Assembly: GCA_903921365.1 (NCBI GenBank)
Contig: CAIXPS010000033.1
Coordinates: 1 to 55,724 of the forward strand
Length of the DNA: 55,724 nt
Source of the DNA: an uncultured bacterium
Lineage (GTDB): Bacteria; Chloroflexota; Anaerolineae; J036; Brachytrichaceae
Direction: 5' to 3'
Positions within the stretch are counted from its first letter, which is position 1. Every line of letters begins with the position of its first letter. The position numbers and the translations under genes are program-made. Below are positions 1 to 55,724 of the stretch, one piece after another. The notes under the pieces were generated by a model that did not search any database, had not been told where the DNA came from, and saw only the letters and a program-made list of their open reading frames with translations.

Positions 1-282
1 CGTGCTTTGCCCGTTACCGGTTGGATAGCCCCCAATGTCTCTGACGTTGAGTGTGCCTTCAATGGCCTGATGTCGCAACAATGTTTGATCTGATAGGGTC
101 ATAATGGAATTGTAATCGAGTCACTTTGATGACGGTCGTCATTGTCCTGACCATTATTGTCAACGTTATCGTCTCCAGCCAGGCGATGAGCGCAGTACAG
201 TAAACGGAAGTTTTATGTCGCGGTGAGACATTCCCCCACAGACTTTGTCTCATCTACAAAAACGCGACGCCTATCACCTTGC
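1..282. other. Left-edge stretch without a convincing gene
   Basis: No reading frame here looks like a protein I recognise. A plus-strand frame is open from base 1 to a TGA at 91-93 and could be the last 30 codons of a gene entering from the left, but nothing supports it beyond being open. A 64-codon minus frame (59-253) has no family resemblance. The plus-strand terminator at 283-320 would fit the end of a plus-strand transcript coming from outside the window. Confidence 0.4.
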
Positions 283-320
283 AAGACACTCGCTTCAACT
301 GAAGCGAGTGTCTTCCTTTT
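283..320 (+). terminator. Intrinsic terminator, 14-bp hairpin
   Basis: AAGACACTCGCTTC (283-296) pairs perfectly with GAAGCGAGTGTCTT (301-314) around the loop AACT, followed by CCTTTTCT. The T-rich tail is on the plus strand. The tartrate dehydratase-like gene ends 28 bp away on the other strand, so the stem could also stop its transcript, though there is no good U-tract in that direction. Confidence 0.8.
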
Positions 321-347
321 CTGATCTACCCAGGCAGCGGCTGCAAT

Positions 348-1514
348 TCAATCGTGAAGTGAGCGCACTACCGCATAGAGTGTTGCCTTCTCCTCAATGC
401 CGATCCCCGGCGCGTCTGGTAATCGCACGTAACCTTCTTCCACTGCGATATGGTCTGCAAAGCCCCCAAACGGTTGAAATACTCCCGGATAGGACTCGTT
501 GCCGCCAAGACCAAGGCCAGCGGCGATATTCAGCGACATCTGGTGTCCGCCATGCGGCACGCAACGCCGCGCCGACCAGCCGCGCGCCTTGAGCATCTCC
601 AGCGTGCGCAGATACTCAACCAGGCCATAACTGAGCGCGCAGTCAAACTGGAGAATATCGCGGTCGGAGCGCATACCGCCGTAGCGAATCAGGTTGCGCG
701 CGTCCTGCATGGAGAACAGGTTTTCACCCGTTGCGAGGGGAGGAGCATACTGCTCGCACAACACGGCCTGTAACTGGTAATCCAGCGGATCGCCGGCTTC
801 CTCGTACCATCGCAAGTGATAGGGTTCCAATGCGGCTGAGTATGCGAGCGCTGTCGAGAGGTCAAATCGCCCATTCGCGTCAACCGCAAGATGACTGCCG
901 TCACCCACGATATCGAGCACGGCTTCGATGCGGCGCATGTCTTCACTAATGGCCGCCCCGCCGATCTTGATCTTTACATCGGTATACCCAAGCTGCAGGT
1001 AACGCCTGATTTCGCTCTTAAGCCCATCAAGCCCCTTGTCGGGCTGATAGTAGCCGCCTGCGGCATATACCCAGACCTTGCTCTCTGCGACGCCGCCAGA
1101 ATAGCGTTCGGCCAGAAGCCTATATAGGGGCTGCCCTGCTATTTTGGCTACGGCATCCCAGACGGCCATGTCGATGGCGCCGACCGCTACCGAGCGCTCG
1201 CCATGCCCACCTGGTTTTTCGCCCGTCATCATGACGCCCCAGATACGGTGCGGATCCAGGTTTTCACCCGTGTGATCCAGCAGTTCTGCCGGGTCTGCAT
1301 TCATGATTCTCGGAATGAACCGCTCGCGCATCAGCCCGCCGGCGGAGTAACGTCCGTTGGAGTTGAACCCATAGCCAATGACCAGGCGTCCATCGCGCAC
1401 CACGTCAGTGACGACGGCAACCGCCGACGCCGTCATCTTGCTGAAGTCGATATAGGCGTTGCGCAGGTCGGAGCTTAACGGAACGGATTTCTCGCGAATA
1501 GAGGTGATCTTCAT
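348..1514 (-). CDS. tarD: D-tartrate dehydratase-like enolase-superfamily enzyme
   Basis: A 388-residue mandelate racemase/enolase-superfamily dehydratase. It closely resembles the Bradyrhizobium D(-)-tartrate dehydratase as I remember that sequence. The superfamily residues are visible: KIK at 181-183 (catalytic lysine K183), VDANGRFD with metal ligand D212, WYEEAGDP with E238, TGENLFS with E264 and VPHGGHQM with H321. Dehydration of D-tartrate to oxaloacetate is the reaction expected for this family. The start at 1514 is chosen over a longer frame (to 1652) because GGAGGA lies about 10 bases upstream and similarity begins at MKITSIREK. It stands alone, transcribed away from the membrane-protein gene at 1699. 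The assignment is strong for the superfamily and good for the tartrate branch; a related sugar-acid dehydratase cannot be excluded. Confidence 0.75.
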   Translation of the reverse strand: MKITSIREKSVPLSSDLRNAYIDFSKMTASAVAVVTDVVRDGRLVIGYGFNSNGRYSAGGLMRERFIPRIMNADPAELLDHTGENLDPHRIWGVMMTGEKPGGHGERSVAVGAIDMAVWDAVAKIAGQPLYRLLAERYSGGVAESKVWVYAAGGYYQPDKGLDGLKSEIRRYLQLGYTDVKIKIGGAAISEDMRRIEAVLDIVGDGSHLAVDANGRFDLSTALAYSAALEPYHLRWYEEAGDPLDYQLQAVLCEQYAPPLATGENLFSMQDARNLIRYGGMRSDRDILQFDCALSYGLVEYLRTLEMLKARGWSARRCVPHGGHQMSLNIAAGLGLGGNESYPGVFQPFGGFADHIAVEEGYVRLPDAPGIGIEEKATLYAVVRSLHD

Positions 1515-1698
1515 GGCCTGGGTTTCCTCCGGTAACACACGTGGCGGTATTATAGGATGGGATAGGCTGAGATACGACGGAAACGGGCGTTCACAACATC
1601 TCCGCGTCGCATTCACAATTTCTCCACATTCTGGCGCAATACTCCTGTGCATTGAACCGCAGATAAAACCAAAGTGGGTTCACGTAAGGAGACAAAAA

Positions 1699-2133
1699 AT
1701 GAAAAGTCGAATTTTCGCAGGGCTGTTTCTCGTATTCGTGTTGGTTGTTGGCGCGATAGGCTTGAGCGCCATTGCCTTTAATGTCGGTGTTTCGCAGGGG
1801 ATTGCGCAAGGCGCGCAGATTGCGCAGGCGCCTGCGGCGGAAGGCGGCGCGGCGCTTCGGACGTACCCGGGTGCGTTCTTCTATCCACGACCGTTCGGGT
1901 TTGGACTGGGCGGACTCCTCGTCGGCGGTTTCGTTCTGTTCATGCTCTTTGGGCTCGTGCGCATGATCTTCTGGCGCGGCGCTATGATGGGCCCATGGGC
2001 ATCCCGCCGTGGTTTCGGTCGATGGGGCGGACATGGAATGGAAGGTGTCCCACCTATGGTCGAGGAGTGGCATAAGCGCATGCACACGCAGGAAAGTGGA
2101 AAGGCTGAGTCGACATCCAACCCGCAGGTTTAA
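1699..2133 (+). CDS. Small two-helix membrane protein of unknown function
   Basis: A 144-residue protein with a hydrophobic N-terminus (about residues 5-29), a Gly/Ala/Pro-rich extracytoplasmic stretch containing YPRPFGFG, a second hydrophobic segment (about 68-91) and an Arg/Gly/His-rich cytoplasmic tail with GRWGGHGMEG. The start is fixed by AAGGAG at 1686-1691, eight bases before ATG. I do not recognise a family; similar short Gly/His-rich membrane proteins often sit beside two-component systems. Here it lies 155 bp ahead of a response regulator but is separated from it by a strong terminator, so it is a separate transcription unit, perhaps a target of that system (inference). Confidence 0.65.
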   Translation: MKSRIFAGLFLVFVLVVGAIGLSAIAFNVGVSQGIAQGAQIAQAPAAEGGAALRTYPGAFFYPRPFGFGLGGLLVGGFVLFMLFGLVRMIFWRGAMMGPWASRRGFGRWGGHGMEGVPPMVEEWHKRMHTQESGKAESTSNPQV

Positions 2134-2162
2134 CGCACATTGCACGGAATCCTTTGTGGTTG

Positions 2163-2182
2163 CTTTGAATCCTTTAGGGATA
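2163..2182 (+). repeat. Intergenic 20-bp repeat, copy 1
   Basis: Reads CTTTGAATCCTTTAGGGATA, a variant of the consensus CTTTGAATCCTTTAGGATTG, with inverted halves AATCC and (imperfectly) GGATT. It lies in the 3' region of the small membrane-protein gene, just before its terminator. Confidence 0.7.
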
Positions 2183-2194
2183 GACTTAATAGCC

Positions 2195-2236
2195 AAACCG
2201 GTCACACCTTTACAAATAAGTGTGACCGGTTTCGTC
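2195..2236 (+). terminator. Intrinsic terminator after the small membrane-protein gene
   Basis: AAACCGGTCACAC (2195-2207) pairs perfectly over 13 bp with GTGTGACCGGTTT (2220-2232), with a 12-base loop and TTTCGTCT at the 3' end. It isolates the gene at 1699-2133 from the two-component operon. Confidence 0.8.
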
Positions 2237-2288
2237 TAAGATTGCAGAACCTGAGACACTTAAGGCTAAGGCACTTGCCAGAAGCAGC

Positions 2289-2972
2289 ATGAAAACAATT
2301 CTGATCGTCGATGATGAGCCCCGCATCACCACGCTGGTGCGCGATTACCTGGAACACGCGGGATTTACCGTGATCACGACAGGCGATGGCCGAAACGCGC
2401 TCAGCCTGGTCCGAACGGCCAAGCCGGATCTGGTTGTTCTCGATCTTGGGCTGCCGGAGATGGACGGATTGGATGTCACACGCGCCATGCGCAGGCTGTC
2501 TAATACGCCGATCATCATGTTGACTGCCAGAGGGGAAGAAACGGACAAGTTGATCGGGCTTGAATTGGGCGCTGATGATTACATGACCAAGCCATTCAGC
2601 CCGAAGGAACTCGTCGCGCGCATCCGCGCCGTTCTGCGCCGCGCCGAGGGTGCGCGAAATAATGACGATGTGCAACTCGCTGTATGCGACTTGAGCATCG
2701 ACCCGACTCGGATGCGCGTTGCTCGTGGAGATCAGGTGTTCGATCTGACAAGCACAGAATTTGAACTCTTACTGACGCTTGCGCGGCAGCCGGGGCGGGT
2801 GTTTACGCGCGCACAGTTGCTCGATGCGGTTCGCGGCGTCGCGTTTGAATCTTATGAGCGCGCGATTGATGCGCACATCAAGAATATCCGTCGCAAGATC
2901 GAACTCGATCCACGCGAACCTCGCTACATCCTGACCGTGCATGGGGTGGGGTACAAGTTTGCCGATGTATAG
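2289..2972 (+). CDS. OmpR/PhoB-family response regulator
   Basis: A 227-residue two-component response regulator. Receiver domain about 1-118: the acidic pair is in IVDDEP, the phospho-acceptor is D52 in VVLDLGLPEMDG, the switch threonine is T79 in MLTARGEE and the conserved lysine is K101 in MTKPFSPKEL. The C-terminal winged helix (about 130-225) has the OmpR-type signatures LTSTEFELL, RAIDAHIKNIRRK and ILTVHGVGYKF. It is a DNA-binding transcription factor phosphorylated by the histidine kinase encoded next, whose start codon lies inside this gene's end. The signal and regulon are not evident. Confidence 0.95.
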   Translation: MKTILIVDDEPRITTLVRDYLEHAGFTVITTGDGRNALSLVRTAKPDLVVLDLGLPEMDGLDVTRAMRRLSNTPIIMLTARGEETDKLIGLELGADDYMTKPFSPKELVARIRAVLRRAEGARNNDDVQLAVCDLSIDPTRMRVARGDQVFDLTSTEFELLLTLARQPGRVFTRAQLLDAVRGVAFESYERAIDAHIKNIRRKIELDPREPRYILTVHGVGYKFADV

Positions 2973-4122
2973 ATTCCGGCGCCCGTCACGCAATCCTCCG
3001 CCCTGGTGGCCAGGCGACATGCCCTGGCCGCCAAAAACGGCTCAGAGTCCCTTTGGGATGGATCGGAGCGATCCAGCGTGGCGCAGATTGCGCGGGCGAT
3101 TTATGTGGCGCATCGGGATCATCGTGGCGACCGTGTTATTCCTGGCTGTTACGGCGGGAACGCTGGCTTTTTTGCTGCTCACCTCAGCCTTGGGCTACAC
3201 CACCGAAAGGCTCCCATTATTGCTCCCGTGGCGAGTCCCGACCGTCTTGGTGCTTCTGATTCTGGCCGTTGTGTTTGGTGGCCTGGTGCGCACCATACGC
3301 AGGGCGGCGCTTCCTGTTGCGGACTTGCTTGAGGCTGCTGAGAAGGTCGAGAATGACGACTATTCTGTTCGTGTTGTAGTGCGTGGCCCGCGCGAAATTC
3401 GCGCGCTTATCAACTCGTTCAATGCGATGGTCGCGCGGCTTGAGGTCAATGACCAGCAACGTCGCAACTTATTGGCGGATGTCACACATGAACTGCGCAC
3501 CCCGCTCACGATTATTCAGGGAAACCTGGAGGGGTTGCTGGATGGCGTGTATCCACGGGATGACGCCCATTTGACGATGATTCTCGATGAGACACGTATC
3601 TTCGCTCGCCTTGTCGAGGATCTGCGCACGCTGGCGCAGGCTGAGAGTGGCACATTGACACTGCGATTGGAACAAACCGATATCCGGGCGCTTGTGAAAG
3701 ACTCAGTAGCGTCATTGACGGCTCAGGCAAACGAAGCCGGCGTTAAACTGACGGCCTCAGTTGATCCAAATCTGCCGTTCATGCAACTGGATCCAGTGCG
3801 GATACATGCCGTGATCGACAACCTGATCATGAATGCGCTGCGTTATACGCCCAAGGGCGGTCGCATTGAGATATCAGCCGCACACACTTCCACACAGGAT
3901 TGCGTCACAGTTACAGTAAAGGACAATGGCAGGGGGATTCCAGCGGACGTGCTGCCGCATGTTTTCGAGCGTTTTTACAAAAGCAGTGATTCACACGGGA
4001 GCGGACTCGGTTTGGCAATTGCGCGGCATCTCGTGCTGGCGCACCAGGGGGAGATCAACGCGGAGAGTGAGATTGGGAAGGGGACGACCGTGCGCTTCAC
4101 TCTTCCGCTGAACCTTCGGTAG
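2965..4122 (+). CDS. Membrane sensor histidine kinase
   Basis: A 385-residue kinase. An N-terminal Pro/Trp-rich cytoplasmic segment is followed by TM1 (about 48-73), a very short external loop, TM2 (about 92-110), HAMP (about 110-163), HisKA with phospho-histidine H175 in DVTHELRTPL, and HATPase_c with an N-box near residue 290, DNGRGIP near 320 and GSGLGLAI near 345. ATG 2965 overlaps the response-regulator stop by 8 bases, implying translational coupling; an in-frame ATG at 2941 lies deeper inside the regulator. With almost no periplasmic loop it may sense the membrane or another membrane protein. Residues 26-32 (AQSPFGM) are encoded by one of the 21-bp dispersed repeats (3040-3060). Confidence 0.93.
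   Translation: MYRFRRPSRNPPPWWPGDMPWPPKTAQSPFGMDRSDPAWRRLRGRFMWRIGIIVATVLFLAVTAGTLAFLLLTSALGYTTERLPLLLPWRVPTVLVLLILAVVFGGLVRTIRRAALPVADLLEAAEKVENDDYSVRVVVRGPREIRALINSFNAMVARLEVNDQQRRNLLADVTHELRTPLTIIQGNLEGLLDGVYPRDDAHLTMILDETRIFARLVEDLRTLAQAESGTLTLRLEQTDIRALVKDSVASLTAQANEAGVKLTASVDPNLPFMQLDPVRIHAVIDNLIMNALRYTPKGGRIEISAAHTSTQDCVTVTVKDNGRGIPADVLPHVFERFYKSSDSHGSGLGLAIARHLVLAHQGEINAESEIGKGTTVRFTLPLNLR
3040..3060 (-). repeat. Coding 21-bp repeat (GAGTCC-core type) in the histidine kinase
   Basis: On the minus strand it begins CATCCCAAAGGGAC and ends TCTGAGC. It is exactly 21 bp and adds seven codons to the variable N-terminal region of the kinase without changing frame. Related copies lie at 7631-7651 and 8138-8158. 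Confidence 0.6.
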
Positions 4123-4158
4123 CTACTCGGAGTCTCCTTGTGATCGTAATTTTCAAAC

Positions 4159-4186
4159 TTGCCCAGATGCAATCTCCCACTACAAT
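4159..4186 (+). promoter_or_regulatory. Probable sigma-70-type promoter of the alpha-mannosidase gene
   Basis: TTGCCC (4159-4164) and TACAAT (4181-4186) are separated by 16 bases, about 75 bases before the ATG at 4262. The pair of direct repeats at 4194-4214 starts at the expected transcription start. Confidence 0.5.
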
Positions 4187-4193
4187 CTACAAT

Positions 4194-4214
4194 GGTTTGC
4201 GACCGGTTTGCGAC
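4194..4214 (+). promoter_or_regulatory. Direct repeat, possible operator
   Basis: Two identical decamers GGTTTGCGAC (4194-4203 and 4205-4214) lie 11 bp apart, one helical turn, at the predicted transcription start of the mannosidase gene. This is the geometry of a regulator binding as a tandem dimer. No regulator gene is adjacent, so the factor is unknown. Confidence 0.4.
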
Positions 4215-4261
4215 TGGGTTACAACTCGAATGTCTAAAAATACGGAGGATATCAATCCACT

Positions 4262-6802
4262 ATGACTTTGCCTGACAAACAACCCCTTCTGCATGCGATT
4301 GGAAATGCTCACATCGATCCCGTCTGGCTGTGGCGCTGGCCGGAGGGTCTCGAAACGATTCGCGCCACTTTCCGTTCGGCGCTTGACCGTTTGAATGAGT
4401 ACCCCGATTTCGTGTTCAGCGGCAGTTCGGCTGCCTTCTATGCGTTGCTCAAACAGACCGATCCCGGCCTGTTTGAGGAAGTGGCCGCGCGCGTGCGCGA
4501 GGGACGATGGGAGATCGTCGGCGGCTGGTGGATTCAACCAGATGCGAATATCCCTTCCGGTGAGTCGTTTGTTCGTCAGGCCCTGTATGGACAGCGTTTC
4601 TTCCAGCAGGAATTTGGCGTGATGGCCACCATCGGCTACAACCCCGATACATTTGGGCACGCTGGCACACTGCCTCAAATTCTGAGCAAGTCTGGTCTAT
4701 CGCGCTATGTCTTCATGCGCCCAATGGCGCATGAGAAAACCCTGCCCGGCAACGTGTTTCGCTGGAAGTCCCTCGATGGCTCAGAAGTGCTGACCAGTCG
4801 CATTGCCCGCTCCTACGGCACCTGGGGCGATGAGTTGCGTGAGCACATTGATGCCAGCGACCGTGAGAGACCTGCGTATGTCAAGGACTACATGGTGTTT
4901 TATGGCGTTGGAAATCACGGCGGCGGCCCCACAAAGCGCAACATTGAGTCGATTCACGAGTTGAGCGCAGCGGGCAACGGCCCGGCACTGGCGCTGAGTT
5001 CTCTCAACGCGTTTTTCAGTTCAGTCGAAGCCGAGATCAGTGCTGGCGCCGCAGTGCCTGTTGTCGCAGATGACTTGCAGCATCACGCGCGCGGGTGCTA
5101 CACAGCTGAGTCGGAAGTCAAACGCCAGAATCGCAGACTGGAGCATCTACTCATGACGGCAGAACGATATGCCTCTATCGCGAGCGTTGTTCCTGGTCGG
5201 GCGTATCCGGGCAATGAGTTGACAGAGGCGTGGAAGGCCGTATTGTTCAACCAGTTCCATGATATTCTGGCCGGCAGCAGTCTGCCTGAGGCCTATCAAG
5301 ATGCGCGCGACGCCTATGGCTATGCGGCTCACATTGCGAATCAGGCGCTCAATACCTCACTCCAGGCGATTACGAGCCAGATCGACACACGTGGGAAAGG
5401 TGACGCGCTCGTGATCTTCAATCCGCTGCCTTGGCCGATTGTGGCGCCCATCGAGGTTGAGAGAGGGTCTGCGTCGATCAGCACTTCTGACGCGGTTATG
5501 CGGCGCATACCGTCGCAAGCCGTCCAGCCGACCACCGTTGTCGGGCAGCGCCGATCGTGTTTTGTCGCTGAGCTTCCAGCGATGGGCTACCGGGTCTTCC
5601 GCCAGGACGCAATGGCAGAAGCATCTGACAATCCATTGTTCAAGCCAGTTGCCGCGGGTGAGATAACTGCGAGCGGTGATGACCAGCTCAAAGTCACAAC
5701 GACGTCACTTGAAAACCGCTTCTGGCACATCGAGGTAGACCCGACGAGTGGGCACATGACGCGGTTGTTCGACAAACGACAGCAGGTTGAAGTTCTGTCA
5801 GCGGACGCGAATGTCGGTGTTGTGATCGATGACCCAAGCGACACATGGAGCCATGATGTGCTTTCATTCCGCAACGAGCTGGGGCGCTTTGGCGATGCAA
5901 CCATCAGCATCGAGGAAGCAGGGCCGGTGCGCGCCGCGCTGCGCATTGAGACGCACTGGGGCAATTCCACTCAACTGCAACGCTTGATGATCTATCGCGA
6001 TATCGATGTCATCGAATGCCGCATGACGGTGAACTGGCAGGAGCAGATGAAGATGCTCAAGTTGAGCTTCCCGCTGCGACTGCAAAACCCGCGCGCCACC
6101 TACGATATCGCTTACGGCTCCATCGAACGCGCCTGCAATGGCGAGGAAGAACCCGGTCAGCAATGGGTGGATGTCACTGGCACAGCACTAACGGCGACAG
6201 GCGACTCCGTGCAGTATGGTTTCAGTCTTCTGAACGACTCGAAATACGGATTTGACGTGCTTGACGCCGACCTGCGCATGAGCGTGTTGCGCAGCCCGAT
6301 CTACGCGTATCATGATCCCTACAAGCCAGAATCTCAGCGCCAGTACGTCTACGTAGATCAAGGCATTCAGGCGGTGACTTATCGCCTGCTCCCGCACGCC
6401 GGAGGCTGGCAGGAAGCCGCAGTGCCGCGCCGCGCATGGGAATTAAATGAGCGCCCGTCCTGGGTGAACGAGCACATCCATGCCGGCCCATTACCGCAGA
6501 GCGCGGCATTCCTGTCCGCTGAGCCGGAGAACATCGTCCTGGCGGTGTGCAAGAAGGCAGAAGATGGTGGCTTTGCACGCTTCGCGCTTGCGGGCAGCGA
6601 TGCGTTCATCGTGCGCGCCTACGAATCTGCCGGCAGGGCAACGCATGCAACTCTGTCAATCCCACAAATGAACGTGAGCTTCGCAGTCGATTTCGGCGCG
6701 CACGAGATAAAGACCTGGCGTATCGAGCTAACTTCGCCCCCAACGGTTATGGCTTTGCATCCCTTGTGGACGGAAGTGGATCTGCTGGAGCGGTCGATCT
6801 AA
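4262..6802 (+). CDS. GH38-family alpha-mannosidase
   Basis: An 846-residue cytoplasmic glycoside hydrolase family 38 enzyme removing alpha-mannosyl residues. The N-terminal catalytic domain shows HIDPVWLWRWPEG (zinc ligands H17 and D19), GGWWIQPDANIPSGES and GYNPDTFGHAGTLPQ with probable nucleophile D129. The GH38 middle and beta-sandwich C-terminal domains follow. GGAGG stands upstream of ATG 4262. Its C-terminal part carries two antisense dispersed-repeat peptides, GFARFALAGSD (6563-6593) and VMALHPLWTEVD (6749-6773). The last 56 bases overlap the convergent kinase gene on the other strand. It opens the carbohydrate island and has no signal peptide, so substrates must be imported. Confidence 0.92.
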   Translation: MTLPDKQPLLHAIGNAHIDPVWLWRWPEGLETIRATFRSALDRLNEYPDFVFSGSSAAFYALLKQTDPGLFEEVAARVREGRWEIVGGWWIQPDANIPSGESFVRQALYGQRFFQQEFGVMATIGYNPDTFGHAGTLPQILSKSGLSRYVFMRPMAHEKTLPGNVFRWKSLDGSEVLTSRIARSYGTWGDELREHIDASDRERPAYVKDYMVFYGVGNHGGGPTKRNIESIHELSAAGNGPALALSSLNAFFSSVEAEISAGAAVPVVADDLQHHARGCYTAESEVKRQNRRLEHLLMTAERYASIASVVPGRAYPGNELTEAWKAVLFNQFHDILAGSSLPEAYQDARDAYGYAAHIANQALNTSLQAITSQIDTRGKGDALVIFNPLPWPIVAPIEVERGSASISTSDAVMRRIPSQAVQPTTVVGQRRSCFVAELPAMGYRVFRQDAMAEASDNPLFKPVAAGEITASGDDQLKVTTTSLENRFWHIEVDPTSGHMTRLFDKRQQVEVLSADANVGVVIDDPSDTWSHDVLSFRNELGRFGDATISIEEAGPVRAALRIETHWGNSTQLQRLMIYRDIDVIECRMTVNWQEQMKMLKLSFPLRLQNPRATYDIAYGSIERACNGEEEPGQQWVDVTGTALTATGDSVQYGFSLLNDSKYGFDVLDADLRMSVLRSPIYAYHDPYKPESQRQYVYVDQGIQAVTYRLLPHAGGWQEAAVPRRAWELNERPSWVNEHIHAGPLPQSAAFLSAEPENIVLAVCKKAEDGGFARFALAGSDAFIVRAYESAGRATHATLSIPQMNVSFAVDFGAHEIKTWRIELTSPPTVMALHPLWTEVDLLERSI
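6563..6593 (-). repeat. Coding repeat, 27-bp type, in the mannosidase gene (antisense)
   Basis: On the minus strand: CCGCAAGCGCGAAGCG followed by TGCAAAGCCACC. It is read through on the plus strand as GFARFALAG, one of the five frames in which this element is translated in the window. Confidence 0.75.
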
Positions 6803-8855
6803 AGGTATTCAGCAATTCGATCAACGAGCGCCATTGTGAGAAATCCGGCGTAATCAGATGAGCGCCAGCGCGAATTAAACGGCGTCGCTTTGTGGTGTTG
6901 AGCCCAAAGCGACGCTCCTCGTTGCTCGCAATCCCCAATGTGGTTGCGCCGTTTCGCCGGCCCAGGCGAATCTCAACCGGCCCGTCGCCGACAACCAGTA
7001 GCCCTCCATCCACGCTATCGGAATTCGCGCCAATCTTATCGAGCAGGAACCTGATCATCTCGTCCTTCGTGTCTGCCCTGCTGCCTGGTTTTGCGCCGTA
7101 GATGCCCTGCTGGCTCTGCATCCCTTGTGGATCGAAAAGGCCTGCGTAACCTAGCAACGTGGCTTCGCGAATGGCATCCGCTTCATCGGTTCCACTGACC
7201 AGGAAGAGCTTGACATCCAAGGCGCGCAACTCTTTAAGAAATGAGAGTGCGCCCTTCATCATGAAATCATCCGAGGTCAACTCGCCGCGTTCAAGCCGCG
7301 CAATCCGGTCGTTCACCATCGCCATCAACGCGGTGTTGTAGGTTTGCTTATAACCCCAGGCGTCGAGGCGCTCCTGCACGGGGGCGATATCAAATTCGGC
7401 AACCAGCTTCACGAGTTCGTCCATCTGGGCGATTGTCTGGATGCCCGTGGATTGTTCGATCAACTGGCGCACCCGGCGCGTCACTTTCTGGAAGAGGCTG
7501 CTGTCCACCGAGTCGTAGCGGCTTCCCAGGATCGCGCGCGCCATGACTGGTTCCATCACAAATTCCCATCCTTGCCGGAGCGTCGAAATGGTGCCATCAT
7601 GGTCAAACACCGCGCACTGGTAGGGAAACCGCTCTGAGTCCCCCTGGGATGGCTGTGTGGTACCGGTAACGATCTCTATATCGCTCTGCAAGGGATCACG
7701 CTGGGCGTGGAATTTAGCGCGGCGCGATTCATCAGCAAGGGTAGGGCAGTAAACATACGATAACTTTTGTGCTGCTTCAACCAGTTCGGGTTCGCTCGCG
7801 GTTCCGGTCTGGTTGATCTTCTGCACCGTAATGGCGGCTGCGAGATTGCCCAGCGTGGCAGACGAGCGCGGGTCAAGCTGAATTGCCCTGCATGCCGCCA
7901 GCATCGCGGTGGCTGCATCGCCTGCGCCAACCGTGTCGGTTGGCCCTGTGATGGTGACGCCAGGAATGATGAACTCGTCGTCACCCTGTCCGGCGAGGAT
8001 GCCATTTTCACCGCGCGTAACAAAATACACTTCGCCGCTGTCGCGGTTGCCGCGGTTGCCGCGGTTGCCGCGCATCAGGCCGCGCAATAGCTTAATCCCC
8101 TCATCATGGCTTGGCACGCTTCGCGCCTGCAGATCGCCATCCCAAGGAGACTCAGAGCGGTATTCGCGGTCGGATTGCGCGAGGTCGAGAACATTGGCAG
8201 CTTCGCGCTGGTTCACTTTCAACGCATTCCGGGCGAAATAATGCACAAAATGACGCGCGTCGACGATATGGCGACCGGCCCAGTGATCGCGTAGTTCGGT
8301 AGACATCGACTGGGCTTGTTCGACAGAACACCAGCCATGTGGGATTTGTTGATTTACGATCAAAAAGTCAATCGCGCTGCGTTTTTCGCATAGGCAATTA
8401 ATCAATAAATCAGACGTTTCTCTTGTAGGCACATTAAAAAGGCCGAAATCAAGACGCTGTTGCTCAACACCATCAAGCAGGGGCTTCCCATAAACTGGTG
8501 TCGCCCAGCCAGTGCGCTGAACCACCAACCCGGATGTGTCTACGCCGAGTTCAGTTAGTTCACGCTTCATCTCACGACCAAACAGATCATCGCCGATGAT
8601 CGCGAAGGCCGTGATGTGTTTGATGCCAAGCGCTTTCAGGTTAACAACGACGTTGCCCGCGCCGCCCGGGCTATAACGTTCCGCCCTGACATGCTGGACC
8701 TGTTTGCCGGTCTCAATTGATGTCTCCGGGATGCTTGCATCAAGCTCCCAATAGGCGTCGATACAAAAATCACCGAGAACACCGATGCGCGCACCGCGCA
8801 CCTTCTCCATGACGTCGGCGATTTCGAGTTGTGTGGGGTAGAGTGTTTTAAACAT
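6747..8855 (-). CDS. Bifunctional PfkB-family sugar kinase / HAD hydrolase fusion
   Basis: A 702-residue fusion. Residues 1-375 are a ribokinase/PfkB domain closest in look to the heptose kinase half of HldE (GVLGDFCIDAYW, SPGGAGNVVVNL, and GPTDTVGAGDAAT with catalytic D313). Residues 412-690 are a HAD-superfamily phosphatase (VFDHDGTIS with D418/D420, FLVSGTDEAD, VVGDGPVEIRLG). Kinase and phosphatase in one chain suggest successive steps on one sugar phosphate. The kinase half carries repeat-derived inserts (WDGDLQARSVPSH, a GNR triplet near 263-271, DPLQSD), and DPQGMQSQQG lies in the HAD half. The C-terminal STRDAKP and stop come from another repeat copy. The start overlaps the end of the upstream deoxyhypusine-synthase-like gene by 8 bases. 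Substrate not determinable. Confidence 0.85.
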   Translation of the reverse strand: MFKTLYPTQLEIADVMEKVRGARIGVLGDFCIDAYWELDASIPETSIETGKQVQHVRAERYSPGGAGNVVVNLKALGIKHITAFAIIGDDLFGREMKRELTELGVDTSGLVVQRTGWATPVYGKPLLDGVEQQRLDFGLFNVPTRETSDLLINCLCEKRSAIDFLIVNQQIPHGWCSVEQAQSMSTELRDHWAGRHIVDARHFVHYFARNALKVNQREAANVLDLAQSDREYRSESPWDGDLQARSVPSHDEGIKLLRGLMRGNRGNRGNRDSGEVYFVTRGENGILAGQGDDEFIIPGVTITGPTDTVGAGDAATAMLAACRAIQLDPRSSATLGNLAAAITVQKINQTGTASEPELVEAAQKLSYVYCPTLADESRRAKFHAQRDPLQSDIEIVTGTTQPSQGDSERFPYQCAVFDHDGTISTLRQGWEFVMEPVMARAILGSRYDSVDSSLFQKVTRRVRQLIEQSTGIQTIAQMDELVKLVAEFDIAPVQERLDAWGYKQTYNTALMAMVNDRIARLERGELTSDDFMMKGALSFLKELRALDVKLFLVSGTDEADAIREATLLGYAGLFDPQGMQSQQGIYGAKPGSRADTKDEMIRFLLDKIGANSDSVDGGLLVVGDGPVEIRLGRRNGATTLGIASNEERRFGLNTTKRRRLIRAGAHLITPDFSQWRSLIELLNTFRSTAPADPLPSTRDAKP
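6749..6773 (-). repeat. Coding 21-bp repeat shared by two convergent genes
   Basis: On the minus strand: GTCCACAAGGGATGC then AAAGCCAT. It encodes the last residues of the kinase/HAD protein (STRDAKP, with the adjacent TAA stop) and, on the plus strand, VMALHPLWT of the mannosidase. One element is read in two genes on opposite strands. Confidence 0.75.
7111..7134 (-). repeat. Coding 21-bp repeat in the HAD domain
   Basis: Minus strand: GATCCACAAGGGATGC then AGAGCCA, translated as DPQGMQSQ in the HAD half of the fusion protein. Confidence 0.7.
7631..7651 (-). repeat. Coding 21-bp repeat (GAGTCC-core type) at the kinase-HAD junction
   Basis: Minus strand CATCCCAGGGGGACTC then AGAGC, exactly 21 bp, translated as SQGDSER in the interdomain linker just before the HAD motif. 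A partial related unit (TCGCTCTGCAAGGGATC) lies at 7681-7697. Confidence 0.6.
8037..8075 (-). repeat. 9-bp tandem repeat inside the kinase domain
   Basis: CGCGGTTGC is iterated three to four times and gives the peptide RGNRGNRGNR. The period of nine keeps the frame; copy-number slippage would add or remove GNR units in a surface loop beside the repeat-derived insert at 8105-8158. Confidence 0.7.
8105..8158 (-). repeat. Two adjacent coding repeat units in the kinase domain
   Basis: Minus strand, from 8158: a 21-bp GAGTCC-type unit in its other orientation, then a 27-bp unit containing CTGCAGGCGCGAAGCG and TGCCAAGC. Together they encode SESPWDGDLQARSVPSH, an insertion relative to ordinary PfkB kinases. 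Confidence 0.7.
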
Positions 8856-9876
8856 GTGTAGTCTGGCGGTATAACTCGGGCAGTGTGATCAGTTGATCGC
8901 CTTGTACGTAATATCCCTGACCGCCAAATGCCTGTGGGATGCGCGTAACGACGCTCTTCTGATCGCGATAGTAATAGGCAAAATGCCGTTCGTTTGTCAT
9001 GGCTTCTGGGAATTGGGGTCTGATGTCAAAGTCTGCCGTGACGAGATTTGCGGACGGCGCATCACCGACATTCGACGCCATTGAGATAGATTTAAGAAAA
9101 ACTTCTGGGCCTATAACTGCTGAGCCCATATTGATGAAAACACCGCCTTCACAGAGCCCGCGCGCGTGTTGCGCGAAGATGTGGAAATCGCGCGCGCTTG
9201 TGCCACCTTTGGCCGCGCCGTCAAAGCTGGGGTGCTGATCAATGACATCGCCGCCGATGATTGCGTGCACGGTCAAGGGAATGCCAGTGCGAAGCGCAGC
9301 GGCAAGCACACTGACTTCAGGGTGAGCAAAGCGATCGGGCGACCCTGCACGCATTACGCGCGGCAGAACCGCTCGTTGGAATTCACCGTCAGTAATCATC
9401 ATTCCAAGCGACTCGCCATATCCCAGGCCGTTGGCATAGCCGTGTTTGATGGCTTCGTTGATATAGGCAAACTCATAGGCCATGCCAAATTCACCTCGAC
9501 CCAGAACATTGGGCACGTACTCGCTGGTTTCTCCAATCAGCGCCAGCTCGAAGTCGTGGATCGTGCCCGCCGTGTTCACGGCATACAGCGTGATAATTCC
9601 GCGCTCCATCCAGTCCGCGATCAACGGGCCAAAACCGTTCTTCAGCAGGTGGGCGCCGCTGAATAAGATTACCGGCCAGCCCTGTTTTCGCGCATGAATG
9701 ATCGCCGCTGCAACCGGCGCGATCATGGCTGCTATATCCGGCGACGCCTTTCCAGCAGCAGTCGCAGTTGCGGGAGTAACGAGCTCATCCCAGTGCACCT
9801 TATTTTTCCGACCTGCAACTGGATAAGTCTGAAGGAGCGAAGTGTCAAAGATTGGATATCTACCTTGGTATGTCAT
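8848..9876 (-). CDS. Deoxyhypusine synthase-like conserved protein
   Basis: A 342-residue protein of a bacterial family that I associate with deoxyhypusine synthase-like NAD-binding folds. Visible motifs are ILFSGAHLLKNGFGP near 78, IHDFELALIG, GRGEFGMAYE, a Gly-rich GYGESLGMM and GGVFINMGSAVIGPEVFLK near the C-terminus. Bacteria lack eIF5A, so if the fold is right the substrate must differ; pairing with a heptose-kinase-like/HAD fusion suggests a carbohydrate role (inference). ATG 9876 is chosen over an upstream frame extension because similarity begins at MTYQGRYPIFD and AAAGGA from an intergenic repeat lies correctly before it. It starts 14 bases after the GH16 stop. Confidence 0.55.
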   Translation of the reverse strand: MTYQGRYPIFDTSLLQTYPVAGRKNKVHWDELVTPATATAAGKASPDIAAMIAPVAAAIIHARKQGWPVILFSGAHLLKNGFGPLIADWMERGIITLYAVNTAGTIHDFELALIGETSEYVPNVLGRGEFGMAYEFAYINEAIKHGYANGLGYGESLGMMITDGEFQRAVLPRVMRAGSPDRFAHPEVSVLAAALRTGIPLTVHAIIGGDVIDQHPSFDGAAKGGTSARDFHIFAQHARGLCEGGVFINMGSAVIGPEVFLKSISMASNVGDAPSANLVTADFDIRPQFPEAMTNERHFAYYYRDQKSVVTRIPQAFGGQGYYVQGDQLITLPELYRQTTHV

Positions 9877-9878
9877 TG

Positions 9879-9898
9879 CCTTGAATCCTTTAGGATTG
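9879..9898 (+). repeat. Intergenic 20-bp repeat, copy 2, acting as stop and ribosome-binding site
   Basis: CCTTGAATCCTTTAGGATTG on the plus strand. Read on the minus strand, the direction of both flanking genes, TCC TAA supplies the GH16 stop codon and AAAGGA immediately after it is the Shine-Dalgarno-like element for ATG 9876. The repeat is therefore the whole junction of two co-transcribed genes. Confidence 0.85.
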
Positions 9899-10741
9899 TT
9901 TTGCATACACGCGCACATAGTCTACAAACATCGCTGCCGGAAAGGTTGTCGAATCATCCGGGTTGCCCGGCCACTCTCCACCGATCGCTAAGTTTAGGAT
10001 TATGCAGAAGGGATGATCGTACACCCATTTCTCGCCCGGGAACAGATGCTGCGGTGTAAAGACGGCATATTGGATTTCGTCAACATAAAACCGGATTTCA
10101 AGCGGTTCCCACTCAATACTAAAGAGATGATAGGCGTCGGTAAATGTTTGAGCGCCGGGTAGTGACATCACTATGGTGTGAGACCGGATGTCAAACGGAC
10201 TGGGGCCATGCACACTGACGTATACCTGTGCGGGGTTGCTTCCGATAAGCTCCATCACATCGATCTCGCCATAGGCAGGCCAGTCCACTTGATCGATGTC
10301 ATTGCCAACCAGCCAGAATGCGGGCCAGACGCCCTTTCCCGATGGCAGACGCATCCGCGCTTCAAACCGCCCGTAACGCTGTTCAAACTTGCCCTGCGTC
10401 TGGATGCGAGCTGAGGTGTAGTGGTTGCCTTTGTAATCTTCTTTTTGTGCCGTGATCACCAGTGCGCCATTGCTGACATGCGCGTTGGTGTTTCTGTTGG
10501 TGTAATGTTGCAATTCACGCTCGCCCCACGCGCCGCCTGTGTCAAAGGACCAGCGTGTTAAATCGGGCAGTGATCCATTCGGACCATTGAATTCGTCAGA
10601 CCAGGTGAGATGCCAGACAGGCGTCTGCGTTTGTTTGGCATCCCCTGAACGCAACGGATGCATCACGAGCTGAATCGCAAGCACAGCCGCTATCAGTGCT
10701 ATAAAGCCGATGTGAGCTCGTTGTATACCTGACACAATCAC
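9890..10741 (-). CDS. Secreted GH16-family beta-glucanase (laminarinase-like)
   Basis: A 283-residue family 16 glycoside hydrolase. An N-terminal signal anchor (about 11-27) is followed by the beta-jelly-roll: WSDEFNGPNGS near 48, GRFEARMRLPSGKGVWPAFWL and the catalytic signature GEIDVMELIG, with nucleophile E159, D161 and acid/base E164. The family hydrolyses beta-1,3 or beta-1,3-1,4 glucans outside the membrane. The most upstream start is GTG 10741, with another GTG two codons later; both keep the hydrophobic segment. The gene ends inside an intergenic repeat and is followed 14 bases later by the deoxyhypusine-synthase-like gene, so the two form an operon. Confidence 0.9.
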   Translation of the reverse strand: MIVSGIQRAHIGFIALIAAVLAIQLVMHPLRSGDAKQTQTPVWHLTWSDEFNGPNGSLPDLTRWSFDTGGAWGERELQHYTNRNTNAHVSNGALVITAQKEDYKGNHYTSARIQTQGKFEQRYGRFEARMRLPSGKGVWPAFWLVGNDIDQVDWPAYGEIDVMELIGSNPAQVYVSVHGPSPFDIRSHTIVMSLPGAQTFTDAYHLFSIEWEPLEIRFYVDEIQYAVFTPQHLFPGEKWVYDHPFCIILNLAIGGEWPGNPDDSTTFPAAMFVDYVRVYAKQS

Positions 10742-10795
10742 TGCGTGTCTAGTTCACCCAAGGGAAGTATGAAATATGAAGTATGGTTTCATAAT

Positions 10796-12094
10796 TCATA
10801 ATTTCTTATTGAAGACCTGATAAGCATTTCCCCGCATGAGAGGTTCGACCAGTCCAAGCGCTTCGCTTTCAGTCAGCCAGGATTCGTCAACCAGTTCGCT
10901 GAGCGCCTGCGCCAAACCCTGTCGCGCGATCTCGGCATGCCCTACAACGTTCTCAACGGCGGTATAGTCGCCGCCAAATGTGAACAGCTTGTTTGCGGGA
11001 ACCGCCATGAGGAATTCTTTCACAAACCGCTTGGTCGCTAATGGGTTGACAATCCATGCCCAGCACAAGTCTACATAGACGTTAGGATACTGTTTTGCCA
11101 GCGCAATCAATTCATCCTGATAGGGATATGCAATGTGCATCAAAACGAAGCGCGCATTTGGGAACTCCGGCAGAATCGGGCAAAGATCCTTCAGGTTTTG
11201 ACTGACACGCTCAAGCGGCATGTACCCGGTGCCTGCGTAGTAACCCGTGTGAAGCTTCACGGGCAAATTGAAGTCGGATGCCCTGCGCACTGTGTGCCGC
11301 CACAGGTGGTCTTGCACCGCCCTCTCTTCAGCAGGGGCAAGCGCTGTTGGGTCCGCGGCATATCGCGCGAACAGAGGCGCGGCGTCAGCAGCGCTGACGT
11401 TCAGGTAATTCAGGCGCCGCTCATAAGCGCTCTGATTCTTGACCGCGACAGCCCGTTGGCCGTAGCTTTCGAAATACCAGTCGATTGCCTGGTAACACTC
11501 GTCGAGTGTGGTGACTGGCAACCCCGTCTCGCGCCGGAGTTGCTGAACGTTCAGTCCGCTGCCCATGTGGACAGTCGAGATGTCCTGCAAAAGGAGATCG
11601 GGGTATTCCGTTTCGCGGAAGCTGCGGTCGAGTGAGTTGACCTGGCAGGTTTCTATGCCGGCGACCTCGCGCAAGACATGGTAGTAATACCCCTTGCGCA
11701 CACCATTTCGCAGCTTGTCGGTGATGATGCCGACGGTTTCAGCCGTGACATCCTCTATGTCGAAGAGCCGCTGGATCGACAGCAGAACTGCCCGGCCATA
11801 GCCTGTCTGCCGGATGCGCGGCCAGTAAGGGGCGAACAGCTTCCACTTATCCTGAGGACTCACGTCGGGTGACGCAAATTGGTTGGCGTTCTGCTGCGAC
11901 ATGCCGGCCACTTTCAGATCATCCAGAGCGTAATGAAGAAACAGATACGCCCAATCATCACACGTAAACAACGGCGCCAGGGACGAAGGCCCAGCCAGAC
12001 GCTGTGATTCTTCGATCAGATGTTCGTGTGTATCGACGAACAAGGTCTGGTTTACCTTCTCTCGAATCGTTGTATGCAGGGTGTTATGGCTCAT
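10796..12094 (-). CDS. Metal-dependent amidohydrolase-superfamily protein
   Basis: A 432-residue TIM-barrel amidohydrolase (Amidohydro_2-like). The first-strand metal motif is DTHEHL (H23, H25); later ligand regions are KLHTGYYAG, VLMHIAYPYQ and FGGDYTAVENV, with the aspartate typical of the last barrel strand. Members of this branch include decarboxylases, lactonases and uronate-isomerase-like enzymes. Its position in a sugar catabolic island fits a lactonase or isomerase role, but the substrate cannot be read off. ATG 12094 is preferred to the TTG one codon earlier and has AAGGTG upstream. The next gene upstream on the strand ends 27 bases before this start. Confidence 0.8.
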   Translation of the reverse strand: MSHNTLHTTIREKVNQTLFVDTHEHLIEESQRLAGPSSLAPLFTCDDWAYLFLHYALDDLKVAGMSQQNANQFASPDVSPQDKWKLFAPYWPRIRQTGYGRAVLLSIQRLFDIEDVTAETVGIITDKLRNGVRKGYYYHVLREVAGIETCQVNSLDRSFRETEYPDLLLQDISTVHMGSGLNVQQLRRETGLPVTTLDECYQAIDWYFESYGQRAVAVKNQSAYERRLNYLNVSAADAAPLFARYAADPTALAPAEERAVQDHLWRHTVRRASDFNLPVKLHTGYYAGTGYMPLERVSQNLKDLCPILPEFPNARFVLMHIAYPYQDELIALAKQYPNVYVDLCWAWIVNPLATKRFVKEFLMAVPANKLFTFGGDYTAVENVVGHAEIARQGLAQALSELVDESWLTESEALGLVEPLMRGNAYQVFNKKL

Positions 12095-12120
12095 CAAATC
12101 ACCTTAGTCCTCTAGTCTAA

Positions 12121-14316
12121 TCACAAAACATAATCGAGCTCATTTCGGTCATCAAAAACGCCTTTCAGGCATATCGCCACGTGATGTTGCAACTCTGGCA
12201 CAATGATCTGGAGCGTGCACGAATGACTTGGATCCTCACAGTCCCCAAGGGATGCAAGGCCATCCGCAAGCGCGAAGCGTGCAGAGCCATCCCTGGTTTC
12301 AACAACGCGATGCAGATCCTTATCTTCTGGCAAAAGGATGATTTTGCTGGGTTGCTGCGGCGGACGCACCGTCAGTGCAATATCCCGGTAAACAGGGACT
12401 TCGTCAAAAAACACCTCAGTGGGGGCGCCAAAGGATAGCCCCGGCGTCAGGTTGACAAGGTGCACGTAAAGATCGCCGTCACGCCTGTTTAATACCAGCT
12501 CGATGCCGGGATGCCCCGCCATCTCAACAAGCGGCAGCCGGCCTATGCCTTTGCGAACCGCAGATGCAATCAGGTCGCGCAACGGGGGCCAATGGGTGTC
12601 AGCATAATCACTCGCCGCTTCACCACTGATAATCAGCACGCTGCCGTCGCCTGATGTCAGCTCGGATAGCCATGGGACGATGGGCGCACCCTGCGCCTCA
12701 CCTGTTATGTACGGGATGAGACAACGGGTGTTGTCGCTCACTGCGAATCGGCGGTGACCCAGTTCAACTACGCGACCGTCCCAGTCCGCTTCGCCGCCGA
12801 AGTAATCTGTTGGGCGAATCGATACGCCTGGCGCATCACCCAGCAGTGTCTCGATCCAGCGCGTATCCCCACCGGTCAATTCAGTGGCGATGAGGAGTAT
12901 GCACCCGCCATCGAGGACATACTGGTGCAACCATTGGGCTGTGTCGAGGCTGAGAGCGGTTGTCTCAGGAAGTATGACGACGTGGTATTGCACCAGCCGG
13001 TTGAGCATCCCGTCATCATGGACAATATCACAAGGGATGTGCGCTTCTTGCAAAAGCTGTTGCATGGCGCGCACTATCTTGTCCTGGTGTTGCGGGTCAA
13101 CGAAGTGATCAAGCCTGCTGGCGAGCACGACGACTTCAGCAACGCTGCTATTGTCGATACACCATGATTGGCGTTCACGAACAAATGCGGCCAGCTTACC
13201 GGCAATATCGGCTTTGGTCTGTGGGATGCTGCCATCTGGCTTTGGGTCGTGCCAGAGGTTGACGCGCGCGCCATGCGCCAGTATGGTCGAAGCTTCCGTT
13301 TTCAGCTGGACCAGCGTGCGTAGTCTTCGCAGAAGTTGTGGCTTCCATTGGACAATGCCCTGCTCGTAGATCATGATATCCGCGGGTTGGCCAGCTGTGC
13401 TGATGTAGGTGGATTCGAACGATGCGCGATGGAGGTTGGGCGTGTTTATGGCGTCCCAACTCAGCCAGTCAACCTGGCCTTGCACGCTTCGCGCCTGTGG
13501 ATGGCCCTGCACGCTGCTTCGCGCTTGCGTATGGCCTTGCGTTCCTTGTGGGTCGCTATGGGCGCGGGATGTGTAAGTTTCGGGCATCGGCTTGCGCACG
13601 TCCTTGAAGAAGTACATAGTGTTGCACGCAAGCAAAATGGCAGGATCGTGCTGTCGAATCGAGCGAGCGATGTGGCTGATGGCGTTGTCCAGCGATTGCT
13701 CGTGAAATTCCTGTAGCTCCATCCATTCCAGCGGTGTGGGGTCGATGGGCATGCGATGACTATACAGCTGCGTGAAGCGCGCCTGGCAATGATCGCAAAA
13801 ACAGTAGCTATCGCGCTTCGGGGGTAGCCACGCGCCATCAATCCAGAAGTGCGCAGGATGATACCGGTCAATAATCTCATGCAGAAGAGGGATGAAAAAC
13901 TCATCTGCCCATGGCCCATTGGCGCAATAGTGCTGCGTCGAGATGGCGCCGCTGCTTGTGACGCAACGCCACTGTGGCACGCTCACCGGCGACTGGCAAT
14001 CAAAGGATGCAGCATAACAGCCGAACGCGACGCCCTCTTTGGCGCAAGCCTCCACCCATTTCTGGAGTGGGTCGCCAATCAAGCCGGGGACAACTGGCGC
14101 AATATCCGATGGATAGCTCGCATATCCAAAACAACCAATCGCGTGGCACTGTGTCGCATCCGGTTTGACACACTGCAGATACCGGCGAATTTGTGCGATG
14201 TCGGTGCCTTTGCCATACTGCTGGGCAGCGTTTTCAGGATGGTGATCCCAGTGGATGCACAGTGCGTTGTAAACACGGCTTTGCGCGCTTCGCGCTTGCG
14301 GACGGCGATGGCTCAT
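12121..14316 (-). CDS. Beta-galactosidase-like glycosidase with trimerisation domain
   Basis: A 731-residue probable glycoside hydrolase. The N-terminal half looks like a TIM barrel (VYNALCIHWDHHPENA, HFWIDGAWLPP, a CDHC cysteine pair). The middle resembles the beta-galactosidase trimerisation/amidotransferase-like domain of GH42 relatives (VVILPETTALS, WLHQYVLDGGCILLIA), followed by a beta-sandwich. No signal peptide. The start ATG overlaps the stop of the Gfo/Idh/MocA gene as ATGA. The first 13 residues, one internal linker (about residues 252-281) and a C-terminal stretch (ARFALADGLASLGD) are translated dispersed repeats, the heaviest load of any gene here. The exact GH family is uncertain. 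Confidence 0.65.
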   Translation of the reverse strand: MSHRRPQARSAQSRVYNALCIHWDHHPENAAQQYGKGTDIAQIRRYLQCVKPDATQCHAIGCFGYASYPSDIAPVVPGLIGDPLQKWVEACAKEGVAFGCYAASFDCQSPVSVPQWRCVTSSGAISTQHYCANGPWADEFFIPLLHEIIDRYHPAHFWIDGAWLPPKRDSYCFCDHCQARFTQLYSHRMPIDPTPLEWMELQEFHEQSLDNAISHIARSIRQHDPAILLACNTMYFFKDVRKPMPETYTSRAHSDPQGTQGHTQARSSVQGHPQARSVQGQVDWLSWDAINTPNLHRASFESTYISTAGQPADIMIYEQGIVQWKPQLLRRLRTLVQLKTEASTILAHGARVNLWHDPKPDGSIPQTKADIAGKLAAFVRERQSWCIDNSSVAEVVVLASRLDHFVDPQHQDKIVRAMQQLLQEAHIPCDIVHDDGMLNRLVQYHVVILPETTALSLDTAQWLHQYVLDGGCILLIATELTGGDTRWIETLLGDAPGVSIRPTDYFGGEADWDGRVVELGHRRFAVSDNTRCLIPYITGEAQGAPIVPWLSELTSGDGSVLIISGEAASDYADTHWPPLRDLIASAVRKGIGRLPLVEMAGHPGIELVLNRRDGDLYVHLVNLTPGLSFGAPTEVFFDEVPVYRDIALTVRPPQQPSKIILLPEDKDLHRVVETRDGSARFALADGLASLGDCEDPSHSCTLQIIVPELQHHVAICLKGVFDDRNELDYVL
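12244..12293 (+). repeat. Coding repeat pair (21+27 bp) near the 3' end of the glycosidase gene
   Basis: Plus strand: a 21-bp-type unit (CCCAAGGGATGCAAGGC), then a 27-bp unit starting CATCCGCAAGCGCGAAG and ending TGCAGAGC, then CATCC. The gene reads it antisense as ARFALADGLASLGD. Confidence 0.75.
13476..13560 (-). repeat. Triple coding repeat (21+30+27 bp) in the glycosidase gene
   Basis: Minus strand, in order: a 21-bp unit (CCCACAAGGAACGCAAGGC), a 30-bp unit (27-bp type with an extra GCA) and a 27-bp unit. All are multiples of three. They encode a Gln/His/Ser-rich linker between residues about 252 and 281 with the motifs DPQGTQGH, TQARSSVQGH and PQARSVQGQ. Confidence 0.8.
14276..14316 (-). 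repeat. Coding repeat covering the start of the glycosidase gene
   Basis: Minus strand: ATGAGCCATCGCCGTC then CGCAAGCGCGAAGCG and CGCAAAGCC. The unit directly follows the start codon and encodes residues 2-13 (SHRRPQARSAQS). Conserved sequence begins only after it. Confidence 0.75.
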
Positions 14317-15575
14317 GTCCTGTTCTCCGGTTCGTCCACTAATAGATCTGCGATGGCGATGGGTTGACCGGTTGCGATGGATTGGTTGGCCGCAATCCCA
14401 ATGAGGATCGACATGGCGCCGCTCCAGGAGTTGGCCATGTAACCCAGTGGATCAGGCGAAGCGTGTCCCCCGAACAACCGATCGAGCAGGCGATCGTCGC
14501 CGCCTGCGTGATTGCCCGTCGCTTTTGGAATGTCATAGATGACGGTTTCACCCTTGCGGTTGAAAATTTTGATCTGCTGACTGGGTTCATTCGCCCGCGG
14601 GCCGCTATGAAACTCCTCTGCTTCAATGCGGCCGTGAGACCCGTTTAGCGCAACGCGCCACCCTTCGTAGGGACTATGGGCGATCAGAGAGTAACTCATC
14701 GTGACTCCCTTGCTATACCGGATGGCTGCATTCATCGTGTCTTCGATATCGATATCGTCCGCGAAGACGCAGCGGTCACGGAAATAGCCGTCCTCTCGTT
14801 CTGCGTCGAAATAAAGCGCTTTCATGATCGGGTCGCGCGCGTAATCGACATAGTACTCGCAGGTATTGGTGTGGGCGCATGTGCTGCACCGTTCACCGCG
14901 CGCCTCGCGGGTAGGGCCGTAGAACTGGCGCGAACCTGTGGCAAACACGATCTGCGGGTCATCTTCGATCCACCAGTTGATCATGTCAAAGTGATGCGTG
15001 GCTTTGTGAACAAGCAGGCCGCCTGAGTTTTCCTTGCGGCGGTGCCAGCGGCGAAAGTAGTCCGCGCCATGACGGGTGTCGAGGATCCATTCGAAGTCAA
15101 CGCTCAGCACTTTGCCGATCACACCCTCGCGCAGTAGTTCTTTCACGCGGGTGACATATGGCGCAAACCGGTAGTTAAAGGTAACGATGACGCGCCTGCC
15201 AGTGCGCTTCTCGGCTTCGAGAATCGCGCGGCAACGGACATCGTCAATCGTCATTGGTTTTTCCGTGATCACGTCGCAACCGGCTTCCAGCGACCGGATG
15301 ATGTATTCATGATGAAACCGATCCACTGTGGTCACAATGACGCAATCGGGTCGCGCGTTGGCGATCATGGCATCGAAAGAGTCATAAACAGGCACACCGC
15401 CGCACTCCTTGCTAAGGAGATTGGCGCGGATCGAGTTGATATCATAAACGCCAACCAGACGGGCCGTATCCTGATATCGCTCACTGATCGATTTACCATA
15501 CATGTAAAGTCCGCGACTGCTGGCTCCTGCGAGCGCATAAGTTTTTACCGCTGTGGGCGCCGGGTGCGTAAGCAT
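14313..15575 (-). CDS. Gfo/Idh/MocA-family oxidoreductase
   Basis: A 420-residue NAD(P)-dependent sugar dehydrogenase. The N-terminal Rossmann fold has ALAGASSRG, then VIVTTVDRFHHEY, VITEKPMTIDD (the EKP motif) and FNYRFAPY. The C-terminal substrate domain has GGLLVHKATHHFDMINWW. A cysteine pair in CSTCAHTNTCEYY is an unusual insertion, possibly a metal site. ATG 15575 has GATGGAGA upstream. The gene overlaps the next by ATGA. It lies back to back with the RuBisCO-like operon and probably oxidises a sugar or glycoside; GH109-type NAD-dependent glycosidases share this fold and are an alternative. Confidence 0.88.
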   Translation of the reverse strand: MLTHPAPTAVKTYALAGASSRGLYMYGKSISERYQDTARLVGVYDINSIRANLLSKECGGVPVYDSFDAMIANARPDCVIVTTVDRFHHEYIIRSLEAGCDVITEKPMTIDDVRCRAILEAEKRTGRRVIVTFNYRFAPYVTRVKELLREGVIGKVLSVDFEWILDTRHGADYFRRWHRRKENSGGLLVHKATHHFDMINWWIEDDPQIVFATGSRQFYGPTREARGERCSTCAHTNTCEYYVDYARDPIMKALYFDAEREDGYFRDRCVFADDIDIEDTMNAAIRYSKGVTMSYSLIAHSPYEGWRVALNGSHGRIEAEEFHSGPRANEPSQQIKIFNRKGETVIYDIPKATGNHAGGDDRLLDRLFGGHASPDPLGYMANSWSGAMSILIGIAANQSIATGQPIAIADLLVDEPENRT

Positions 15576-15717
15576 TGTATTTCTCCATCGTAAAGGATTT
15601 ACGCAACCACATGCAATACACCTCTGGCCTTGCGGGACTGGATGTATATGTATATTGTGGCGCGTGATTTATCTCAAGCTGTATTTTATTGAATTTTTAA
15701 AATAAGTTTTAGCATTG

Positions 15718-15737
15718 CCTTGAATCTTTTAGGATTG
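15718..15737 (+). repeat. Intergenic 20-bp repeat, copy 3
   Basis: CCTTGAATCTTTTAGGATTG, 25 bases ahead of the likely ATG of the RuBisCO-like gene. Unlike copies 2, 7 and 8, the AAAGGA-containing strand faces away from the gene. Confidence 0.75.
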
Positions 15738-15761
15738 CTCAAAATAAGCGATACTGGAAAG

Positions 15762-17195
15762 ATGAAATCGGTTGATCCCTCTTTTCTTGAGCTGATGTGG
15801 TTTGATCAGGACGCGCGTGAGGAACGGATTCGGCAGGTAGTTGAGTCGCGGCTGGGGGAATCCCCGCCCCCACAGAGTCCCGACCATATCATCGCCACAT
15901 ACTTCTTTGCGTTTCGCACCATGAAGCTAACCGAGGCGGTTGAGGAAATCAGCTATCACGCCACGAGTGGCATAAAACACCCGCCGGCGGGATCGCTGCT
16001 GGCCGAGTGTTCTGCAACGCCAGCGGGCGTAGATGCATTTGACGAAACTGGGCGGCTTGGTTTATTGCATGTGGCGTTTCCGCTGAAGATGATGCTGCAA
16101 CCGGATGGGCATCTGACCTCGTGCGATATCCTGCACACAGTAGCCTCGGCCATTATCTTTGACGTGTGCGAAAACCTTGATGCGCGCCTGGTTGCGCTGC
16201 AGATTCCAGAGCGGGTCATCGCTACATTTCCAGGGCCAGCCTATGGGCCTCTCGGTGTGCGGCAGGCAACGGGGTTTCCATCCGGACAGCCCGCATTTGG
16301 CACGATATTAAAACCCACTGCCGGGATTACACCGGATGATGTTGGCAGATTGGTGGAAGATGCGGCGCGATGTTCGCTCTTCCTGTTTGTCAAAGAAGAC
16401 GAAGATCTGTATCCAAACTTGTCGTATTCGCCGGTTAAGACGCGCACTGAGCATGCAATAGCGGCAATCCAACGCGCGAGTGACGCCCGCGGCGGGGTGG
16501 GGCTGTTATTTGCCCCACACATCAGCGGCGCCCCGCACGAGATCATTGACACTGTGCATGCCGTTGTTGAGGCTGGCGCGACAGCCGTCATGTTCAGTGA
16601 AACCTTTGCCGGCGGCACAGTGCGGATGGTGCGCGAGGCTACAAAGCATTTGCCGCACCCCCCTGCGATATACGGGCACAACGCCGGTATAGGCGTCAAG
16701 ACGCGTGGTATCTGGCGCGAAGTGATTGACTTTCTGGCGCGTCTGGATGGTATCGACTTCCGGCAAACGGCGCCTGTCAACCCCGGCACAAAACCGCCGT
16801 TTCTGAAGCCGTATGGGGCAGAATGGCAAGCCTCTGAAAACGCGTTGAGCCGTCCAGTTCCGGGGATTAAACCGGTCATGATCGCGCGCGCCGGCGCGCT
16901 CGATCAGGGCAACATTGGCCTGAACCTCGCCGACGCTGAACAGCGCGGTTTGAGCGAGCAGATACTCTTCCTGGCGGGTTCGGCCATTAACTCCATTAAA
17001 GATGCTGATGGAAAAGCTGATCCGCAGATCGGGACAACCGCGATGTTACAGGCGCTTGAGGTGTACCGCAGCGGCGCGCTTCGCGATCTGCCAATGGAGC
17101 AGCATCTCCTGTCATTATGGGATATCGCCGGACAGAAAGGGTTAATCGAATTGCGGGTAGCGCTCCGACAGCGTTATCCTGGTCAGGTAAACTAG
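15762..17195 (+). CDS. RuBisCO-like protein (form IV)
   Basis: A 477-residue homologue of the RuBisCO large subunit. Retained: GTILKPTAG with K184 (RuBisCO K175), the carbamylation/metal motif FVKEDED with K211, D213 and E214 (K201, D203, E204), and H306 in GHNAG (H294). Lost: K177 is Thr and R295 is Asn, so CO2 fixation on RuBP is not expected. Form IV proteins with an intact carbamyl-lysine triad include the 3-oxo-isoapionate-4-phosphate enzymes OiaX/OiaT and methionine-salvage enolases. Flanking dehydrogenases and a TIM-barrel isomerase favour a branched-sugar or sugar-acid route (inference). The start is uncertain: ATG 15762 has GGAAAG directly against it, and earlier in-frame TTG codons lie in the repeat. 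Confidence 0.85.
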   Translation: MKSVDPSFLELMWFDQDAREERIRQVVESRLGESPPPQSPDHIIATYFFAFRTMKLTEAVEEISYHATSGIKHPPAGSLLAECSATPAGVDAFDETGRLGLLHVAFPLKMMLQPDGHLTSCDILHTVASAIIFDVCENLDARLVALQIPERVIATFPGPAYGPLGVRQATGFPSGQPAFGTILKPTAGITPDDVGRLVEDAARCSLFLFVKEDEDLYPNLSYSPVKTRTEHAIAAIQRASDARGGVGLLFAPHISGAPHEIIDTVHAVVEAGATAVMFSETFAGGTVRMVREATKHLPHPPAIYGHNAGIGVKTRGIWREVIDFLARLDGIDFRQTAPVNPGTKPPFLKPYGAEWQASENALSRPVPGIKPVMIARAGALDQGNIGLNLADAEQRGLSEQILFLAGSAINSIKDADGKADPQIGTTAMLQALEVYRSGALRDLPMEQHLLSLWDIAGQKGLIELRVALRQRYPGQVN

Positions 17196-17228
17196 GTTTC
17201 ATATAAATCAATCCGCGGATGGGTAAGT

Positions 17229-18308
17229 ATGAACAAAGAATCTCAACTACTGCGCATCGGTGTGCTTGGTTGTGGCCCGATTGCACAATTCGCGCATTTC
17301 GATGCGTGTCGCAAAGCGCGCAACGCTGAGCTGTACGCTATCTGTGATGTTGCCGAAGACCTGTGCTCAAGAATGGCCGCCATTCACGAACCGGTTGTCA
17401 CGTATGCTGACTACGATGAGATGCTCGCAGACCCGAACGTCGATGCGGTCATCATCGCGGTGTCAGATCAGTTCCATATCTCGCTTTGTATGAAAGCCAT
17501 TGCGGCCAACAAGCATGTGCTGGTCGAGAAGCCGTTAGGCGTCACCGTGGAAGAGAGCGCCGACCTGGTTCAGCATCTGAAAAACAGGCAGAGCCATCCT
17601 GTGTTACAGGTTGGCAATAATCGGCGATTTGATCCCGGCGTCATGTTCGCCCGTAACTTCATCCAAAATGATATTGGTGGTTTGATCGCGCTAAAAGCAT
17701 GGTATTGCGATTCTACGTATCGTTACACCATGACCGACAACCTGCAACCCATTCCAATCCAGAGCGCCCAGGCGCGCAGGCCGGCGGGGAATCCGAAGGC
17801 CGACAGACAACGCTACTTCATGTTGACCCATGGCAGCCACCTGGTGGATATGGCGAGATTCCTGGGCGGTGAAATCGAGGCAGTTAGCGCCCGGATCAAC
17901 ACACAGTACAACTCGTACTGCTGGTTTATCGAGGCAGAGTTTTCGAATGGGGCGCTTGGCCATCTGGAATTGACGATCCCGGTTCACGGGGATTTTGAAG
18001 AGGGTTTTCGCATTTACGGAGAACACGGCAGCGTCAACGGACGGCTCTACCTGCCATGGTATCACAAGGCCAGCGAAGTTGAGTGTTTCTCGGACAAGGA
18101 TCGACAGTATCATCGCCCACTTGGGGAAGACTCCTACACCTACAAGCTCCAGATAGAGTCTTTTGCCGATTGCATCATGAAGGGAACGCCGCAAGTCGGG
18201 GCGTCTGCCGTCGATGGCGCCACGGCCGTTCGGGCGATGGTCGCGATTGCGCGTTCGGTTGAGACCGGCACGCGTATTCGCCTCGCAGATGTTACAGGAG
18301 GAGTATAG
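17229..18308 (+). CDS. Gfo/Idh/MocA-family oxidoreductase
   Basis: A 359-residue NAD(P)-dependent dehydrogenase, second member of the RuBisCO-like operon (33-base gap). Rossmann motif GVLGCGPIAQFAHF, VIIAVSDQFH, VLVEKPLGV (the EKP motif) and THGSHLVDMARFLGG in the C-terminal domain, where Lys/Asp/His normally form the catalytic site. It differs clearly from the dehydrogenase at 14313-15575, so the two are not a recent duplication. Probably acts on a sugar, inositol or sugar acid in the same route as the RuBisCO-like protein. Confidence 0.9.
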   Translation: MNKESQLLRIGVLGCGPIAQFAHFDACRKARNAELYAICDVAEDLCSRMAAIHEPVVTYADYDEMLADPNVDAVIIAVSDQFHISLCMKAIAANKHVLVEKPLGVTVEESADLVQHLKNRQSHPVLQVGNNRRFDPGVMFARNFIQNDIGGLIALKAWYCDSTYRYTMTDNLQPIPIQSAQARRPAGNPKADRQRYFMLTHGSHLVDMARFLGGEIEAVSARINTQYNSYCWFIEAEFSNGALGHLELTIPVHGDFEEGFRIYGEHGSVNGRLYLPWYHKASEVECFSDKDRQYHRPLGEDSYTYKLQIESFADCIMKGTPQVGASAVDGATAVRAMVAIARSVETGTRIRLADVTGGV

Positions 18309-18313
18309 AAGAC

Positions 18314-19168
18314 ATGGACGTAGGCATCTTTGCGAAGATATTCCAACGGCCCAGCCTGGAAGAAACGTTCGATACGGTTCGCTCACACGGCATTCAGTTT
18401 GTGCAGTTCAACATGGCGTGCGCGGGGCTGCCGACACTGCCAGACGCCATTCCGCCTGCGGTATGCGAGCACATTGTGGAGGCTGCATCCAGACGCGGAA
18501 TACAGATGCCGGCGCTGTCTGGCACGTTCAACATGATTGACCCGAATGTGGCTGCGCGCGCTGAGGGTTTGACGCGGCTGCGGGTGCTGGCGCAGGCTGC
18601 GAATCGTATGGCGATTCCAATGATCACGCTCTGCACTGGCACGCGTGATCCGCACAATATGTGGAGTAGGCATCCGGACAACACCACGAAAGAGGCCTGG
18701 GTGGACTTGCTTGCGTCAATGGAAACCGCCGTCCAGATCGCGGAGGAGAACGATATCGTCCTGGGCGTCGAGCCTGAGTTGTCGAATGTCATCGATTCGG
18801 CCCCCAGGGCGCGCCGCCTTCTGGATGAGTTGCGCACACCGCGCGTCAAGATTGTCATGGATGGCTCAAACCTGTTAAGCATTCATGAGCTTGACAAAAT
18901 GCATAATATCCTTGAACAGGCATTTGATCTGCTGGGTGATGAAATTCAGCTGGTGCACGCCAAAGACCTGATGCCTGACCCGGTGGATGGCCTACAAGCG
19001 CGAAGCGTGCAAAGCCACCATGGCGCTGCGGGGTCAGGCGTCCTGGATTATGATCTCTATCTGCGCCTGCTCCAAAAAGTGAACTACAGCGGGCCGCTCA
19101 TCCTGCATACTTTGCAAGAAGACGAAGTTGACACAAGTGTGGCATTTCTGCGATCCAAACTGCACTGA
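18314..19168 (+). CDS. Sugar phosphate isomerase/epimerase, xylose isomerase-like TIM barrel
   Basis: A 284-residue AP-endonuclease-2/xylose-isomerase-like barrel. Metal-ligand regions: LGVEPELSN, VKIVMDGSN and LVHAKDLMP, with an EDEVD segment at the end. GGAGGAG lies just before the gene and only five bases separate it from the preceding dehydrogenase stop. Members epimerise or isomerise keto-sugars. Residues about 224-235 (DGLQARSVQSHH) are a repeat-derived insert in a loop before the last strands. The stop TGA falls inside a degenerate GAGTCC-type repeat at 19162-19183. Probably works in the same pathway as the two preceding genes. Confidence 0.85.
   Translation: MDVGIFAKIFQRPSLEETFDTVRSHGIQFVQFNMACAGLPTLPDAIPPAVCEHIVEAASRRGIQMPALSGTFNMIDPNVAARAEGLTRLRVLAQAANRMAIPMITLCTGTRDPHNMWSRHPDNTTKEAWVDLLASMETAVQIAEENDIVLGVEPELSNVIDSAPRARRLLDELRTPRVKIVMDGSNLLSIHELDKMHNILEQAFDLLGDEIQLVHAKDLMPDPVDGLQARSVQSHHGAAGSGVLDYDLYLRLLQKVNYSGPLILHTLQEDEVDTSVAFLRSKLH
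18985..19021 (+). repeat. Coding 27-bp repeat in the TIM-barrel gene
   Basis: Plus strand: CTACAAGCGCGAAGCG then TGCAAAGCCACC, translated in frame as LQARSVQSHH. Confidence 0.75.
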
Positions 19169-19183
19169 GTCTCTTTGGGGTTG
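19162..19183 (+). repeat. Degenerate repeat providing the stop of the TIM-barrel gene
   Basis: GCACTGAGTCTCTTTGG then GGTTG resembles GCTCTGAGTCCCTTTGG then GATG of the coding 21-bp units. The CTGAGT part supplies the TGA stop at 19166-19168. Confidence 0.45.
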
Positions 19184-19226
19184 TTTTCCTCCTATCCTCC
19201 CAGACTGATGTCGAGATAAAAGACCA

Positions 19227-20090
19227 ATGCCAACCTTCATGCATGAAGGGATCGCCTTCAATTATTACGATACCGGATGCGATTACACAGGATTGCCCTT
19301 TGTATTTCAACATGGGTTGGGTGGGGATATCCATCAGCCGACGGGCATTTATACACCTGGGGAAGGCGTGCGATTGGTGTCGCTGGATTGCCGCGCACAT
19401 GGCGCTTCGCGACCTTTGGGAGAGGTCGCGAAGTTATCAATCTCCGGCTTTACAGATGATCTTGTCGCGTTGCTCGATTATCTTGGCATCCAACAAGCAG
19501 TTGTTGGCGGGATATCCATGGGCGCAGCTGTCGCGCTGAACTGTGCCGTTCGGTATCCCGATCACGTCAGCGCGCTCGTGCTGTCAAGGCCAGCCTGGTT
19601 CGATCAGCCGGGACCGCCGAACCTCGCGGTTTATGACCTGATTGCCCGGCTGATTCGTGAATCAGGTCCTGAGGATGGGTTGAAGGCATTCATGCAGACA
19701 AATGCCTACCGGAACGTGTTGGCTGCGTCGGGCGACGCAGCCAATTCTCTTGTAGGGCAATTCCTGCACCCGCGCGCCGTTGAGACAGTGGCGAAACTGG
19801 AACGGATACCACATGACTCACCCGTGAACAGCATATCGGAGATCAGGGCGATCCGCGTCCCTGCGCTGGTCATGTCAACGCGTATGGATCCAATCCACCC
19901 ATACGCATTCGGCGTTGCTCTTGCTGAAGCCATCCCCGGCGCCATTTTTAAGGAACTGACACCGAAGTCGGTCAGCAAGGAACGCCATGCCGTCGACGCA
20001 CATACAGCGATCGACGCTTTTCTTAGAGAGGGTCTTGCTCGCCCCACTCCAGCTCAAAATCACCGAGATAAACCGTATCGCCCTGCTTGA
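19227..20090 (+). CDS. Alpha/beta-hydrolase fold protein
   Basis: A 287-residue alpha/beta hydrolase. Oxyanion region FQHGLGGD, nucleophile elbow GGISMGAA (serine near 96), an acid in STRMDPIHP and a probable catalytic histidine in KERHAVDAH. Esterase, lactonase and C-C hydrolase activities all occur in this family. Position after the RuBisCO-like genes hints at a lactone or ester in the same route. The last 68 bases overlap the 3' end of obgE on the other strand, so the final residues (about 266 onward) are constrained by ObgE coding. Confidence 0.85.
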   Translation: MPTFMHEGIAFNYYDTGCDYTGLPFVFQHGLGGDIHQPTGIYTPGEGVRLVSLDCRAHGASRPLGEVAKLSISGFTDDLVALLDYLGIQQAVVGGISMGAAVALNCAVRYPDHVSALVLSRPAWFDQPGPPNLAVYDLIARLIRESGPEDGLKAFMQTNAYRNVLAASGDAANSLVGQFLHPRAVETVAKLERIPHDSPVNSISEIRAIRVPALVMSTRMDPIHPYAFGVALAEAIPGAIFKELTPKSVSKERHAVDAHTAIDAFLREGLARPTPAQNHRDKPYRPA

Positions 20091-21297
20091 TTCCCCGCTG
20101 TTCCAGCGCCTTTGCCACACCCGTGCGCTCGAGTAAATGCTGGAATCGCTGCACAGCTTGCTCCAGATCCCATCGCGTGGTTTCGACGCGTTGGATGAGT
20201 ATGGTGCTGGTGACTCGGAAACCACCGCCTTCGCGGACGATCTCGAATCCTTCCTGAGGGATATCCTCAATCACAGGTTCAGCTTCGAAATACTCGATTG
20301 GCGGGAGCTGGTCGAGGATCTGAACCGCCTTTACCAGCAATGCGCGCACGTTTTTGTTCGACGCCGCGGAGAATGCAATGCAGTCGTGAAACTCTGGGCG
20401 CGCCTGTTCACCGGTGCAATAGAGATCAAAGGCTGCCTGGGCATCGGGCAAATCCATCTTGCTCATTCCGACGACCTGTGGTTTTGCGGCCAGCCCGTGA
20501 CCAAAGGCCGCGAGTTCTGCCTGGATGGTTTCATAGTCCTTCACAGGATCTTCGCTTGTCCCATTCACGATGTGAATCAGCACACGAGTTCGTTCGATGT
20601 GACGCAGGAATTCATGACCGAGGCCTGCACCCTGGCTGGCGCCCTCAATCAAGCCCGGAATATCCGCAAGAACCACTGTGCGGGTAGCGTCCACCTCGGC
20701 AACACCCAGGTTGGGTTGGAGCGTGGTGAATGGATAATCGCCAATCTTGGGTTTGGCGGCGGTGACTACAGACAGCAGGGTGCTCTTGCCCGCGTTTGGA
20801 AGGCCAACGATGCCAATATCGGCAATCAACTTTAGCTCGAGAGCGAGATTGAACATTTCGCCTGGCGAACCGTTTTCCGCCATCATTGGCGCCTGGTTGC
20901 TGGCTGTGGCAAACCGGGCGTTACCACGACCGCCGCGTCCACCACGGGCGACAATCAGCTGTTGATCGGGGCGGAGGAGATCGCCAAGTGCAACGCCTGT
21001 ATCGGCATCCCGGACAATCGTTCCGGGCGGCACCTCAACGTAAAGATCTTTGCCTGTGCGACCGGTCTGGTCTTTACCGCGACCATATCTGCCGTTATCT
21101 GCTTCAAAATCATGTTTGTACTGAAATGTGAGCAGCGAGTTTAGATGTCGATTGACGATGAAAATGACATTGCCGCCACGCCCGCCATTCCCGCCGTCAG
21201 GTCCACCGCGTGGCACCATGGATTCACGGCGAAAGCTGACGACGCCGTCGCCCCCTTTGCCGCCTGTTACCGTAATAAAAGCTTGATCGTAGAACAT
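20023..21297 (-). CDS. obgE: Obg-family GTPase
   Basis: A 424-residue ribosome-associated GTPase (Obg/CgtA). The N-terminal Gly-rich Obg fold (about 1-158) shows GGKGGDGVVSFRRE and PDGGNGGRGG. The G domain has G1 GLPNAGKST, G3 DIPGLIEG and a G4-like SKMD. A C-terminal Obg-type domain (about 350-420) ends LGDFELEWGEQDPL. It links late 50S assembly and stress signalling. ATG 21297 is preceded on its strand by a tandem pair of 20-bp intergenic repeats, which probably lie in its leader. It overlaps the convergent hydrolase gene by 68 bases. Confidence 0.95.
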   Translation of the reverse strand: MFYDQAFITVTGGKGGDGVVSFRRESMVPRGGPDGGNGGRGGNVIFIVNRHLNSLLTFQYKHDFEADNGRYGRGKDQTGRTGKDLYVEVPPGTIVRDADTGVALGDLLRPDQQLIVARGGRGGRGNARFATASNQAPMMAENGSPGEMFNLALELKLIADIGIVGLPNAGKSTLLSVVTAAKPKIGDYPFTTLQPNLGVAEVDATRTVVLADIPGLIEGASQGAGLGHEFLRHIERTRVLIHIVNGTSEDPVKDYETIQAELAAFGHGLAAKPQVVGMSKMDLPDAQAAFDLYCTGEQARPEFHDCIAFSAASNKNVRALLVKAVQILDQLPPIEYFEAEPVIEDIPQEGFEIVREGGGFRVTSTILIQRVETTRWDLEQAVQRFQHLLERTGVAKALEQRGIKQGDTVYLGDFELEWGEQDPL

Positions 21298-21329
21298 TCT
21301 ACTTTACAGAATATCACAGTTTGTAATTG

Positions 21330-21369
21330 CTTTGAATCTTTTAGGATTGCTTTGAACCCTTTAGGGTTG
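21330..21369 (+). repeat. Intergenic 20-bp repeats, copies 4a and 4b in tandem
   Basis: CTTTGAATCTTTTAGGATTG is followed without a gap by CTTTGAACCCTTTAGGGTTG. The second differs at positions that change both arms together (AATCC/GGATT to AACCC/GGGTT), a compensatory pattern. A degenerate third unit (CCTTGAGTTCGTCAGG) follows. They lie between metW and obgE. Confidence 0.85.
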
Positions 21370-21380
21370 CCTTGAGTTCG

Positions 21381-22034
21381 TCAGGAGGGTATTGAAGTTG
21401 TTCTGCGCAGCACATATACGGCGGTTTTCGCGCGTAGTGAAGCCATTTTATGGATGACGTGGTGGTTGCTTATGTAGATGGCCTGCTCGATCGTGGCATC
21501 GAGGCAACTGCTGAATTGTTCGAACTGCTTGAGTGTAATCGAGCGTATGCGTGGTTCGCCAGAACAGAGTTCAAGGCCTGCGCCACCGCCTGACAGGGTG
21601 CGCAATCGCTCACGCCAGGCGCCACTGTTTTCGAATGAGATGATGCCTTGCTTGCCGACTCGCAGCATGTCGCGAACGAGGGGTTCGGGTTTATCAAGAA
21701 AGGCAAGCGTTTGGCTCAGGATGACGTAATCGAATGCATTATCGCGATAATCTGCGAGACCTTCCTCGATATTTCCTTGCCGCACCGATAACCCGCGGCC
21801 AATACACGCCCTTACGTTGACCTCACTGATCTCCACACCGCGAGCCACTACATTGCGCTCAGCAACCAGTTTAGCCAGCAACAGTCCATCCCCGCACCCT
21901 AGATCAAGGACGCGGGCGCCAGATGGAATGATGTCGGTAATCGCATCAAGGTCAAGCCGGTTTGACATATTTCTATTCGGATTGGCGAGTCGATTCACGC
22001 TGGAAGCAGTTGATGGCGATCCTGAAGAATTCAT
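21381..22034 (-). CDS. metW: MetW-like methyltransferase-fold protein
   Basis: A 217-residue MetW-family protein: VLDLGCGDGLLLAKL (SAM-binding motif I), GVEISEVNVRACIGRGLSVRQGN, and DYVILSQTLAFLDKPEPLVRDMLRVG. MetW accompanies MetX in many bacteria and is needed for, or modulates, homoserine acylation in methionine synthesis. Its ATG overlaps the metX stop (ATGA, 22031-22034), so the two are translationally coupled. The N-terminal 24 residues are Ser/Asn-rich and not part of the usual family, so a later start at MSNRLDLD is possible. Confidence 0.88.
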   Translation of the reverse strand: MNSSGSPSTASSVNRLANPNRNMSNRLDLDAITDIIPSGARVLDLGCGDGLLLAKLVAERNVVARGVEISEVNVRACIGRGLSVRQGNIEEGLADYRDNAFDYVILSQTLAFLDKPEPLVRDMLRVGKQGIISFENSGAWRERLRTLSGGGAGLELCSGEPRIRSITLKQFEQFSSCLDATIEQAIYISNHHVIHKMASLRAKTAVYVLRRTTSIPS

Positions 22035-23134
22035 GGTAGTAACCTGCCGAGAAAATCCCGGGCCAACTCCGCGAGGCGATCCACTTCCAGCAGGAATGCA
22101 TCATGGCCGTAGTTGCTGTCAATCTCGACGTATGTGACATCGATGCCATTTTGTATCAAACTACGCACCAGTTCCTTGGACTGCCAGGAGGGGTAGAGCC
22201 AGTCGGACGTATAACTCACTACAAGGAACTTGGCGTGGGTGTGTTCGAACGCATCAGCCAGTGACTGGAGACCGTACGACAAGTCGAAATAATCCATCGC
22301 CTTTGTGATGTAGAGGAAGCTGTTCGCATCAAAACGGCGCGTGAAAGCGTTGCCACGGTAGCGCAGGTAACTCTCGACCGCGAAATCCGTGTTGAAATCA
22401 TAGCCGTAGCGCTCGCGCTCCTGCAGACGCCGCCCGAACTTTTCGTGCATCGATGAGTCGCTCAGATAGGTAATGTGCCCAATCATGCGGGCGACAGCCA
22501 GGCCGGCATTGGGCGGTGTGGAATCATAATAGTCACCGTTTTTCCAGTTCGGATCTGCATAGATCGCCTGGCGTGCCACCTCGTTCAGGGCGATTGTCTG
22601 TGCAGAGAGGCGCGCAGTGGAAGCAAGCACGATTGCACTCTTGACACGATCAGGATAGGACACCGCCCACTGGAGCGCCTGCATCCCGCCCATGCTACCA
22701 CCGGTAACAGTGAGCAATTGCTTGATGCCGAGATAGTCGATCAACCAGCATTGTGCATCGACCATGTCGGAAATCGTGATTACCGGGAAGCTCAAGCCAT
22801 ACTGTTTACCCGTCGCCGGATTTATGTCGGATGGCCCGGTGCTGCCCTTGCAGCCGCCGACTACATTTGCGCAGATGACAAAGTACTTGTTTGTGTCAAA
22901 CGCTTTGCCCGGACCCACAGCCTCATCCCACCATCCCGGTTTTTCCTCACTCGGAGAGTTATAACCCGCAAGGTGTGCATCACCCGTCTGTGCATGCATT
23001 ACCAGGATAGCATTACTGCGATCATTGTTTAACTCGCCGTAGGTTTCGTAGGCAAGCGTAACCGGTCGGAGCATTGCGCCGTTTTGAAGGTGCAAGTCGC
23101 GGTCAAACGTTACAAATTGTGTCTGAACGATCAT
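22031..23134 (-). CDS. metX: Homoserine O-acyltransferase
   Basis: A 367-residue alpha/beta-hydrolase-fold acyltransferase that activates homoserine for methionine synthesis. Motifs: VTLAYETYGELN, VVGGCKGSTGPSDINP, nucleophile S147 in VTGGSMGGMQALQWA, an aspartate in SYTSDWLYP and the catalytic histidine in NYGHDAFLLE. Whether the donor is acetyl- or succinyl-CoA cannot be settled by eye. A good promoter lies upstream (23190-23218) and the 20-bp repeat copy 5 sits in the leader. The leader of about 50 bases is too short for a SAM riboswitch. Confidence 0.95.
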   Translation of the reverse strand: MIVQTQFVTFDRDLHLQNGAMLRPVTLAYETYGELNNDRSNAILVMHAQTGDAHLAGYNSPSEEKPGWWDEAVGPGKAFDTNKYFVICANVVGGCKGSTGPSDINPATGKQYGLSFPVITISDMVDAQCWLIDYLGIKQLLTVTGGSMGGMQALQWAVSYPDRVKSAIVLASTARLSAQTIALNEVARQAIYADPNWKNGDYYDSTPPNAGLAVARMIGHITYLSDSSMHEKFGRRLQERERYGYDFNTDFAVESYLRYRGNAFTRRFDANSFLYITKAMDYFDLSYGLQSLADAFEHTHAKFLVVSYTSDWLYPSWQSKELVRSLIQNGIDVTYVEIDSNYGHDAFLLEVDRLAELARDFLGRLLP

Positions 23135-23153
23135 AGTGACATATCGACGATTG

Positions 23154-23173
23154 CTTTGAACCCTTTAGGGCTG
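23154..23173 (+). repeat. Intergenic 20-bp repeat, copy 5, in the metX leader
   Basis: CTTTGAACCCTTTAGGGCTG. On the metX strand this is CAGCCCTAAAGGGTTCAAAG, between the predicted transcription start (about 23183) and ATG 23134, so it is transcribed into the mRNA leader. Confidence 0.8.
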
Positions 23174-23189
23174 CAGGAAGTTGGGAGTT

Positions 23190-23218
23190 AGAATACAGAC
23201 TTGCCTGATTCTTGTCAA
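23190..23218 (-). promoter_or_regulatory. Sigma-70-type promoter of metX-metW
   Basis: Minus strand: TTGACA (23218-23213), a 17-base spacer, TATTCT (23195-23190). The -35 is perfect and the -10 has four of six matches. Predicted start near 23183, giving a leader of about 50 bases that contains repeat copy 5. Confidence 0.75.
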
Positions 23219-23275
23219 GTCCTGCGCGTCGCCGCAGGAACGTGTAGAATAAATCGTTAGAATCCACATTGCCTG

Positions 23276-23295
23276 CCTTGAATCCTTTAGGTTTG
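23276..23295 (+). repeat. Intergenic 20-bp repeat, copy 6
   Basis: CCTTGAATCCTTTAGGTTTG, 24 bases before the ATG of the membrane-protein gene at 23320, in the metX-divergent intergenic region. Confidence 0.75.
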
Positions 23296-23319
23296 AAATT
23301 CAGGAACTGAGGTTAGTTC

Positions 23320-24648
23320 ATGAAAGTAAGTCTAAATCGCGATAACGCTGTCATCGCGGCGCTGATAGTTGGTCTGTTAATCGGGCTGGCGCTAGGCGCC
23401 TATGTCTTCTATGCCATATTCCCGGCCGACGTCATTATGAAAAATGCGTCTCCGAAGTTTCTTAATAGCGACCCCGTATCGCAAACACCGCAATACCGCG
23501 ATTTTTATGTAGTCCGGGCGGCGAACAAGTATCAGCATGACGTGCAGACAGGAGTCCCGGATCAATTGCGCGGCGCTGAGGATGTCCTGGGCGTCACGAG
23601 CGGCGACACGAGCATGGAGGAGGCGATTGCGATGGTGCGCGCCTCAGAGAAAGTGGTCAGCAAGGAAAACAATAGTGATGGAGATGCCGGCCTGTTCACG
23701 CGGAACGAAGAGCTTGCTATGGGCGCATTGGCGGGCGCTCTGGATAAGGCTTTGCAGTCCGGGAATTATCCAAAAATCGACCCGTCCAAGTATGCGCCGC
23801 TTCAGAGTAAGACGACAGTCCGAATCGTTGGGGCGGTCGTGTGGCTATTGCTCTCCGGTCTGGGGGTTTGGCTAATACTGTGGATGAACCGCCGCACGCG
23901 TTCTGGTGAAAGCGTGGCTCAACCGGAGGGATTTTTCAGCCCGCAAGCGCGAAGCGCGCAAAGCCACAACTCCGCGAGCTGGCGCGAACCAGCGCCAGCG
24001 CAGGACCCTATGGCGCCAATTCGCACACCCGACTTGGCTGCTCATAATTCAACCGTAAATCTAAGCCCGACATCGCCGGGGAGTGGCTCATCCACAGGGG
24101 ATGCAAGGCCATCCGCAGGGGATGCAAGGCCATCCGCAGGGGATGCAAAGCCATCAATATTTGCCGCGCCTTCAGCGCGCCTTACGTCGCCCGTCATTTC
24201 GGGCGAGGCGCCCATCTCGACATTTGCGCCGACGGTATATCGGCATGGCGACGATCATTACGACGAGGATTTTGCCATCAATGGGCCGCTTGGCGAATTG
24301 GTAGGCGAGTGTGGCGCGAGTATTGCAGATCGGCTCGGACTCGATGCGCCATCTCGTGTGTCAGCGTTATCACTGTGGGTCTTCGACAAGAATGATTTCC
24401 AAAGCACGACCAAGGTGTTGATGACTAATTATGCGTGGAATGACACAGTAACGCGCTCAAAATTGAAGGCGCGCGGTGAGGCCGTTCAGGCCATGGATGG
24501 CGGTGTGATCGAGATATTGACGTCGACTTTACGGGTCGAGGCTCAGGTCAGCGATCTGACCTACAACACCGACAAAAACCCCGACCACGGCTATTTTCAA
24601 AATGTAACACTGACGTTCAGAGTCTTTAAGCGCCAGGCGTCCGCGTAA
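23320..24648 (+). CDS. Two-TM membrane protein with a repeat-rich linker, function unknown
   Basis: A 442-residue protein not assigned to a family. TM1 (about 11-34), an extracytoplasmic domain (about 35-165, with SPKFLNSDPVSQTPQYRDFYV), TM2 (about 168-191), a low-complexity linker (about 195-300) and a cytoplasmic C-terminal domain (about 305-440). The linker holds a 27-bp repeat translated as SPQARSAQSHN and three tandem 21-bp repeats translated in a different frame as GDARPSA. The C-terminal domain (DFAINGPLGELVGECG, ALSLWVFDKNDFQS) looks compact and conserved. Bipartite topology suggests a signalling or secretion-linked role, but I would not name one. The last 23 bases overlap the convergent methyltransferase gene. 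Confidence 0.7.
   Translation: MKVSLNRDNAVIAALIVGLLIGLALGAYVFYAIFPADVIMKNASPKFLNSDPVSQTPQYRDFYVVRAANKYQHDVQTGVPDQLRGAEDVLGVTSGDTSMEEAIAMVRASEKVVSKENNSDGDAGLFTRNEELAMGALAGALDKALQSGNYPKIDPSKYAPLQSKTTVRIVGAVVWLLLSGLGVWLILWMNRRTRSGESVAQPEGFFSPQARSAQSHNSASWREPAPAQDPMAPIRTPDLAAHNSTVNLSPTSPGSGSSTGDARPSAGDARPSAGDAKPSIFAAPSARLTSPVISGEAPISTFAPTVYRHGDDHYDEDFAINGPLGELVGECGASIADRLGLDAPSRVSALSLWVFDKNDFQSTTKVLMTNYAWNDTVTRSKLKARGEAVQAMDGGVIEILTSTLRVEAQVSDLTYNTDKNPDHGYFQNVTLTFRVFKRQASA
23939..23970 (+). repeat. Coding 27-bp repeat in the membrane-protein linker
   Basis: CCGCAAGCGCGAAGCG then CGCAAAGCCACAAC, translated as PQARSAQSHN. Confidence 0.75.
24090..24153 (+). repeat. Three tandem 21-bp coding repeats in the membrane-protein linker
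   Basis: CATCCACAGGGGATGCAAGGC, then CATCCGCAGGGGATGC plus AAGGC, then CATCCGCAGGGGATGC plus AAAGC. The gene reads them as GDARPSA units. In the GNAT and amidase genes the same unit is read one frame over as HPQGMQS or HPQGVQS. Confidence 0.85.
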
Positions 24649-25867
24649 AGAGCGCTACAGTTTCAACGTGGTGTGTTTGCGGGAACATGTCCAGTGGCTG
24701 CACCGTGCCAAGTGTGTATCCGCGATCACAGATGATGCGCGCGTCACGGGCCAGCGTTGCCGGGTCGCATGAAACGTAGACCAGACGTGCGGGCTTTAAC
24801 TTTAGTATATCGAGCAGCGACTCGTACTCGACTCCGGCGCGGGGAGGATCGACAACGATAGCGTCCCAGCGGTGGTTCAGTTCAGGGCGAGCGAGAGCAT
24901 CAGTCATGTCGGCAGTCATGATAACGGCGTTAGGGAAGCTTTTCAGGTTGACGAGTGCGTCTGCGGTCGCAGATGGGTTGGCTTCGATTCCCATGACAAA
25001 ATGGCACTGTGCTGCTATCGGCGCGGTAAACAGACCCACGCCGCAATATAGGTCGAGAACATCGTCCTCAACACCCAGTCCGAGCGCTTTGAGGACTAGT
25101 GACACAAGCGTCTCAGTCACCTTTGTGTTGATCTGGAAAAATGATCCAGGAGAGATGCGGTAGGCGTGTGCACCGATTCGTTCATTGATGACTCCTGTGT
25201 CGCCCATCGTCTTTATCACACCGTCAGGATTGGTCACAAACGCGGTGACTTCGCCAGTATTGGCGCCAGCGCGTAAGTGAATCTCGTTCACCTCATGCGC
25301 AGTTGCCTCATTCAATGCGGTAGCCAGAAGACTATCAGGGAGACTTGGATTCCGGGTTTCCAAGTCCAACTTCGCACTGAGTGCGGTGGCAATGACAGGG
25401 CAATGATCCACTTCAATCACGGTTTGTGACCCGGCTTCGCGATAACCGAGCACGCCGTGAGGTGAGACGACAAATTGTGTGTGGTTGCGATAGTGGTATT
25501 GTGTCGGACTTGGAAGACAGCTTTCAACCGCAACCTGAGCAAACTTGCCGATGCGGGTGAGTTGTTCGTGAACAGCTTGAGTTTTAAAGAGCAGTTGCTG
25601 TTCATAGCTTATGTGCTGCCACTCACAGCCTCCGCATGTCTGAAAGTATTTGCACTCAGGCGCGGTTCGAGCAGGCGACGGTCGCAGGATGTTCAGGATG
25701 CGACCACGGGAGAAGGAACGGCGCTTGTGAACGATCTCGACTTCGACCAGGTCGCCAGGCATACCGTAAGGAACAAAAACCACCAGGCCTTCGTGCTTGC
25801 CAATCGCTTCGCCCGTAGGCGCCATGCGCATAAGTTCAATTCGCAAAGGATGCAAAGTCATCATCAT
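24626..25867 (-). CDS. RumA/RlmD-type RNA (uracil-5-)-methyltransferase
   Basis: A 413-residue SAM-dependent RNA m5U methyltransferase. An N-terminal TRAM-like domain (GEAIGKHEGLVVFVPYG) is followed by the cysteine cluster CKYFQTCGGCEW plus the cysteine in VDHCPV, a likely 4Fe-4S site, then PGSFFQINTKVTE, VLDLYCGVGLFT (SAM site), VVDPPRAGV and catalytic cysteine YVSCDPATLARD. The target is probably 23S rRNA or tRNA uridine; family alone does not settle it. Three ATG codons in a row (25867-25859) have no Shine-Dalgarno, and the codons after them (TLHPLR) come from a dispersed repeat. Its start is only 16 bases from the divergent GNAT start. Confidence 0.9.
   Translation of the reverse strand: MMMTLHPLRIELMRMAPTGEAIGKHEGLVVFVPYGMPGDLVEVEIVHKRRSFSRGRILNILRPSPARTAPECKYFQTCGGCEWQHISYEQQLLFKTQAVHEQLTRIGKFAQVAVESCLPSPTQYHYRNHTQFVVSPHGVLGYREAGSQTVIEVDHCPVIATALSAKLDLETRNPSLPDSLLATALNEATAHEVNEIHLRAGANTGEVTAFVTNPDGVIKTMGDTGVINERIGAHAYRISPGSFFQINTKVTETLVSLVLKALGLGVEDDVLDLYCGVGLFTAPIAAQCHFVMGIEANPSATADALVNLKSFPNAVIMTADMTDALARPELNHRWDAIVVDPPRAGVEYESLLDILKLKPARLVYVSCDPATLARDARIICDRGYTLGTVQPLDMFPQTHHVETVALFTRTPGA
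25841..25863 (+). repeat. Repeat at the start of the RNA methyltransferase gene
   Basis: TCGCAAAGGATGCAAAGTC then ATC. It resembles the 21-bp unit and is translated on the minus strand as MTLHPLR, another case of a repeat next to a start codon. Confidence 0.5.
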
Positions 25868-25883
25868 TGTTACAGTTTAAACT

Positions 25884-26933
25884 ATGACATCTACTATGAA
25901 GTCAGACGATCATACGAACCAGGATATGCAAGTGGGACAACTCACCGGAGAACGGGCGGCGGAAATCGACCACCTATCCGAGAGTCGCCGCGTGTACAAC
26001 CACCTCGACTGGTGGAAAGCGGCTGAATGGGTGGGCAGTGATTTGTTCTCCTGCGCACTGATACATGGCAAGGTGGCCGCAGCGCTTCTGGCCGTGCCGG
26101 TTGCGCTTGACGCCCGGCACGACTGGCGCGAAGAATGGTTTTGCATCCCTGGCGGACTGGGCGGTGCGCCAACACAGCCGCAGATGGCCTTTCACGCTTC
26201 GCGCTTGCGGATGGCTATGCATCCCTTGCGGACCGCATGGCTCAGATGGTGTGGGGTTGCTGATGGCGTATCCGCGTCGCGCGTCTTGAAAGCGCTCTTT
26301 GAGTATAGTGAGGCGCAATGGATCAAGGCTGGCATTACGCAGATTTATAGCATTATTGAACCAGGGCATTGGTTTGATCATTACCTGAGAAAAAACCAAT
26401 ATGCACTGTTGGACGAAGTTGTCACGATGATTTGCAGCCCGCAGTCGCGAAGCGTGCAAAGCCATCCACAAGGGGTGCAAAGCCATCCACAAGCGCGAAG
26501 CGTGCAAAGCCACCAAATGGTGATCCGCAGAGCGAGCGACCATGATCTTGCGGCAGTGTGTGACGTCGACAAAAATGCCTTTGAGGAGATGTGGCAATTC
26601 CCACTGTTTATCCTGCGCTGCACACTGGCGACAAGCGCTTACTCCACTGTGGCTGAAATAGGCGAGCGTGTGGTTGGCTATCAGATGACGGCATTAACGG
26701 AGGGTGATGCGCATATCACGCGCCTGGCAGTCCACACTGATTTTCAGCGATGCGGTATTGGTGGCGCGCTGCTTGCCGATACAATGACGTTTATGAAACT
26801 CTGGTATGACGCGCAGCACATCACGTTGAACACACAGGCCAGTAATCAGGCGTCACAGCGCCTTTACGAGAGATTTGGATTCGTGGCGCTAAGTCCCCGG
26901 TTTCGTGTAATGGGCAAGAGTCTTAAGGCGTAA
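25884..26933 (+). CDS. GNAT-family N-acetyltransferase with repeat-derived inserts
   Basis: A 349-residue protein with two halves. The N-terminal part (about 1-165) looks like a degenerate GNAT-like domain (RRVYNHLDWWKAAEWVG, HWFDHYLRKNQY). The C-terminal domain (about 213-348) is a clear GNAT fold with the acetyl-CoA loop QRCGIGGALLAD and NQASQRLYERFGF. Between and within them are two repeat clusters: MAFHASRLRMAMHPLRTAW (antisense reading, residues about 101-119) and a Gln/Ser/His linker with PQSRSVQSH and PQGVQSH (about 184-212). Resembles ribosomal-protein or small-molecule acetyltransferases; substrate unknown. ATG 25884 or 25896 could be the start; neither has an obvious Shine-Dalgarno. 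Confidence 0.8.
   Translation: MTSTMKSDDHTNQDMQVGQLTGERAAEIDHLSESRRVYNHLDWWKAAEWVGSDLFSCALIHGKVAAALLAVPVALDARHDWREEWFCIPGGLGGAPTQPQMAFHASRLRMAMHPLRTAWLRWCGVADGVSASRVLKALFEYSEAQWIKAGITQIYSIIEPGHWFDHYLRKNQYALLDEVVTMICSPQSRSVQSHPQGVQSHPQARSVQSHQMVIRRASDHDLAAVCDVDKNAFEEMWQFPLFILRCTLATSAYSTVAEIGERVVGYQMTALTEGDAHITRLAVHTDFQRCGIGGALLADTMTFMKLWYDAQHITLNTQASNQASQRLYERFGFVALSPRFRVMGKSLKA
26180..26240 (-). repeat. Coding repeat pair (21+27 bp), antisense in the GNAT gene
   Basis: Minus strand: GGTCCGCAAGGGATGC plus ATAGC, then a 27-bp unit CATCCGCAAGCGCGAAGCG plus TGAAAGGC, then CATC. The gene reads the other strand as AFHASRLRMAMHPLR. Confidence 0.8.
26436..26515 (+). repeat. Triple coding repeat (28+21+27 bp) in the GNAT interdomain linker
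   Basis: Units in order: a 27-bp-type unit with CGCAGTCGCGAAGCG, a 21-bp unit CATCCACAAGGGGTGC plus AAAGC, and a 27-bp unit CATCCACAAGCGCGAAG plus CGTGCAAAGC. They encode the linker SRSVQSH, PQGVQSH, PQARSVQSH. Confidence 0.85.
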
Positions 26934-26961
26934 CCCGGTTTTCCTGCATAACCACCCGAAG

Positions 26962-27891
26962 ATGAAAAAGCCAAAAGCGAAACAAGACGACAGCGTGCAG
27001 CGTGAGAACGTGCGTCGCGCGCAAGAGGCCGGGAAGCGACAGGCGGCAACGTCGGCGCGAAGATCAGTTGACGATGACCGGAACAGTCGTCGCTTTGTCC
27101 CTGATCGTCATGTAAACAACGACCCGCAAGGGATGCAAAGCCATGTCTCAGTGCCTGTCCCGGCGCTTATACGGCGCGCATTTGTGTTTGCGGTAGTCAT
27201 CGTCGGCGTAGGTCTGGTGCTTTATGCCCTGATTAAAAACCTTGCAAGCGGCCTGCCCATCCCATTGCCATTAGCGCTTTCGAGTCAACGCGCGGAGGAA
27301 ACACCGACATCTGCGCCGCCGGCACAACGCATCGGTATTGTCAGTGGACACAAGGGCAACGACAGCGGTTCGGTTTGTCAGGATGGCCTGACCGAGGCCC
27401 AGGTGAACTATGATATCGCAGTGCGCGTCGCCACAATGTTGCGGTCGCAGGGCTACACGGTTGACATTCTTGATGAGTTCGACGCCCGCTTAAAAGGATA
27501 TCACGCCGCGCTACTCTTGTCTGTTCATGCCGATTCATGCACCTATGTCAATGATCTTGCAACCGGTTTTAAGGTTGCGCGCGTGCTCGACAGCAAAATA
27601 CCACAGGAAGAAGACCGCCTCGTAGCGTGTCTCACTACACGCTACATGGCAAGCACCGGGTTGCGTTTCCACCAGAACACGGTCACGTTTGACATGACCA
27701 AATACCACGCATTCTATGAGATTGACGAGCGCACCCCTGGCGCCATTATCGAAACTGGTTTTCTTTATCTGGATCGTCAGGTGCTCACGCAAAAACCACA
27801 GTTGGTCGCACAAGGCATCTATGACGGTTTGATTTGCTTCCTGAACAATCAGCAAGGGATGCGGAGCCGTGAAAACCCGAAATCATCATAG
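26962..27891 (+). CDS. Membrane-anchored N-acetylmuramoyl-L-alanine amidase (Amidase_3)
   Basis: A 309-residue cell-wall hydrolase cleaving the MurNAc-L-Ala bond. A Lys/Arg-rich cytoplasmic N-terminus (1-69) precedes one TM helix (about 70-92), a Pro-rich linker and the zinc-dependent amidase domain: GHKGNDSG with H130, LTEAQ with E145, LLSVHADS with H189 and IIETGFLYL with catalytic E264. A repeat-derived peptide DPQGMQSH lies just before the TM helix, and a degenerate copy (QQGMRSR) is at the C-terminus. It is followed by an L,D-transpeptidase, consistent with a peptidoglycan-remodelling pair. Confidence 0.9.
   Translation: MKKPKAKQDDSVQRENVRRAQEAGKRQAATSARRSVDDDRNSRRFVPDRHVNNDPQGMQSHVSVPVPALIRRAFVFAVVIVGVGLVLYALIKNLASGLPIPLPLALSSQRAEETPTSAPPAQRIGIVSGHKGNDSGSVCQDGLTEAQVNYDIAVRVATMLRSQGYTVDILDEFDARLKGYHAALLLSVHADSCTYVNDLATGFKVARVLDSKIPQEEDRLVACLTTRYMASTGLRFHQNTVTFDMTKYHAFYEIDERTPGAIIETGFLYLDRQVLTQKPQLVAQGIYDGLICFLNNQQGMRSRENPKSS
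27121..27146 (+). repeat. Coding 21-bp repeat in the amidase N-terminus
   Basis: CCGCAAGGGATGCAAAGCC then ATG, translated as PQGMQSH in the cytoplasmic tail. Confidence 0.75.
27847..27871 (+). repeat. Degenerate coding 21-bp repeat at the amidase C-terminus
   Basis: CAGCAAGGGATGCGGAGCC then GTG, translated as QQGMRSR, eight codons before the stop. Confidence 0.5.
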
Positions 27892-27984
27892 TGCGGCATA
27901 ATATGCATGGCTCATCACGGAAACCGTGATGGATGGGTGACAATATAGTCACTCGTGATCTGTTTATTTGTGGAGGTGGGTACT

Positions 27985-28539
27985 ATGGTTACGGCGGGCT
28001 CTTCGGGTGATCGGAGACGATTTTTTACGCGGACTGTGTTGTTCTCGATTGTCATGATTTTTGCGCTTGCAATGGCTATTTTCGCGGGCGCGCCTGTTGA
28101 AGCTGGCCCTGTCGCAGAGGCGGGTAACACCGCGGGCGTCAACGCAATTGTAGCGGGCGCCTCGACTGCACTTGATCAGGCGCGCACAGGCAAATGGATC
28201 GAGGTCATTCTGTCGCAGCAACGCTTGAACGCCTGGGAGAACGGCCATATCGTCATGAGTTCGGCGATCTCAAGCGGCGTCAGCGCGTATCCGACCTTGC
28301 GCGGAACATTTAAGGTCTATGTCAAGTATCGTTCGACCCGAATGCGCGGGCCGGGTTATAACCTGCCTGGTGTGCCCTATACCATGTACTATTCGGGCAG
28401 CTATGCGATCCATGGAGCCTACTGGCATCATAACTTCGGACATCCCATGAGCCATGGCTGCGTTAACCTGCCTGTGCCATTCTCTCGCTCGCTGTTCCTA
28501 TGGACGCCAAATGGCACTACTGTCGTGATTCACTCCTAA
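27985..28539 (+). CDS. L,D-transpeptidase (YkuD/ErfK family)
   Basis: A 184-residue secreted L,D-transpeptidase that forms 3-3 peptidoglycan cross-links or attaches proteins to the wall. A signal anchor (about 15-38) is followed by the YkuD domain with YAIHGAYWH (H143) and SHGCVNL (H157, C159 nucleophile). GGAGGTG seven bases before ATG 27985 fixes the start over the longer frame from 27955. The stop TAA (28537-28539) is the centre of intergenic repeat copy 7. Confidence 0.93.
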   Translation: MVTAGSSGDRRRFFTRTVLFSIVMIFALAMAIFAGAPVEAGPVAEAGNTAGVNAIVAGASTALDQARTGKWIEVILSQQRLNAWENGHIVMSSAISSGVSAYPTLRGTFKVYVKYRSTRMRGPGYNLPGVPYTMYYSGSYAIHGAYWHHNFGHPMSHGCVNLPVPFSRSLFLWTPNGTTVVIHS

Positions 28540-28550
28540 AGGATTCAAAG
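28531..28550 (-). repeat. Intergenic 20-bp repeat, copy 7, at an operon junction
   Basis: Plus strand CACTCCTAAAGGATTCAAAG. TCC TAA gives the L,D-transpeptidase stop and AAAGGA follows directly, the same arrangement as copy 2 on the other strand. The codon at the position where copy 2 has ATG is ATA (28553), in frame with the solute-binding protein. Confidence 0.85.
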
Positions 28551-28567
28551 CAATAAGCAAACGCCAT

Positions 28568-29395
28568 TTGCTTTATTTGCTGCGCAGACTTCGGCAGATG
28601 CCTGACTTCTATAGAAAGTCAGGCATCTGTTTCCTGGCAAGCATTGTCATTCTGGGAGTGGCACTGGCGGCAATCATCCCTGCAATACAGATGCGCCAAT
28701 TGGCAGAGAAGCAGTGGAGCGATCTCAATTCACGCGGGGTGCTTCGGATCGGGATTGACCCGGGTTTCCAGCCATTTTCGTTTTATGGAGAGCAGGGCTG
28801 GGACGGCATCGACGCCGATATTGGGCGCCAGATTGCGCAGGGCTTGCGCCTGCAGGTTCAGACGATACCAGTTGGTTACGATTCTCTTTATGACGCTCTG
28901 CACTTGTGGCAGGTAGATATTGTGTTATCCGCTGTGAGTGTTGATCCGGCGCGGACAGCAGACTATGCATACACGGATGCCTACTTTGACGCCGGCATCA
29001 AGATGGTTACATTGCAGCCGACTGTGATCTCATCTGTTGACCAGTTGGCGGGTAAACGCGTGGCTGTGGTTCTCGGCACAGATGCGGACCGGGCTGTGCG
29101 CTACTGGGAGCGACGCTTGCCAAATATGACCCGTGTTGCTGCAAATGATCCTGCGGATGCTGTTGCTCTACTTAACGAAAGAAAGGTGGACGTAGCCGTT
29201 ATGAATGCACTCGAGGCGATGGCGGCACAGGCGCATAATGCTGGCATTACAGCGACGCCATTAGGCAACCAGCCATACGTCATCGCACTGCGGCGGGATA
29301 ACCCCATTCTTCTTTCTAGATTGAATCAGATACTGGCTGACATGCGCCGCGATGGCACATTACAGTCGATCATCAGTCGCTGGTCGTCGCGTTGA
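28568..29395 (+). CDS. Family 3 extracellular solute-binding protein
   Basis: A 275-residue periplasmic-type binding protein (SBP_bac_3), normally the amino-acid receptor of an ABC importer. An N-terminal membrane anchor (about 18-38) precedes GVLRIGIDPGFQPFSFYG, a lobe with DIVLSAVSVDPART, the hinge region QLAGKRVAVVLGTDADR and C-terminal NQILADMRRDGTLQSIISRW. No permease or ATPase gene is adjacent, so it may serve a distant importer or act as a sensor. Start uncertain: TTG 28568, ATG 28598 or ATA 28553 after the repeat. A 14-bp hairpin lies inside the first codons. The 3' end overlaps pth by 23 bases. Confidence 0.85.
   Translation: MLYLLRRLRQMPDFYRKSGICFLASIVILGVALAAIIPAIQMRQLAEKQWSDLNSRGVLRIGIDPGFQPFSFYGEQGWDGIDADIGRQIAQGLRLQVQTIPVGYDSLYDALHLWQVDIVLSAVSVDPARTADYAYTDAYFDAGIKMVTLQPTVISSVDQLAGKRVAVVLGTDADRAVRYWERRLPNMTRVAANDPADAVALLNERKVDVAVMNALEAMAAQAHNAGITATPLGNQPYVIALRRDNPILLSRLNQILADMRRDGTLQSIISRWSSR
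28595..28629 (+). repeat. 14-bp perfect inverted repeat at the start of the solute-binding protein gene
   Basis: CAGATGCCTGACTT (28595-28608) pairs with AAGTCAGGCATCTG (28616-28629) around a 7-base loop and is followed by TTTCC. In form it is like the window's intrinsic terminators but lies inside the coding start and covers ATG 28598. Confidence 0.75.
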
Positions 29396-29987
29396 CGCTG
29401 TTCATCACATACTCGATGCGCCCGACGTCTTTCAACCAGCGTTCGATGGCTTCGATAGCGCGTGTATACGTCCCATCCATCAACTCCAGATCACCTTTAG
29501 TAAACGGTTCCAGCACGTAATCAACCGGGTCCATTCTGCCGGGCGGGCGGCCAATACCGACGCGAAGGCGCGGGAATTCCTCGTGTCCAACGCGCGCGAT
29601 CAGCGATTTCATCCCATTGTGCCCACCCGATCCTCCTGACTTTCGCAGACGTAGTTGAGCCACAGGCAAATCCAGATCATCATATACGACCATCAGCGCG
29701 ATGGGATCGACCTTGTAATATTTCAGGATTGGCGCAACGGCAGAACCGCTTTCATTCATGAAGGTCTGGGGCTTAACGAGAATGACCTTGGCTCCGTCGA
29801 TGGCGCCAATTGCGACGAGCGCCTTGTTCATCATTTTGTTGAACTTCAAGCCATGCTTCTCGGCAAGGCGATCGACCACATTAAAGCCGGCGTTATGACG
29901 GGTGCGCGCGTATTCCTTGCCTGGATTGCCGAGTCCGGCGATTACGCATCGCTGTGGTGTAAGAAGCGAATCATCGCCCAAAGTCAA
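29373..29987 (-). CDS. pth: Peptidyl-tRNA hydrolase
   Basis: A 204-residue Pth that frees tRNA from dropped-off peptidyl-tRNA. Motifs: IAGLGNPGKEYARTRHNAGF with catalytic H31, VKPQTFMNESG, YDDLDLP and KSGGSGGHNGMKS. The first codon is TTG 29987, five bases after AGGAG. It overlaps the convergent solute-binding gene by 23 bases and the upstream co-directional gene by 17. It sits near tmRNA, the other ribosome-rescue factor of the window, though in a different transcript. Confidence 0.95.
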   Translation of the reverse strand: MTLGDDSLLTPQRCVIAGLGNPGKEYARTRHNAGFNVVDRLAEKHGLKFNKMMNKALVAIGAIDGAKVILVKPQTFMNESGSAVAPILKYYKVDPIALMVVYDDLDLPVAQLRLRKSGGSGGHNGMKSLIARVGHEEFPRLRVGIGRPPGRMDPVDYVLEPFTKGDLELMDGTYTRAIEAIERWLKDVGRIEYVMNSVNATTSD

Positions 29988-30693
29988 CAGGTCTCCTAAA
30001 TAGTTTGCGCAAGAGAAACCCTAATAATCTCTTTAGTATTAAATAAGCAAGCAAAGCCCCGAACGCATAGGCTGTATAGGTTGCGCCTTTGGCGAACGCG
30101 CGCGGGATGTCAGCGAGATTTAATGTTGGAGTGTTGGCATTGCTGCTAAACGTTAAACTGATAGGCGCGCTGGAAGTCAACGTCGTGGTTACGCCGAGCG
30201 CCGCTGGCGTTCCGCTGGCGGGCGTTGCGCTCTGATTTGCCAAGGTGATATCGCGAACCAGAGCCTCGACGGCGCTGCCATCAGCCGAGAACACCTGTAG
30301 CTTTACAGCATATTTGCCATCGGCAAGGGGGCGTGTATTCCACACAGCCAACGAGCCATTGGGAACAGGTTGCGCCGCGCCATTGATGAGCACCCAGTTG
30401 GCAATATCGGGTTCTGGCGCATACATGACCTGGTAACGCGTAAACTGCGGCGCCGTTGCGCTGCCCTGGATTGAGACGTTGCCACGGAGCGTCTGGCCGC
30501 GCACAGGCAGGATGATGCGGGCCAAGGGGGCATCCTGGGCAGTCACTGGAGTGACGACTGAGATTAACGCCAAAATAGCCCCGACCATCGCCGTGGCGCT
30601 AAGTATGGCTTTGCACGCTTCGCGCATGCGGAATGACTGTGCTATGCGTATCACGATATCTTTCACCGGGTGGCAAGTGTAACCTGTTTTCAT
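29971..30693 (-). CDS. Secreted or anchored Ig-like domain protein, unknown function
   Basis: A 240-residue protein with an N-terminal signal or anchor (about 30-53), an Ig/fibronectin-like beta domain (about 57-150: RIILPVRGQTLRGNVSIQGSA, DGKYAVKLQVFSADGSAVE), a Thr/Ala linker and a C-terminal TM helix with a basic tail (about 207-240). Probably extracytoplasmic and tethered. The start may be ATG 30693 or ATG 30627; residues 22-30 (FRMREACKA) are a translated 27-bp repeat in yet another frame. Its end overlaps pth by 17 bases, so the two are co-transcribed. Confidence 0.7.
   Translation of the reverse strand: MKTGYTCHPVKDIVIRIAQSFRMREACKAILSATAMVGAILALISVVTPVTAQDAPLARIILPVRGQTLRGNVSIQGSATAPQFTRYQVMYAPEPDIANWVLINGAAQPVPNGSLAVWNTRPLADGKYAVKLQVFSADGSAVEALVRDITLANQSATPASGTPAALGVTTTLTSSAPISLTFSSNANTPTLNLADIPRAFAKGATYTAYAFGALLAYLILKRLLGFLLRKLFRRPVDFGR
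30605..30631 (-). repeat. Coding 27-bp repeat near the start of the Ig-like protein gene
   Basis: Minus strand CCGCATGCGCGAAGCG then TGCAAAGCCAT, translated as RMREACKAI. This is the IRKREACKA frame of the unit. Confidence 0.7.
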
Positions 30694-30754
30694 GGCTTTG
30701 GATCAAAAATCAGCGCTATGGTTTTTGGCTTTATGGTATTATGCACATCGTCAC

Positions 30755-31157
30755 GGGGATGCAACGGCTTCGACGGGATGGGTCAGCCCCGGGTGGCGAG
30801 CCGAGATGCGCGACTCTCGTAAAACAGCGCACAGCACTTTAAGTGCCAAGAGCATTAACTGGAATGCAATCCCAGCCGCCGCGTAAGCGTCGCTGAGAAA
30901 GCATCCGGAGTTCAAACCTCCGGCGTCGTCCAAGGCCTCGCGTTGGTGGGACTTGGTTGCGGCGTAATAAAGCCAACGGGCGATCTCGCTGAGGTTCGTA
31001 GGCGGTTTGATCGCTGGCCGGCAGGCCAAAAACGCGAGCTAGTGTAATGATAAGTTCGTCGCTGGACGTGCATTGCGCGATACTAAAACAGCGACTACGC
31101 TCGTAGTCATTCGAGGATGGTTTGTTTCGGACCCGGGTTCAACTCCCGGCATCTCCA
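30755..31157 (+). ncRNA. ssrA: tmRNA
   Basis: The 5' end GGGGATGCAACGGCTTCG and the 3' end with T-arm CCGGG TTCAACT CCCGG (31133-31149) and CATCTCC are diagnostic; the acceptor stem pairs GGGGATG with CATCTCC. Length about 403 nt is typical. The tag frame probably resumes at GCC 30845 and stops at TAA 30884-30886, giving AKSINWNAIPAAA. The CCA end does not appear to be encoded. tmRNA with SmpB rescues stalled ribosomes and tags the nascent chain for proteolysis. Confidence 0.95.
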
Positions 31158-31192
31158 CTCATTCAGGGGAAGGGGATAGAGGTCAGGGCATA

Positions 31193-31226
31193 GGCGCAGT
31201 AGCGCAGTCGGACTCGCTACTGCGCC
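31193..31226. terminator. 12-bp inverted repeat after tmRNA, possible terminator
   Basis: GGCGCAGTAGCG (31193-31204) pairs with CGCTACTGCGCC (31215-31226) around a 10-base loop. Outer G-rich and C-rich flanks (AAGGGGATAGAGG on one side, CCCCTGTCCCCTT on the other) could extend the stem. No clear U-tract follows, so it may instead be a processing or insulating structure between tmRNA and mntH. Confidence 0.5.
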
Positions 31227-31289
31227 AGACACCTACGCCCCTGTCCCCTTCTTCGTTCAAGCACACTTCACAGTAAAGGATACATCGAT

Positions 31290-32597
31290 ATGGCACATGA
31301 AACTCCTGGAGGTCAGAGTAAACTAGGTGATTCGAACACTCTGCAGGCGGCCAATGATGTGCTGACTGGGCGGAGCAAGAAAAACCTGCTTGCTCGCCTG
31401 CTTCCATTTATGGGGCCGGCATTTATCGCCAGCGTCGCCTATATGGATCCAGGCAACTTCGCGACGAACATACAGGCAGGCGCTCAATATGGTTACATGC
31501 TGTTGTGGGTGATCGTTGCAAGCAATCTGATGGCAATGCTTCTTCAGACGCTATCGGCCAAACTGGGCATTGCGACCGCCCATAATCTCGCTGAACACTG
31601 CCGCGCCCACATGCCGCGCTGGTTCGTATGGTTTATGTGGGGTCTGATGGAAGTTGTGGCAATGTCCACAGACCTGGCGGAGTTTCTCGGCGCCGCCCTT
31701 GGATTCAACCTGCTGTTTGGAATTCCACTCTGGCTGGCGGGGATACTTACAGCCATAGCCACATTTATCATATTGGGTCTGGAGAGATATGGGTTCCGAC
31801 CGATCGAAGCGGTGATTACCGTGTTGATCAGCGTTGTGGCAATCAGCTATCTGGTTGAAACTTTCCTGGTGAAACCTGATTTGGGAACGGTGCTCTTCCA
31901 CTCCTTTGTCCCGCAATTCGCCGGGAGTGAGAGCATCGTTCTTGCCGCCGGCATCCTGGGCGCCACTGTCATGCCGCATGCGATCTTTCTACATTCAGCG
32001 CTGACACAGGACAGGATCAAGGTCAAGGAACCGGCGTTACTCAAGCGTCTTTACAGATTTGAGATTGTCGATGTGATAATTGCCATGACGCTCGCAAGTC
32101 TGATCAATATTGCCATGTTGATCATGGCTGCTGCCACGTTTTTTACGGCAGGCGCGACGAACGTGGGGACTATTGAACAGGCGCATCTGACTTTGACGCC
32201 TTTGCTTGGGCAGGCAGCGAGCGCAGTGTTTGCGATCGCTCTCCTTGCCGCCGGGCTTTCTTCAGCATCGGTAGGCACGATGGCGGGACAGGTGATCATG
32301 CAGGGATTTCTGCTTCACAAGATTCCGGTGCTTCTCCGTCGCGTTGTGACCATAGTGCCCTCTCTGGTTGTTATCGCGATGGGTCTTGACCCGACGCGCA
32401 CGCTCGTGCTCAGTCAGGTCGTGCTGAGCTTTGGCCTGCCTTTTGCCGTGATTCCCCTAGTTATTTTTACCAGCCGCCGCGACATCATGGGCGTGCTTAC
32501 GAATGGCAAAATCACCACTGTGTTAGCGTGCGGCGCATCGTTAGTGATCGTATGTCTGAATCTATACTTGTTGTTCACGATAATTACAGGTGGATGA
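31290..32597 (+). CDS. mntH: Nramp-family divalent metal transporter
   Basis: A 435-residue membrane transporter with about 11 TM helices that imports Mn2+/Fe2+ with protons. The two metal-binding signatures are present: DPGNF on TM1 (D53, N56) and VMPHAIF on TM6 (M228, H230). AAAGGA stands about 10 bases before ATG 31290. The hydrophilic N-terminus (1-33) is longer than usual. The universal stress protein gene follows after three bases, so both are one transcript, a pairing often linked with metal or oxidative stress (inference). Confidence 0.93.
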   Translation: MAHETPGGQSKLGDSNTLQAANDVLTGRSKKNLLARLLPFMGPAFIASVAYMDPGNFATNIQAGAQYGYMLLWVIVASNLMAMLLQTLSAKLGIATAHNLAEHCRAHMPRWFVWFMWGLMEVVAMSTDLAEFLGAALGFNLLFGIPLWLAGILTAIATFIILGLERYGFRPIEAVITVLISVVAISYLVETFLVKPDLGTVLFHSFVPQFAGSESIVLAAGILGATVMPHAIFLHSALTQDRIKVKEPALLKRLYRFEIVDVIIAMTLASLINIAMLIMAAATFFTAGATNVGTIEQAHLTLTPLLGQAASAVFAIALLAAGLSSASVGTMAGQVIMQGFLLHKIPVLLRRVVTIVPSLVVIAMGLDPTRTLVLSQVVLSFGLPFAVIPLVIFTSRRDIMGVLTNGKITTVLACGASLVIVCLNLYLLFTIITGG

Positions 32598-32600
32598 TAA

Positions 32601-33509
32601 ATGTTCAAGCACTTACTAGTTCCTCTGGATGGCTCAAACCTGGCTGAGGCTGCGCTGCCCTATGCAGCTTCATTCGCACAAACTCTTGGGGCAACCGTGA
32701 CGCTCATTCATGTGATTGAGCGTAATCCCCCTCAAAAGGTGCATGGCGCCACACACCTGACAGACGCCAGCGCTGCACAGATTTACCTGGACGCCATCGC
32801 TCAGCGTCTGTTTCCTCCATCAGTGAAGGTCATCTGCCATGTGCACACCAGTGAAGTCAGCGAGGTGGCGCGCAGCATTGTCGATCACGCCGGAGAACTC
32901 CAACCGGATTTAATCGTCATGTGCACGCATGGTGAAAGCGACCTGAGGCAGAGAATTTTCGGCAGTATCGCACAGCAGGTTGTATCAATCGGCAAGACAT
33001 CGCTGTTGCTCATACCCCCGCAGGATGCAGGCACATCTGCGTTGCCCGTGCTGAAGAGTATTCTTGTCCCCCTGGATGGGGACCCAGACCATGAACAGGG
33101 GATTCGGGTTGCAGTCGACGTGGCTGCCGCTTACGGTGCGAGCGTGCATATGCTGGTAGTGATCAACACCGTGGATACACTCACGGGCGAGAAGGCTGTG
33201 ACCAGCCGGATGTTGCCAGGCATGACTGCGGAACTGTTGAACATATCGGAGCAGACGGCGTCTGGCTATCTGCGTGAACAACTCGCTTTGTTCAAGTCAA
33301 CTGGACTCGTGCCAGGCATGACCGCAGAAGTTGCGCGGGGCGAACCCGCCAGAACCATCGTCGCGACGGCAAAAAGGATCAAGTCTGATCTGATTGTGCT
33401 GGGCACACACGGCAAATCAGGCATTGACGCCTTCTGGCAGGGCAGTATTGCGCCTAGGGTGTCGAATCGTTCAGATGTGCCAATGTTATTGGTGCGCCTG
33501 GGTTCCTGA
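32601..33509 (+). CDS. Tandem-domain universal stress protein
   Basis: A 302-residue protein made of two UspA domains (about 1-145 and 150-302). Each starts with the family strand (FKHLLVPLDGS; LKSILVPLDGDPD). The second ends with an ATP-binding signature GTHGKSGIDAFWQGSIA. In the first domain the equivalent CTHGESDLRQRIFGSIA is also mostly kept. Role: cytoplasmic nucleotide-binding stress protein. It follows mntH directly and the next gene begins 16 bases after its stop. Confidence 0.93.
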   Translation: MFKHLLVPLDGSNLAEAALPYAASFAQTLGATVTLIHVIERNPPQKVHGATHLTDASAAQIYLDAIAQRLFPPSVKVICHVHTSEVSEVARSIVDHAGELQPDLIVMCTHGESDLRQRIFGSIAQQVVSIGKTSLLLIPPQDAGTSALPVLKSILVPLDGDPDHEQGIRVAVDVAAAYGASVHMLVVINTVDTLTGEKAVTSRMLPGMTAELLNISEQTASGYLREQLALFKSTGLVPGMTAEVARGEPARTIVATAKRIKSDLIVLGTHGKSGIDAFWQGSIAPRVSNRSDVPMLLVRLGS

Positions 33510-33525
33510 TCTTGTATCTCGAACC

Positions 33526-34248
33526 ATGAACATACCAGCGCTGCTCATTCTTGGATTACCGCTGTTGTGTCTTGCATTCATTGTGCTGGCGGCAATAGTG
33601 CTGGCTTCCAAATCCATGGGCGAATCAAATAGAAAAAAGGAAGTGTGGCCGAAGTTTGCCGAGATGATCGGAGGCGCCCTGACGGAGGGAGCAGCGGGAC
33701 AACGCGATACCATTGCCGCGCGACTCGGCGAAGACCCCTTCTATCTTGACACATACGTCTATGGCGCAAATCACGCTGTGCTGAATTGCACACGGATGCG
33801 TGTTTTTTATCGCGCGCTCAACCCGATAGAATTAGTCGTCTGTTCGCGTGAAATGCAGGCAGAAGCACAGATAAATCCGAAGCTGCACGAGGTAGATAGC
33901 GCATTAGTTGGCTTGACGCGTGATTTTGCGGTGTTTTCCGCAGCCATCGATCAGGCATCGTTACTGCTCGGCGCTGAACAGTCTCAGTTAATAGAAGCCG
34001 CAAAACCTATTGACTTGCGCATACGGCGCCGGCAAAACTGGAAAAACCAGGGCGTTTCAAATAGCATCTACGAAGTACACCTGCAAAAGTACGGCGTAGT
34101 CACCGAATTACCTGAGCTCATGGCTATGTTCCACTTGATAAGCACATGCCTGCGGAAGCTGCATGAAGCGCGTTTGGCAGGTCGGATGGTTGATGACACC
34201 CGGACGGCCACGGACTACTTCAACACAGATGGAATTAATGCGGTGTAG
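33526..34248 (+). CDS. Single-TM protein of unknown function
   Basis: A 240-residue protein with an N-terminal TM helix (about 4-26) and a soluble cytoplasmic or periplasmic domain I do not recognise (PFYLDTYVYGANHAVLNCTRMRV, LRIRRRQNWKNQG, ELMAMFHLIS). An upstream in-frame extension to 33394 lies inside the stress-protein gene and is rejected; ATG 33526 follows that gene's stop by 16 bases. The last 34 bases overlap the convergent DUF1501 gene. Confidence 0.65.
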   Translation: MNIPALLILGLPLLCLAFIVLAAIVLASKSMGESNRKKEVWPKFAEMIGGALTEGAAGQRDTIAARLGEDPFYLDTYVYGANHAVLNCTRMRVFYRALNPIELVVCSREMQAEAQINPKLHEVDSALVGLTRDFAVFSAAIDQASLLLGAEQSQLIEAAKPIDLRIRRRQNWKNQGVSNSIYEVHLQKYGVVTELPELMAMFHLISTCLRKLHEARLAGRMVDDTRTATDYFNTDGINAV

Positions 34249-35531
34249 TTAAATGCCGGGCGCGCCTTGACGATGCCAAGCAGTGGCGCCATCGTAAATC
34301 CAGGAAAAACTGCGCCGATGTTTGGATTGCCAAGCCGACCGCTTACGATTTCGCTCAGAACCTGCCGATAATCTGTTGTGACCGCGAGGTCCACCCCTTG
34401 ATAGAGTTGCGCAGCGCTCAATCCAGGCCACGAGCCAAGCACCCTGCCACCGTTCACATTGCCGCCCAGCACGATCATCGCGCTTCCGTGGCCGTGATCG
34501 GCGCCTTGGTCCGCGTTTTCCTTAAAACGACGGCCAAATTCACTCATCGCTACCATTGTCAGGCGACTGGTGTAGTTTTGCGCGCCGGCGCCGTCGAGGT
34601 CCTGGTAAAACGCCGCCAATCCGCCGGCGAATATGGCAAGCAAATTCGAGAGATATCCGGCGGGGTTAGTGCCCTCGTATTGGTGGGTATCCCAGCCGCC
34701 AATGTCAACGGTCGCGATGCGGATGCCAAGATCAAGCTTGATCATCTGCGCGATTGTTTTGAGCGTGTCGCCGAATGGCCCAGCGGGGTAAGTCACACCG
34801 GTAGCCGGTGTGTACGCGCCGATGGCGGCGTTCTCCATAATATCCAGGGCATTGAGCGTTTCAACTGCGGCTGCGTCCAGCCAGGTGTTGCCGGTATAGA
34901 TATGGCGCAGCGCCATACGCTGGTCGTTTGTGTAACGCCAGTTGCCCTGGAATGAAAACGAGCTTGGAGTATCGACTGCAATCACTTTTGGATCCCCCAA
35001 AAGGGATGTTGGCGTCTGGACGCCGGCAGAAAGCACCGGCAGCAGCAAGGAAGCGTCAAGACCCGGCGAACTCGATAGGTGGCGAGTGAGCCACCCCGTA
35101 GGCGTGGCCCGGATGCCCGGCGTGCCTGTCTCAATGTATTCCATGGCGTCGAAGTGGCTGCGGGTATCATCCTGCAGTCCCGTGGCGAGCACGACATTCA
35201 TTTTCCCGGCCTGATAGAGATTTTGAAGTGGAGCAAGCGCCGGGTGGATTCCGAACTGGCTGTTTAACTGAATCGCTGCGCCTGTGCCACTCACAGGGAC
35301 TTTGATTGTGGGTCGCGCAGCCTCATAGTAACTGCGGTCGGCGCCTGCCAGCGGCGGAAATATACTCAAGACATCCCAGCCTCCCCGAATAAAGACAACG
35401 ATCAGTATTTCATCGTTGGCAACCCCGGCGGGTGAAGCAAGCGCGATATTGGTCAGCCGCGCCCCCGCCATTGCGGCTATCGCTGCGGAACAGCCGCCAA
35501 GAAAACCTCGACGAGTGAGAGTAATTGGCAT
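34215..35531 (-). CDS. DUF1501-family exported protein
   Basis: A 438-residue DUF1501 protein with a twin-arginine signal (LTRRGFLGGCSAAIAAMAGA, about 5-32). The sulfatase/phosphatase-like DUF1501 domain shows VVFIRGGWDVLS, FGIHPALAPL, TVDIGGWDTHQ and MSEFGRRFKENADQGADHGHGSA, where His/Asp residues suggest a metal centre. DUF1501 and DUF1800 genes are routinely adjacent, and both are thought to be exported folded by Tat. Biological function is not established. It follows the DUF1800 gene on the same strand after 37 bases. Confidence 0.9.
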   Translation of the reverse strand: MPITLTRRGFLGGCSAAIAAMAGARLTNIALASPAGVANDEILIVVFIRGGWDVLSIFPPLAGADRSYYEAARPTIKVPVSGTGAAIQLNSQFGIHPALAPLQNLYQAGKMNVVLATGLQDDTRSHFDAMEYIETGTPGIRATPTGWLTRHLSSSPGLDASLLLPVLSAGVQTPTSLLGDPKVIAVDTPSSFSFQGNWRYTNDQRMALRHIYTGNTWLDAAAVETLNALDIMENAAIGAYTPATGVTYPAGPFGDTLKTIAQMIKLDLGIRIATVDIGGWDTHQYEGTNPAGYLSNLLAIFAGGLAAFYQDLDGAGAQNYTSRLTMVAMSEFGRRFKENADQGADHGHGSAMIVLGGNVNGGRVLGSWPGLSAAQLYQGVDLAVTTDYRQVLSEIVSGRLGNPNIGAVFPGFTMAPLLGIVKARPAFNYTALIPSVLK

Positions 35532-35568
35532 TTTTAGGAAACCCTGAAGAACTTCGGGCAGTGGCGAG

Positions 35569-37296
35569 TTAGCGCCATTGGAAATCCGGGCACATCATGA
35601 TCAACTCAACCATGCGTGGAACAAGATCGGTAGTTTCTGCGGCCGTCATCTTGAAACCCGAGTTGCGCCCCTGGGAAATAAAGTCGACGATGGCGTCGCG
35701 ACTTGAGGCTGGATACATCGGTCGCCCCAGGATTCGCTGGATCCAGAAGTCTGCAATGGCTGCAGGAGTCTGCGCAACTGTTGGTGTCTGACTCACCATG
35801 TCAACTGACCATGTGACGCCGTTCGCGCTGATGCGTCCGCCAAGCAGTGTATTGCACAACCCCCACCGGTTCAAGAGCGACATTGTGCCTAACCAGGCTT
35901 CTCTTACGTCAGGATATCCATTCGGTGTCCTGCAGCCGAAGAAGGGCTGTCCCATCCGGTCGAATGTCCAGAAGAAGGCATCAGAGATGGTTGTAAAGTC
36001 AACGCCAGTGGCGCGCAATATACCCATCGAAACCTCTAGCGGCGTCTTTACTTTCTGGGCCCAGGTCGTCATGAATTCATTGGAGAGTATGATCGCGCGG
36101 ACGACTTGCTTTAGCTGATCCGGCGCGTCTTTCTGAGCGGTAAACACGGCCGCAGCCGCATCAACGATGCTTTGTGGCGGATTGTCACTGATTAAGCGGC
36201 GGCACAGTTTGCGCGCGATATATCTGCCAGTGCCTGGATGAGCCGCGATCAGATCGTATACGTCGCGCCCGTCTTTCAGCGCCGCCTGGTTGGCGGGGAT
36301 AGGGTGTCCGAGCACCGTCTTTGCAGCCGCGTCATGCCATGCCGGGTAATAGAGAAACGTGCCGTCGTTTACAACACCGGATTGTGTGCTGCTGTCATTG
36401 ACGCGCCAACCGGTGAAGCATTTCGCAACCGCGAAGACATCTTCATCGACGTATCCGATAGGGCGCCCTGTGGCGTCGAGTGGAACAGAGCTGGCGGGAA
36501 CTGTCCCAAGGTAGTTTTCTGCGCCAAGACCATGGAGCTCGAGTAACTCACGCGCATAGTTTTCATTAGGGCCAGTGGCTCTGTTGGTATAGTTATTCAG
36601 ATAAAAAAGCATCGCCGGGCTCGCGCCGACTGCTTCGAGCATTTGCCGGAAATTGCCGAGGACGTTGGCGCGGATCACCTCGTGGTCGTAATAGGCAAAG
36701 GTCGCGCTGGCATAATCGTAATCCCACCCGAAAACGTTAAAATGGTTATGCCAGAAGTTAGTCAATACCTCAAAAAGCTGCTTTTTGCTGAATACAGCCC
36801 GCAATATTGTGGCCGTTCGGACTGCCGTGACAGGCGGCAATCGCAAGTTATAGTTGGCAATGCCGCTGACAGTGATGTTGACGTAGTAGTCGTTCCAAAG
36901 CTGCGCTAGTGTTTTGGTTAACGGCGTCAAATTCGCAGAATTAAGTCTGGCGTCAAATACGCTGTCATCAATCGCACTTGGATTCAGTTGCTGATCGACA
37001 TACGCCTGCAACTGAATCGCCGGCGAGGCGCCTGGCAATGCGTTGAAGGCATCAATGTCGCCGGGGCGCGCGCCGTAGGCTAGACGGTTCAAGGCAATGA
37101 CGCTCAGCGGCGGCAATGGTGGGAGATCACTCGGGCTATTTTGTTGCGTCTGTTTTTGGGGCGCGGTGTCTGGGGCAGGGAAGTTTTCCGGGGTAGCGAG
37201 TCGAATCAGTGGCTCAGCGAGGGCGGCGCCTGCGATGAGTCCTCCAACAAGAAGAGCATCCCGGCGGGATAAGTCCGGTTTCGGTTTTTTAGACAA
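35569..37296 (-). CDS. DUF1800-family exported protein
   Basis: A 575-residue DUF1800 protein. It has a Tat-like N-terminus ([17 protein letters not shown]) and typical blocks: [61 protein letters not shown] and [12 protein letters not shown]. Domain function is unknown; it is the constant partner of DUF1501. The likely start is TTG 37296, placed after GAGGTGACG, which is also the end of carA: the last codons of carA contain the ribosome-binding site and the genes overlap by 8 bases. Confidence 0.9.
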
Positions 37297-38461
37297 ACGT
37301 CACCTCATTTGAATTGACCGACGCACCGATGAGACGCATGAACTCATCAAAGAGATAGATGGCATCGTGCGGCCCCGGCGAGGCTTCGGGATGGTACTGC
37401 ACACCGAATGCGCGCAGGCTTTTCGATCGCAAGCCCTCTACGCACCCGTCGTTCAGGTTGACGTGCGTTACCTCAACCAGGGACGGCAGGCTATTAGCGA
37501 CTACGGCAAAACCATGGTTATGGCTACTGATTTCAATCGCCGCAGTGTCAGTAAATGAGACGGGCTGATTGCCGCCGCGGTGGCCAAATTTCATCTTGTA
37601 TGTGCTGCCACCGAGTGCCAGCCCAAGTATCTGGTGACCAAGACAAATCCCAAAGATGGGCACTTTACCCAGCATCTCGCGTACGGCATTAATTGCGTAG
37701 GTGCACGTGGCAGGATCGCCGGGACCGTTTGACAGGAACACGCCGTCTGGTTTTAGCGCAAACACCTCAGCGGCTGTGGTCGTGGCCGGAACTATGGTAA
37801 TCGCACAACCGCGCGATGCCAAAAGGCGCAGGATATTGCGCTTGATGCCAAAGTCGTACGCCACGATATGCGGAGTATCTGCGGCAGTATAGTCCCTGGC
37901 CTGTGCGGCGCGGTCGGTTGGGTACCATTCGGCGACGGCGCTCTCCGTCCAGCGATACGGTTTATCGCACGTGACCTCGCGCGCAAGATCAGCGCCATTC
38001 ATGTCCCTGCTGGCTCTGGCAAGCGCGATTAGCCGTTGGGGGTCCGGGTCGATGGAGGAAAGCGCCGAACGCATTGCGCCAACTGTGCGAATGTGTCTGA
38101 CCAGCGCCCGTGTGCTGACCCCCGTGATTCCGGCGACGCCCTGTGACTGCAGGTATTCGTCAAGGGTGAGTTCTGCGCGATAGTTGCTGACGATTGGGCT
38201 GCTTTCGCGAACTGCAAATCCGGCGACCCAGATGCGGCTCGATTCGGCATCGAGCGCATTGATTCCGACGTTGCCAACATGCGGCACAGTCATCACCACG
38301 ATTTGACCATAGTAAGAGGGATCGGTGAGAATCTCCTGGTAACCGGTCATTGAGGTGTTGAATACGACCTCGCCAGTCGTTTCACCGGCTGCGCCAAATG
38401 CGAGTCCGGGCCAGGTTGTCCCATCCTCAAGCGCAAGTAGTGCTGTTTTTGGTTGCTTCAT
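37289..38461 (-). CDS. carA: Carbamoyl-phosphate synthase small subunit
   Basis: A 390-residue glutamine amidotransferase subunit for carbamoyl-phosphate (arginine and pyrimidine synthesis). The N-terminal CarA domain ([31 protein letters not shown]) is followed by the class I amidotransferase domain with nucleophile cysteine in [11 protein letters not shown] and His/Glu in [11 protein letters not shown]. carB is not in the window; instead carA is followed by the overlapping DUF1800 gene, an unusual arrangement. Repeat copy 8 stands just before the start, with AAAGGA 12 bases ahead of ATG 38461. Confidence 0.96.
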
Positions 38462-38466
38462 GATCG

Positions 38467-38486
38467 CCTTGGATCCTTTAGGGTTT
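38467..38486 (+). repeat. Intergenic 20-bp repeat, copy 8, before carA
   Basis: CCTTGGATCCTTTAGGGTTT. On the carA strand it reads AAACCCTAAAGGATCCAAGG, placing AAAGGA 12 bases before the carA ATG. Confidence 0.8.
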
Positions 38487-38507
38487 CACCGTGCTCATGT
38501 TACACGA

Positions 38508-38542
38508 GAAAAAACGTGAACAGAACTGTTCACGTTTTTCTC
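38508..38542 (-). terminator. Intrinsic terminator after the PPIase/DsbA lipoprotein gene
   Basis: AAAAACGTGAACAG (38510-38523) and CTGTTCACGTTTTT (38526-38539) form a perfect 14-bp inverted repeat. On the minus strand it ends in TTTTTTCTCG. It separates the lipoprotein gene from carA. Confidence 0.85.
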
Positions 38543-38583
38543 TCTTATTGTTGAGGCCAGAACTGGCTATTTACTCTGTCGGG

Positions 38584-40407
38584 TTATTTCTTCGCAACTG
38601 TTACGCTGACGATCTTGTCGCCCTGAGTGGTGGCGTCGGTGGCTTGCAGTGTCTTCACGATATCAAGCCCGCTGGTGACATGCCCGATCACTGAATACTG
38701 TGAATCAAGCTGCTGGGTCGGGCTGTAGGTGATGAATATCTGCGACGTATTTGTGCGGCCATCGTGGAGAAGCGCCACAACGCCGGCGGCGTTAAAGGCG
38801 CCCGCAACGGAGGGTTCAATGCTGCATGAGTAGCCAGGATTGCCGGCCGAGGTCGGGTCAGCAAACAGCACCAGACCGATGTCCTGGACGTTTTGCGCAG
38901 TTGGCGCATTGCTGAAGTATCCCTTCTGCGCCAGGAAAATGATGGAGTTCACGTTTACAGGCGCGAGTTTCGGATCCAGCTCGACCTGCACATCACCCTT
39001 GCTGGTTTTGATCGAGAGTATATACGTGGAGTTTGCATCCGCCACCTGATCCGGTTTGTCCAGGTTCAACTGGGTTGCGCCAGCAACTGGCGCCGGAATC
39101 TGCTTAGCGAAAGCGCGCACCTGATCCGCGATATTTGGCTGTGTGAATGCGCTGGGGTTGATCTGCCGGCCATTGAGGAACATCGATGGCGTTTCGCTCA
39201 ACTGGAGTGAATCGGCGGACGTAACATCCTTCTTGACGCGCGCAATGACCGCGTCACTGGTCAGGTCGGTTCCGAACTTCGCGACGTTCAACCCAATCCC
39301 CTGGGCGTACGTCTTGAGTGTGGCCACTATATCAGTGACGGGAATGCTGCTCCAGTCCGCTTGTTTCTCGTACAGCGCGTCGTGCATTTCCCAGAACTTA
39401 TTCTGAAGACCTGCGGCCTCGAGAGCTTGTGCGGTGATTTGCGCTTTGTCGTGGATACTCGTCAAAGGTAGCTGGCGGAAAACGAATCGCACGGTGTCGC
39501 TGATCAGGTTGAGGGTTGCTTTCAATGCCGGGTGGATCTGACCACAAGCCGGACATTCCATATCGCCATATTCAACAATCGTTACCGGCGCATCTGCCTT
39601 GCCGAAGATATGATCGTCCTTCTGTATGTTTAACACAAAGGGCTGACATGTGGCTGGCGGCGCCGCAACTGCTGTGGGGGCGACCGCGGTTGCGACGGTC
39701 GCCGCAGAACCGTCGGATACGACGACATCAATCCGCTGGATAACGTCGCCGATCGCAATCTTTCTCACAATATCAAGGCCGCTGATTGTTTTGCCAAAGA
39801 CCGTGTATTGAGTATCAAGGCTGGTTTGCGCGCCGATAGTTATGTAGAACTGGCTGCCACTGCTGGGCGTGGTCTCGGCGGGCCCGCCCTGGCGGGCCAT
39901 AGCGATTGCGCCATCCACATGCAGCAACTTGATTTCAGGAGGCAGGTTGTAACCTGGGCCGCCGGTGCCATTGCCCGAAGGGTCGCCACCCTGTATCACA
40001 AAGTTGGGCTCCACGCGGTGGAATGTCAGGCCGTCATAAAAGCCATTTTGCGCAAGATAGATAAAGTTGTTGACTGTCTGGGGCGCCGCTGATGGGTCTA
40101 ACTCAACCTGGATGTCACCCTTGGCAGTGCGTATGGTGGCGATGTATTTCTTCGACACATCAATGGTAACTTTTGGCGGCGTCTTGCTGATGCTGCTGCG
40201 CTGCTGAGCAGGCATCTGCGCAAATGGGCGGTCGCCCGCGCTCTGTGCAGCCGGCGCGTTAGTTGCAGCCGGTGAAGCTGTTGCGACTGTTTCCTTTGCA
40301 GGGGTGGCCTGCAAGGGTGTCACTGTTGGCAGGTTGGCTGGTTGTGCGCCACATGCAGACAAAAACAAAGCTGCTGTTACGAGCACAGCAGCCCATTGAA
40401 TTTTCAT
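38584..40407 (-). CDS. Lipoprotein with cyclophilin, DsbA-like and second cyclophilin domains
   Basis: A 607-residue exported lipoprotein: signal with lipobox LSAC (lipidated C19), a Thr/Pro/Ala linker, a cyclophilin PPIase domain (about 86-232; FHRVEPNFVIQGGDP keeps catalytic R131, F136, Q139), a DsbA/thioredoxin-like domain (about 256-440; EYGDMECPACGQ with C285-C288) and a second, degenerate cyclophilin (about 464-605) lacking the FHR and QGG residues. It appears to combine proline isomerisation and disulfide chemistry outside the membrane, a folding factor in one chain. GGAGGATAGA precedes ATG 40407. It ends at a strong terminator and is divergent from the LysM-PA14 gene across a tandem repeat. 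Confidence 0.88.
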   Translation of the reverse strand: MKIQWAAVLVTAALFLSACGAQPANLPTVTPLQATPAKETVATASPAATNAPAAQSAGDRPFAQMPAQQRSSISKTPPKVTIDVSKKYIATIRTAKGDIQVELDPSAAPQTVNNFIYLAQNGFYDGLTFHRVEPNFVIQGGDPSGNGTGGPGYNLPPEIKLLHVDGAIAMARQGGPAETTPSSGSQFYITIGAQTSLDTQYTVFGKTISGLDIVRKIAIGDVIQRIDVVVSDGSAATVATAVAPTAVAAPPATCQPFVLNIQKDDHIFGKADAPVTIVEYGDMECPACGQIHPALKATLNLISDTVRFVFRQLPLTSIHDKAQITAQALEAAGLQNKFWEMHDALYEKQADWSSIPVTDIVATLKTYAQGIGLNVAKFGTDLTSDAVIARVKKDVTSADSLQLSETPSMFLNGRQINPSAFTQPNIADQVRAFAKQIPAPVAGATQLNLDKPDQVADANSTYILSIKTSKGDVQVELDPKLAPVNVNSIIFLAQKGYFSNAPTAQNVQDIGLVLFADPTSAGNPGYSCSIEPSVAGAFNAAGVVALLHDGRTNTSQIFITYSPTQQLDSQYSVIGHVTSGLDIVKTLQATDATTQGDKIVSVTVAKK

Positions 40408-40487
40408 TCTATCCTCCGGACGATTTTAAATAACAATAACCAGAATTGGTTATGCAAGAAGGGCGAATTATAAACCTTCTGACTTTA

Positions 40488-40680
40488 CGACGAGTGACGT
40501 AGTGACGAGTGACGTAGTGACGCAGTGACGAGTGACGAGTGACGAGTGACGAGTGACGCAGTGACGAGTGACGCAGTGACGAGTGACGCAGTGACGAGTG
40601 ACGCAGTGACGAGTGACGCAGTGTCGAGTGACGTAGTGTCGAGTGACGTAGTGACGAGTGACGCAGTGTCGAGTGATGCA
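40488..40680. repeat. Tandem repeat array of 7- and 8-base units
   Basis: About 190 bp made only of AGTGACG with occasional extra C or T (AGTGACGC, AGTGACGT), often as the 15-mer AGTGACGAGTGACGC, with later units mutated to AGTGTCG. It occupies most of the divergent intergenic region between the PPIase/DsbA lipoprotein and the LysM-PA14 gene. The minus strand is open through the array but I see no reason to call that a gene. Confidence 0.9.
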
Positions 40681-40731
40681 TGAGTAGCGGAATATTCATA
40701 ATGGGCGATAATCAGAGACGGAGGTACACAT

Positions 40732-41847
40732 ATGTTCCAATCGAGACTTAGCTTTGTGCTTAAGACGTTTGTGGTATTGGCAACTACTGCCGTGGGGGTA
40801 TGGAGCGCACCATCCTCTGCTTTGGCTGAAACAACTCCTGCACAAGCAGTTGCTGATTACACGTGTCAGTATTACTACGTCCGCTGGGGTGATAACCTGA
40901 CGCGTATTGCGGTGTGGTATGGCGTTACTGTCCGCAATATCATGGATGCCACCGGTTTAGTTCGGACGACGATCTATCCTGGTCAACGGTTGTGCATTCC
41001 GCGATATTCAACGCCCACGCCGTCCCCATCCGTTGGCTGGCAGGCACAGTTCTGGAATAACGTCAATCAATCAGGGGCGCCCGCATTGGCGCGCACTGAT
41101 GCAGCGCTGGACTTTAACTGGGGTTACGGTTCGCCCAGTCCTTCAACAGTGTTTGCGAATTATTTCTCAGCGCGCTGGGCCAGGTCTTTCACGTTTATTG
41201 GCGGGGTCTATCACTTCAGCCTGATTGCGGATGACGGTATACGGCTGTGGATCGATGGCAACGTCATTCTCGACCGATATTCGTATGTTGGCGCACAGAA
41301 TAACCAGCTTGATGTGCCGATCTCGCCTGGGGCGCACACAGTCACGGTCGATTACGTGCAGCAGGCAGGATTAGCCTATGTCCGCGCCACTTTCATTCGC
41401 AACACAGGCGATGTGCCGCCACAGCCTTGCGGCGCTTCGTGCCCGCCCGTGTCCACAAATGGGCCGTGGTATGCGCAGTACTACAGCGGCGTCGACCTGA
41501 ATGGCGCGCTTTTGAAGGTTGCTTCATATAACGGGCTGAACTTCAATTGGGGCTGGGGATCGCCTGGGGCGACAGTGCCTACGACACTATGGTCGGTGCG
41601 TTTTACACAGACGCGCTACTTTGCCACGGGCGTCTATCGATTTGTAGCGCGTTCTGACGATGGTGTGCGCATTTTCGTTGACGATCAACCCGTCATCAAT
41701 CAATGGGTGCAGCAATCTGCGCGCACGGTTACCGGGGATATTGCGCTGAATGCCGGCAATCACAACGTGCGTGTTGAGTACATGCAGATTTATGGGGTTG
41801 CTGAGTTGCACGTCTACTGGGAATTTCTGGGTAACCCGAACCCGTAG
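40732..41847 (+). CDS. Secreted LysM plus double PA14-domain protein
   Basis: A 371-residue exported protein. Signal peptide (about 1-32), LysM peptidoglycan-binding domain (about 44-90; YYVRWGDNLTRIAVWYGV, IYPGQRLCIP), then two PA14 beta-barrel domains (about 102-225 and 240-368) with the family pattern FSARWARSF, ADDGIRLWIDG and DYVQ in the first and SDDGVRIFVDD and EYMQ in the second. PA14 domains bind carbohydrate, often with Ca2+ held by the DDG motif. Likely a cell-wall-attached lectin-like protein. GGAGGTACACAT ATG gives a good start. Confidence 0.92.
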   Translation: MFQSRLSFVLKTFVVLATTAVGVWSAPSSALAETTPAQAVADYTCQYYYVRWGDNLTRIAVWYGVTVRNIMDATGLVRTTIYPGQRLCIPRYSTPTPSPSVGWQAQFWNNVNQSGAPALARTDAALDFNWGYGSPSPSTVFANYFSARWARSFTFIGGVYHFSLIADDGIRLWIDGNVILDRYSYVGAQNNQLDVPISPGAHTVTVDYVQQAGLAYVRATFIRNTGDVPPQPCGASCPPVSTNGPWYAQYYSGVDLNGALLKVASYNGLNFNWGWGSPGATVPTTLWSVRFTQTRYFATGVYRFVARSDDGVRIFVDDQPVINQWVQQSARTVTGDIALNAGNHNVRVEYMQIYGVAELHVYWEFLGNPNP

Positions 41848-41876
41848 ACAGACCACAACCGATTGATCTCGCTGAT

Positions 41877-41912
41877 AAAAAAGGCAGCCGCAGTTCTGTG
41901 GGCTGCCTTTTT
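41877..41912. terminator. Bidirectional intrinsic terminator
   Basis: AAAAAGGCAGCC (41878-41889) pairs with GGCTGCCTTTTT (41901-41912), with more pairing inside the loop. A-tract and T-tract allow termination of both the LysM-PA14 gene (+) and the convergent TPR/beta-propeller gene (-), which ends two bases away. Confidence 0.9.
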
Positions 41913-41913
41913 G

Positions 41914-43674
41914 TTACGGCGTCCACGCAAGTCTTTCGCTCTGCCACGCCGGATGATTGGCGCCGATTGTCAGAAGCTTGCGCGCTTCACCGCCTTCACT
42001 GCCAACGATATACAGCCCCCAGCTGCCATCACGATTGGACTCGAATGCGATCTGGGCGCCGTCTGGCGACCAGGCTGGCACGGCTGATATCCCATTGCCA
42101 TTCGTGATCTGCCTGAATTGGAGATTTGCGAGTGCGACGGTGTATATTTCCCAATTGCCGGTGAAGTTGGTCATATAAACCAGGTGAGACCCGTCCGGCG
42201 ACCATTGAATGCCAATATCGCCCGGGGCTGTAGTGATCCGTTGCCGGTCAGAGGGTTGGTCCGGATTTACGACATAGATGCCGCAGAGGCCATTGACACA
42301 TCCCTGATACGCGATCTTTCCTGTCGGCCCCCAGACTGGATGAGACCCTTGCCCAAGCTTGACCGGCGACCCTGGTGAAGCGAAGGAGCTGATAGTGATA
42401 TTCCAATTGCCATTCTGAAACTGGGCGTATGCGATGCGCGCGCTATCGGGCGAGACGCTTGGCCATGCGCCGCTAAATGGACCGAGTTGGACGACGGCTC
42501 CATTGGCCGTAAGCCCATGGATTGCGCTTCCGAACGAATAGGCCACCATGCCGGCGCCGCGTTGATAGGCCGGCTGGCTTCCACCAGTTTCCACTGTCGT
42601 CAGTTGAGCTTGTGATGTATTGAATGACTGAAGATGATAGGCGCCAGAAGCCGGGTCGACGGCTGCGAAGATGATGTTTCCGGATACACCTGGCATAGGT
42701 TGCGCAGATGCCGTGGTCCCGGTTGTGCCGGTAATCGCAGCCGGTGTTGCCGTCAGGCATTTCTGGCGAGCGTCTGTTTGTTTCTGCGTCAACCGCGCAT
42801 TTGACGACATGGCCACCGCGCTCGCGTAATGTGTCTCAGCAGGACACCATTCCTGCACGCTGGCAAAGGCATCGCCCGACTTTTCGTAAGCCTCAAACAG
42901 CTTTGCGCCGATGTCGCGATAGCGCGGCGCTATCGCATAAACCTGGCTGAGCAGTTGTATCGATTTCTCCCAGTCTGCGCCGAAATAATTGATGGCGTTC
43001 TGGTACATGGCGGCTATCTGGCGCTGTTGTTGAACTTGCGGTTCGAGATCACGGATTGCTGACGCAAGATCGAGATCGTAGAGTCCGGCCTCAAGATCAC
43101 CGTCGGCCAGGCGCGCTTGGCCTCGCGCAACCAGAGCCTTGAAACGCAGGTCAGTGACAGTTTCGCTTTCGTAGTCCGCATCCAGAGCGCGCAACTGGTC
43201 AGTCAGGTTGATTACTTTATCAAGCTGCTGTTGATCGTTTGCAGTCAGCAACTCGGCAAATAATTGGGCCTTATCTGTTGTCACCGCAGTTGGAACCGGG
43301 TTCGGCGTCGGAGTTGGAGGAACGGCAGTAGGCGTTTGAGCCACACGCGCCGTGACGATGAGTTGTTGCACGCTTGTGTTGCCGGGTTGCGCCTTGAGGA
43401 CAGCTTCGAAATTGGCTTCTGCGAGGAGGTAGTTCCCCTTCTGCATCTGGTCGATGCCACGCAGGAACCAGTCCACGATCTGAGCGTTTCCAGTCGCTGT
43501 CGCGTGGACGCGGTATTCTTCAGTCCCTGACTGCGCGCCTAACTTGCCAGACAGGGCAACCAGTCCAAGCAAGCCACACATAAACAGGACAAACAGGGCT
43601 GCCCCGACGAGTTGCGGCAGTCGGCGCGGTTTCGCTTTATTCCCGGTTTGTTCCCGGCTATCACGATCTTGCAT
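41914..43674 (-). CDS. Membrane-anchored TPR and TolB-like beta-propeller protein
   Basis: A 586-residue protein. A basic cytoplasmic start, one TM helix (about 22-44), a TPR-like helical region (about 65-310, with FLRGIDQMQKGNYLLAEANFEAVLKAQPGN) broken by a Pro/Thr linker, and a C-terminal PD40/TolB-type beta-propeller (about 330-585) with repeats such as WPSVSPDSARIAYAQ, IQWSPDGSHLVYMT and PAWSPDGAQIAFESN. Such proteins are usually scaffolds or sensors outside the membrane. It is the last gene of a three-gene operon with MoxR and an NBR1-like lipoprotein. Confidence 0.88.
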   Translation of the reverse strand: MQDRDSREQTGNKAKPRRLPQLVGAALFVLFMCGLLGLVALSGKLGAQSGTEEYRVHATATGNAQIVDWFLRGIDQMQKGNYLLAEANFEAVLKAQPGNTSVQQLIVTARVAQTPTAVPPTPTPNPVPTAVTTDKAQLFAELLTANDQQQLDKVINLTDQLRALDADYESETVTDLRFKALVARGQARLADGDLEAGLYDLDLASAIRDLEPQVQQQRQIAAMYQNAINYFGADWEKSIQLLSQVYAIAPRYRDIGAKLFEAYEKSGDAFASVQEWCPAETHYASAVAMSSNARLTQKQTDARQKCLTATPAAITGTTGTTASAQPMPGVSGNIIFAAVDPASGAYHLQSFNTSQAQLTTVETGGSQPAYQRGAGMVAYSFGSAIHGLTANGAVVQLGPFSGAWPSVSPDSARIAYAQFQNGNWNITISSFASPGSPVKLGQGSHPVWGPTGKIAYQGCVNGLCGIYVVNPDQPSDRQRITTAPGDIGIQWSPDGSHLVYMTNFTGNWEIYTVALANLQFRQITNGNGISAVPAWSPDGAQIAFESNRDGSWGLYIVGSEGGEARKLLTIGANHPAWQSERLAWTP

Positions 43675-43697
43675 TGTATTGCGGGCTATCAGATGGT

Positions 43698-44717
43698 TCA
43701 GGCCGGGACTTTCACATGCTGCAACAACGCGGCGACCAGATTGTCCGTTCGCGCGCCTTCAGCCTGACCTTCAAAGTTCAAGAGGATGCGATGTCGCAAT
43801 GCGGCAGGCGCCAGTGCGCGCAAATCGTCCAACGCGACGTTATATCTACCATTGAGCAAAGCCAGTGCGCGCCCGCCTAACAACAATGCTTGAGCGCCAC
43901 GCGGGCTGCTTCCAAAACGCACATACTTCTTGATCTGAGCCGGGGCGGTTTCGCTCTCGGGGTGCGACGCGGCGATCAACGAAGCCGCATAGCGCGTCAC
44001 CTGGGACGACGCCGGCACCTGCCGAACGAAGGTGTTCATTGCCGTCAGCATTTTAGCGGTCGCTACGTGCTGGGCGCGATTCGATTTGTCGCCAGTGGTC
44101 TGGTCGATAATTGCAGTTAGTTCATCAGTGCTTGGAAAACCAACGTTGAGTTTGAACAGGAAGCGGTCGATTTGCGCTTCGGGCAATGGGTAAGTTCCTT
44201 CGAGTTCAATGGGGTTCTGGGTTGCCAGCACAAAGAACGGCGCTTCGACGCGATACGTGCGGCCGAGCACCGTCACTGTGCGTTCCTGCATCGCTTCCAG
44301 AAGCGCAGACTGGGTTTTTGGCGTTGCGCGGTTGATCTCGTCTGCCAGCACCAGGTTGGCGAAAACGGGCCCGGCCTGAAAGCGGAAGACGCGCTTTCCT
44401 GCTTCATTCTCTTCGAGGATATCGGTGCCGACGATATCGGCAGGCATCAGGTCGGGCGTGAATTGGATGCGCGAGAACCGCAAATCGAGCGCGTCTGCGA
44501 ATGTGCGCACCAGCGACGTTTTACCCAGTCCTGGCAGTCCTTCCAGCAAAACGTGACCACCCGTGATGATCGCGATAAGGGTGTGGCGTATGATGTCGGT
44601 TTGCCCAATGATGACATGGGAAACCTGTTCCTCAATACGGCGCGCAATTTCGCAGTAGTAATCAGGCGTCATCGGCGCAATCTGTTGCTGGGCCGATTGT
44701 TGTGTATTGTCAGGCAT
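43698..44717 (-). CDS. MoxR-family AAA+ ATPase
   Basis: A 339-residue AAA+ ATPase. Walker A LEGLPGLGKTS (K66), Walker B LVLADEINRATPKTQSALLEAM, sensor-1 region FVLATQNPIELEGTYPLPEAQ and the C-terminal AAA lid. MoxR ATPases act as chaperones that activate or assemble partner proteins, often VWA-domain proteins, which are absent here. Operon neighbours are a lipoprotein 35 bases upstream and the TPR/propeller 23 bases downstream, which may be the clients (inference). Confidence 0.95.
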   Translation of the reverse strand: MPDNTQQSAQQQIAPMTPDYYCEIARRIEEQVSHVIIGQTDIIRHTLIAIITGGHVLLEGLPGLGKTSLVRTFADALDLRFSRIQFTPDLMPADIVGTDILEENEAGKRVFRFQAGPVFANLVLADEINRATPKTQSALLEAMQERTVTVLGRTYRVEAPFFVLATQNPIELEGTYPLPEAQIDRFLFKLNVGFPSTDELTAIIDQTTGDKSNRAQHVATAKMLTAMNTFVRQVPASSQVTRYAASLIAASHPESETAPAQIKKYVRFGSSPRGAQALLLGGRALALLNGRYNVALDDLRALAPAALRHRILLNFEGQAEGARTDNLVAALLQHVKVPA

Positions 44718-44752
44718 TTAGTCCTCTAGTACGCTGGGCTTTAGTGCGCATA

Positions 44753-45526
44753 TTATGGCACACGAATAAGCATGTAAATGCGGTTGCCAAACAGGCTGCC
44801 ATCGGGGGCGCGCATGCGCCATGTGCTGGTAAAGGCGCCAGTGCTGCCTGGCGCCACAAATGGCACACTAATATCCACAGCTGCATCGCGCGCGGTCGGC
44901 GACACCGCTACGCTGTCGGGCGCGCTCATCTTCTCGCCTTCGATAAATGTTAATTCGTACCCTGTATCCCATGTGCATAGACCCGTGTTGCGCAATCGCC
45001 AGGTTTTCACTAATTTAGAGCCGGCAGTGACAACGGTATTGTCCGGAATAGTAACATCCAGTTCGAACACGGCGTTGGGTTTGCAGTCGCCGGGCTGAGC
45101 AGTGGATGCCCCAGTAGTGCCGGCCGCAGGAGTGGCGCTGGTTGACGCGCTTCCTACTTTGATCGTCAGGAAGACGGTGTCGCTCTGCTGCCCGGCGCCG
45201 TCTATAGCGGTTACAACAATAGCCACATCGCCCGCCTGCGCAGGGACAAATTGAACCACGGTCGAGAAGGTCACAGACTTGGCCGGGTTGTCTTGCGAGG
45301 CAACCAGAATGCTGCCGGCATGCACCTCAATGCGAGTGATTGCATTACTGGATGTCGCTGCTATGCGCATGCTGACTGGCTCGCCTGGGGCGTACTGAGC
45401 GCCATCCGGGGGTGAGATGACGTCAACGACCGGCTTGACGCGGAGCGTGTTCGTTGATGTGTTGCATGCCGTAGTTAACAGCAGAACCATAATGGCGCAA
45501 ATGGCGCGGGTTAGTCGTCGTAGCAC
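44753..45526 (-). CDS. Lipoprotein with Ig-like and NBR1-like domains
   Basis: A 257-residue exported lipoprotein. From GTG 45526 the N-terminus is VLRRLTRAICAIMVLLLTTAC, a proper lipoprotein signal; the longer frame to 45619 runs into the divergent MFS gene and is rejected. An Ig-like domain (PVVDVISPPDGAQYAPGEPV) and a Thr/Ala linker lead to an NBR1-type Ig-like domain (IPDNTVVTAGSKLVKTWRLRN, GLCTWDTGYELTF) ending SLFGNRIYMLIRV. These are adhesion or protein-binding modules outside the cell. TATAAT lies 6 bases upstream of the GTG on this strand, so the mRNA may be leaderless. Confidence 0.78.
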   Translation of the reverse strand: MLRRLTRAICAIMVLLLTTACNTSTNTLRVKPVVDVISPPDGAQYAPGEPVSMRIAATSSNAITRIEVHAGSILVASQDNPAKSVTFSTVVQFVPAQAGDVAIVVTAIDGAGQQSDTVFLTIKVGSASTSATPAAGTTGASTAQPGDCKPNAVFELDVTIPDNTVVTAGSKLVKTWRLRNTGLCTWDTGYELTFIEGEKMSAPDSVAVSPTARDAAVDISVPFVAPGSTGAFTSTWRMRAPDGSLFGNRIYMLIRVP

Positions 45527-45591
45527 CGTCTCATTATAGTGGGTTGGAAGAGTGGGTTGGCGATTCAAACCATCCTGTAAAATGCGCTTGT

Positions 45592-46860
45592 ATGCATGAT
45601 TCAGAAGATGGCTTTGCATCCTTTACGGGCAGATCAGAACACGACCTTAATGCTCAGCGAATGCTTAAAAACCTGCAGTTCGTTATCTTGCTGGCGTCAC
45701 TATCCATCGTAGTGCTCACTGCCGGATTACCGATTTATTCTTCTGAGATCGGCGCAACCGGCTTTGAAGTCGGGCAGCTGTTTGCGATTGGCGCCTTAAC
45801 AACTGCCGTAGCGCGACCGCTGGTGGGGCGAGCGCTTGATCTCTATGGCCGCAAGCCCTTTCTGATGCTGGGCATCCTGATCGTGGCACTCTCTATGCTG
45901 TTGTTCGCGATCGCGCGGAATATCCCTCTGTTGCTGCTGGCGAGCACCGCGCAGGGATTCGGGGTCGGCACGATGTTGCTGGCATCGTATACCATGACTG
46001 CCGATCTCACCATGGCAAAGGGCCGCGCCGGGAGTTTTGGCAGCACAGAACAATCACAGTATCGCGGCGGGTTATACGGCGGGTTGCTGGCAATCCCCAT
46101 TCTGTTTCTGACAGGTTTCAATCCACAGGGACAACTCCGTATTACACCACTTGCGTGGACGATCATGTTTGCGCTATATGGCCTTGTGGCATTTGTTGCG
46201 CTTGCTGCGGCCCATTTCTATGTTCGCGAGACGTATATTATATTAGTGCGCCATGAAAGTCCGGAGGAACAACGTTCGGAAAATAGAATCAACAAACAGT
46301 TATATGTGCTTATGGCGATCGTGGCATTAACGAGCGCGTCTGCATCCGGCATTGCCCCGTTCATCCTGAAGTTCATCGAAGATCACATCACCCAGGATGT
46401 GGCGATGATTGCGCTGGCGTATCTGCCGGCCTCGATTGTATGGGGGTTTCTGCCGTCGAAGATGGGTGTTATTGCCGACCGATTTGGGCGGAAACTTCCA
46501 ATGGCAGTGGGGCTGACGGTAAGCGGTTTGTTCTCCGCAGTCATTCCCTTTCTGACAACGATATTCCCGCTGACGGTGTTCGCTACGGTTGAGGCCGTTT
46601 GTTATTCCGCAGCTGTCCCGGCAGAGCAGGCACTGGTTGCTGATATGACAGGAGGCAAGCAACGCGGTATTGGCTTTGGGCTGTATACGCTTGGCATGTC
46701 TGTTGGCAGAGTTCTTGGGCCATTGGCCATGGGCTGGCTATACGACCGAATCCGCTCCGGGCCGTTTATTGCCAATGGCGTCATTTTGATGATCGGAACC
46801 TTCCTCGTTCTCGTATTGTTGCGTGATCCCGCCAAACAAGGCAAAACGAAAACTGTTTAG
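45592..46860 (+). CDS. Major facilitator superfamily transporter
   Basis: A 422-residue MFS permease with about 12 TM helices. The loop 2-3 motif is GRALDLYGRKPFLMLG (classic motif A) and the symmetrical motif is KMGVIADRFGRKLPMA. Drug/proton antiporter-like; substrate unknown. Candidate starts are ATG 45592 and ATG 45661. With 45592, residues about 6-13 (DGFASFTG) are a translated dispersed repeat just after the start. TAAAAT lies 8 bases before ATG 45592, again hinting at a leaderless message. The 3' end is followed by intergenic repeat copy 9. Confidence 0.88.
   Translation: MHDSEDGFASFTGRSEHDLNAQRMLKNLQFVILLASLSIVVLTAGLPIYSSEIGATGFEVGQLFAIGALTTAVARPLVGRALDLYGRKPFLMLGILIVALSMLLFAIARNIPLLLLASTAQGFGVGTMLLASYTMTADLTMAKGRAGSFGSTEQSQYRGGLYGGLLAIPILFLTGFNPQGQLRITPLAWTIMFALYGLVAFVALAAAHFYVRETYIILVRHESPEEQRSENRINKQLYVLMAIVALTSASASGIAPFILKFIEDHITQDVAMIALAYLPASIVWGFLPSKMGVIADRFGRKLPMAVGLTVSGLFSAVIPFLTTIFPLTVFATVEAVCYSAAVPAEQALVADMTGGKQRGIGFGLYTLGMSVGRVLGPLAMGWLYDRIRSGPFIANGVILMIGTFLVLVLLRDPAKQGKTKTV
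45608..45630 (-). repeat. Degenerate coding repeat at the start of the MFS gene
   Basis: Minus strand CTGCCCGTAAAGGATGC then AAAGCC, translated on the plus strand as GFASFTGR. It is the only coding copy of the family right of 31 kb. Confidence 0.55.
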
Positions 46861-46867
46861 GTTATAA

Positions 46868-46887
46868 CCTTGAATCCTTTGGGAATG
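46868..46887 (+). repeat. Intergenic 20-bp repeat, copy 9
   Basis: CCTTGAATCCTTTGGGAATG, between the MFS stop (46860) and the HDAC-like gene start (46935), both on the plus strand. Confidence 0.75.
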
Positions 46888-46934
46888 CTTAGGGGCCTTT
46901 AAGACGGTGTGAGCAGAGATATCGGCTGGTAAAG

Positions 46935-47984
46935 ATGCAAACTGGATACGTATACGACCCATCAGCAGCAAAGGCACATACCTTGCGCGGCCATCCTGAA
47001 AATGCAGAGCGCCTGGAAGCGTTAGCCGCATTTCTCAACAACAAGAACATGCTGGAGTCGCTTGTGTCAATACCATGCGCCGCTCTCAGCAAGGATGATC
47101 TTGAGGCGGTGCATGAACGCGCGCACATCGATAATATTGAACAATTATCCGCCCGTGGCGGCGGGATGCTGGGCCCTGATACATACGTCACGCATGCCTC
47201 TTACCGTGCTGCCGCGATGGCTGCTGGCGCCTCTGTCGCTGCGACAAGGGCGGTCCTCGGCGGCGTGGTTCAGCGCGCTTTTGCGCTCGTGCGGCCTCCC
47301 GGCCATCACGCCTTTGCCGGACATGGCGAGGGATTCTGTCTGTTTAACAATAGCGCGTTTGCCGCCGCGTATGCACTGGGGCGATTGCAGGATAAGCCCG
47401 CTCAGGCGCTGGACAGGGTGATGATCATCGATTGGGATGTTCACCACGGGAATGGCACTGAAGCCATTTTCTACAGTGATCCTGCTGTGCTGTATCTGTC
47501 CACTCACCAATCTCCGTTGTATCCCGGCACCGGGCGGATCAGCGACATGGGACGTGGGGCAGGGCATGGCGTTAACATCAACATTCCATTGCCTCCTGGC
47601 GTGGGAGACCGTGGTTATTCGGATGTCTTTGACTCGGTTGTGGTGGCCGCAGCGCTGCGATACAAGCCACAGTTGATTCTCGTCTCAGCCGGATATGATT
47701 GTCACTGGCGCGACCAGTTAGCAAGTATGGGCCTTTCTCTCACGGGCATTACGCATATCATGAAAGTGATCGCACAGTTGAGTGATACATTGTGCGGCGG
47801 GCGTCTGGTCTTAGTGCTCGAAGGTGGATATGATCTGGACGTGTTGCGATACGGTGTGTTCAATACGTTTCAGGCGCTAAAAGGTGAGGCGCAATTCGCG
47901 CTCGATCCAATCGGCCCATATCCAGACGAAGAAACTCCGGTTGACTCTATCATTCGCCAGGTCAGGCAGCTACACAAGTTATGA
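46935..47984 (+). CDS. Histone-deacetylase-family amidohydrolase
   Basis: A 349-residue class II-like HDAC-fold zinc amidohydrolase. Active-site residues are complete: RPPGHHAFAGH (H124, H125), IIDWDVHHGNGTEAIFY (zinc ligands D168, H170), LVSAGYD (zinc Asp) and LEGGYDLDVL (catalytic Tyr). Bacterial members deacetylate polyamines, acetoin-pathway or protein substrates; in this compact form acetylpolyamine amidohydrolase is the leading idea but not proven. An 11-bp tandem repeat (ATGTTGGATTA twice, 47984-48005) follows the stop. Confidence 0.9.
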   Translation: MQTGYVYDPSAAKAHTLRGHPENAERLEALAAFLNNKNMLESLVSIPCAALSKDDLEAVHERAHIDNIEQLSARGGGMLGPDTYVTHASYRAAAMAAGASVAATRAVLGGVVQRAFALVRPPGHHAFAGHGEGFCLFNNSAFAAAYALGRLQDKPAQALDRVMIIDWDVHHGNGTEAIFYSDPAVLYLSTHQSPLYPGTGRISDMGRGAGHGVNINIPLPPGVGDRGYSDVFDSVVVAAALRYKPQLILVSAGYDCHWRDQLASMGLSLTGITHIMKVIAQLSDTLCGGRLVLVLEGGYDLDVLRYGVFNTFQALKGEAQFALDPIGPYPDEETPVDSIIRQVRQLHKL

Positions 47985-48060
47985 TGTTGGATTAATGTTG
48001 GATTAATATGGGGCTTGAGTTTGTTCAGCACAACTAGCCCTCTTTCACGGTGAAAAACGA

Positions 48061-49347
48061 ATGGCAATCACAGTATTACTCGGCGCCCAGTGGGGCGATG
48101 AAGGGAAAGGTCGAATTACAGACGCGTTGGCGTCGGATGCGGATGTGGTCGCGCGCTTTAACGGCGGCGATAACGCCGGGCATTCAATCACAATTGGTTC
48201 CAAGGTTGTGCGGCTGCATAGCGTTCCATCGGGAATCTTCCGCGCGGAATGTCTCAACCTGATTGGCAACGGGGTTGTTCTAAACCCGCGCAGTCTTCTC
48301 AAGGAAATCGACGATATCCAGCAAAAAGCTGGTGTGAGCGTCAATCCTGGCCGGTTGAAGATCAGTGAGGCAGCGCACATTATTCTGCCCGGGCACATTG
48401 CGTTGGACGCCGCGCGGGAATCCGCAGGTGGGGGGATCGGCACGACGCAACGCGGGATCGGTTTTGCCTATATGGACAAGGCTTCTCGAACTGGATTGCG
48501 GGCGGGCGGAATGCGCGATCCAGAGCGTTTTGGCGATGCTGTGCAAGCGCATGTCAATCAGGTTAACGCCATTCTGGCGCGCGATTATCAGCGTCAGCCG
48601 CTCGATGCCGACGCCGTGGCAGCAGAATACGCGGCTGCCGCACAACAACTGAAAGGGTTTCTTGCCAACACGTCAGTGATCGCACTGAATGCGCTTGCGC
48701 AAGGAAAGCGTATCCTGGCTGAAGGCGCGCAGGGCGTCCTGCTCGATATTGATCACGGCACCTATCCATTTGTAACCTCATCGAACGCCACCATCGGCGG
48801 GGTGATGACTGGTTTGGGCGTCCCGCCGCAGGGGATCGACCGCGTAGTTGGCGTTGCCAAGGCGTTCAGCACGCGGGTGGGGGGCGGCCCGATGGTGACT
48901 GAACTGCAGGGCGAGATGGCGCTGCGGTTGCGCGGAACCGGCCAGAATCCATGGGATGAATATGGATCGACGACGGGACGCCCACGCCGGGTAGGCTGGT
49001 TGGATATCGTTGCCCTGCGCCATGCGGTGCAGATGAATGGCATGAGCGAATTGGCGCTGACAAAACTTGACGTGCTGAGCGGAATCGAGGTGCTTCGCAT
49101 TGCAGTCGCCTATGCCTATCGCGGGGAAAGGCTGGATTACTTCCCACAGGACAGCGAAGTTGTCGCCGCATGCGAGCCCGTCTATGAGGACGTAGCTGGA
49201 TGGTCTGAAAATATCACCGATATACGCCAGTTTAATGAGTTGCCGTCGAACACGCGCGCCTACATCAGCCGAATTGAGGAACTGACCGGCACCCGCGTTT
49301 CGATTGCGAGCGTAGGCCCGGAGCGCGATCAGATGATTGTCCGGTGA
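48061..49347 (+). CDS. purA: Adenylosuccinate synthetase
   Basis: A 428-residue GTP-dependent enzyme converting IMP and aspartate to adenylosuccinate in AMP synthesis. Motifs: GAQWGDEGKG with D13, NGGDNAGH with H41, GTTQRGIGFAYMDK, LAEGAQGVLLDIDHGTYPFVTSS and the C-terminal SVGPERDQMIVR. The lysine after GKG in most family members is Arg here (GKGRITD). No strong Shine-Dalgarno precedes ATG 48061. The next gene, recA, has its own promoter. Confidence 0.97.
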   Translation: MAITVLLGAQWGDEGKGRITDALASDADVVARFNGGDNAGHSITIGSKVVRLHSVPSGIFRAECLNLIGNGVVLNPRSLLKEIDDIQQKAGVSVNPGRLKISEAAHIILPGHIALDAARESAGGGIGTTQRGIGFAYMDKASRTGLRAGGMRDPERFGDAVQAHVNQVNAILARDYQRQPLDADAVAAEYAAAAQQLKGFLANTSVIALNALAQGKRILAEGAQGVLLDIDHGTYPFVTSSNATIGGVMTGLGVPPQGIDRVVGVAKAFSTRVGGGPMVTELQGEMALRLRGTGQNPWDEYGSTTGRPRRVGWLDIVALRHAVQMNGMSELALTKLDVLSGIEVLRIAVAYAYRGERLDYFPQDSEVVAACEPVYEDVAGWSENITDIRQFNELPSNTRAYISRIEELTGTRVSIASVGPERDQMIVR

Positions 49348-49351
49348 GGTC

Positions 49352-49379
49352 TTGCACTCACAAACAAATCAGCTATAAT
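49352..49379 (+). promoter_or_regulatory. Sigma-70-type promoter of recA
   Basis: TTGCAC (49352-49357), a 16-base spacer and a perfect TATAAT (49374-49379). The predicted start falls at about 49386, inside the LexA box. Confidence 0.85.
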
Positions 49380-49384
49380 TCCGT

Positions 49385-49400
49385 TAGAACATTAGTTCTA
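49385..49400 (+). promoter_or_regulatory. LexA (SOS) operator of recA
   Basis: TAGAACATTAGTTCTA is a perfect 6-4-6 palindrome containing GAAC-N4-GTTC, the Gram-positive (Bacillus, DinR-type) LexA motif. It overlaps the predicted transcription start, where bound LexA would block initiation. lexA itself is not in the window. Confidence 0.88.
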
Positions 49401-49441
49401 GTATTTGCGCGAGCTATCGCGGGTTACCTCGGAGGATATAA

Positions 49442-50521
49442 ATGGCATCAGATGATGGTAAGAGAAAGGCGCTTGATATTGCCCTGGCATCTATTTTGAA
49501 GGCGCATGGCGACGGCGCAGTAATGCGGCTGGGTGAGGCGACACATATGCAGATCGATGTAATCCCTACCGGAAGCGTGGCGCTGGATATTGCGCTGGGC
49601 GTGGGCGGCATCCCCCGTGGGCGCATCAGCGAGATTTACGGCCCGGAGTCTTCAGGCAAGACGACGATATGCCAGCACGTCGTTGCAGAAGCGCAGCGCA
49701 GGGGCGGGACTGCCGCTTATATTGACATGGAACATGCGCTTGACCCGACTTATGCGGCCAGGTGCGGTGTGAATGTGGATGAATTGCTGATATCGCAGCC
49801 AGACACTGGTGAACAGGCGTTTGACATTGCCGAACAACTCATTCGATCGAGCGCGGTGGATGTCGTTGTCATCGACTCTGTGGCCGCTTTGGTCCCGAAA
49901 GCAGAGATTGAGGGCGAGATCACTGATCAGCAGCCAGGTATTCAGGCGCGATTGATGAGCCGCGCCTGCCGGCGTTTGTCTGGCGTGATCAAGCAGACAA
50001 ACACTGCCGTGATCTTCACCAACCAGTTGCGCCAGAAAATCGGCGTCATGTTTGGAAATCCAGAAACCACGACCGGCGGCATGGCGCTCAAGTTCTATGC
50101 ATCAGTGCGCCTGGATGTCAGGCGTATCCAGGCAATCAAGGGCGGCGGTGAGGTCACAGGCAGCCGCACACGGGTGCGCGTGACCAAGAATAAGGTCGCG
50201 CCCCCATTCCGTGAGGCCGAGTTTGATATTATGTACAACGAAGGCATCAGCGTTGTTGGCGACTTGCTGGACGTTGCCATAGCCATGAACCTGGTTGAGA
50301 AGCGTGGCACCTTCATCATCTATGAAGGCACGCGGATCGGCCAGGGGCGCGAAAATGCAAAGACGTTTCTGAAAGAGCATACAGACATCAAGCAAAAGAT
50401 CGAAGCGGTTGTGCGAGCAAGCATCACAACTGGAGCGGCCGCCAAGGTGGCGCCATTGACCAAGCCTGAAGTGGGTGAGGATGAAGGTGATGAACCTGGA
50501 GAGAGTTCGGATTTGGGTTAG
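49442..50521 (+). CDS. recA: RecA recombinase
   Basis: A 359-residue RecA: Walker A GPESSGKT (67-74), MAW motif region [10 protein letters not shown]-like ([16 protein letters not shown]), Walker [16 protein letters not shown]1/L2 loops with [16 protein letters not shown] and [30 protein letters not shown], and an acidic C-terminal tail ([14 protein letters not shown]). GGAGG precedes ATG 49442. It drives homologous recombination and LexA self-cleavage and is under the LexA box upstream. pstS begins 11 bases after its stop with no visible promoter or terminator between. Confidence 0.98.
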
Positions 50522-50532
50522 ACTAGCCATCT

Positions 50533-51420
50533 ATGAGACGCGCTCTGCCGATTTTGCTCCTCCTATGTGTTAGTCTGTTTGCCTGTTCGGGCAAAGGGTC
50601 CAACACTGATTCATCCGGAGCGACGATCAACAACAATATCCAGAACAGCGGTTCGGATACGATTGTTAATCTGGCGCTTGCCTGGGCAGAGCGCTATCAG
50701 AAAGTGAAGCCCATCGTGCAGGTATCCGTAACGGGCGGCGGCAGTGGCACTGGTTTCTCCGCGCTGATAAATGGCACCACGGACATCGCAAATGCCTCGC
50801 GTTCTATCAAGCCGGAGGAAGTGGCGCTGGCGAAACAGAACAACTTCACGCCGGTTGAATTCGTCATCGCCCGCGATGCCATCGGCGTGATCGTGAATCC
50901 CGCAAACCCCGTGAAGCAACTGACCATGCAACAGATATCAGCGATATTCCGGGGCGACATAAACAATTGGCAACAGGTCGGCGGCGAGAATCGACCGATC
51001 GTGCGGGTATCGCGCGAGACAAATTCCGGCACGCATGTTTACTTTCTGGAAACCGTTGTTCGCCTGGGCAATGCCAAAGACACAACGATCTTTTCTGCAG
51101 ATACACTGCTGTTGCCGTCTTCTCAGGGCATCATCGCAGAGGTAAGCGACAATCCCAATGCGATTGGTTATGACGGTTTGGGATACCTGACGCCACAAGT
51201 CAAAACCGTGGCGATTGCCAGCGCCGAAAAAACACCCTACATCCTGCCCTCCATCGAGAGCGTCAAGGACAAAACGTATCCGATCTCGCGCGACCTTTAC
51301 ATGTACACGCGCAACCAGCCAACAGGCCCCATCAAGGACTACATCGATTGGATTTTGTCGCCCGAGGCGCAGCAAATCGTCAAAGACCTTGGATTCATAC
51401 CTAATGTGTCTGCACCATGA
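50533..51420 (+). CDS. pstS: Phosphate ABC transporter substrate-binding lipoprotein
   Basis: A 295-residue PstS. Lipoprotein signal ending LFAC (C18). The phosphate-binding features are present: GSDTIVNLALAWAERY, VTGGGSGTGFSALINGTTDIANASR, RDAIGVIVNP, IFRGDINNWQQVGG, VSRETNSGTHVYF and YDGLGYL. It captures orthophosphate outside the membrane for PstCA-B. The stop overlaps the pstC start as ATGA. No Pho-box-like element was recognised upstream; it is 11 bases from recA. Confidence 0.96.
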   Translation: MRRALPILLLLCVSLFACSGKGSNTDSSGATINNNIQNSGSDTIVNLALAWAERYQKVKPIVQVSVTGGGSGTGFSALINGTTDIANASRSIKPEEVALAKQNNFTPVEFVIARDAIGVIVNPANPVKQLTMQQISAIFRGDINNWQQVGGENRPIVRVSRETNSGTHVYFLETVVRLGNAKDTTIFSADTLLLPSSQGIIAEVSDNPNAIGYDGLGYLTPQVKTVAIASAEKTPYILPSIESVKDKTYPISRDLYMYTRNQPTGPIKDYIDWILSPEAQQIVKDLGFIPNVSAP

Positions 51421-52340
51421 ACAATCAGAAACTGCCAGCCCTGCTGGCGCCACAGACAAACTGGAGTGAGCGCGTCACGGTGGCGCTCGTTCGTGTAGCT
51501 GGATACCTCAGCATCGTGTTTGTCAGCCTGATCTGTTTGTTCCTGCTGCGTGAGGGATTGCCGGCATTGGTCAATGTGCCATTGCTGAGTCTGTTTGGCA
51601 CAACCTGGTATCCCATTGAAGCGCGGTTTGGCCTGTTGCCGTTGTTGCTTGGATCACTGACAGTCACCATCGGCGCCGCCTGTATTGCCGTCCCGCTTGG
51701 CATCGGCACGGCAGTCTATATTTCTGAAATCGCGCCGCAATGGGCCAAAGAAACGCTAAAACCGCTGGTCGAGATTCTGGCTGGCCTGCCATCGGTGGTG
51801 CTTGGCTTTATCGGTATTCTGGTTCTGGCGCCAGCGCTTCGCCGCGCATTGTCGCTGAACACCGGGATGACTGCGTTTACGGGCGCACTGCTGCTGGCAT
51901 GGGCGTCGATACCCACGATTGTCTCGGTCGCCGAAGACGCGCTCAATGCTGTGCCGCGTTCTTATCGGGAGGCGTCCGCCGCGCTGGGCGCGACCAGGTG
52001 GCAAACTATCTGGATGGTCACTGTCCCAGCCGCGCGCTCAGGGGTGCTGACTGGCATTATGCTGGGCATCGGTCGGGTGATTGGCGAAACCATGGCGGTG
52101 ATGATGGTGACCGGAAACGCGCCGGTCATGGCGTTTGGCCCCAGCGCTCTCTTTTCACCGGTGCGCACAATGACCGCGACCATTGCCGCCGAGATGGGCG
52201 AAGTGGCGAAGGGGAGCACCCATTACCAGGTGCTGTTTCTTATCGGTATCGTCCTGTTTGTCTTTTCTTTAGTAATCAACCTGACTGTCTTTTACGTGGG
52301 CGCTCGTCACGCGGCGCGTAAGCAGCGCCTGTTGTCGTAG
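51417..52340 (+). CDS. pstC: Phosphate ABC transporter permease PstC
   Basis: A 307-residue six-TM permease. The cytoplasmic coupling (EAA-like) region YREASAALGATRWQTIWMVTVPAARSG spans the middle, and GIGRVIGETMAVMMVTGN is a PstC hallmark. Long hydrophobic segments begin at about 24, 80, 116, 145, 200 and 275. It pairs with PstA to form the phosphate channel. ATG 51417 overlaps the pstS stop, so translation is coupled. Confidence 0.95.
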   Translation: MNNQKLPALLAPQTNWSERVTVALVRVAGYLSIVFVSLICLFLLREGLPALVNVPLLSLFGTTWYPIEARFGLLPLLLGSLTVTIGAACIAVPLGIGTAVYISEIAPQWAKETLKPLVEILAGLPSVVLGFIGILVLAPALRRALSLNTGMTAFTGALLLAWASIPTIVSVAEDALNAVPRSYREASAALGATRWQTIWMVTVPAARSGVLTGIMLGIGRVIGETMAVMMVTGNAPVMAFGPSALFSPVRTMTATIAAEMGEVAKGSTHYQVLFLIGIVLFVFSLVINLTVFYVGARHAARKQRLLS

Positions 52341-52359
52341 CACCATCATCCGGGGTTGT

Positions 52360-53226
52360 ATGAACACAAACAGAAAACTTGCCACCGCACACCGCGCGCA
52401 GAAGATTGGATTCGCCGTTCTGGCTGGTGTCAGCGCAATCACGGTGCTCCCGATCCTATGGCTGGGGTTCTATATCGTGGCGCAGGGAATTTCTGCCATC
52501 AGTTGGGATTTCATTACAACCTTCCCGTCGAACGGCATGCGATCAGGCGGCATCATGCCGGCCATTCTGGGGACGATTTACCTGACGATTGGAACCGCGC
52601 TTTTTTCTGTGCCTCCAGGGATTGCGGCTGCCATCTACCTGGCGGAATATGCGCCGGATACCCGGTGGACGCGAGTCATCAGACTGGCCATGATCAATTT
52701 GTCGGGCATTCCGTCCGTCGTCTATGGCTTGTTCGGTTTGGGCTTATTCGTGATCTTTCTACAGATCGGCACGAGTATCCTGGCCGCATCCTTGACGTTG
52801 TCGATCATGACGTTGCCCGTCATCATCAGCACGACGGAAGAGGCGCTGAGGGCGGTCCCACAGGATTTCCGCACCGTGAGTATCTCGCTCGGCTCAACCA
52901 AGTGGCAGACAGTCTGGAGGATCGTCCTGCCGCAGAGTGTTGCAGGCATTCTCACAGGAGTCATTCTCGGTCTGGAACGCGCCGCTGGTGAAACAGCGCC
53001 AATCCTCTTCACGGGGGCAACGTTCTTCCTGCCGCATTTACCACAATCCCCGCTGGATCCGACGATGGCGCTCCCATATCACTTGTTTGTGATTTCCACG
53101 CAGGTTCCTGGCATGCCAATCCAGATTCAATATGGGACGGTTCTCGTTCTGCTCGTGTTTGTGATTGCGATGAACGTAACAGCAACGATGATCAGGTCAC
53201 GGGTGCGCGCGCGACGCCAGTGGTAA
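52360..53226 (+). CDS. pstA: Phosphate ABC transporter permease PstA
   Basis: A 288-residue six-TM permease. Family blocks: FPSNGMRSGGIMPAILGTIYLT, PPGIAAAIYLAEYAPDTRW, INLSGIPSVVYGLFGLG, the coupling loop VPQDFRTVSISLGSTKWQTVWR and LGLERAAGETAPILFTGA. It is the partner of PstC; 19 bases separate it from pstC and 17 from pstB. Confidence 0.96.
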   Translation: MNTNRKLATAHRAQKIGFAVLAGVSAITVLPILWLGFYIVAQGISAISWDFITTFPSNGMRSGGIMPAILGTIYLTIGTALFSVPPGIAAAIYLAEYAPDTRWTRVIRLAMINLSGIPSVVYGLFGLGLFVIFLQIGTSILAASLTLSIMTLPVIISTTEEALRAVPQDFRTVSISLGSTKWQTVWRIVLPQSVAGILTGVILGLERAAGETAPILFTGATFFLPHLPQSPLDPTMALPYHLFVISTQVPGMPIQIQYGTVLVLLVFVIAMNVTATMIRSRVRARRQW

Positions 53227-53243
53227 TTCAGCGGTAAACATAT

Positions 53244-54002
53244 ATGACAGCAACAATCGTCATTGAGCGCCTCTCGGTAACCTATTCTGATCGGGTTGTG
53301 GCGTTGAAAGACGTCTCCCTGCAGGTTGCAGAGAACGCTATCACCTCGATCTTTGGCCCGTCTGGCGGCGGGAAATCCACGCTGCTGCGGATGTTAAACC
53401 GGCTGAATGACATGGCCGATGTGGCCGAGGTTTCAGGCACTATCCTGTTGAATGGGCAAAACATCCTGGATCGCAAGGTGAACGTGATGGAACTGCGGCG
53501 CAGGGTAGGCATGGTATTTTCGCGCCCCACGCCACTGCCCCTTTCAATCTACGCGAATGTCAGTTACGGGCTGGTGGTGGCGGGTGAACGTCGCAGGTCG
53601 CGCACCGACGTTGCAGTTGAGAAGGCGTTGAAACAGGTTGCCTTATGGGACGAAGTCAGCGACCGTCTGGACTCGCCGGCAAACAAGCTCTCTGGCGGCC
53701 AGCAACAGCGGCTCAGCATGGCGCGCGTGCTGGCATTGCAGCCTGAGGTCATACTCCTTGACGAACCGACGTCTGCGCTAGATCCGGTTGCAACGAATAA
53801 GATCGAGATGTTGTTGCATGACCTGAGCAAGACGTTGACAATCGTCATTGCGCCGCACAACACCCAGCAGACTGCGCGCGTCGCCGACTACGCCGGTTTC
53901 TTCCTCACCGGTGAGTTAGTTGAGTTTGGCCTCAAGCCACAGATTTTTACATTGCCGCGCGACCGCCGCACCCGCGACTATATCGAGGGACGCTTCGGGT
54001 AG
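53244..54002 (+). CDS. pstB: Phosphate ABC transporter ATPase PstB-like, Q-loop variant
   Basis: A 252-residue ABC ATPase. Walker A FGPSGGGKST (K44), signature LSGGQQQRLSMARVLAL, Walker B VILLDEP and the H-loop region IVIAPHNTQQTARVADY. In the Q-loop, where PstB usually has VFQxPNPFP, this protein has VFSRPTPLPLS, so the conserved Gln that contacts Mg2+ and the permease is Ser (residue 92). Position after pstA makes it the energy subunit of phosphate import. phoU does not follow. Confidence 0.93.
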   Translation: MTATIVIERLSVTYSDRVVALKDVSLQVAENAITSIFGPSGGGKSTLLRMLNRLNDMADVAEVSGTILLNGQNILDRKVNVMELRRRVGMVFSRPTPLPLSIYANVSYGLVVAGERRRSRTDVAVEKALKQVALWDEVSDRLDSPANKLSGGQQQRLSMARVLALQPEVILLDEPTSALDPVATNKIEMLLHDLSKTLTIVIAPHNTQQTARVADYAGFFLTGELVEFGLKPQIFTLPRDRRTRDYIEGRFG

Positions 54003-54213
54003 CCACCGAATGAATTCGGCGTCTGACCTGCAGATAAAACCGGCTGAAGCCGGTTAAGAGGGGATGATCCGCAGGGAACCTCGTGCTATAAGCCGGTTGA
54101 GAATGATGTCCCGTCTTAGCGCGCCTGAGCGCGTTTCAGCTTAACATGTCAGTGGTCTTTTCAATTTGATAAACGGTACAATGCCGCTAACGCCTTATCA
54201 TTATCAATAGGAG
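54003..54213. repeat. TGAA-loop hairpin field, left part
   Basis: Between pstB and the toxin-antitoxin pair. Three short hairpins with different arms and a related loop: CCGAA-TGAA-TTCGG (54006-54019), AACCGGC-TGAA-GCCGGTT (54038-54055) and CGCGC-CTGA-GCGCG (54120-54133). The second could serve as the pst terminator stem although no U-tract follows. TACAAT at 54177-54182 may be the -10 of the following pair, without a convincing -35. Confidence 0.7.
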
Positions 54214-54219
54214 ATGGCT

Positions 54220-54510
54220 ATGGTTGAGTTGAAGCTGGTTTCAGAATCCCAACATCCATTACGACCAATCGTGGAAAACGCATTGGCCAATGAAATGCGC
54301 CTACAGGAGGCCGGCATCAAGCGCACTGAGCAACGCCTGAGCGACCTTGAGTCGCGTTACCAGATGACCACGGCCGAGTTTCTACGCGCATACGAAGACA
54401 ACAAGTTACCCGAAACGCTGGAATTTGCCGAATGGGTTGGCGAATACCGCATGCTGGTCAGGCAACGCGAGAAAGTGGAAACACTGCGGGGGATTAGAGT
54501 TGCGGGTTGA
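54220..54510 (+). CDS. TumA-like antitoxin (putative)
   Basis: A 96-residue, highly charged helical protein (ANEMRLQEAGIKRTEQRLSDLE, SRYQMTTAEFLRAYEDNKLP, EWVGEYRMLVRQREKVETLRGI). This pattern is common in small proteins encoded before DUF6516/TumE-type toxins. AGGAG lies 6 bases before ATG 54220, so this start is preferred to ATG 54214, which would touch the Shine-Dalgarno. It overlaps the toxin frame by 11 bases. Antitoxin role is from context and remembered family look. Confidence 0.55.
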   Translation: MVELKLVSESQHPLRPIVENALANEMRLQEAGIKRTEQRLSDLESRYQMTTAEFLRAYEDNKLPETLEFAEWVGEYRMLVRQREKVETLRGIRVAG

Positions 54511-54709
54511 TGAGTACTTCGGGCAGTTAAGCGGACTGATTTCTGGTTGTCCGTTTATTCAACTCACACAGATCAGTTTCGATCAGCGTGGCACGCATGA
54601 GGGCTTCATGCGTGGTGAACTCACTTTTATCGATGCCTCCATGTTGCACCTGCGCGAGTTTGTGGATGTTGAGAATGGCTGTGCTTATAGAAATACTTGG
54701 CATCATTAA
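54500..54709 (+). CDS. TumE-like (DUF6516) toxin, apparently shortened
   Basis: From TTG 54500 (GGGGG eight bases upstream) a 69-residue product LRVDEYFGQLSGLISGCPF, then ISFDQRGTHEGFMRGELTF and DASMLHLREFVDVENG. This matches my memory of the TumE/DUF6516 core, a small RNase-like toxin, in which the LHxREFVD block is followed by a Tyr/His-rich C-terminus. Here that part ends early (CAYRNTWHH, stop), shorter than the roughly 100-120 residues I expect, so the toxin may be inactive. The start codon lies inside the antitoxin gene, as usual for such pairs. Confidence 0.5.
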   Translation: MRVDEYFGQLSGLISGCPFIQLTQISFDQRGTHEGFMRGELTFIDASMLHLREFVDVENGCAYRNTWHH

Positions 54710-55050
54710 GGTTTAGCACATCGCATCCCATTTTTCGCATGTTGGGATGGGATTCAATCTGCGACCGTGAAATGGCCGGTGTGACCGAATGAATTTGGTG
54801 TCTGGCATGGCGTAAAACCGGATGTTTGATAATTATTTCTGCACACTACGCCAGGCCGACACACAGCGCTAGCGGCCACTACGAATATGATCCACGTGGC
54901 GGCTCGCCAGGCCGACACATGGGTCGGCCACTACGAATATGATCCACGTGGTGGCCGCTACGCGCCGTGTGGCCGCCTGAATGCGGCACATGAGTCGTTC
55001 ATTTCCTGAACGTGCTTCAGCACGTTTCGCTCCGCGTATCAGACGCGAAT
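54710..55050. repeat. TGAA-loop hairpin field, right part, with a direct repeat
   Basis: No gene is seen. Hairpins: GCCGC-CTGAAT-GCGGC (54972-54987), CGTTCA...TGAACG (54996-55012) and AACGTGC-TTCA-GCACGTT (55009-55026); CGCGAA-TTCA-TTCGCG (55044-55059) overlaps the end of the next gene. A direct repeat of about 50 bp (54849-54902 and 54905-54954) shares CGCCAGGCCGACACA and GGCCACTACGAATATGATCC. Confidence 0.75.
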
Positions 55051-55701
55051 TCATTCGCGACCTGGTCTGACCCTCCTCACGCACACCTGGTAATCTTCCT
55101 CAACATTGATCGCCATCTCCTCTGGCAGGTTCTCGATATTCAACCCGCCGCGCTCGAATAGCAGTACGCCGGCTTCATACAGCCCGGCGCGTTTGCAGTG
55201 GCGAATCCAGCCGACAAGCGTTGCGGAACCGGGCTGTTCGCGCGCAGGGATCGGCGTGTCCTGCTGGAGGTGCGCAACGTAATGACGGATGCGCCGGCTG
55301 ACGCCCTCGCGCCGCAAGGCGGTTTTGGCCTGTTGCTCGTCGTCGGTCAGCGGCAGGCGCCAGGCGCCTGTCTCGGTCTTGAAGAAGTAGTCGGGCAGCC
55401 ATTCGGCCAGGGCGCGGCGCGGTTTGTCCTTGACGCCATACACGAACAGTTCAAACAGGTCGCTGTAGTGCATGCCGGGTTGAGCGGGTTGCTCGACTTG
55501 GCGCCTGTGCATGGCCTGGCCGAGTTGATCGGCGGCGGCGTCCTCATGCGCCGACTCAGCCGCATCGACGAGCGCAAGCTGGGCTTCTTTCAGATACCAG
55601 CGCTCGCCTTCGCCCTTGCCCCGCACATCGACGGCTTGATCAACGCCCCCTTTATTTTGTTCCACAGCGGGACACTGGTTGATGCTGTCCTCCGCGACCA
55701 A
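55051..55701 (-). CDS. C-terminal part of a probable DUF1156-type DNA methylase
   Basis: A 216-codon frame whose last 120 residues (LAEWLPDYFFKTETGAWRLP, RRIRHYVAHLQQD, ATLVGWIRHCKRAGLYEAG, FERGGLNIENLPEEM, VEEDYQVCVRRV) resemble, from memory, the C-terminus of the very large DUF1156/COG1743 adenine-specific DNA methylases found in phage-defence and similar islands. The catalytic part would lie beyond the right edge. In this frame a TAG occurs just upstream of the TTG at 55701, so the gene is either frameshifted or decayed here, or the frame changes before the window edge. Hairpin CGCGAA-TTCA-TTCGCG overlaps its last codons. Confidence 0.45.
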   Translation of the reverse strand: MVAEDSINQCPAVEQNKGGVDQAVDVRGKGEGERWYLKEAQLALVDAAESAHEDAAADQLGQAMHRRQVEQPAQPGMHYSDLFELFVYGVKDKPRRALAEWLPDYFFKTETGAWRLPLTDDEQQAKTALRREGVSRRIRHYVAHLQQDTPIPAREQPGSATLVGWIRHCKRAGLYEAGVLLFERGGLNIENLPEEMAINVEEDYQVCVRRVRPGRE

Positions 55702-55724
55702 ATTGTGGAGGAAGTACTATCGGC

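Follow-up and report, generated by a model that had tools for sequence, protein, structure and literature searches.

Very small dispersed repeats, probably multiplying as DNA, in all six reading frames of genes of a Chloroflexota bacterium

Three neighbouring places on one contig of an uncultured Chloroflexota bacterium seem to carry the same 21-bp unit, translated differently each time, which raises the question whether a peptide or a piece of DNA has been propagated. This contig (C33), analysed over its whole length of 55,724 nucleotides and referred to below as the window, belongs to an assembly of 6.88 Mb and 603 contigs (G000). A contaminant contig could be ruled out, as the window holds the only tmRNA match of the assembly over the cut-off, shows a tetranucleotide correlation of about 0.91-0.96 with other contigs of G000, and is for the most part in synteny with the same-genus genomes G002 and G004. 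A known RNA family was rejected as the identity of the repeats too, the tmRNA being the only one found in the window.

A sequence-only reading had placed three tandem units at 24090-24153 in a membrane protein, and three 21-bp units were indeed retrieved at 24092-24154 (TRF, 24089-24155, 95% match), translated as (S)TGDARPSAGDARPSAGDAKPS in ORF 23320-24648. It had placed the same unit in a GNAT gene at 26436-26515. In the GNAT ORF (25884-26933), the 21-bp unit was recovered at 26466-26486 (PQGVQSH), but its neighbours within 26439-26513 turned out to be 27-bp variants of the PQARSVQSH type, so that only the middle unit of the array is of the 21-bp kind. The opposite-strand copy, read before as RMAMHPLR at 26180-26240, corresponds to a 27-bp plus a 21-bp copy at 26184-26231, antisense to the gene (MAFHASRLR-MAMHPLR). 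The interval 24090-26515, to which the repeats had been assigned, was too small, since the repeats are real but have copies spread between 2.1 kb and 46.9 kb of the window (Table 1). Three size forms were distinguished, namely a 21-nt unit (A; CCGCAAGGGATGCAAAGCCAT), a 27-nt unit in which the GGA of A is swapped for CGCGAAGCG, making it six bases longer (B), and a 20-nt relative (C; CCTAAAGGATTCAAAGCAAT). A scan of the window allowing at most 5-7 mismatches returned 16 matches to A and 11 each to B and C, against 0 in the reversed-sequence control, and CCGCAAGGGATGCAAAGCCAT was found with at most three mismatches at 37 places genome-wide, against 0 control places.

Table 1. Repeat copies in the window, with their strand and their genetic context
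Feature	Position	Strand	Context
Two tandem C units (20 nt)	2139-2178	-	Intergenic
B unit	6567-6593	-	Antisense in GH38 gene, GGFARFALAG; gap of ~10 residues in the G002 orthologue
A unit	6749-6769	-	Across convergent 3' ends of ORFs 4262-6802 (+) and 6747-8855 (-); gives MALHPLW to one ORF, STRDAKP and part of the stop to the other
A unit	7110-7130	-	Hydrolase domain gene, PQGMQSQ; net 7-residue (21-nt) insertion compared with G002
21-nt copy, ACT..AGT dialect	7628-7648	-	Hydrolase gene; weak, 15.5 bits
B unit	8106-8132	-	PfkB part of the same hydrolase gene as 7110-7130, LQARSVPSH
21-nt copy, ACT..AGT dialect	8141-8161	+	Antisense in PfkB/hydrolase gene; weak, 15.3 bits
A+B tandem	12243-12290	+	Antisense in ORF 12121-14316; net 16-residue (48-nt, 21+27) insertion compared with G002
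B (13474-13500) and A (13531-13551), degenerate copy between	13474-13551	-	35 residues missing in G002
B unit	14275-14301	-	Near N terminus of ORF 12121-14316; exact 27-nt insertion compared with G002
C unit (20 nt)	15714-15733	-	Gene edge
B unit	18992-19018	+	TIM-barrel gene, LQARSVQSH; exact 9-residue (27-nt) insertion
Two tandem C units (20 nt)	21326-21365	-	Intergenic
C unit (20 nt)	23150-23169	-	Just upstream of gene 22031-23134
C unit (20 nt)	23272-23291	-	Upstream of ORF 23320-24648
B unit	23941-23967	+	ORF 23320-24648, PQARSAQSH; orthologues without it
Three tandem A units	24092-24154	+	Membrane-protein ORF 23320-24648, same strand, reads STGDARPSAGDARPSAGDAKPS; ~21 residues missing in orthologues of G002, G004, and others
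A unit	25841-25861	+	Antisense at start codon of RNA methyltransferase gene 24626-25867, MTLHPLR
A unit, older copy	26135-26155	-	Antisense in GNAT gene, EWFCIPGG; in the same orthologue-missing stretch as 26184-26231
B (26184-26210) and A (26211-26231)	26184-26231	-	Antisense to GNAT gene; within a 29-residue stretch that orthologues lack
B-A-B (27+21+27 nt)	26439-26513	+	Linker before GNAT domain, ORF 25884-26933, PQSRSVQSH-PQGVQSH-PQARSVQSH
A unit, consensus	27124-27144	+	Amidase gene 26962-27891, PQGMQSH
A unit	27850-27870	+	Near amidase C terminus, QQGMRSR; exact 21-nt insertion compared with G004
C unit (20 nt)	28535-28554	+	At stop codon of 27955-28539
B unit	30605-30631	-	Near N terminus of ORF 29971-30693, FRMREACKAI
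C unit (20 nt)	38463-38482	-	Just upstream of ORF 37289-38461
A unit	45608-45628	-	Supplies predicted start codon of ORF 44753-45619; G004 without it
C unit (20 nt)	46864-46883	-	Intergenic

Comparison with related sequences indicates how the copies arrived. Protein alignments with orthologues displayed clean gaps at repeat positions, among them net gaps of 7 residues both at 7110-7130 and at 27850-27870. At the DNA level, comparison with genus relatives revealed that the flanks of two 27-nt copies (14275 and 18992) and of one 21-nt copy (27850) rejoin exactly, and those of the copy at 45608 nearly so. Furthermore, a filled site within the same genome (C11:44095-44115; CCCAAAGGGACTCAAAGCAGT between CTCGAT and AAAACCC) has an empty counterpart in a paralogous stretch on C140 (CTCGATAAAACCC, with CGAT joined directly to AAAA), which is 83% identical around the site. 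Similarly, the site filled at C533:23435 is empty in G020, at CGTT. The absence of the repeats at exact junctions, both in orthologues and in a paralogue of the same genome, shows that they were inserted as DNA. The insertions comprise exactly 21 or 27 bp, with a target duplication of at most 1 bp; in the case of C11, the base before the unit is a T, as is the last base of the unit, so that a 1-bp duplication of T is possible. CNNT was read at only two nucleotide-level empty sites, several of the empty-site relatives being 15-35% diverged at the DNA level, so that they give the ancestral target only approximately. As to their place in the proteins, the inserts lay mostly in linkers and near termini.

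The full form of the repeat family is 5'-[CNNY]-CC(N)AARGG-AXY-CAAAG-C-Y'X'T-3'. Among the non-tandem copies, placed by the unit alone, a C occurred at position -4 in 72 of 87 in G000 and in 26 of 32 in the same-genus genome G001, and the left flank CNNY was complete in 68 of the 87 copies of G000, this motif having a background frequency of 14% of positions. The middle NN of this motif is nearly free, and the right (3') flank of the copies gave no signal; the 3' end of the unit itself reads C-Y'-X'-T (CNNT). Within the unit, positions 10 and 19 and positions 11 and 18 covary (TT/AA, TG/CA, CT/AG, and CG/CG), the internal XY and the terminal Y'X' being paired in 81-86% of the copies versus about 49-56% expected (p<0.0005 for both adjacent pairs, in permutations that treat related copies as independent and count copies, not events). 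On any tree, at least three double changes would be needed, barring an origin of one of the combinations by recombination. The covarying triplet is preceded on its 5' side by a short CC..GG stem. The stems within a unit are short, and single-copy DNA folds of the ATG dialect (see below) were no better than those of shuffles; longer stems occur in tandem copies, and inverted pairs of some 20- and 21-nt copies give strong hairpins. No signal was obtained for a pairing between the 5' NN and the internal XY, the middle NN of the target did not match the 3' end (p=0.57), and a left guide sought at every position in the unit was not found after correction. An NN target-site duplication was not evident either, with 7 matches observed between 5' and 3' tetranucleotides and 9.1 expected from shuffles.

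In a sample of 1.39 Mb of G000, the 20- and 21-nt forms together amounted to 162 copies (about one in the reversed control), to which 11 copies of the 27-nt form are added. Length and location went together. The 21-nt copies numbered 86, with 69 coding, 5 at gene edges, and 12 intergenic, whereas the 76 copies of 20 nt were distributed as 8, 23, and 45, respectively (Fisher p=3e-20; p=4e-17 when the window is left out), the gene calls stemming from a simple home-made hexamer model and some contigs of the sample having been picked because matches lay on them. Coding sequence made up 92% of the sampled sequence. Several of the eight coding copies of 20 nt, situated near predicted gene starts, may be start-site errors. 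These data support a filtering of the copies by the host reading frame, with lengths divisible by three inside genes and the 20-nt relatives outside. The simplest reading of the split would be insertion everywhere, followed by purifying selection.

The reading frames bear directly on the initial question. The 69 coding copies of 21 nt used the same-strand frames 17, 10, and 8 times and the antisense frames 14, 17, and 3 times, an unevenness (chi-square p=0.02) that stems from the Cys-rich antisense frame, which is rare and alone clearly under-used. One strongly favoured frame, which would have spoken against the sequence-only reading, was thus not found. The hand-placed A and B copies of the window gave counts of 13, 4, and 1 on the same strand and 4, 3, and 1 antisense. 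No stop interrupts any of the six frames in the ATG and ACG dialects or in the 27-nt form; in the ATT and ACT dialects one of the antisense frames has a TGA, and stops occur in the 20-nt forms. In addition, mismatches to the dialect consensus fell on host codon positions 1, 2, and 3 in numbers of 60, 53, and 51, for equal numbers of sites, and such an even spread indicates that there is no visible constraint at the peptide level. The proposal that it is the DNA, not the peptide, that has been propagated is hence supported by the use of all six frames, the even codon-position mismatches, and the exact empty sites.

The copies differ among contigs. Dialects, designated by the internal triplet and the right end, comprised ATG..CAT on C33 (the window), C23, and C124, ATT..AAT on C5, ACT..AGT on C533, C101, and C217, and ACG..CGT on C467 and C401, with several dialects within C33 itself. 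Copies of 21 nt were closer to each other within contigs than elsewhere (mean distance 5.32 versus 6.62; 0 of 5000 shuffles, p<0.0002, again with related copies taken as independent), and their similarity decayed with distance inside contigs (p about 0.03); contig clustering of the 20-nt form was not significant (p=0.50). The 27-nt form occurred genome-wide only between 6.6 and 30.6 kb of C33, and this confinement to 24 kb, together with the contig dialects, suggests short-range spread. Propagation thus appears to be partly local. Furthermore, the homologous loci on C23 and C124 carry three-unit arrays that are out of register by one unit. Beyond this genome, a degenerate pattern with 57 places in G000 was met only 0-2 times per genome among 297 further representatives of the class. 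Stricter patterns retrieved 7-14 places in the same-genus G001, a few copies in G003, and none in G002 and G004. This concentration in G000 and a few relatives indicates that the family is confined to a small clade. When public collections were searched, the exact pattern RTGCAAAGCCATCCRCAAG returned 9 matches scattered over genomes, which is about chance, and a similar pattern of 18 nt gave three viral contigs.

On these sequence comparisons, the repeats probably represent a family of tiny mobile elements that is specific to this lineage, resembles the small dispersed repeats (SDRs) in kind, and multiplies as DNA, perhaps by way of RNA or of a single-stranded intermediate. The mobile unit would target CNNY and insert precisely, as 21 or 27 bp, without detectable duplication, landing in genes and between genes alike. 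Selection would then remove insertions that shift the frame or bring in a stop, so that the 20-nt forms would be left between genes and the 21- and 27-nt forms could persist within them. The element ends in CNNT, and its own end would therefore be a preferred target, which would explain the tandem arrays. Spread would in part be short-range. The geometry, in which a tetranucleotide is retained on the 5' side of the insert and an internal triplet can pair with the right end, resembles single-strand transposition of the Y1/HUH type; an RNA route, as reportedly proposed for the small dispersed repeats of Nostoc, is equally conceivable.

A version of this explanation in which a Y1/HUH transposase (IS200/IS605 or RAYT-like) mobilises a minimal single-stranded unit in trans is conceivable but rather unlikely. 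It would account for insertions that directly follow CNNY with no duplication detected and for the covariation of the internal triplet with the 3' end, in a manner comparable to IS608 (PMC5934647), and strong Y1_Tnp matches (88-100 bits) were obtained only in the repeat-bearing G000 and G001. However, the Y1 genes of these two genomes are flanked by no repeat copy, their proteins are seemingly of different types, and the free NN of the target corresponds neither to the 3' end nor, after correction, to an internal position. That the dialects are a binning artefact, the assembly mixing strains or species that differ in their repeat families, is improbable. Its size and its contamination of 2.9% are compatible with such a mixture, as is the very uneven repeat load, but the single tmRNA over the cut-off, the homogeneous tetranucleotide signature, the co-occurrence of dialects within C33, and the decay with distance inside contigs are not expected from it, and the insertions themselves would be left unexplained. 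It is quite improbable too that local replication errors (slippage, template switching, and gene conversion) produced the repeats, with dispersed copies arising by short-range template switching. Such errors fit the tandem and out-of-register arrays and all signs of short-range spread, but not the isolated copies far from any other, the precise ends, the left-flank motif common to all dialects and to G001, or the presence of both orientations within one gene. Finally, peptide modules, shuffled or kept for a function of the encoded peptide such as PQGMQSH, are largely refuted and scarcely credible, since six frames are in use genome-wide, divergence is even across codon positions, and 20-nt forms occur outside genes, even if about half of the window copies are in the PQGMQSH/PQARSVQSH frame and inserts are located in linkers.

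Mobile DNA of this kind matters in several respects. One short DNA sequence present in six frames inside real genes constitutes a natural experiment, in which the spread of DNA and selection on protein can be separated by counting. The repeats point to mobile units near the lower size limit, and the CNNY rule and the covariation make their mechanism testable. For annotation, PQGMQSH, AGDARPS, MALHPLR, and DGFASLA in this lineage should be regarded as translated repeats and not as domains, and some predicted starts and stops fall inside repeats.

Among known systems, the closest kind, judged by description, is that of the 21-27-nt SDRs of Nostoc. Elhai et al. 2008 (Genome Res 18:1484) reportedly distinguished several dispersed families (SDR1-8) of 21-27 nt in Nostoc punctiforme and relatives, said to be restricted to one lineage and recently mobile, with a structure backed by compensatory changes and with insertion into or next to their own copies. 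The present repeats share the dispersed multi-copy units (20, 21, and 27 nt), the compensatory pairs (10-19 and 11-18), the occurrence as several families in a single lineage, the insertion into or beside own copies, and the filled and empty sites that point to recent mobility, but they occur in another phylogenetic setting, mostly in protein-coding genes, in six frames and with lengths of 3n, and they display a CNNY left motif and contig dialects. The SDR work is cited in PMC3733652 and PMC4390886, and SDR5 has been found inserted precisely inside HIP1 (PMC4390886). Rickettsia palindromic elements (RPEs) are palindromic selfish DNA inserted in-frame in conserved protein genes (PMC2229807, PMC3733652), as are the repeats described here; unlike the RPEs, of 105-146 bp (PMC2229807), the latter have units of 20, 21, or 27 nt, use six frames, and lack both a CGTC tag and a long palindrome with terminal inverted repeats. 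Correia/NEMIS elements have 107-bp and 155-bp forms, an open one in genes and a stop-containing one between them (PMC2229807), which parallels the size forms found here, but these elements are MITE-sized and possess terminal inverted repeats and a TA duplication (PMC2229807). Similarly, REP/REPIN sequences are short palindromic high-copy repeats (PMC3116915, PMC3733652), and REPIN-like inverted pairs occurred at C5 and C186. One end of a REP bears a GTAG or CGTC tag (PMC3733652), whereas the conserved ends are CNNY and CNNT here; REPs are extragenic, and of the present forms the 20-nt one lies outside genes and the 21-nt one is mostly coding, and intragenic REPs are already known (PMC3733652). 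A RAYT/REP link was rejected, as Y1_Tnp genes are present, with candidates on C505 and C397, but no copies were found around any of these loci and no RAYT lay next to copies, the palindromes beside one of them belonging to another element. IS608 of the IS200/IS605 type inserts 3' of a tetranucleotide that is retained in the left flank, with guides pairing with the cleavage sites (PMC5934647). The present repeats recall this arrangement with their exact insertions behind a short left-flank motif, of which the middle is degenerate and a 1-bp duplication of T is possible, and with an internal sequence that can pair with an end, but they are only 21 nt long, contain no gene, and have no linked tnpA. 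That they form an undescribed class of mobile DNA of about 21 nt, defined by CNNY insertion without duplication, a self-pairing triplet, local spread, and coding (3n) and non-coding (20-nt) forms, may be put forward as a doubtful proposal only. Compared with these systems, the intragenic life of the 21-nt unit in six frames and at 3n lengths looks new, in combination with its target rule and its local dialects.

A 15-bp tandem array in the window (unit GACGAGTGACGCAGT; 40489-40680; 12.9 copies, 94% match) is without relation to the dispersed 20/21/27-nt repeat family, and is intergenic, one gene ending at 40407 and the next starting at 40732. Close to the contig end, an imperfect 27-bp tandem repeat (unit GCGGCCACTACGAATATGATCCACGTG) occupies positions 54872-54962. 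The PfkB/hydrolase gene contains a perfect 9-bp tandem (unit CGCGGTTGC; 8042-8072), which is translated as RGNRGNRGNR, adjoins a copy of the 27-nt unit and is absent from the same-genus relative G002. The latter genome carries a different lineage-specific short repeat, CCTTCGACAAGCTCAGGATGACC (L118-L119, L117 and L132), and the comparison genome G003 two others, AGACTCCCGGAATCT and AATCTCCAATCTCC (L114-L115). The tmRNA match at 30755-31160 of the window is the sole one over the cut-off in genome G000.

Positions of the transposase gene and inverted unit pairs in genome G000
Feature	Stretch (contig)	Positions
Y1 transposase gene	L157 (C505)	1342-1842
Inverted unit pair	L084 (C5)	14111-14148
Inverted unit pair	L084 (C5)	14465-14502
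Inverted unit pair	L143 (C186)	16657-16689

The Y1 transposase gene is surrounded by palindromic repeats of its own, and 12 bp upstream of it is a long gene presumably resembling part of a PglX-type methyltransferase. The inverted pairs, with stems of 12-14 bp and a short loop, are similar in form to REPINs.
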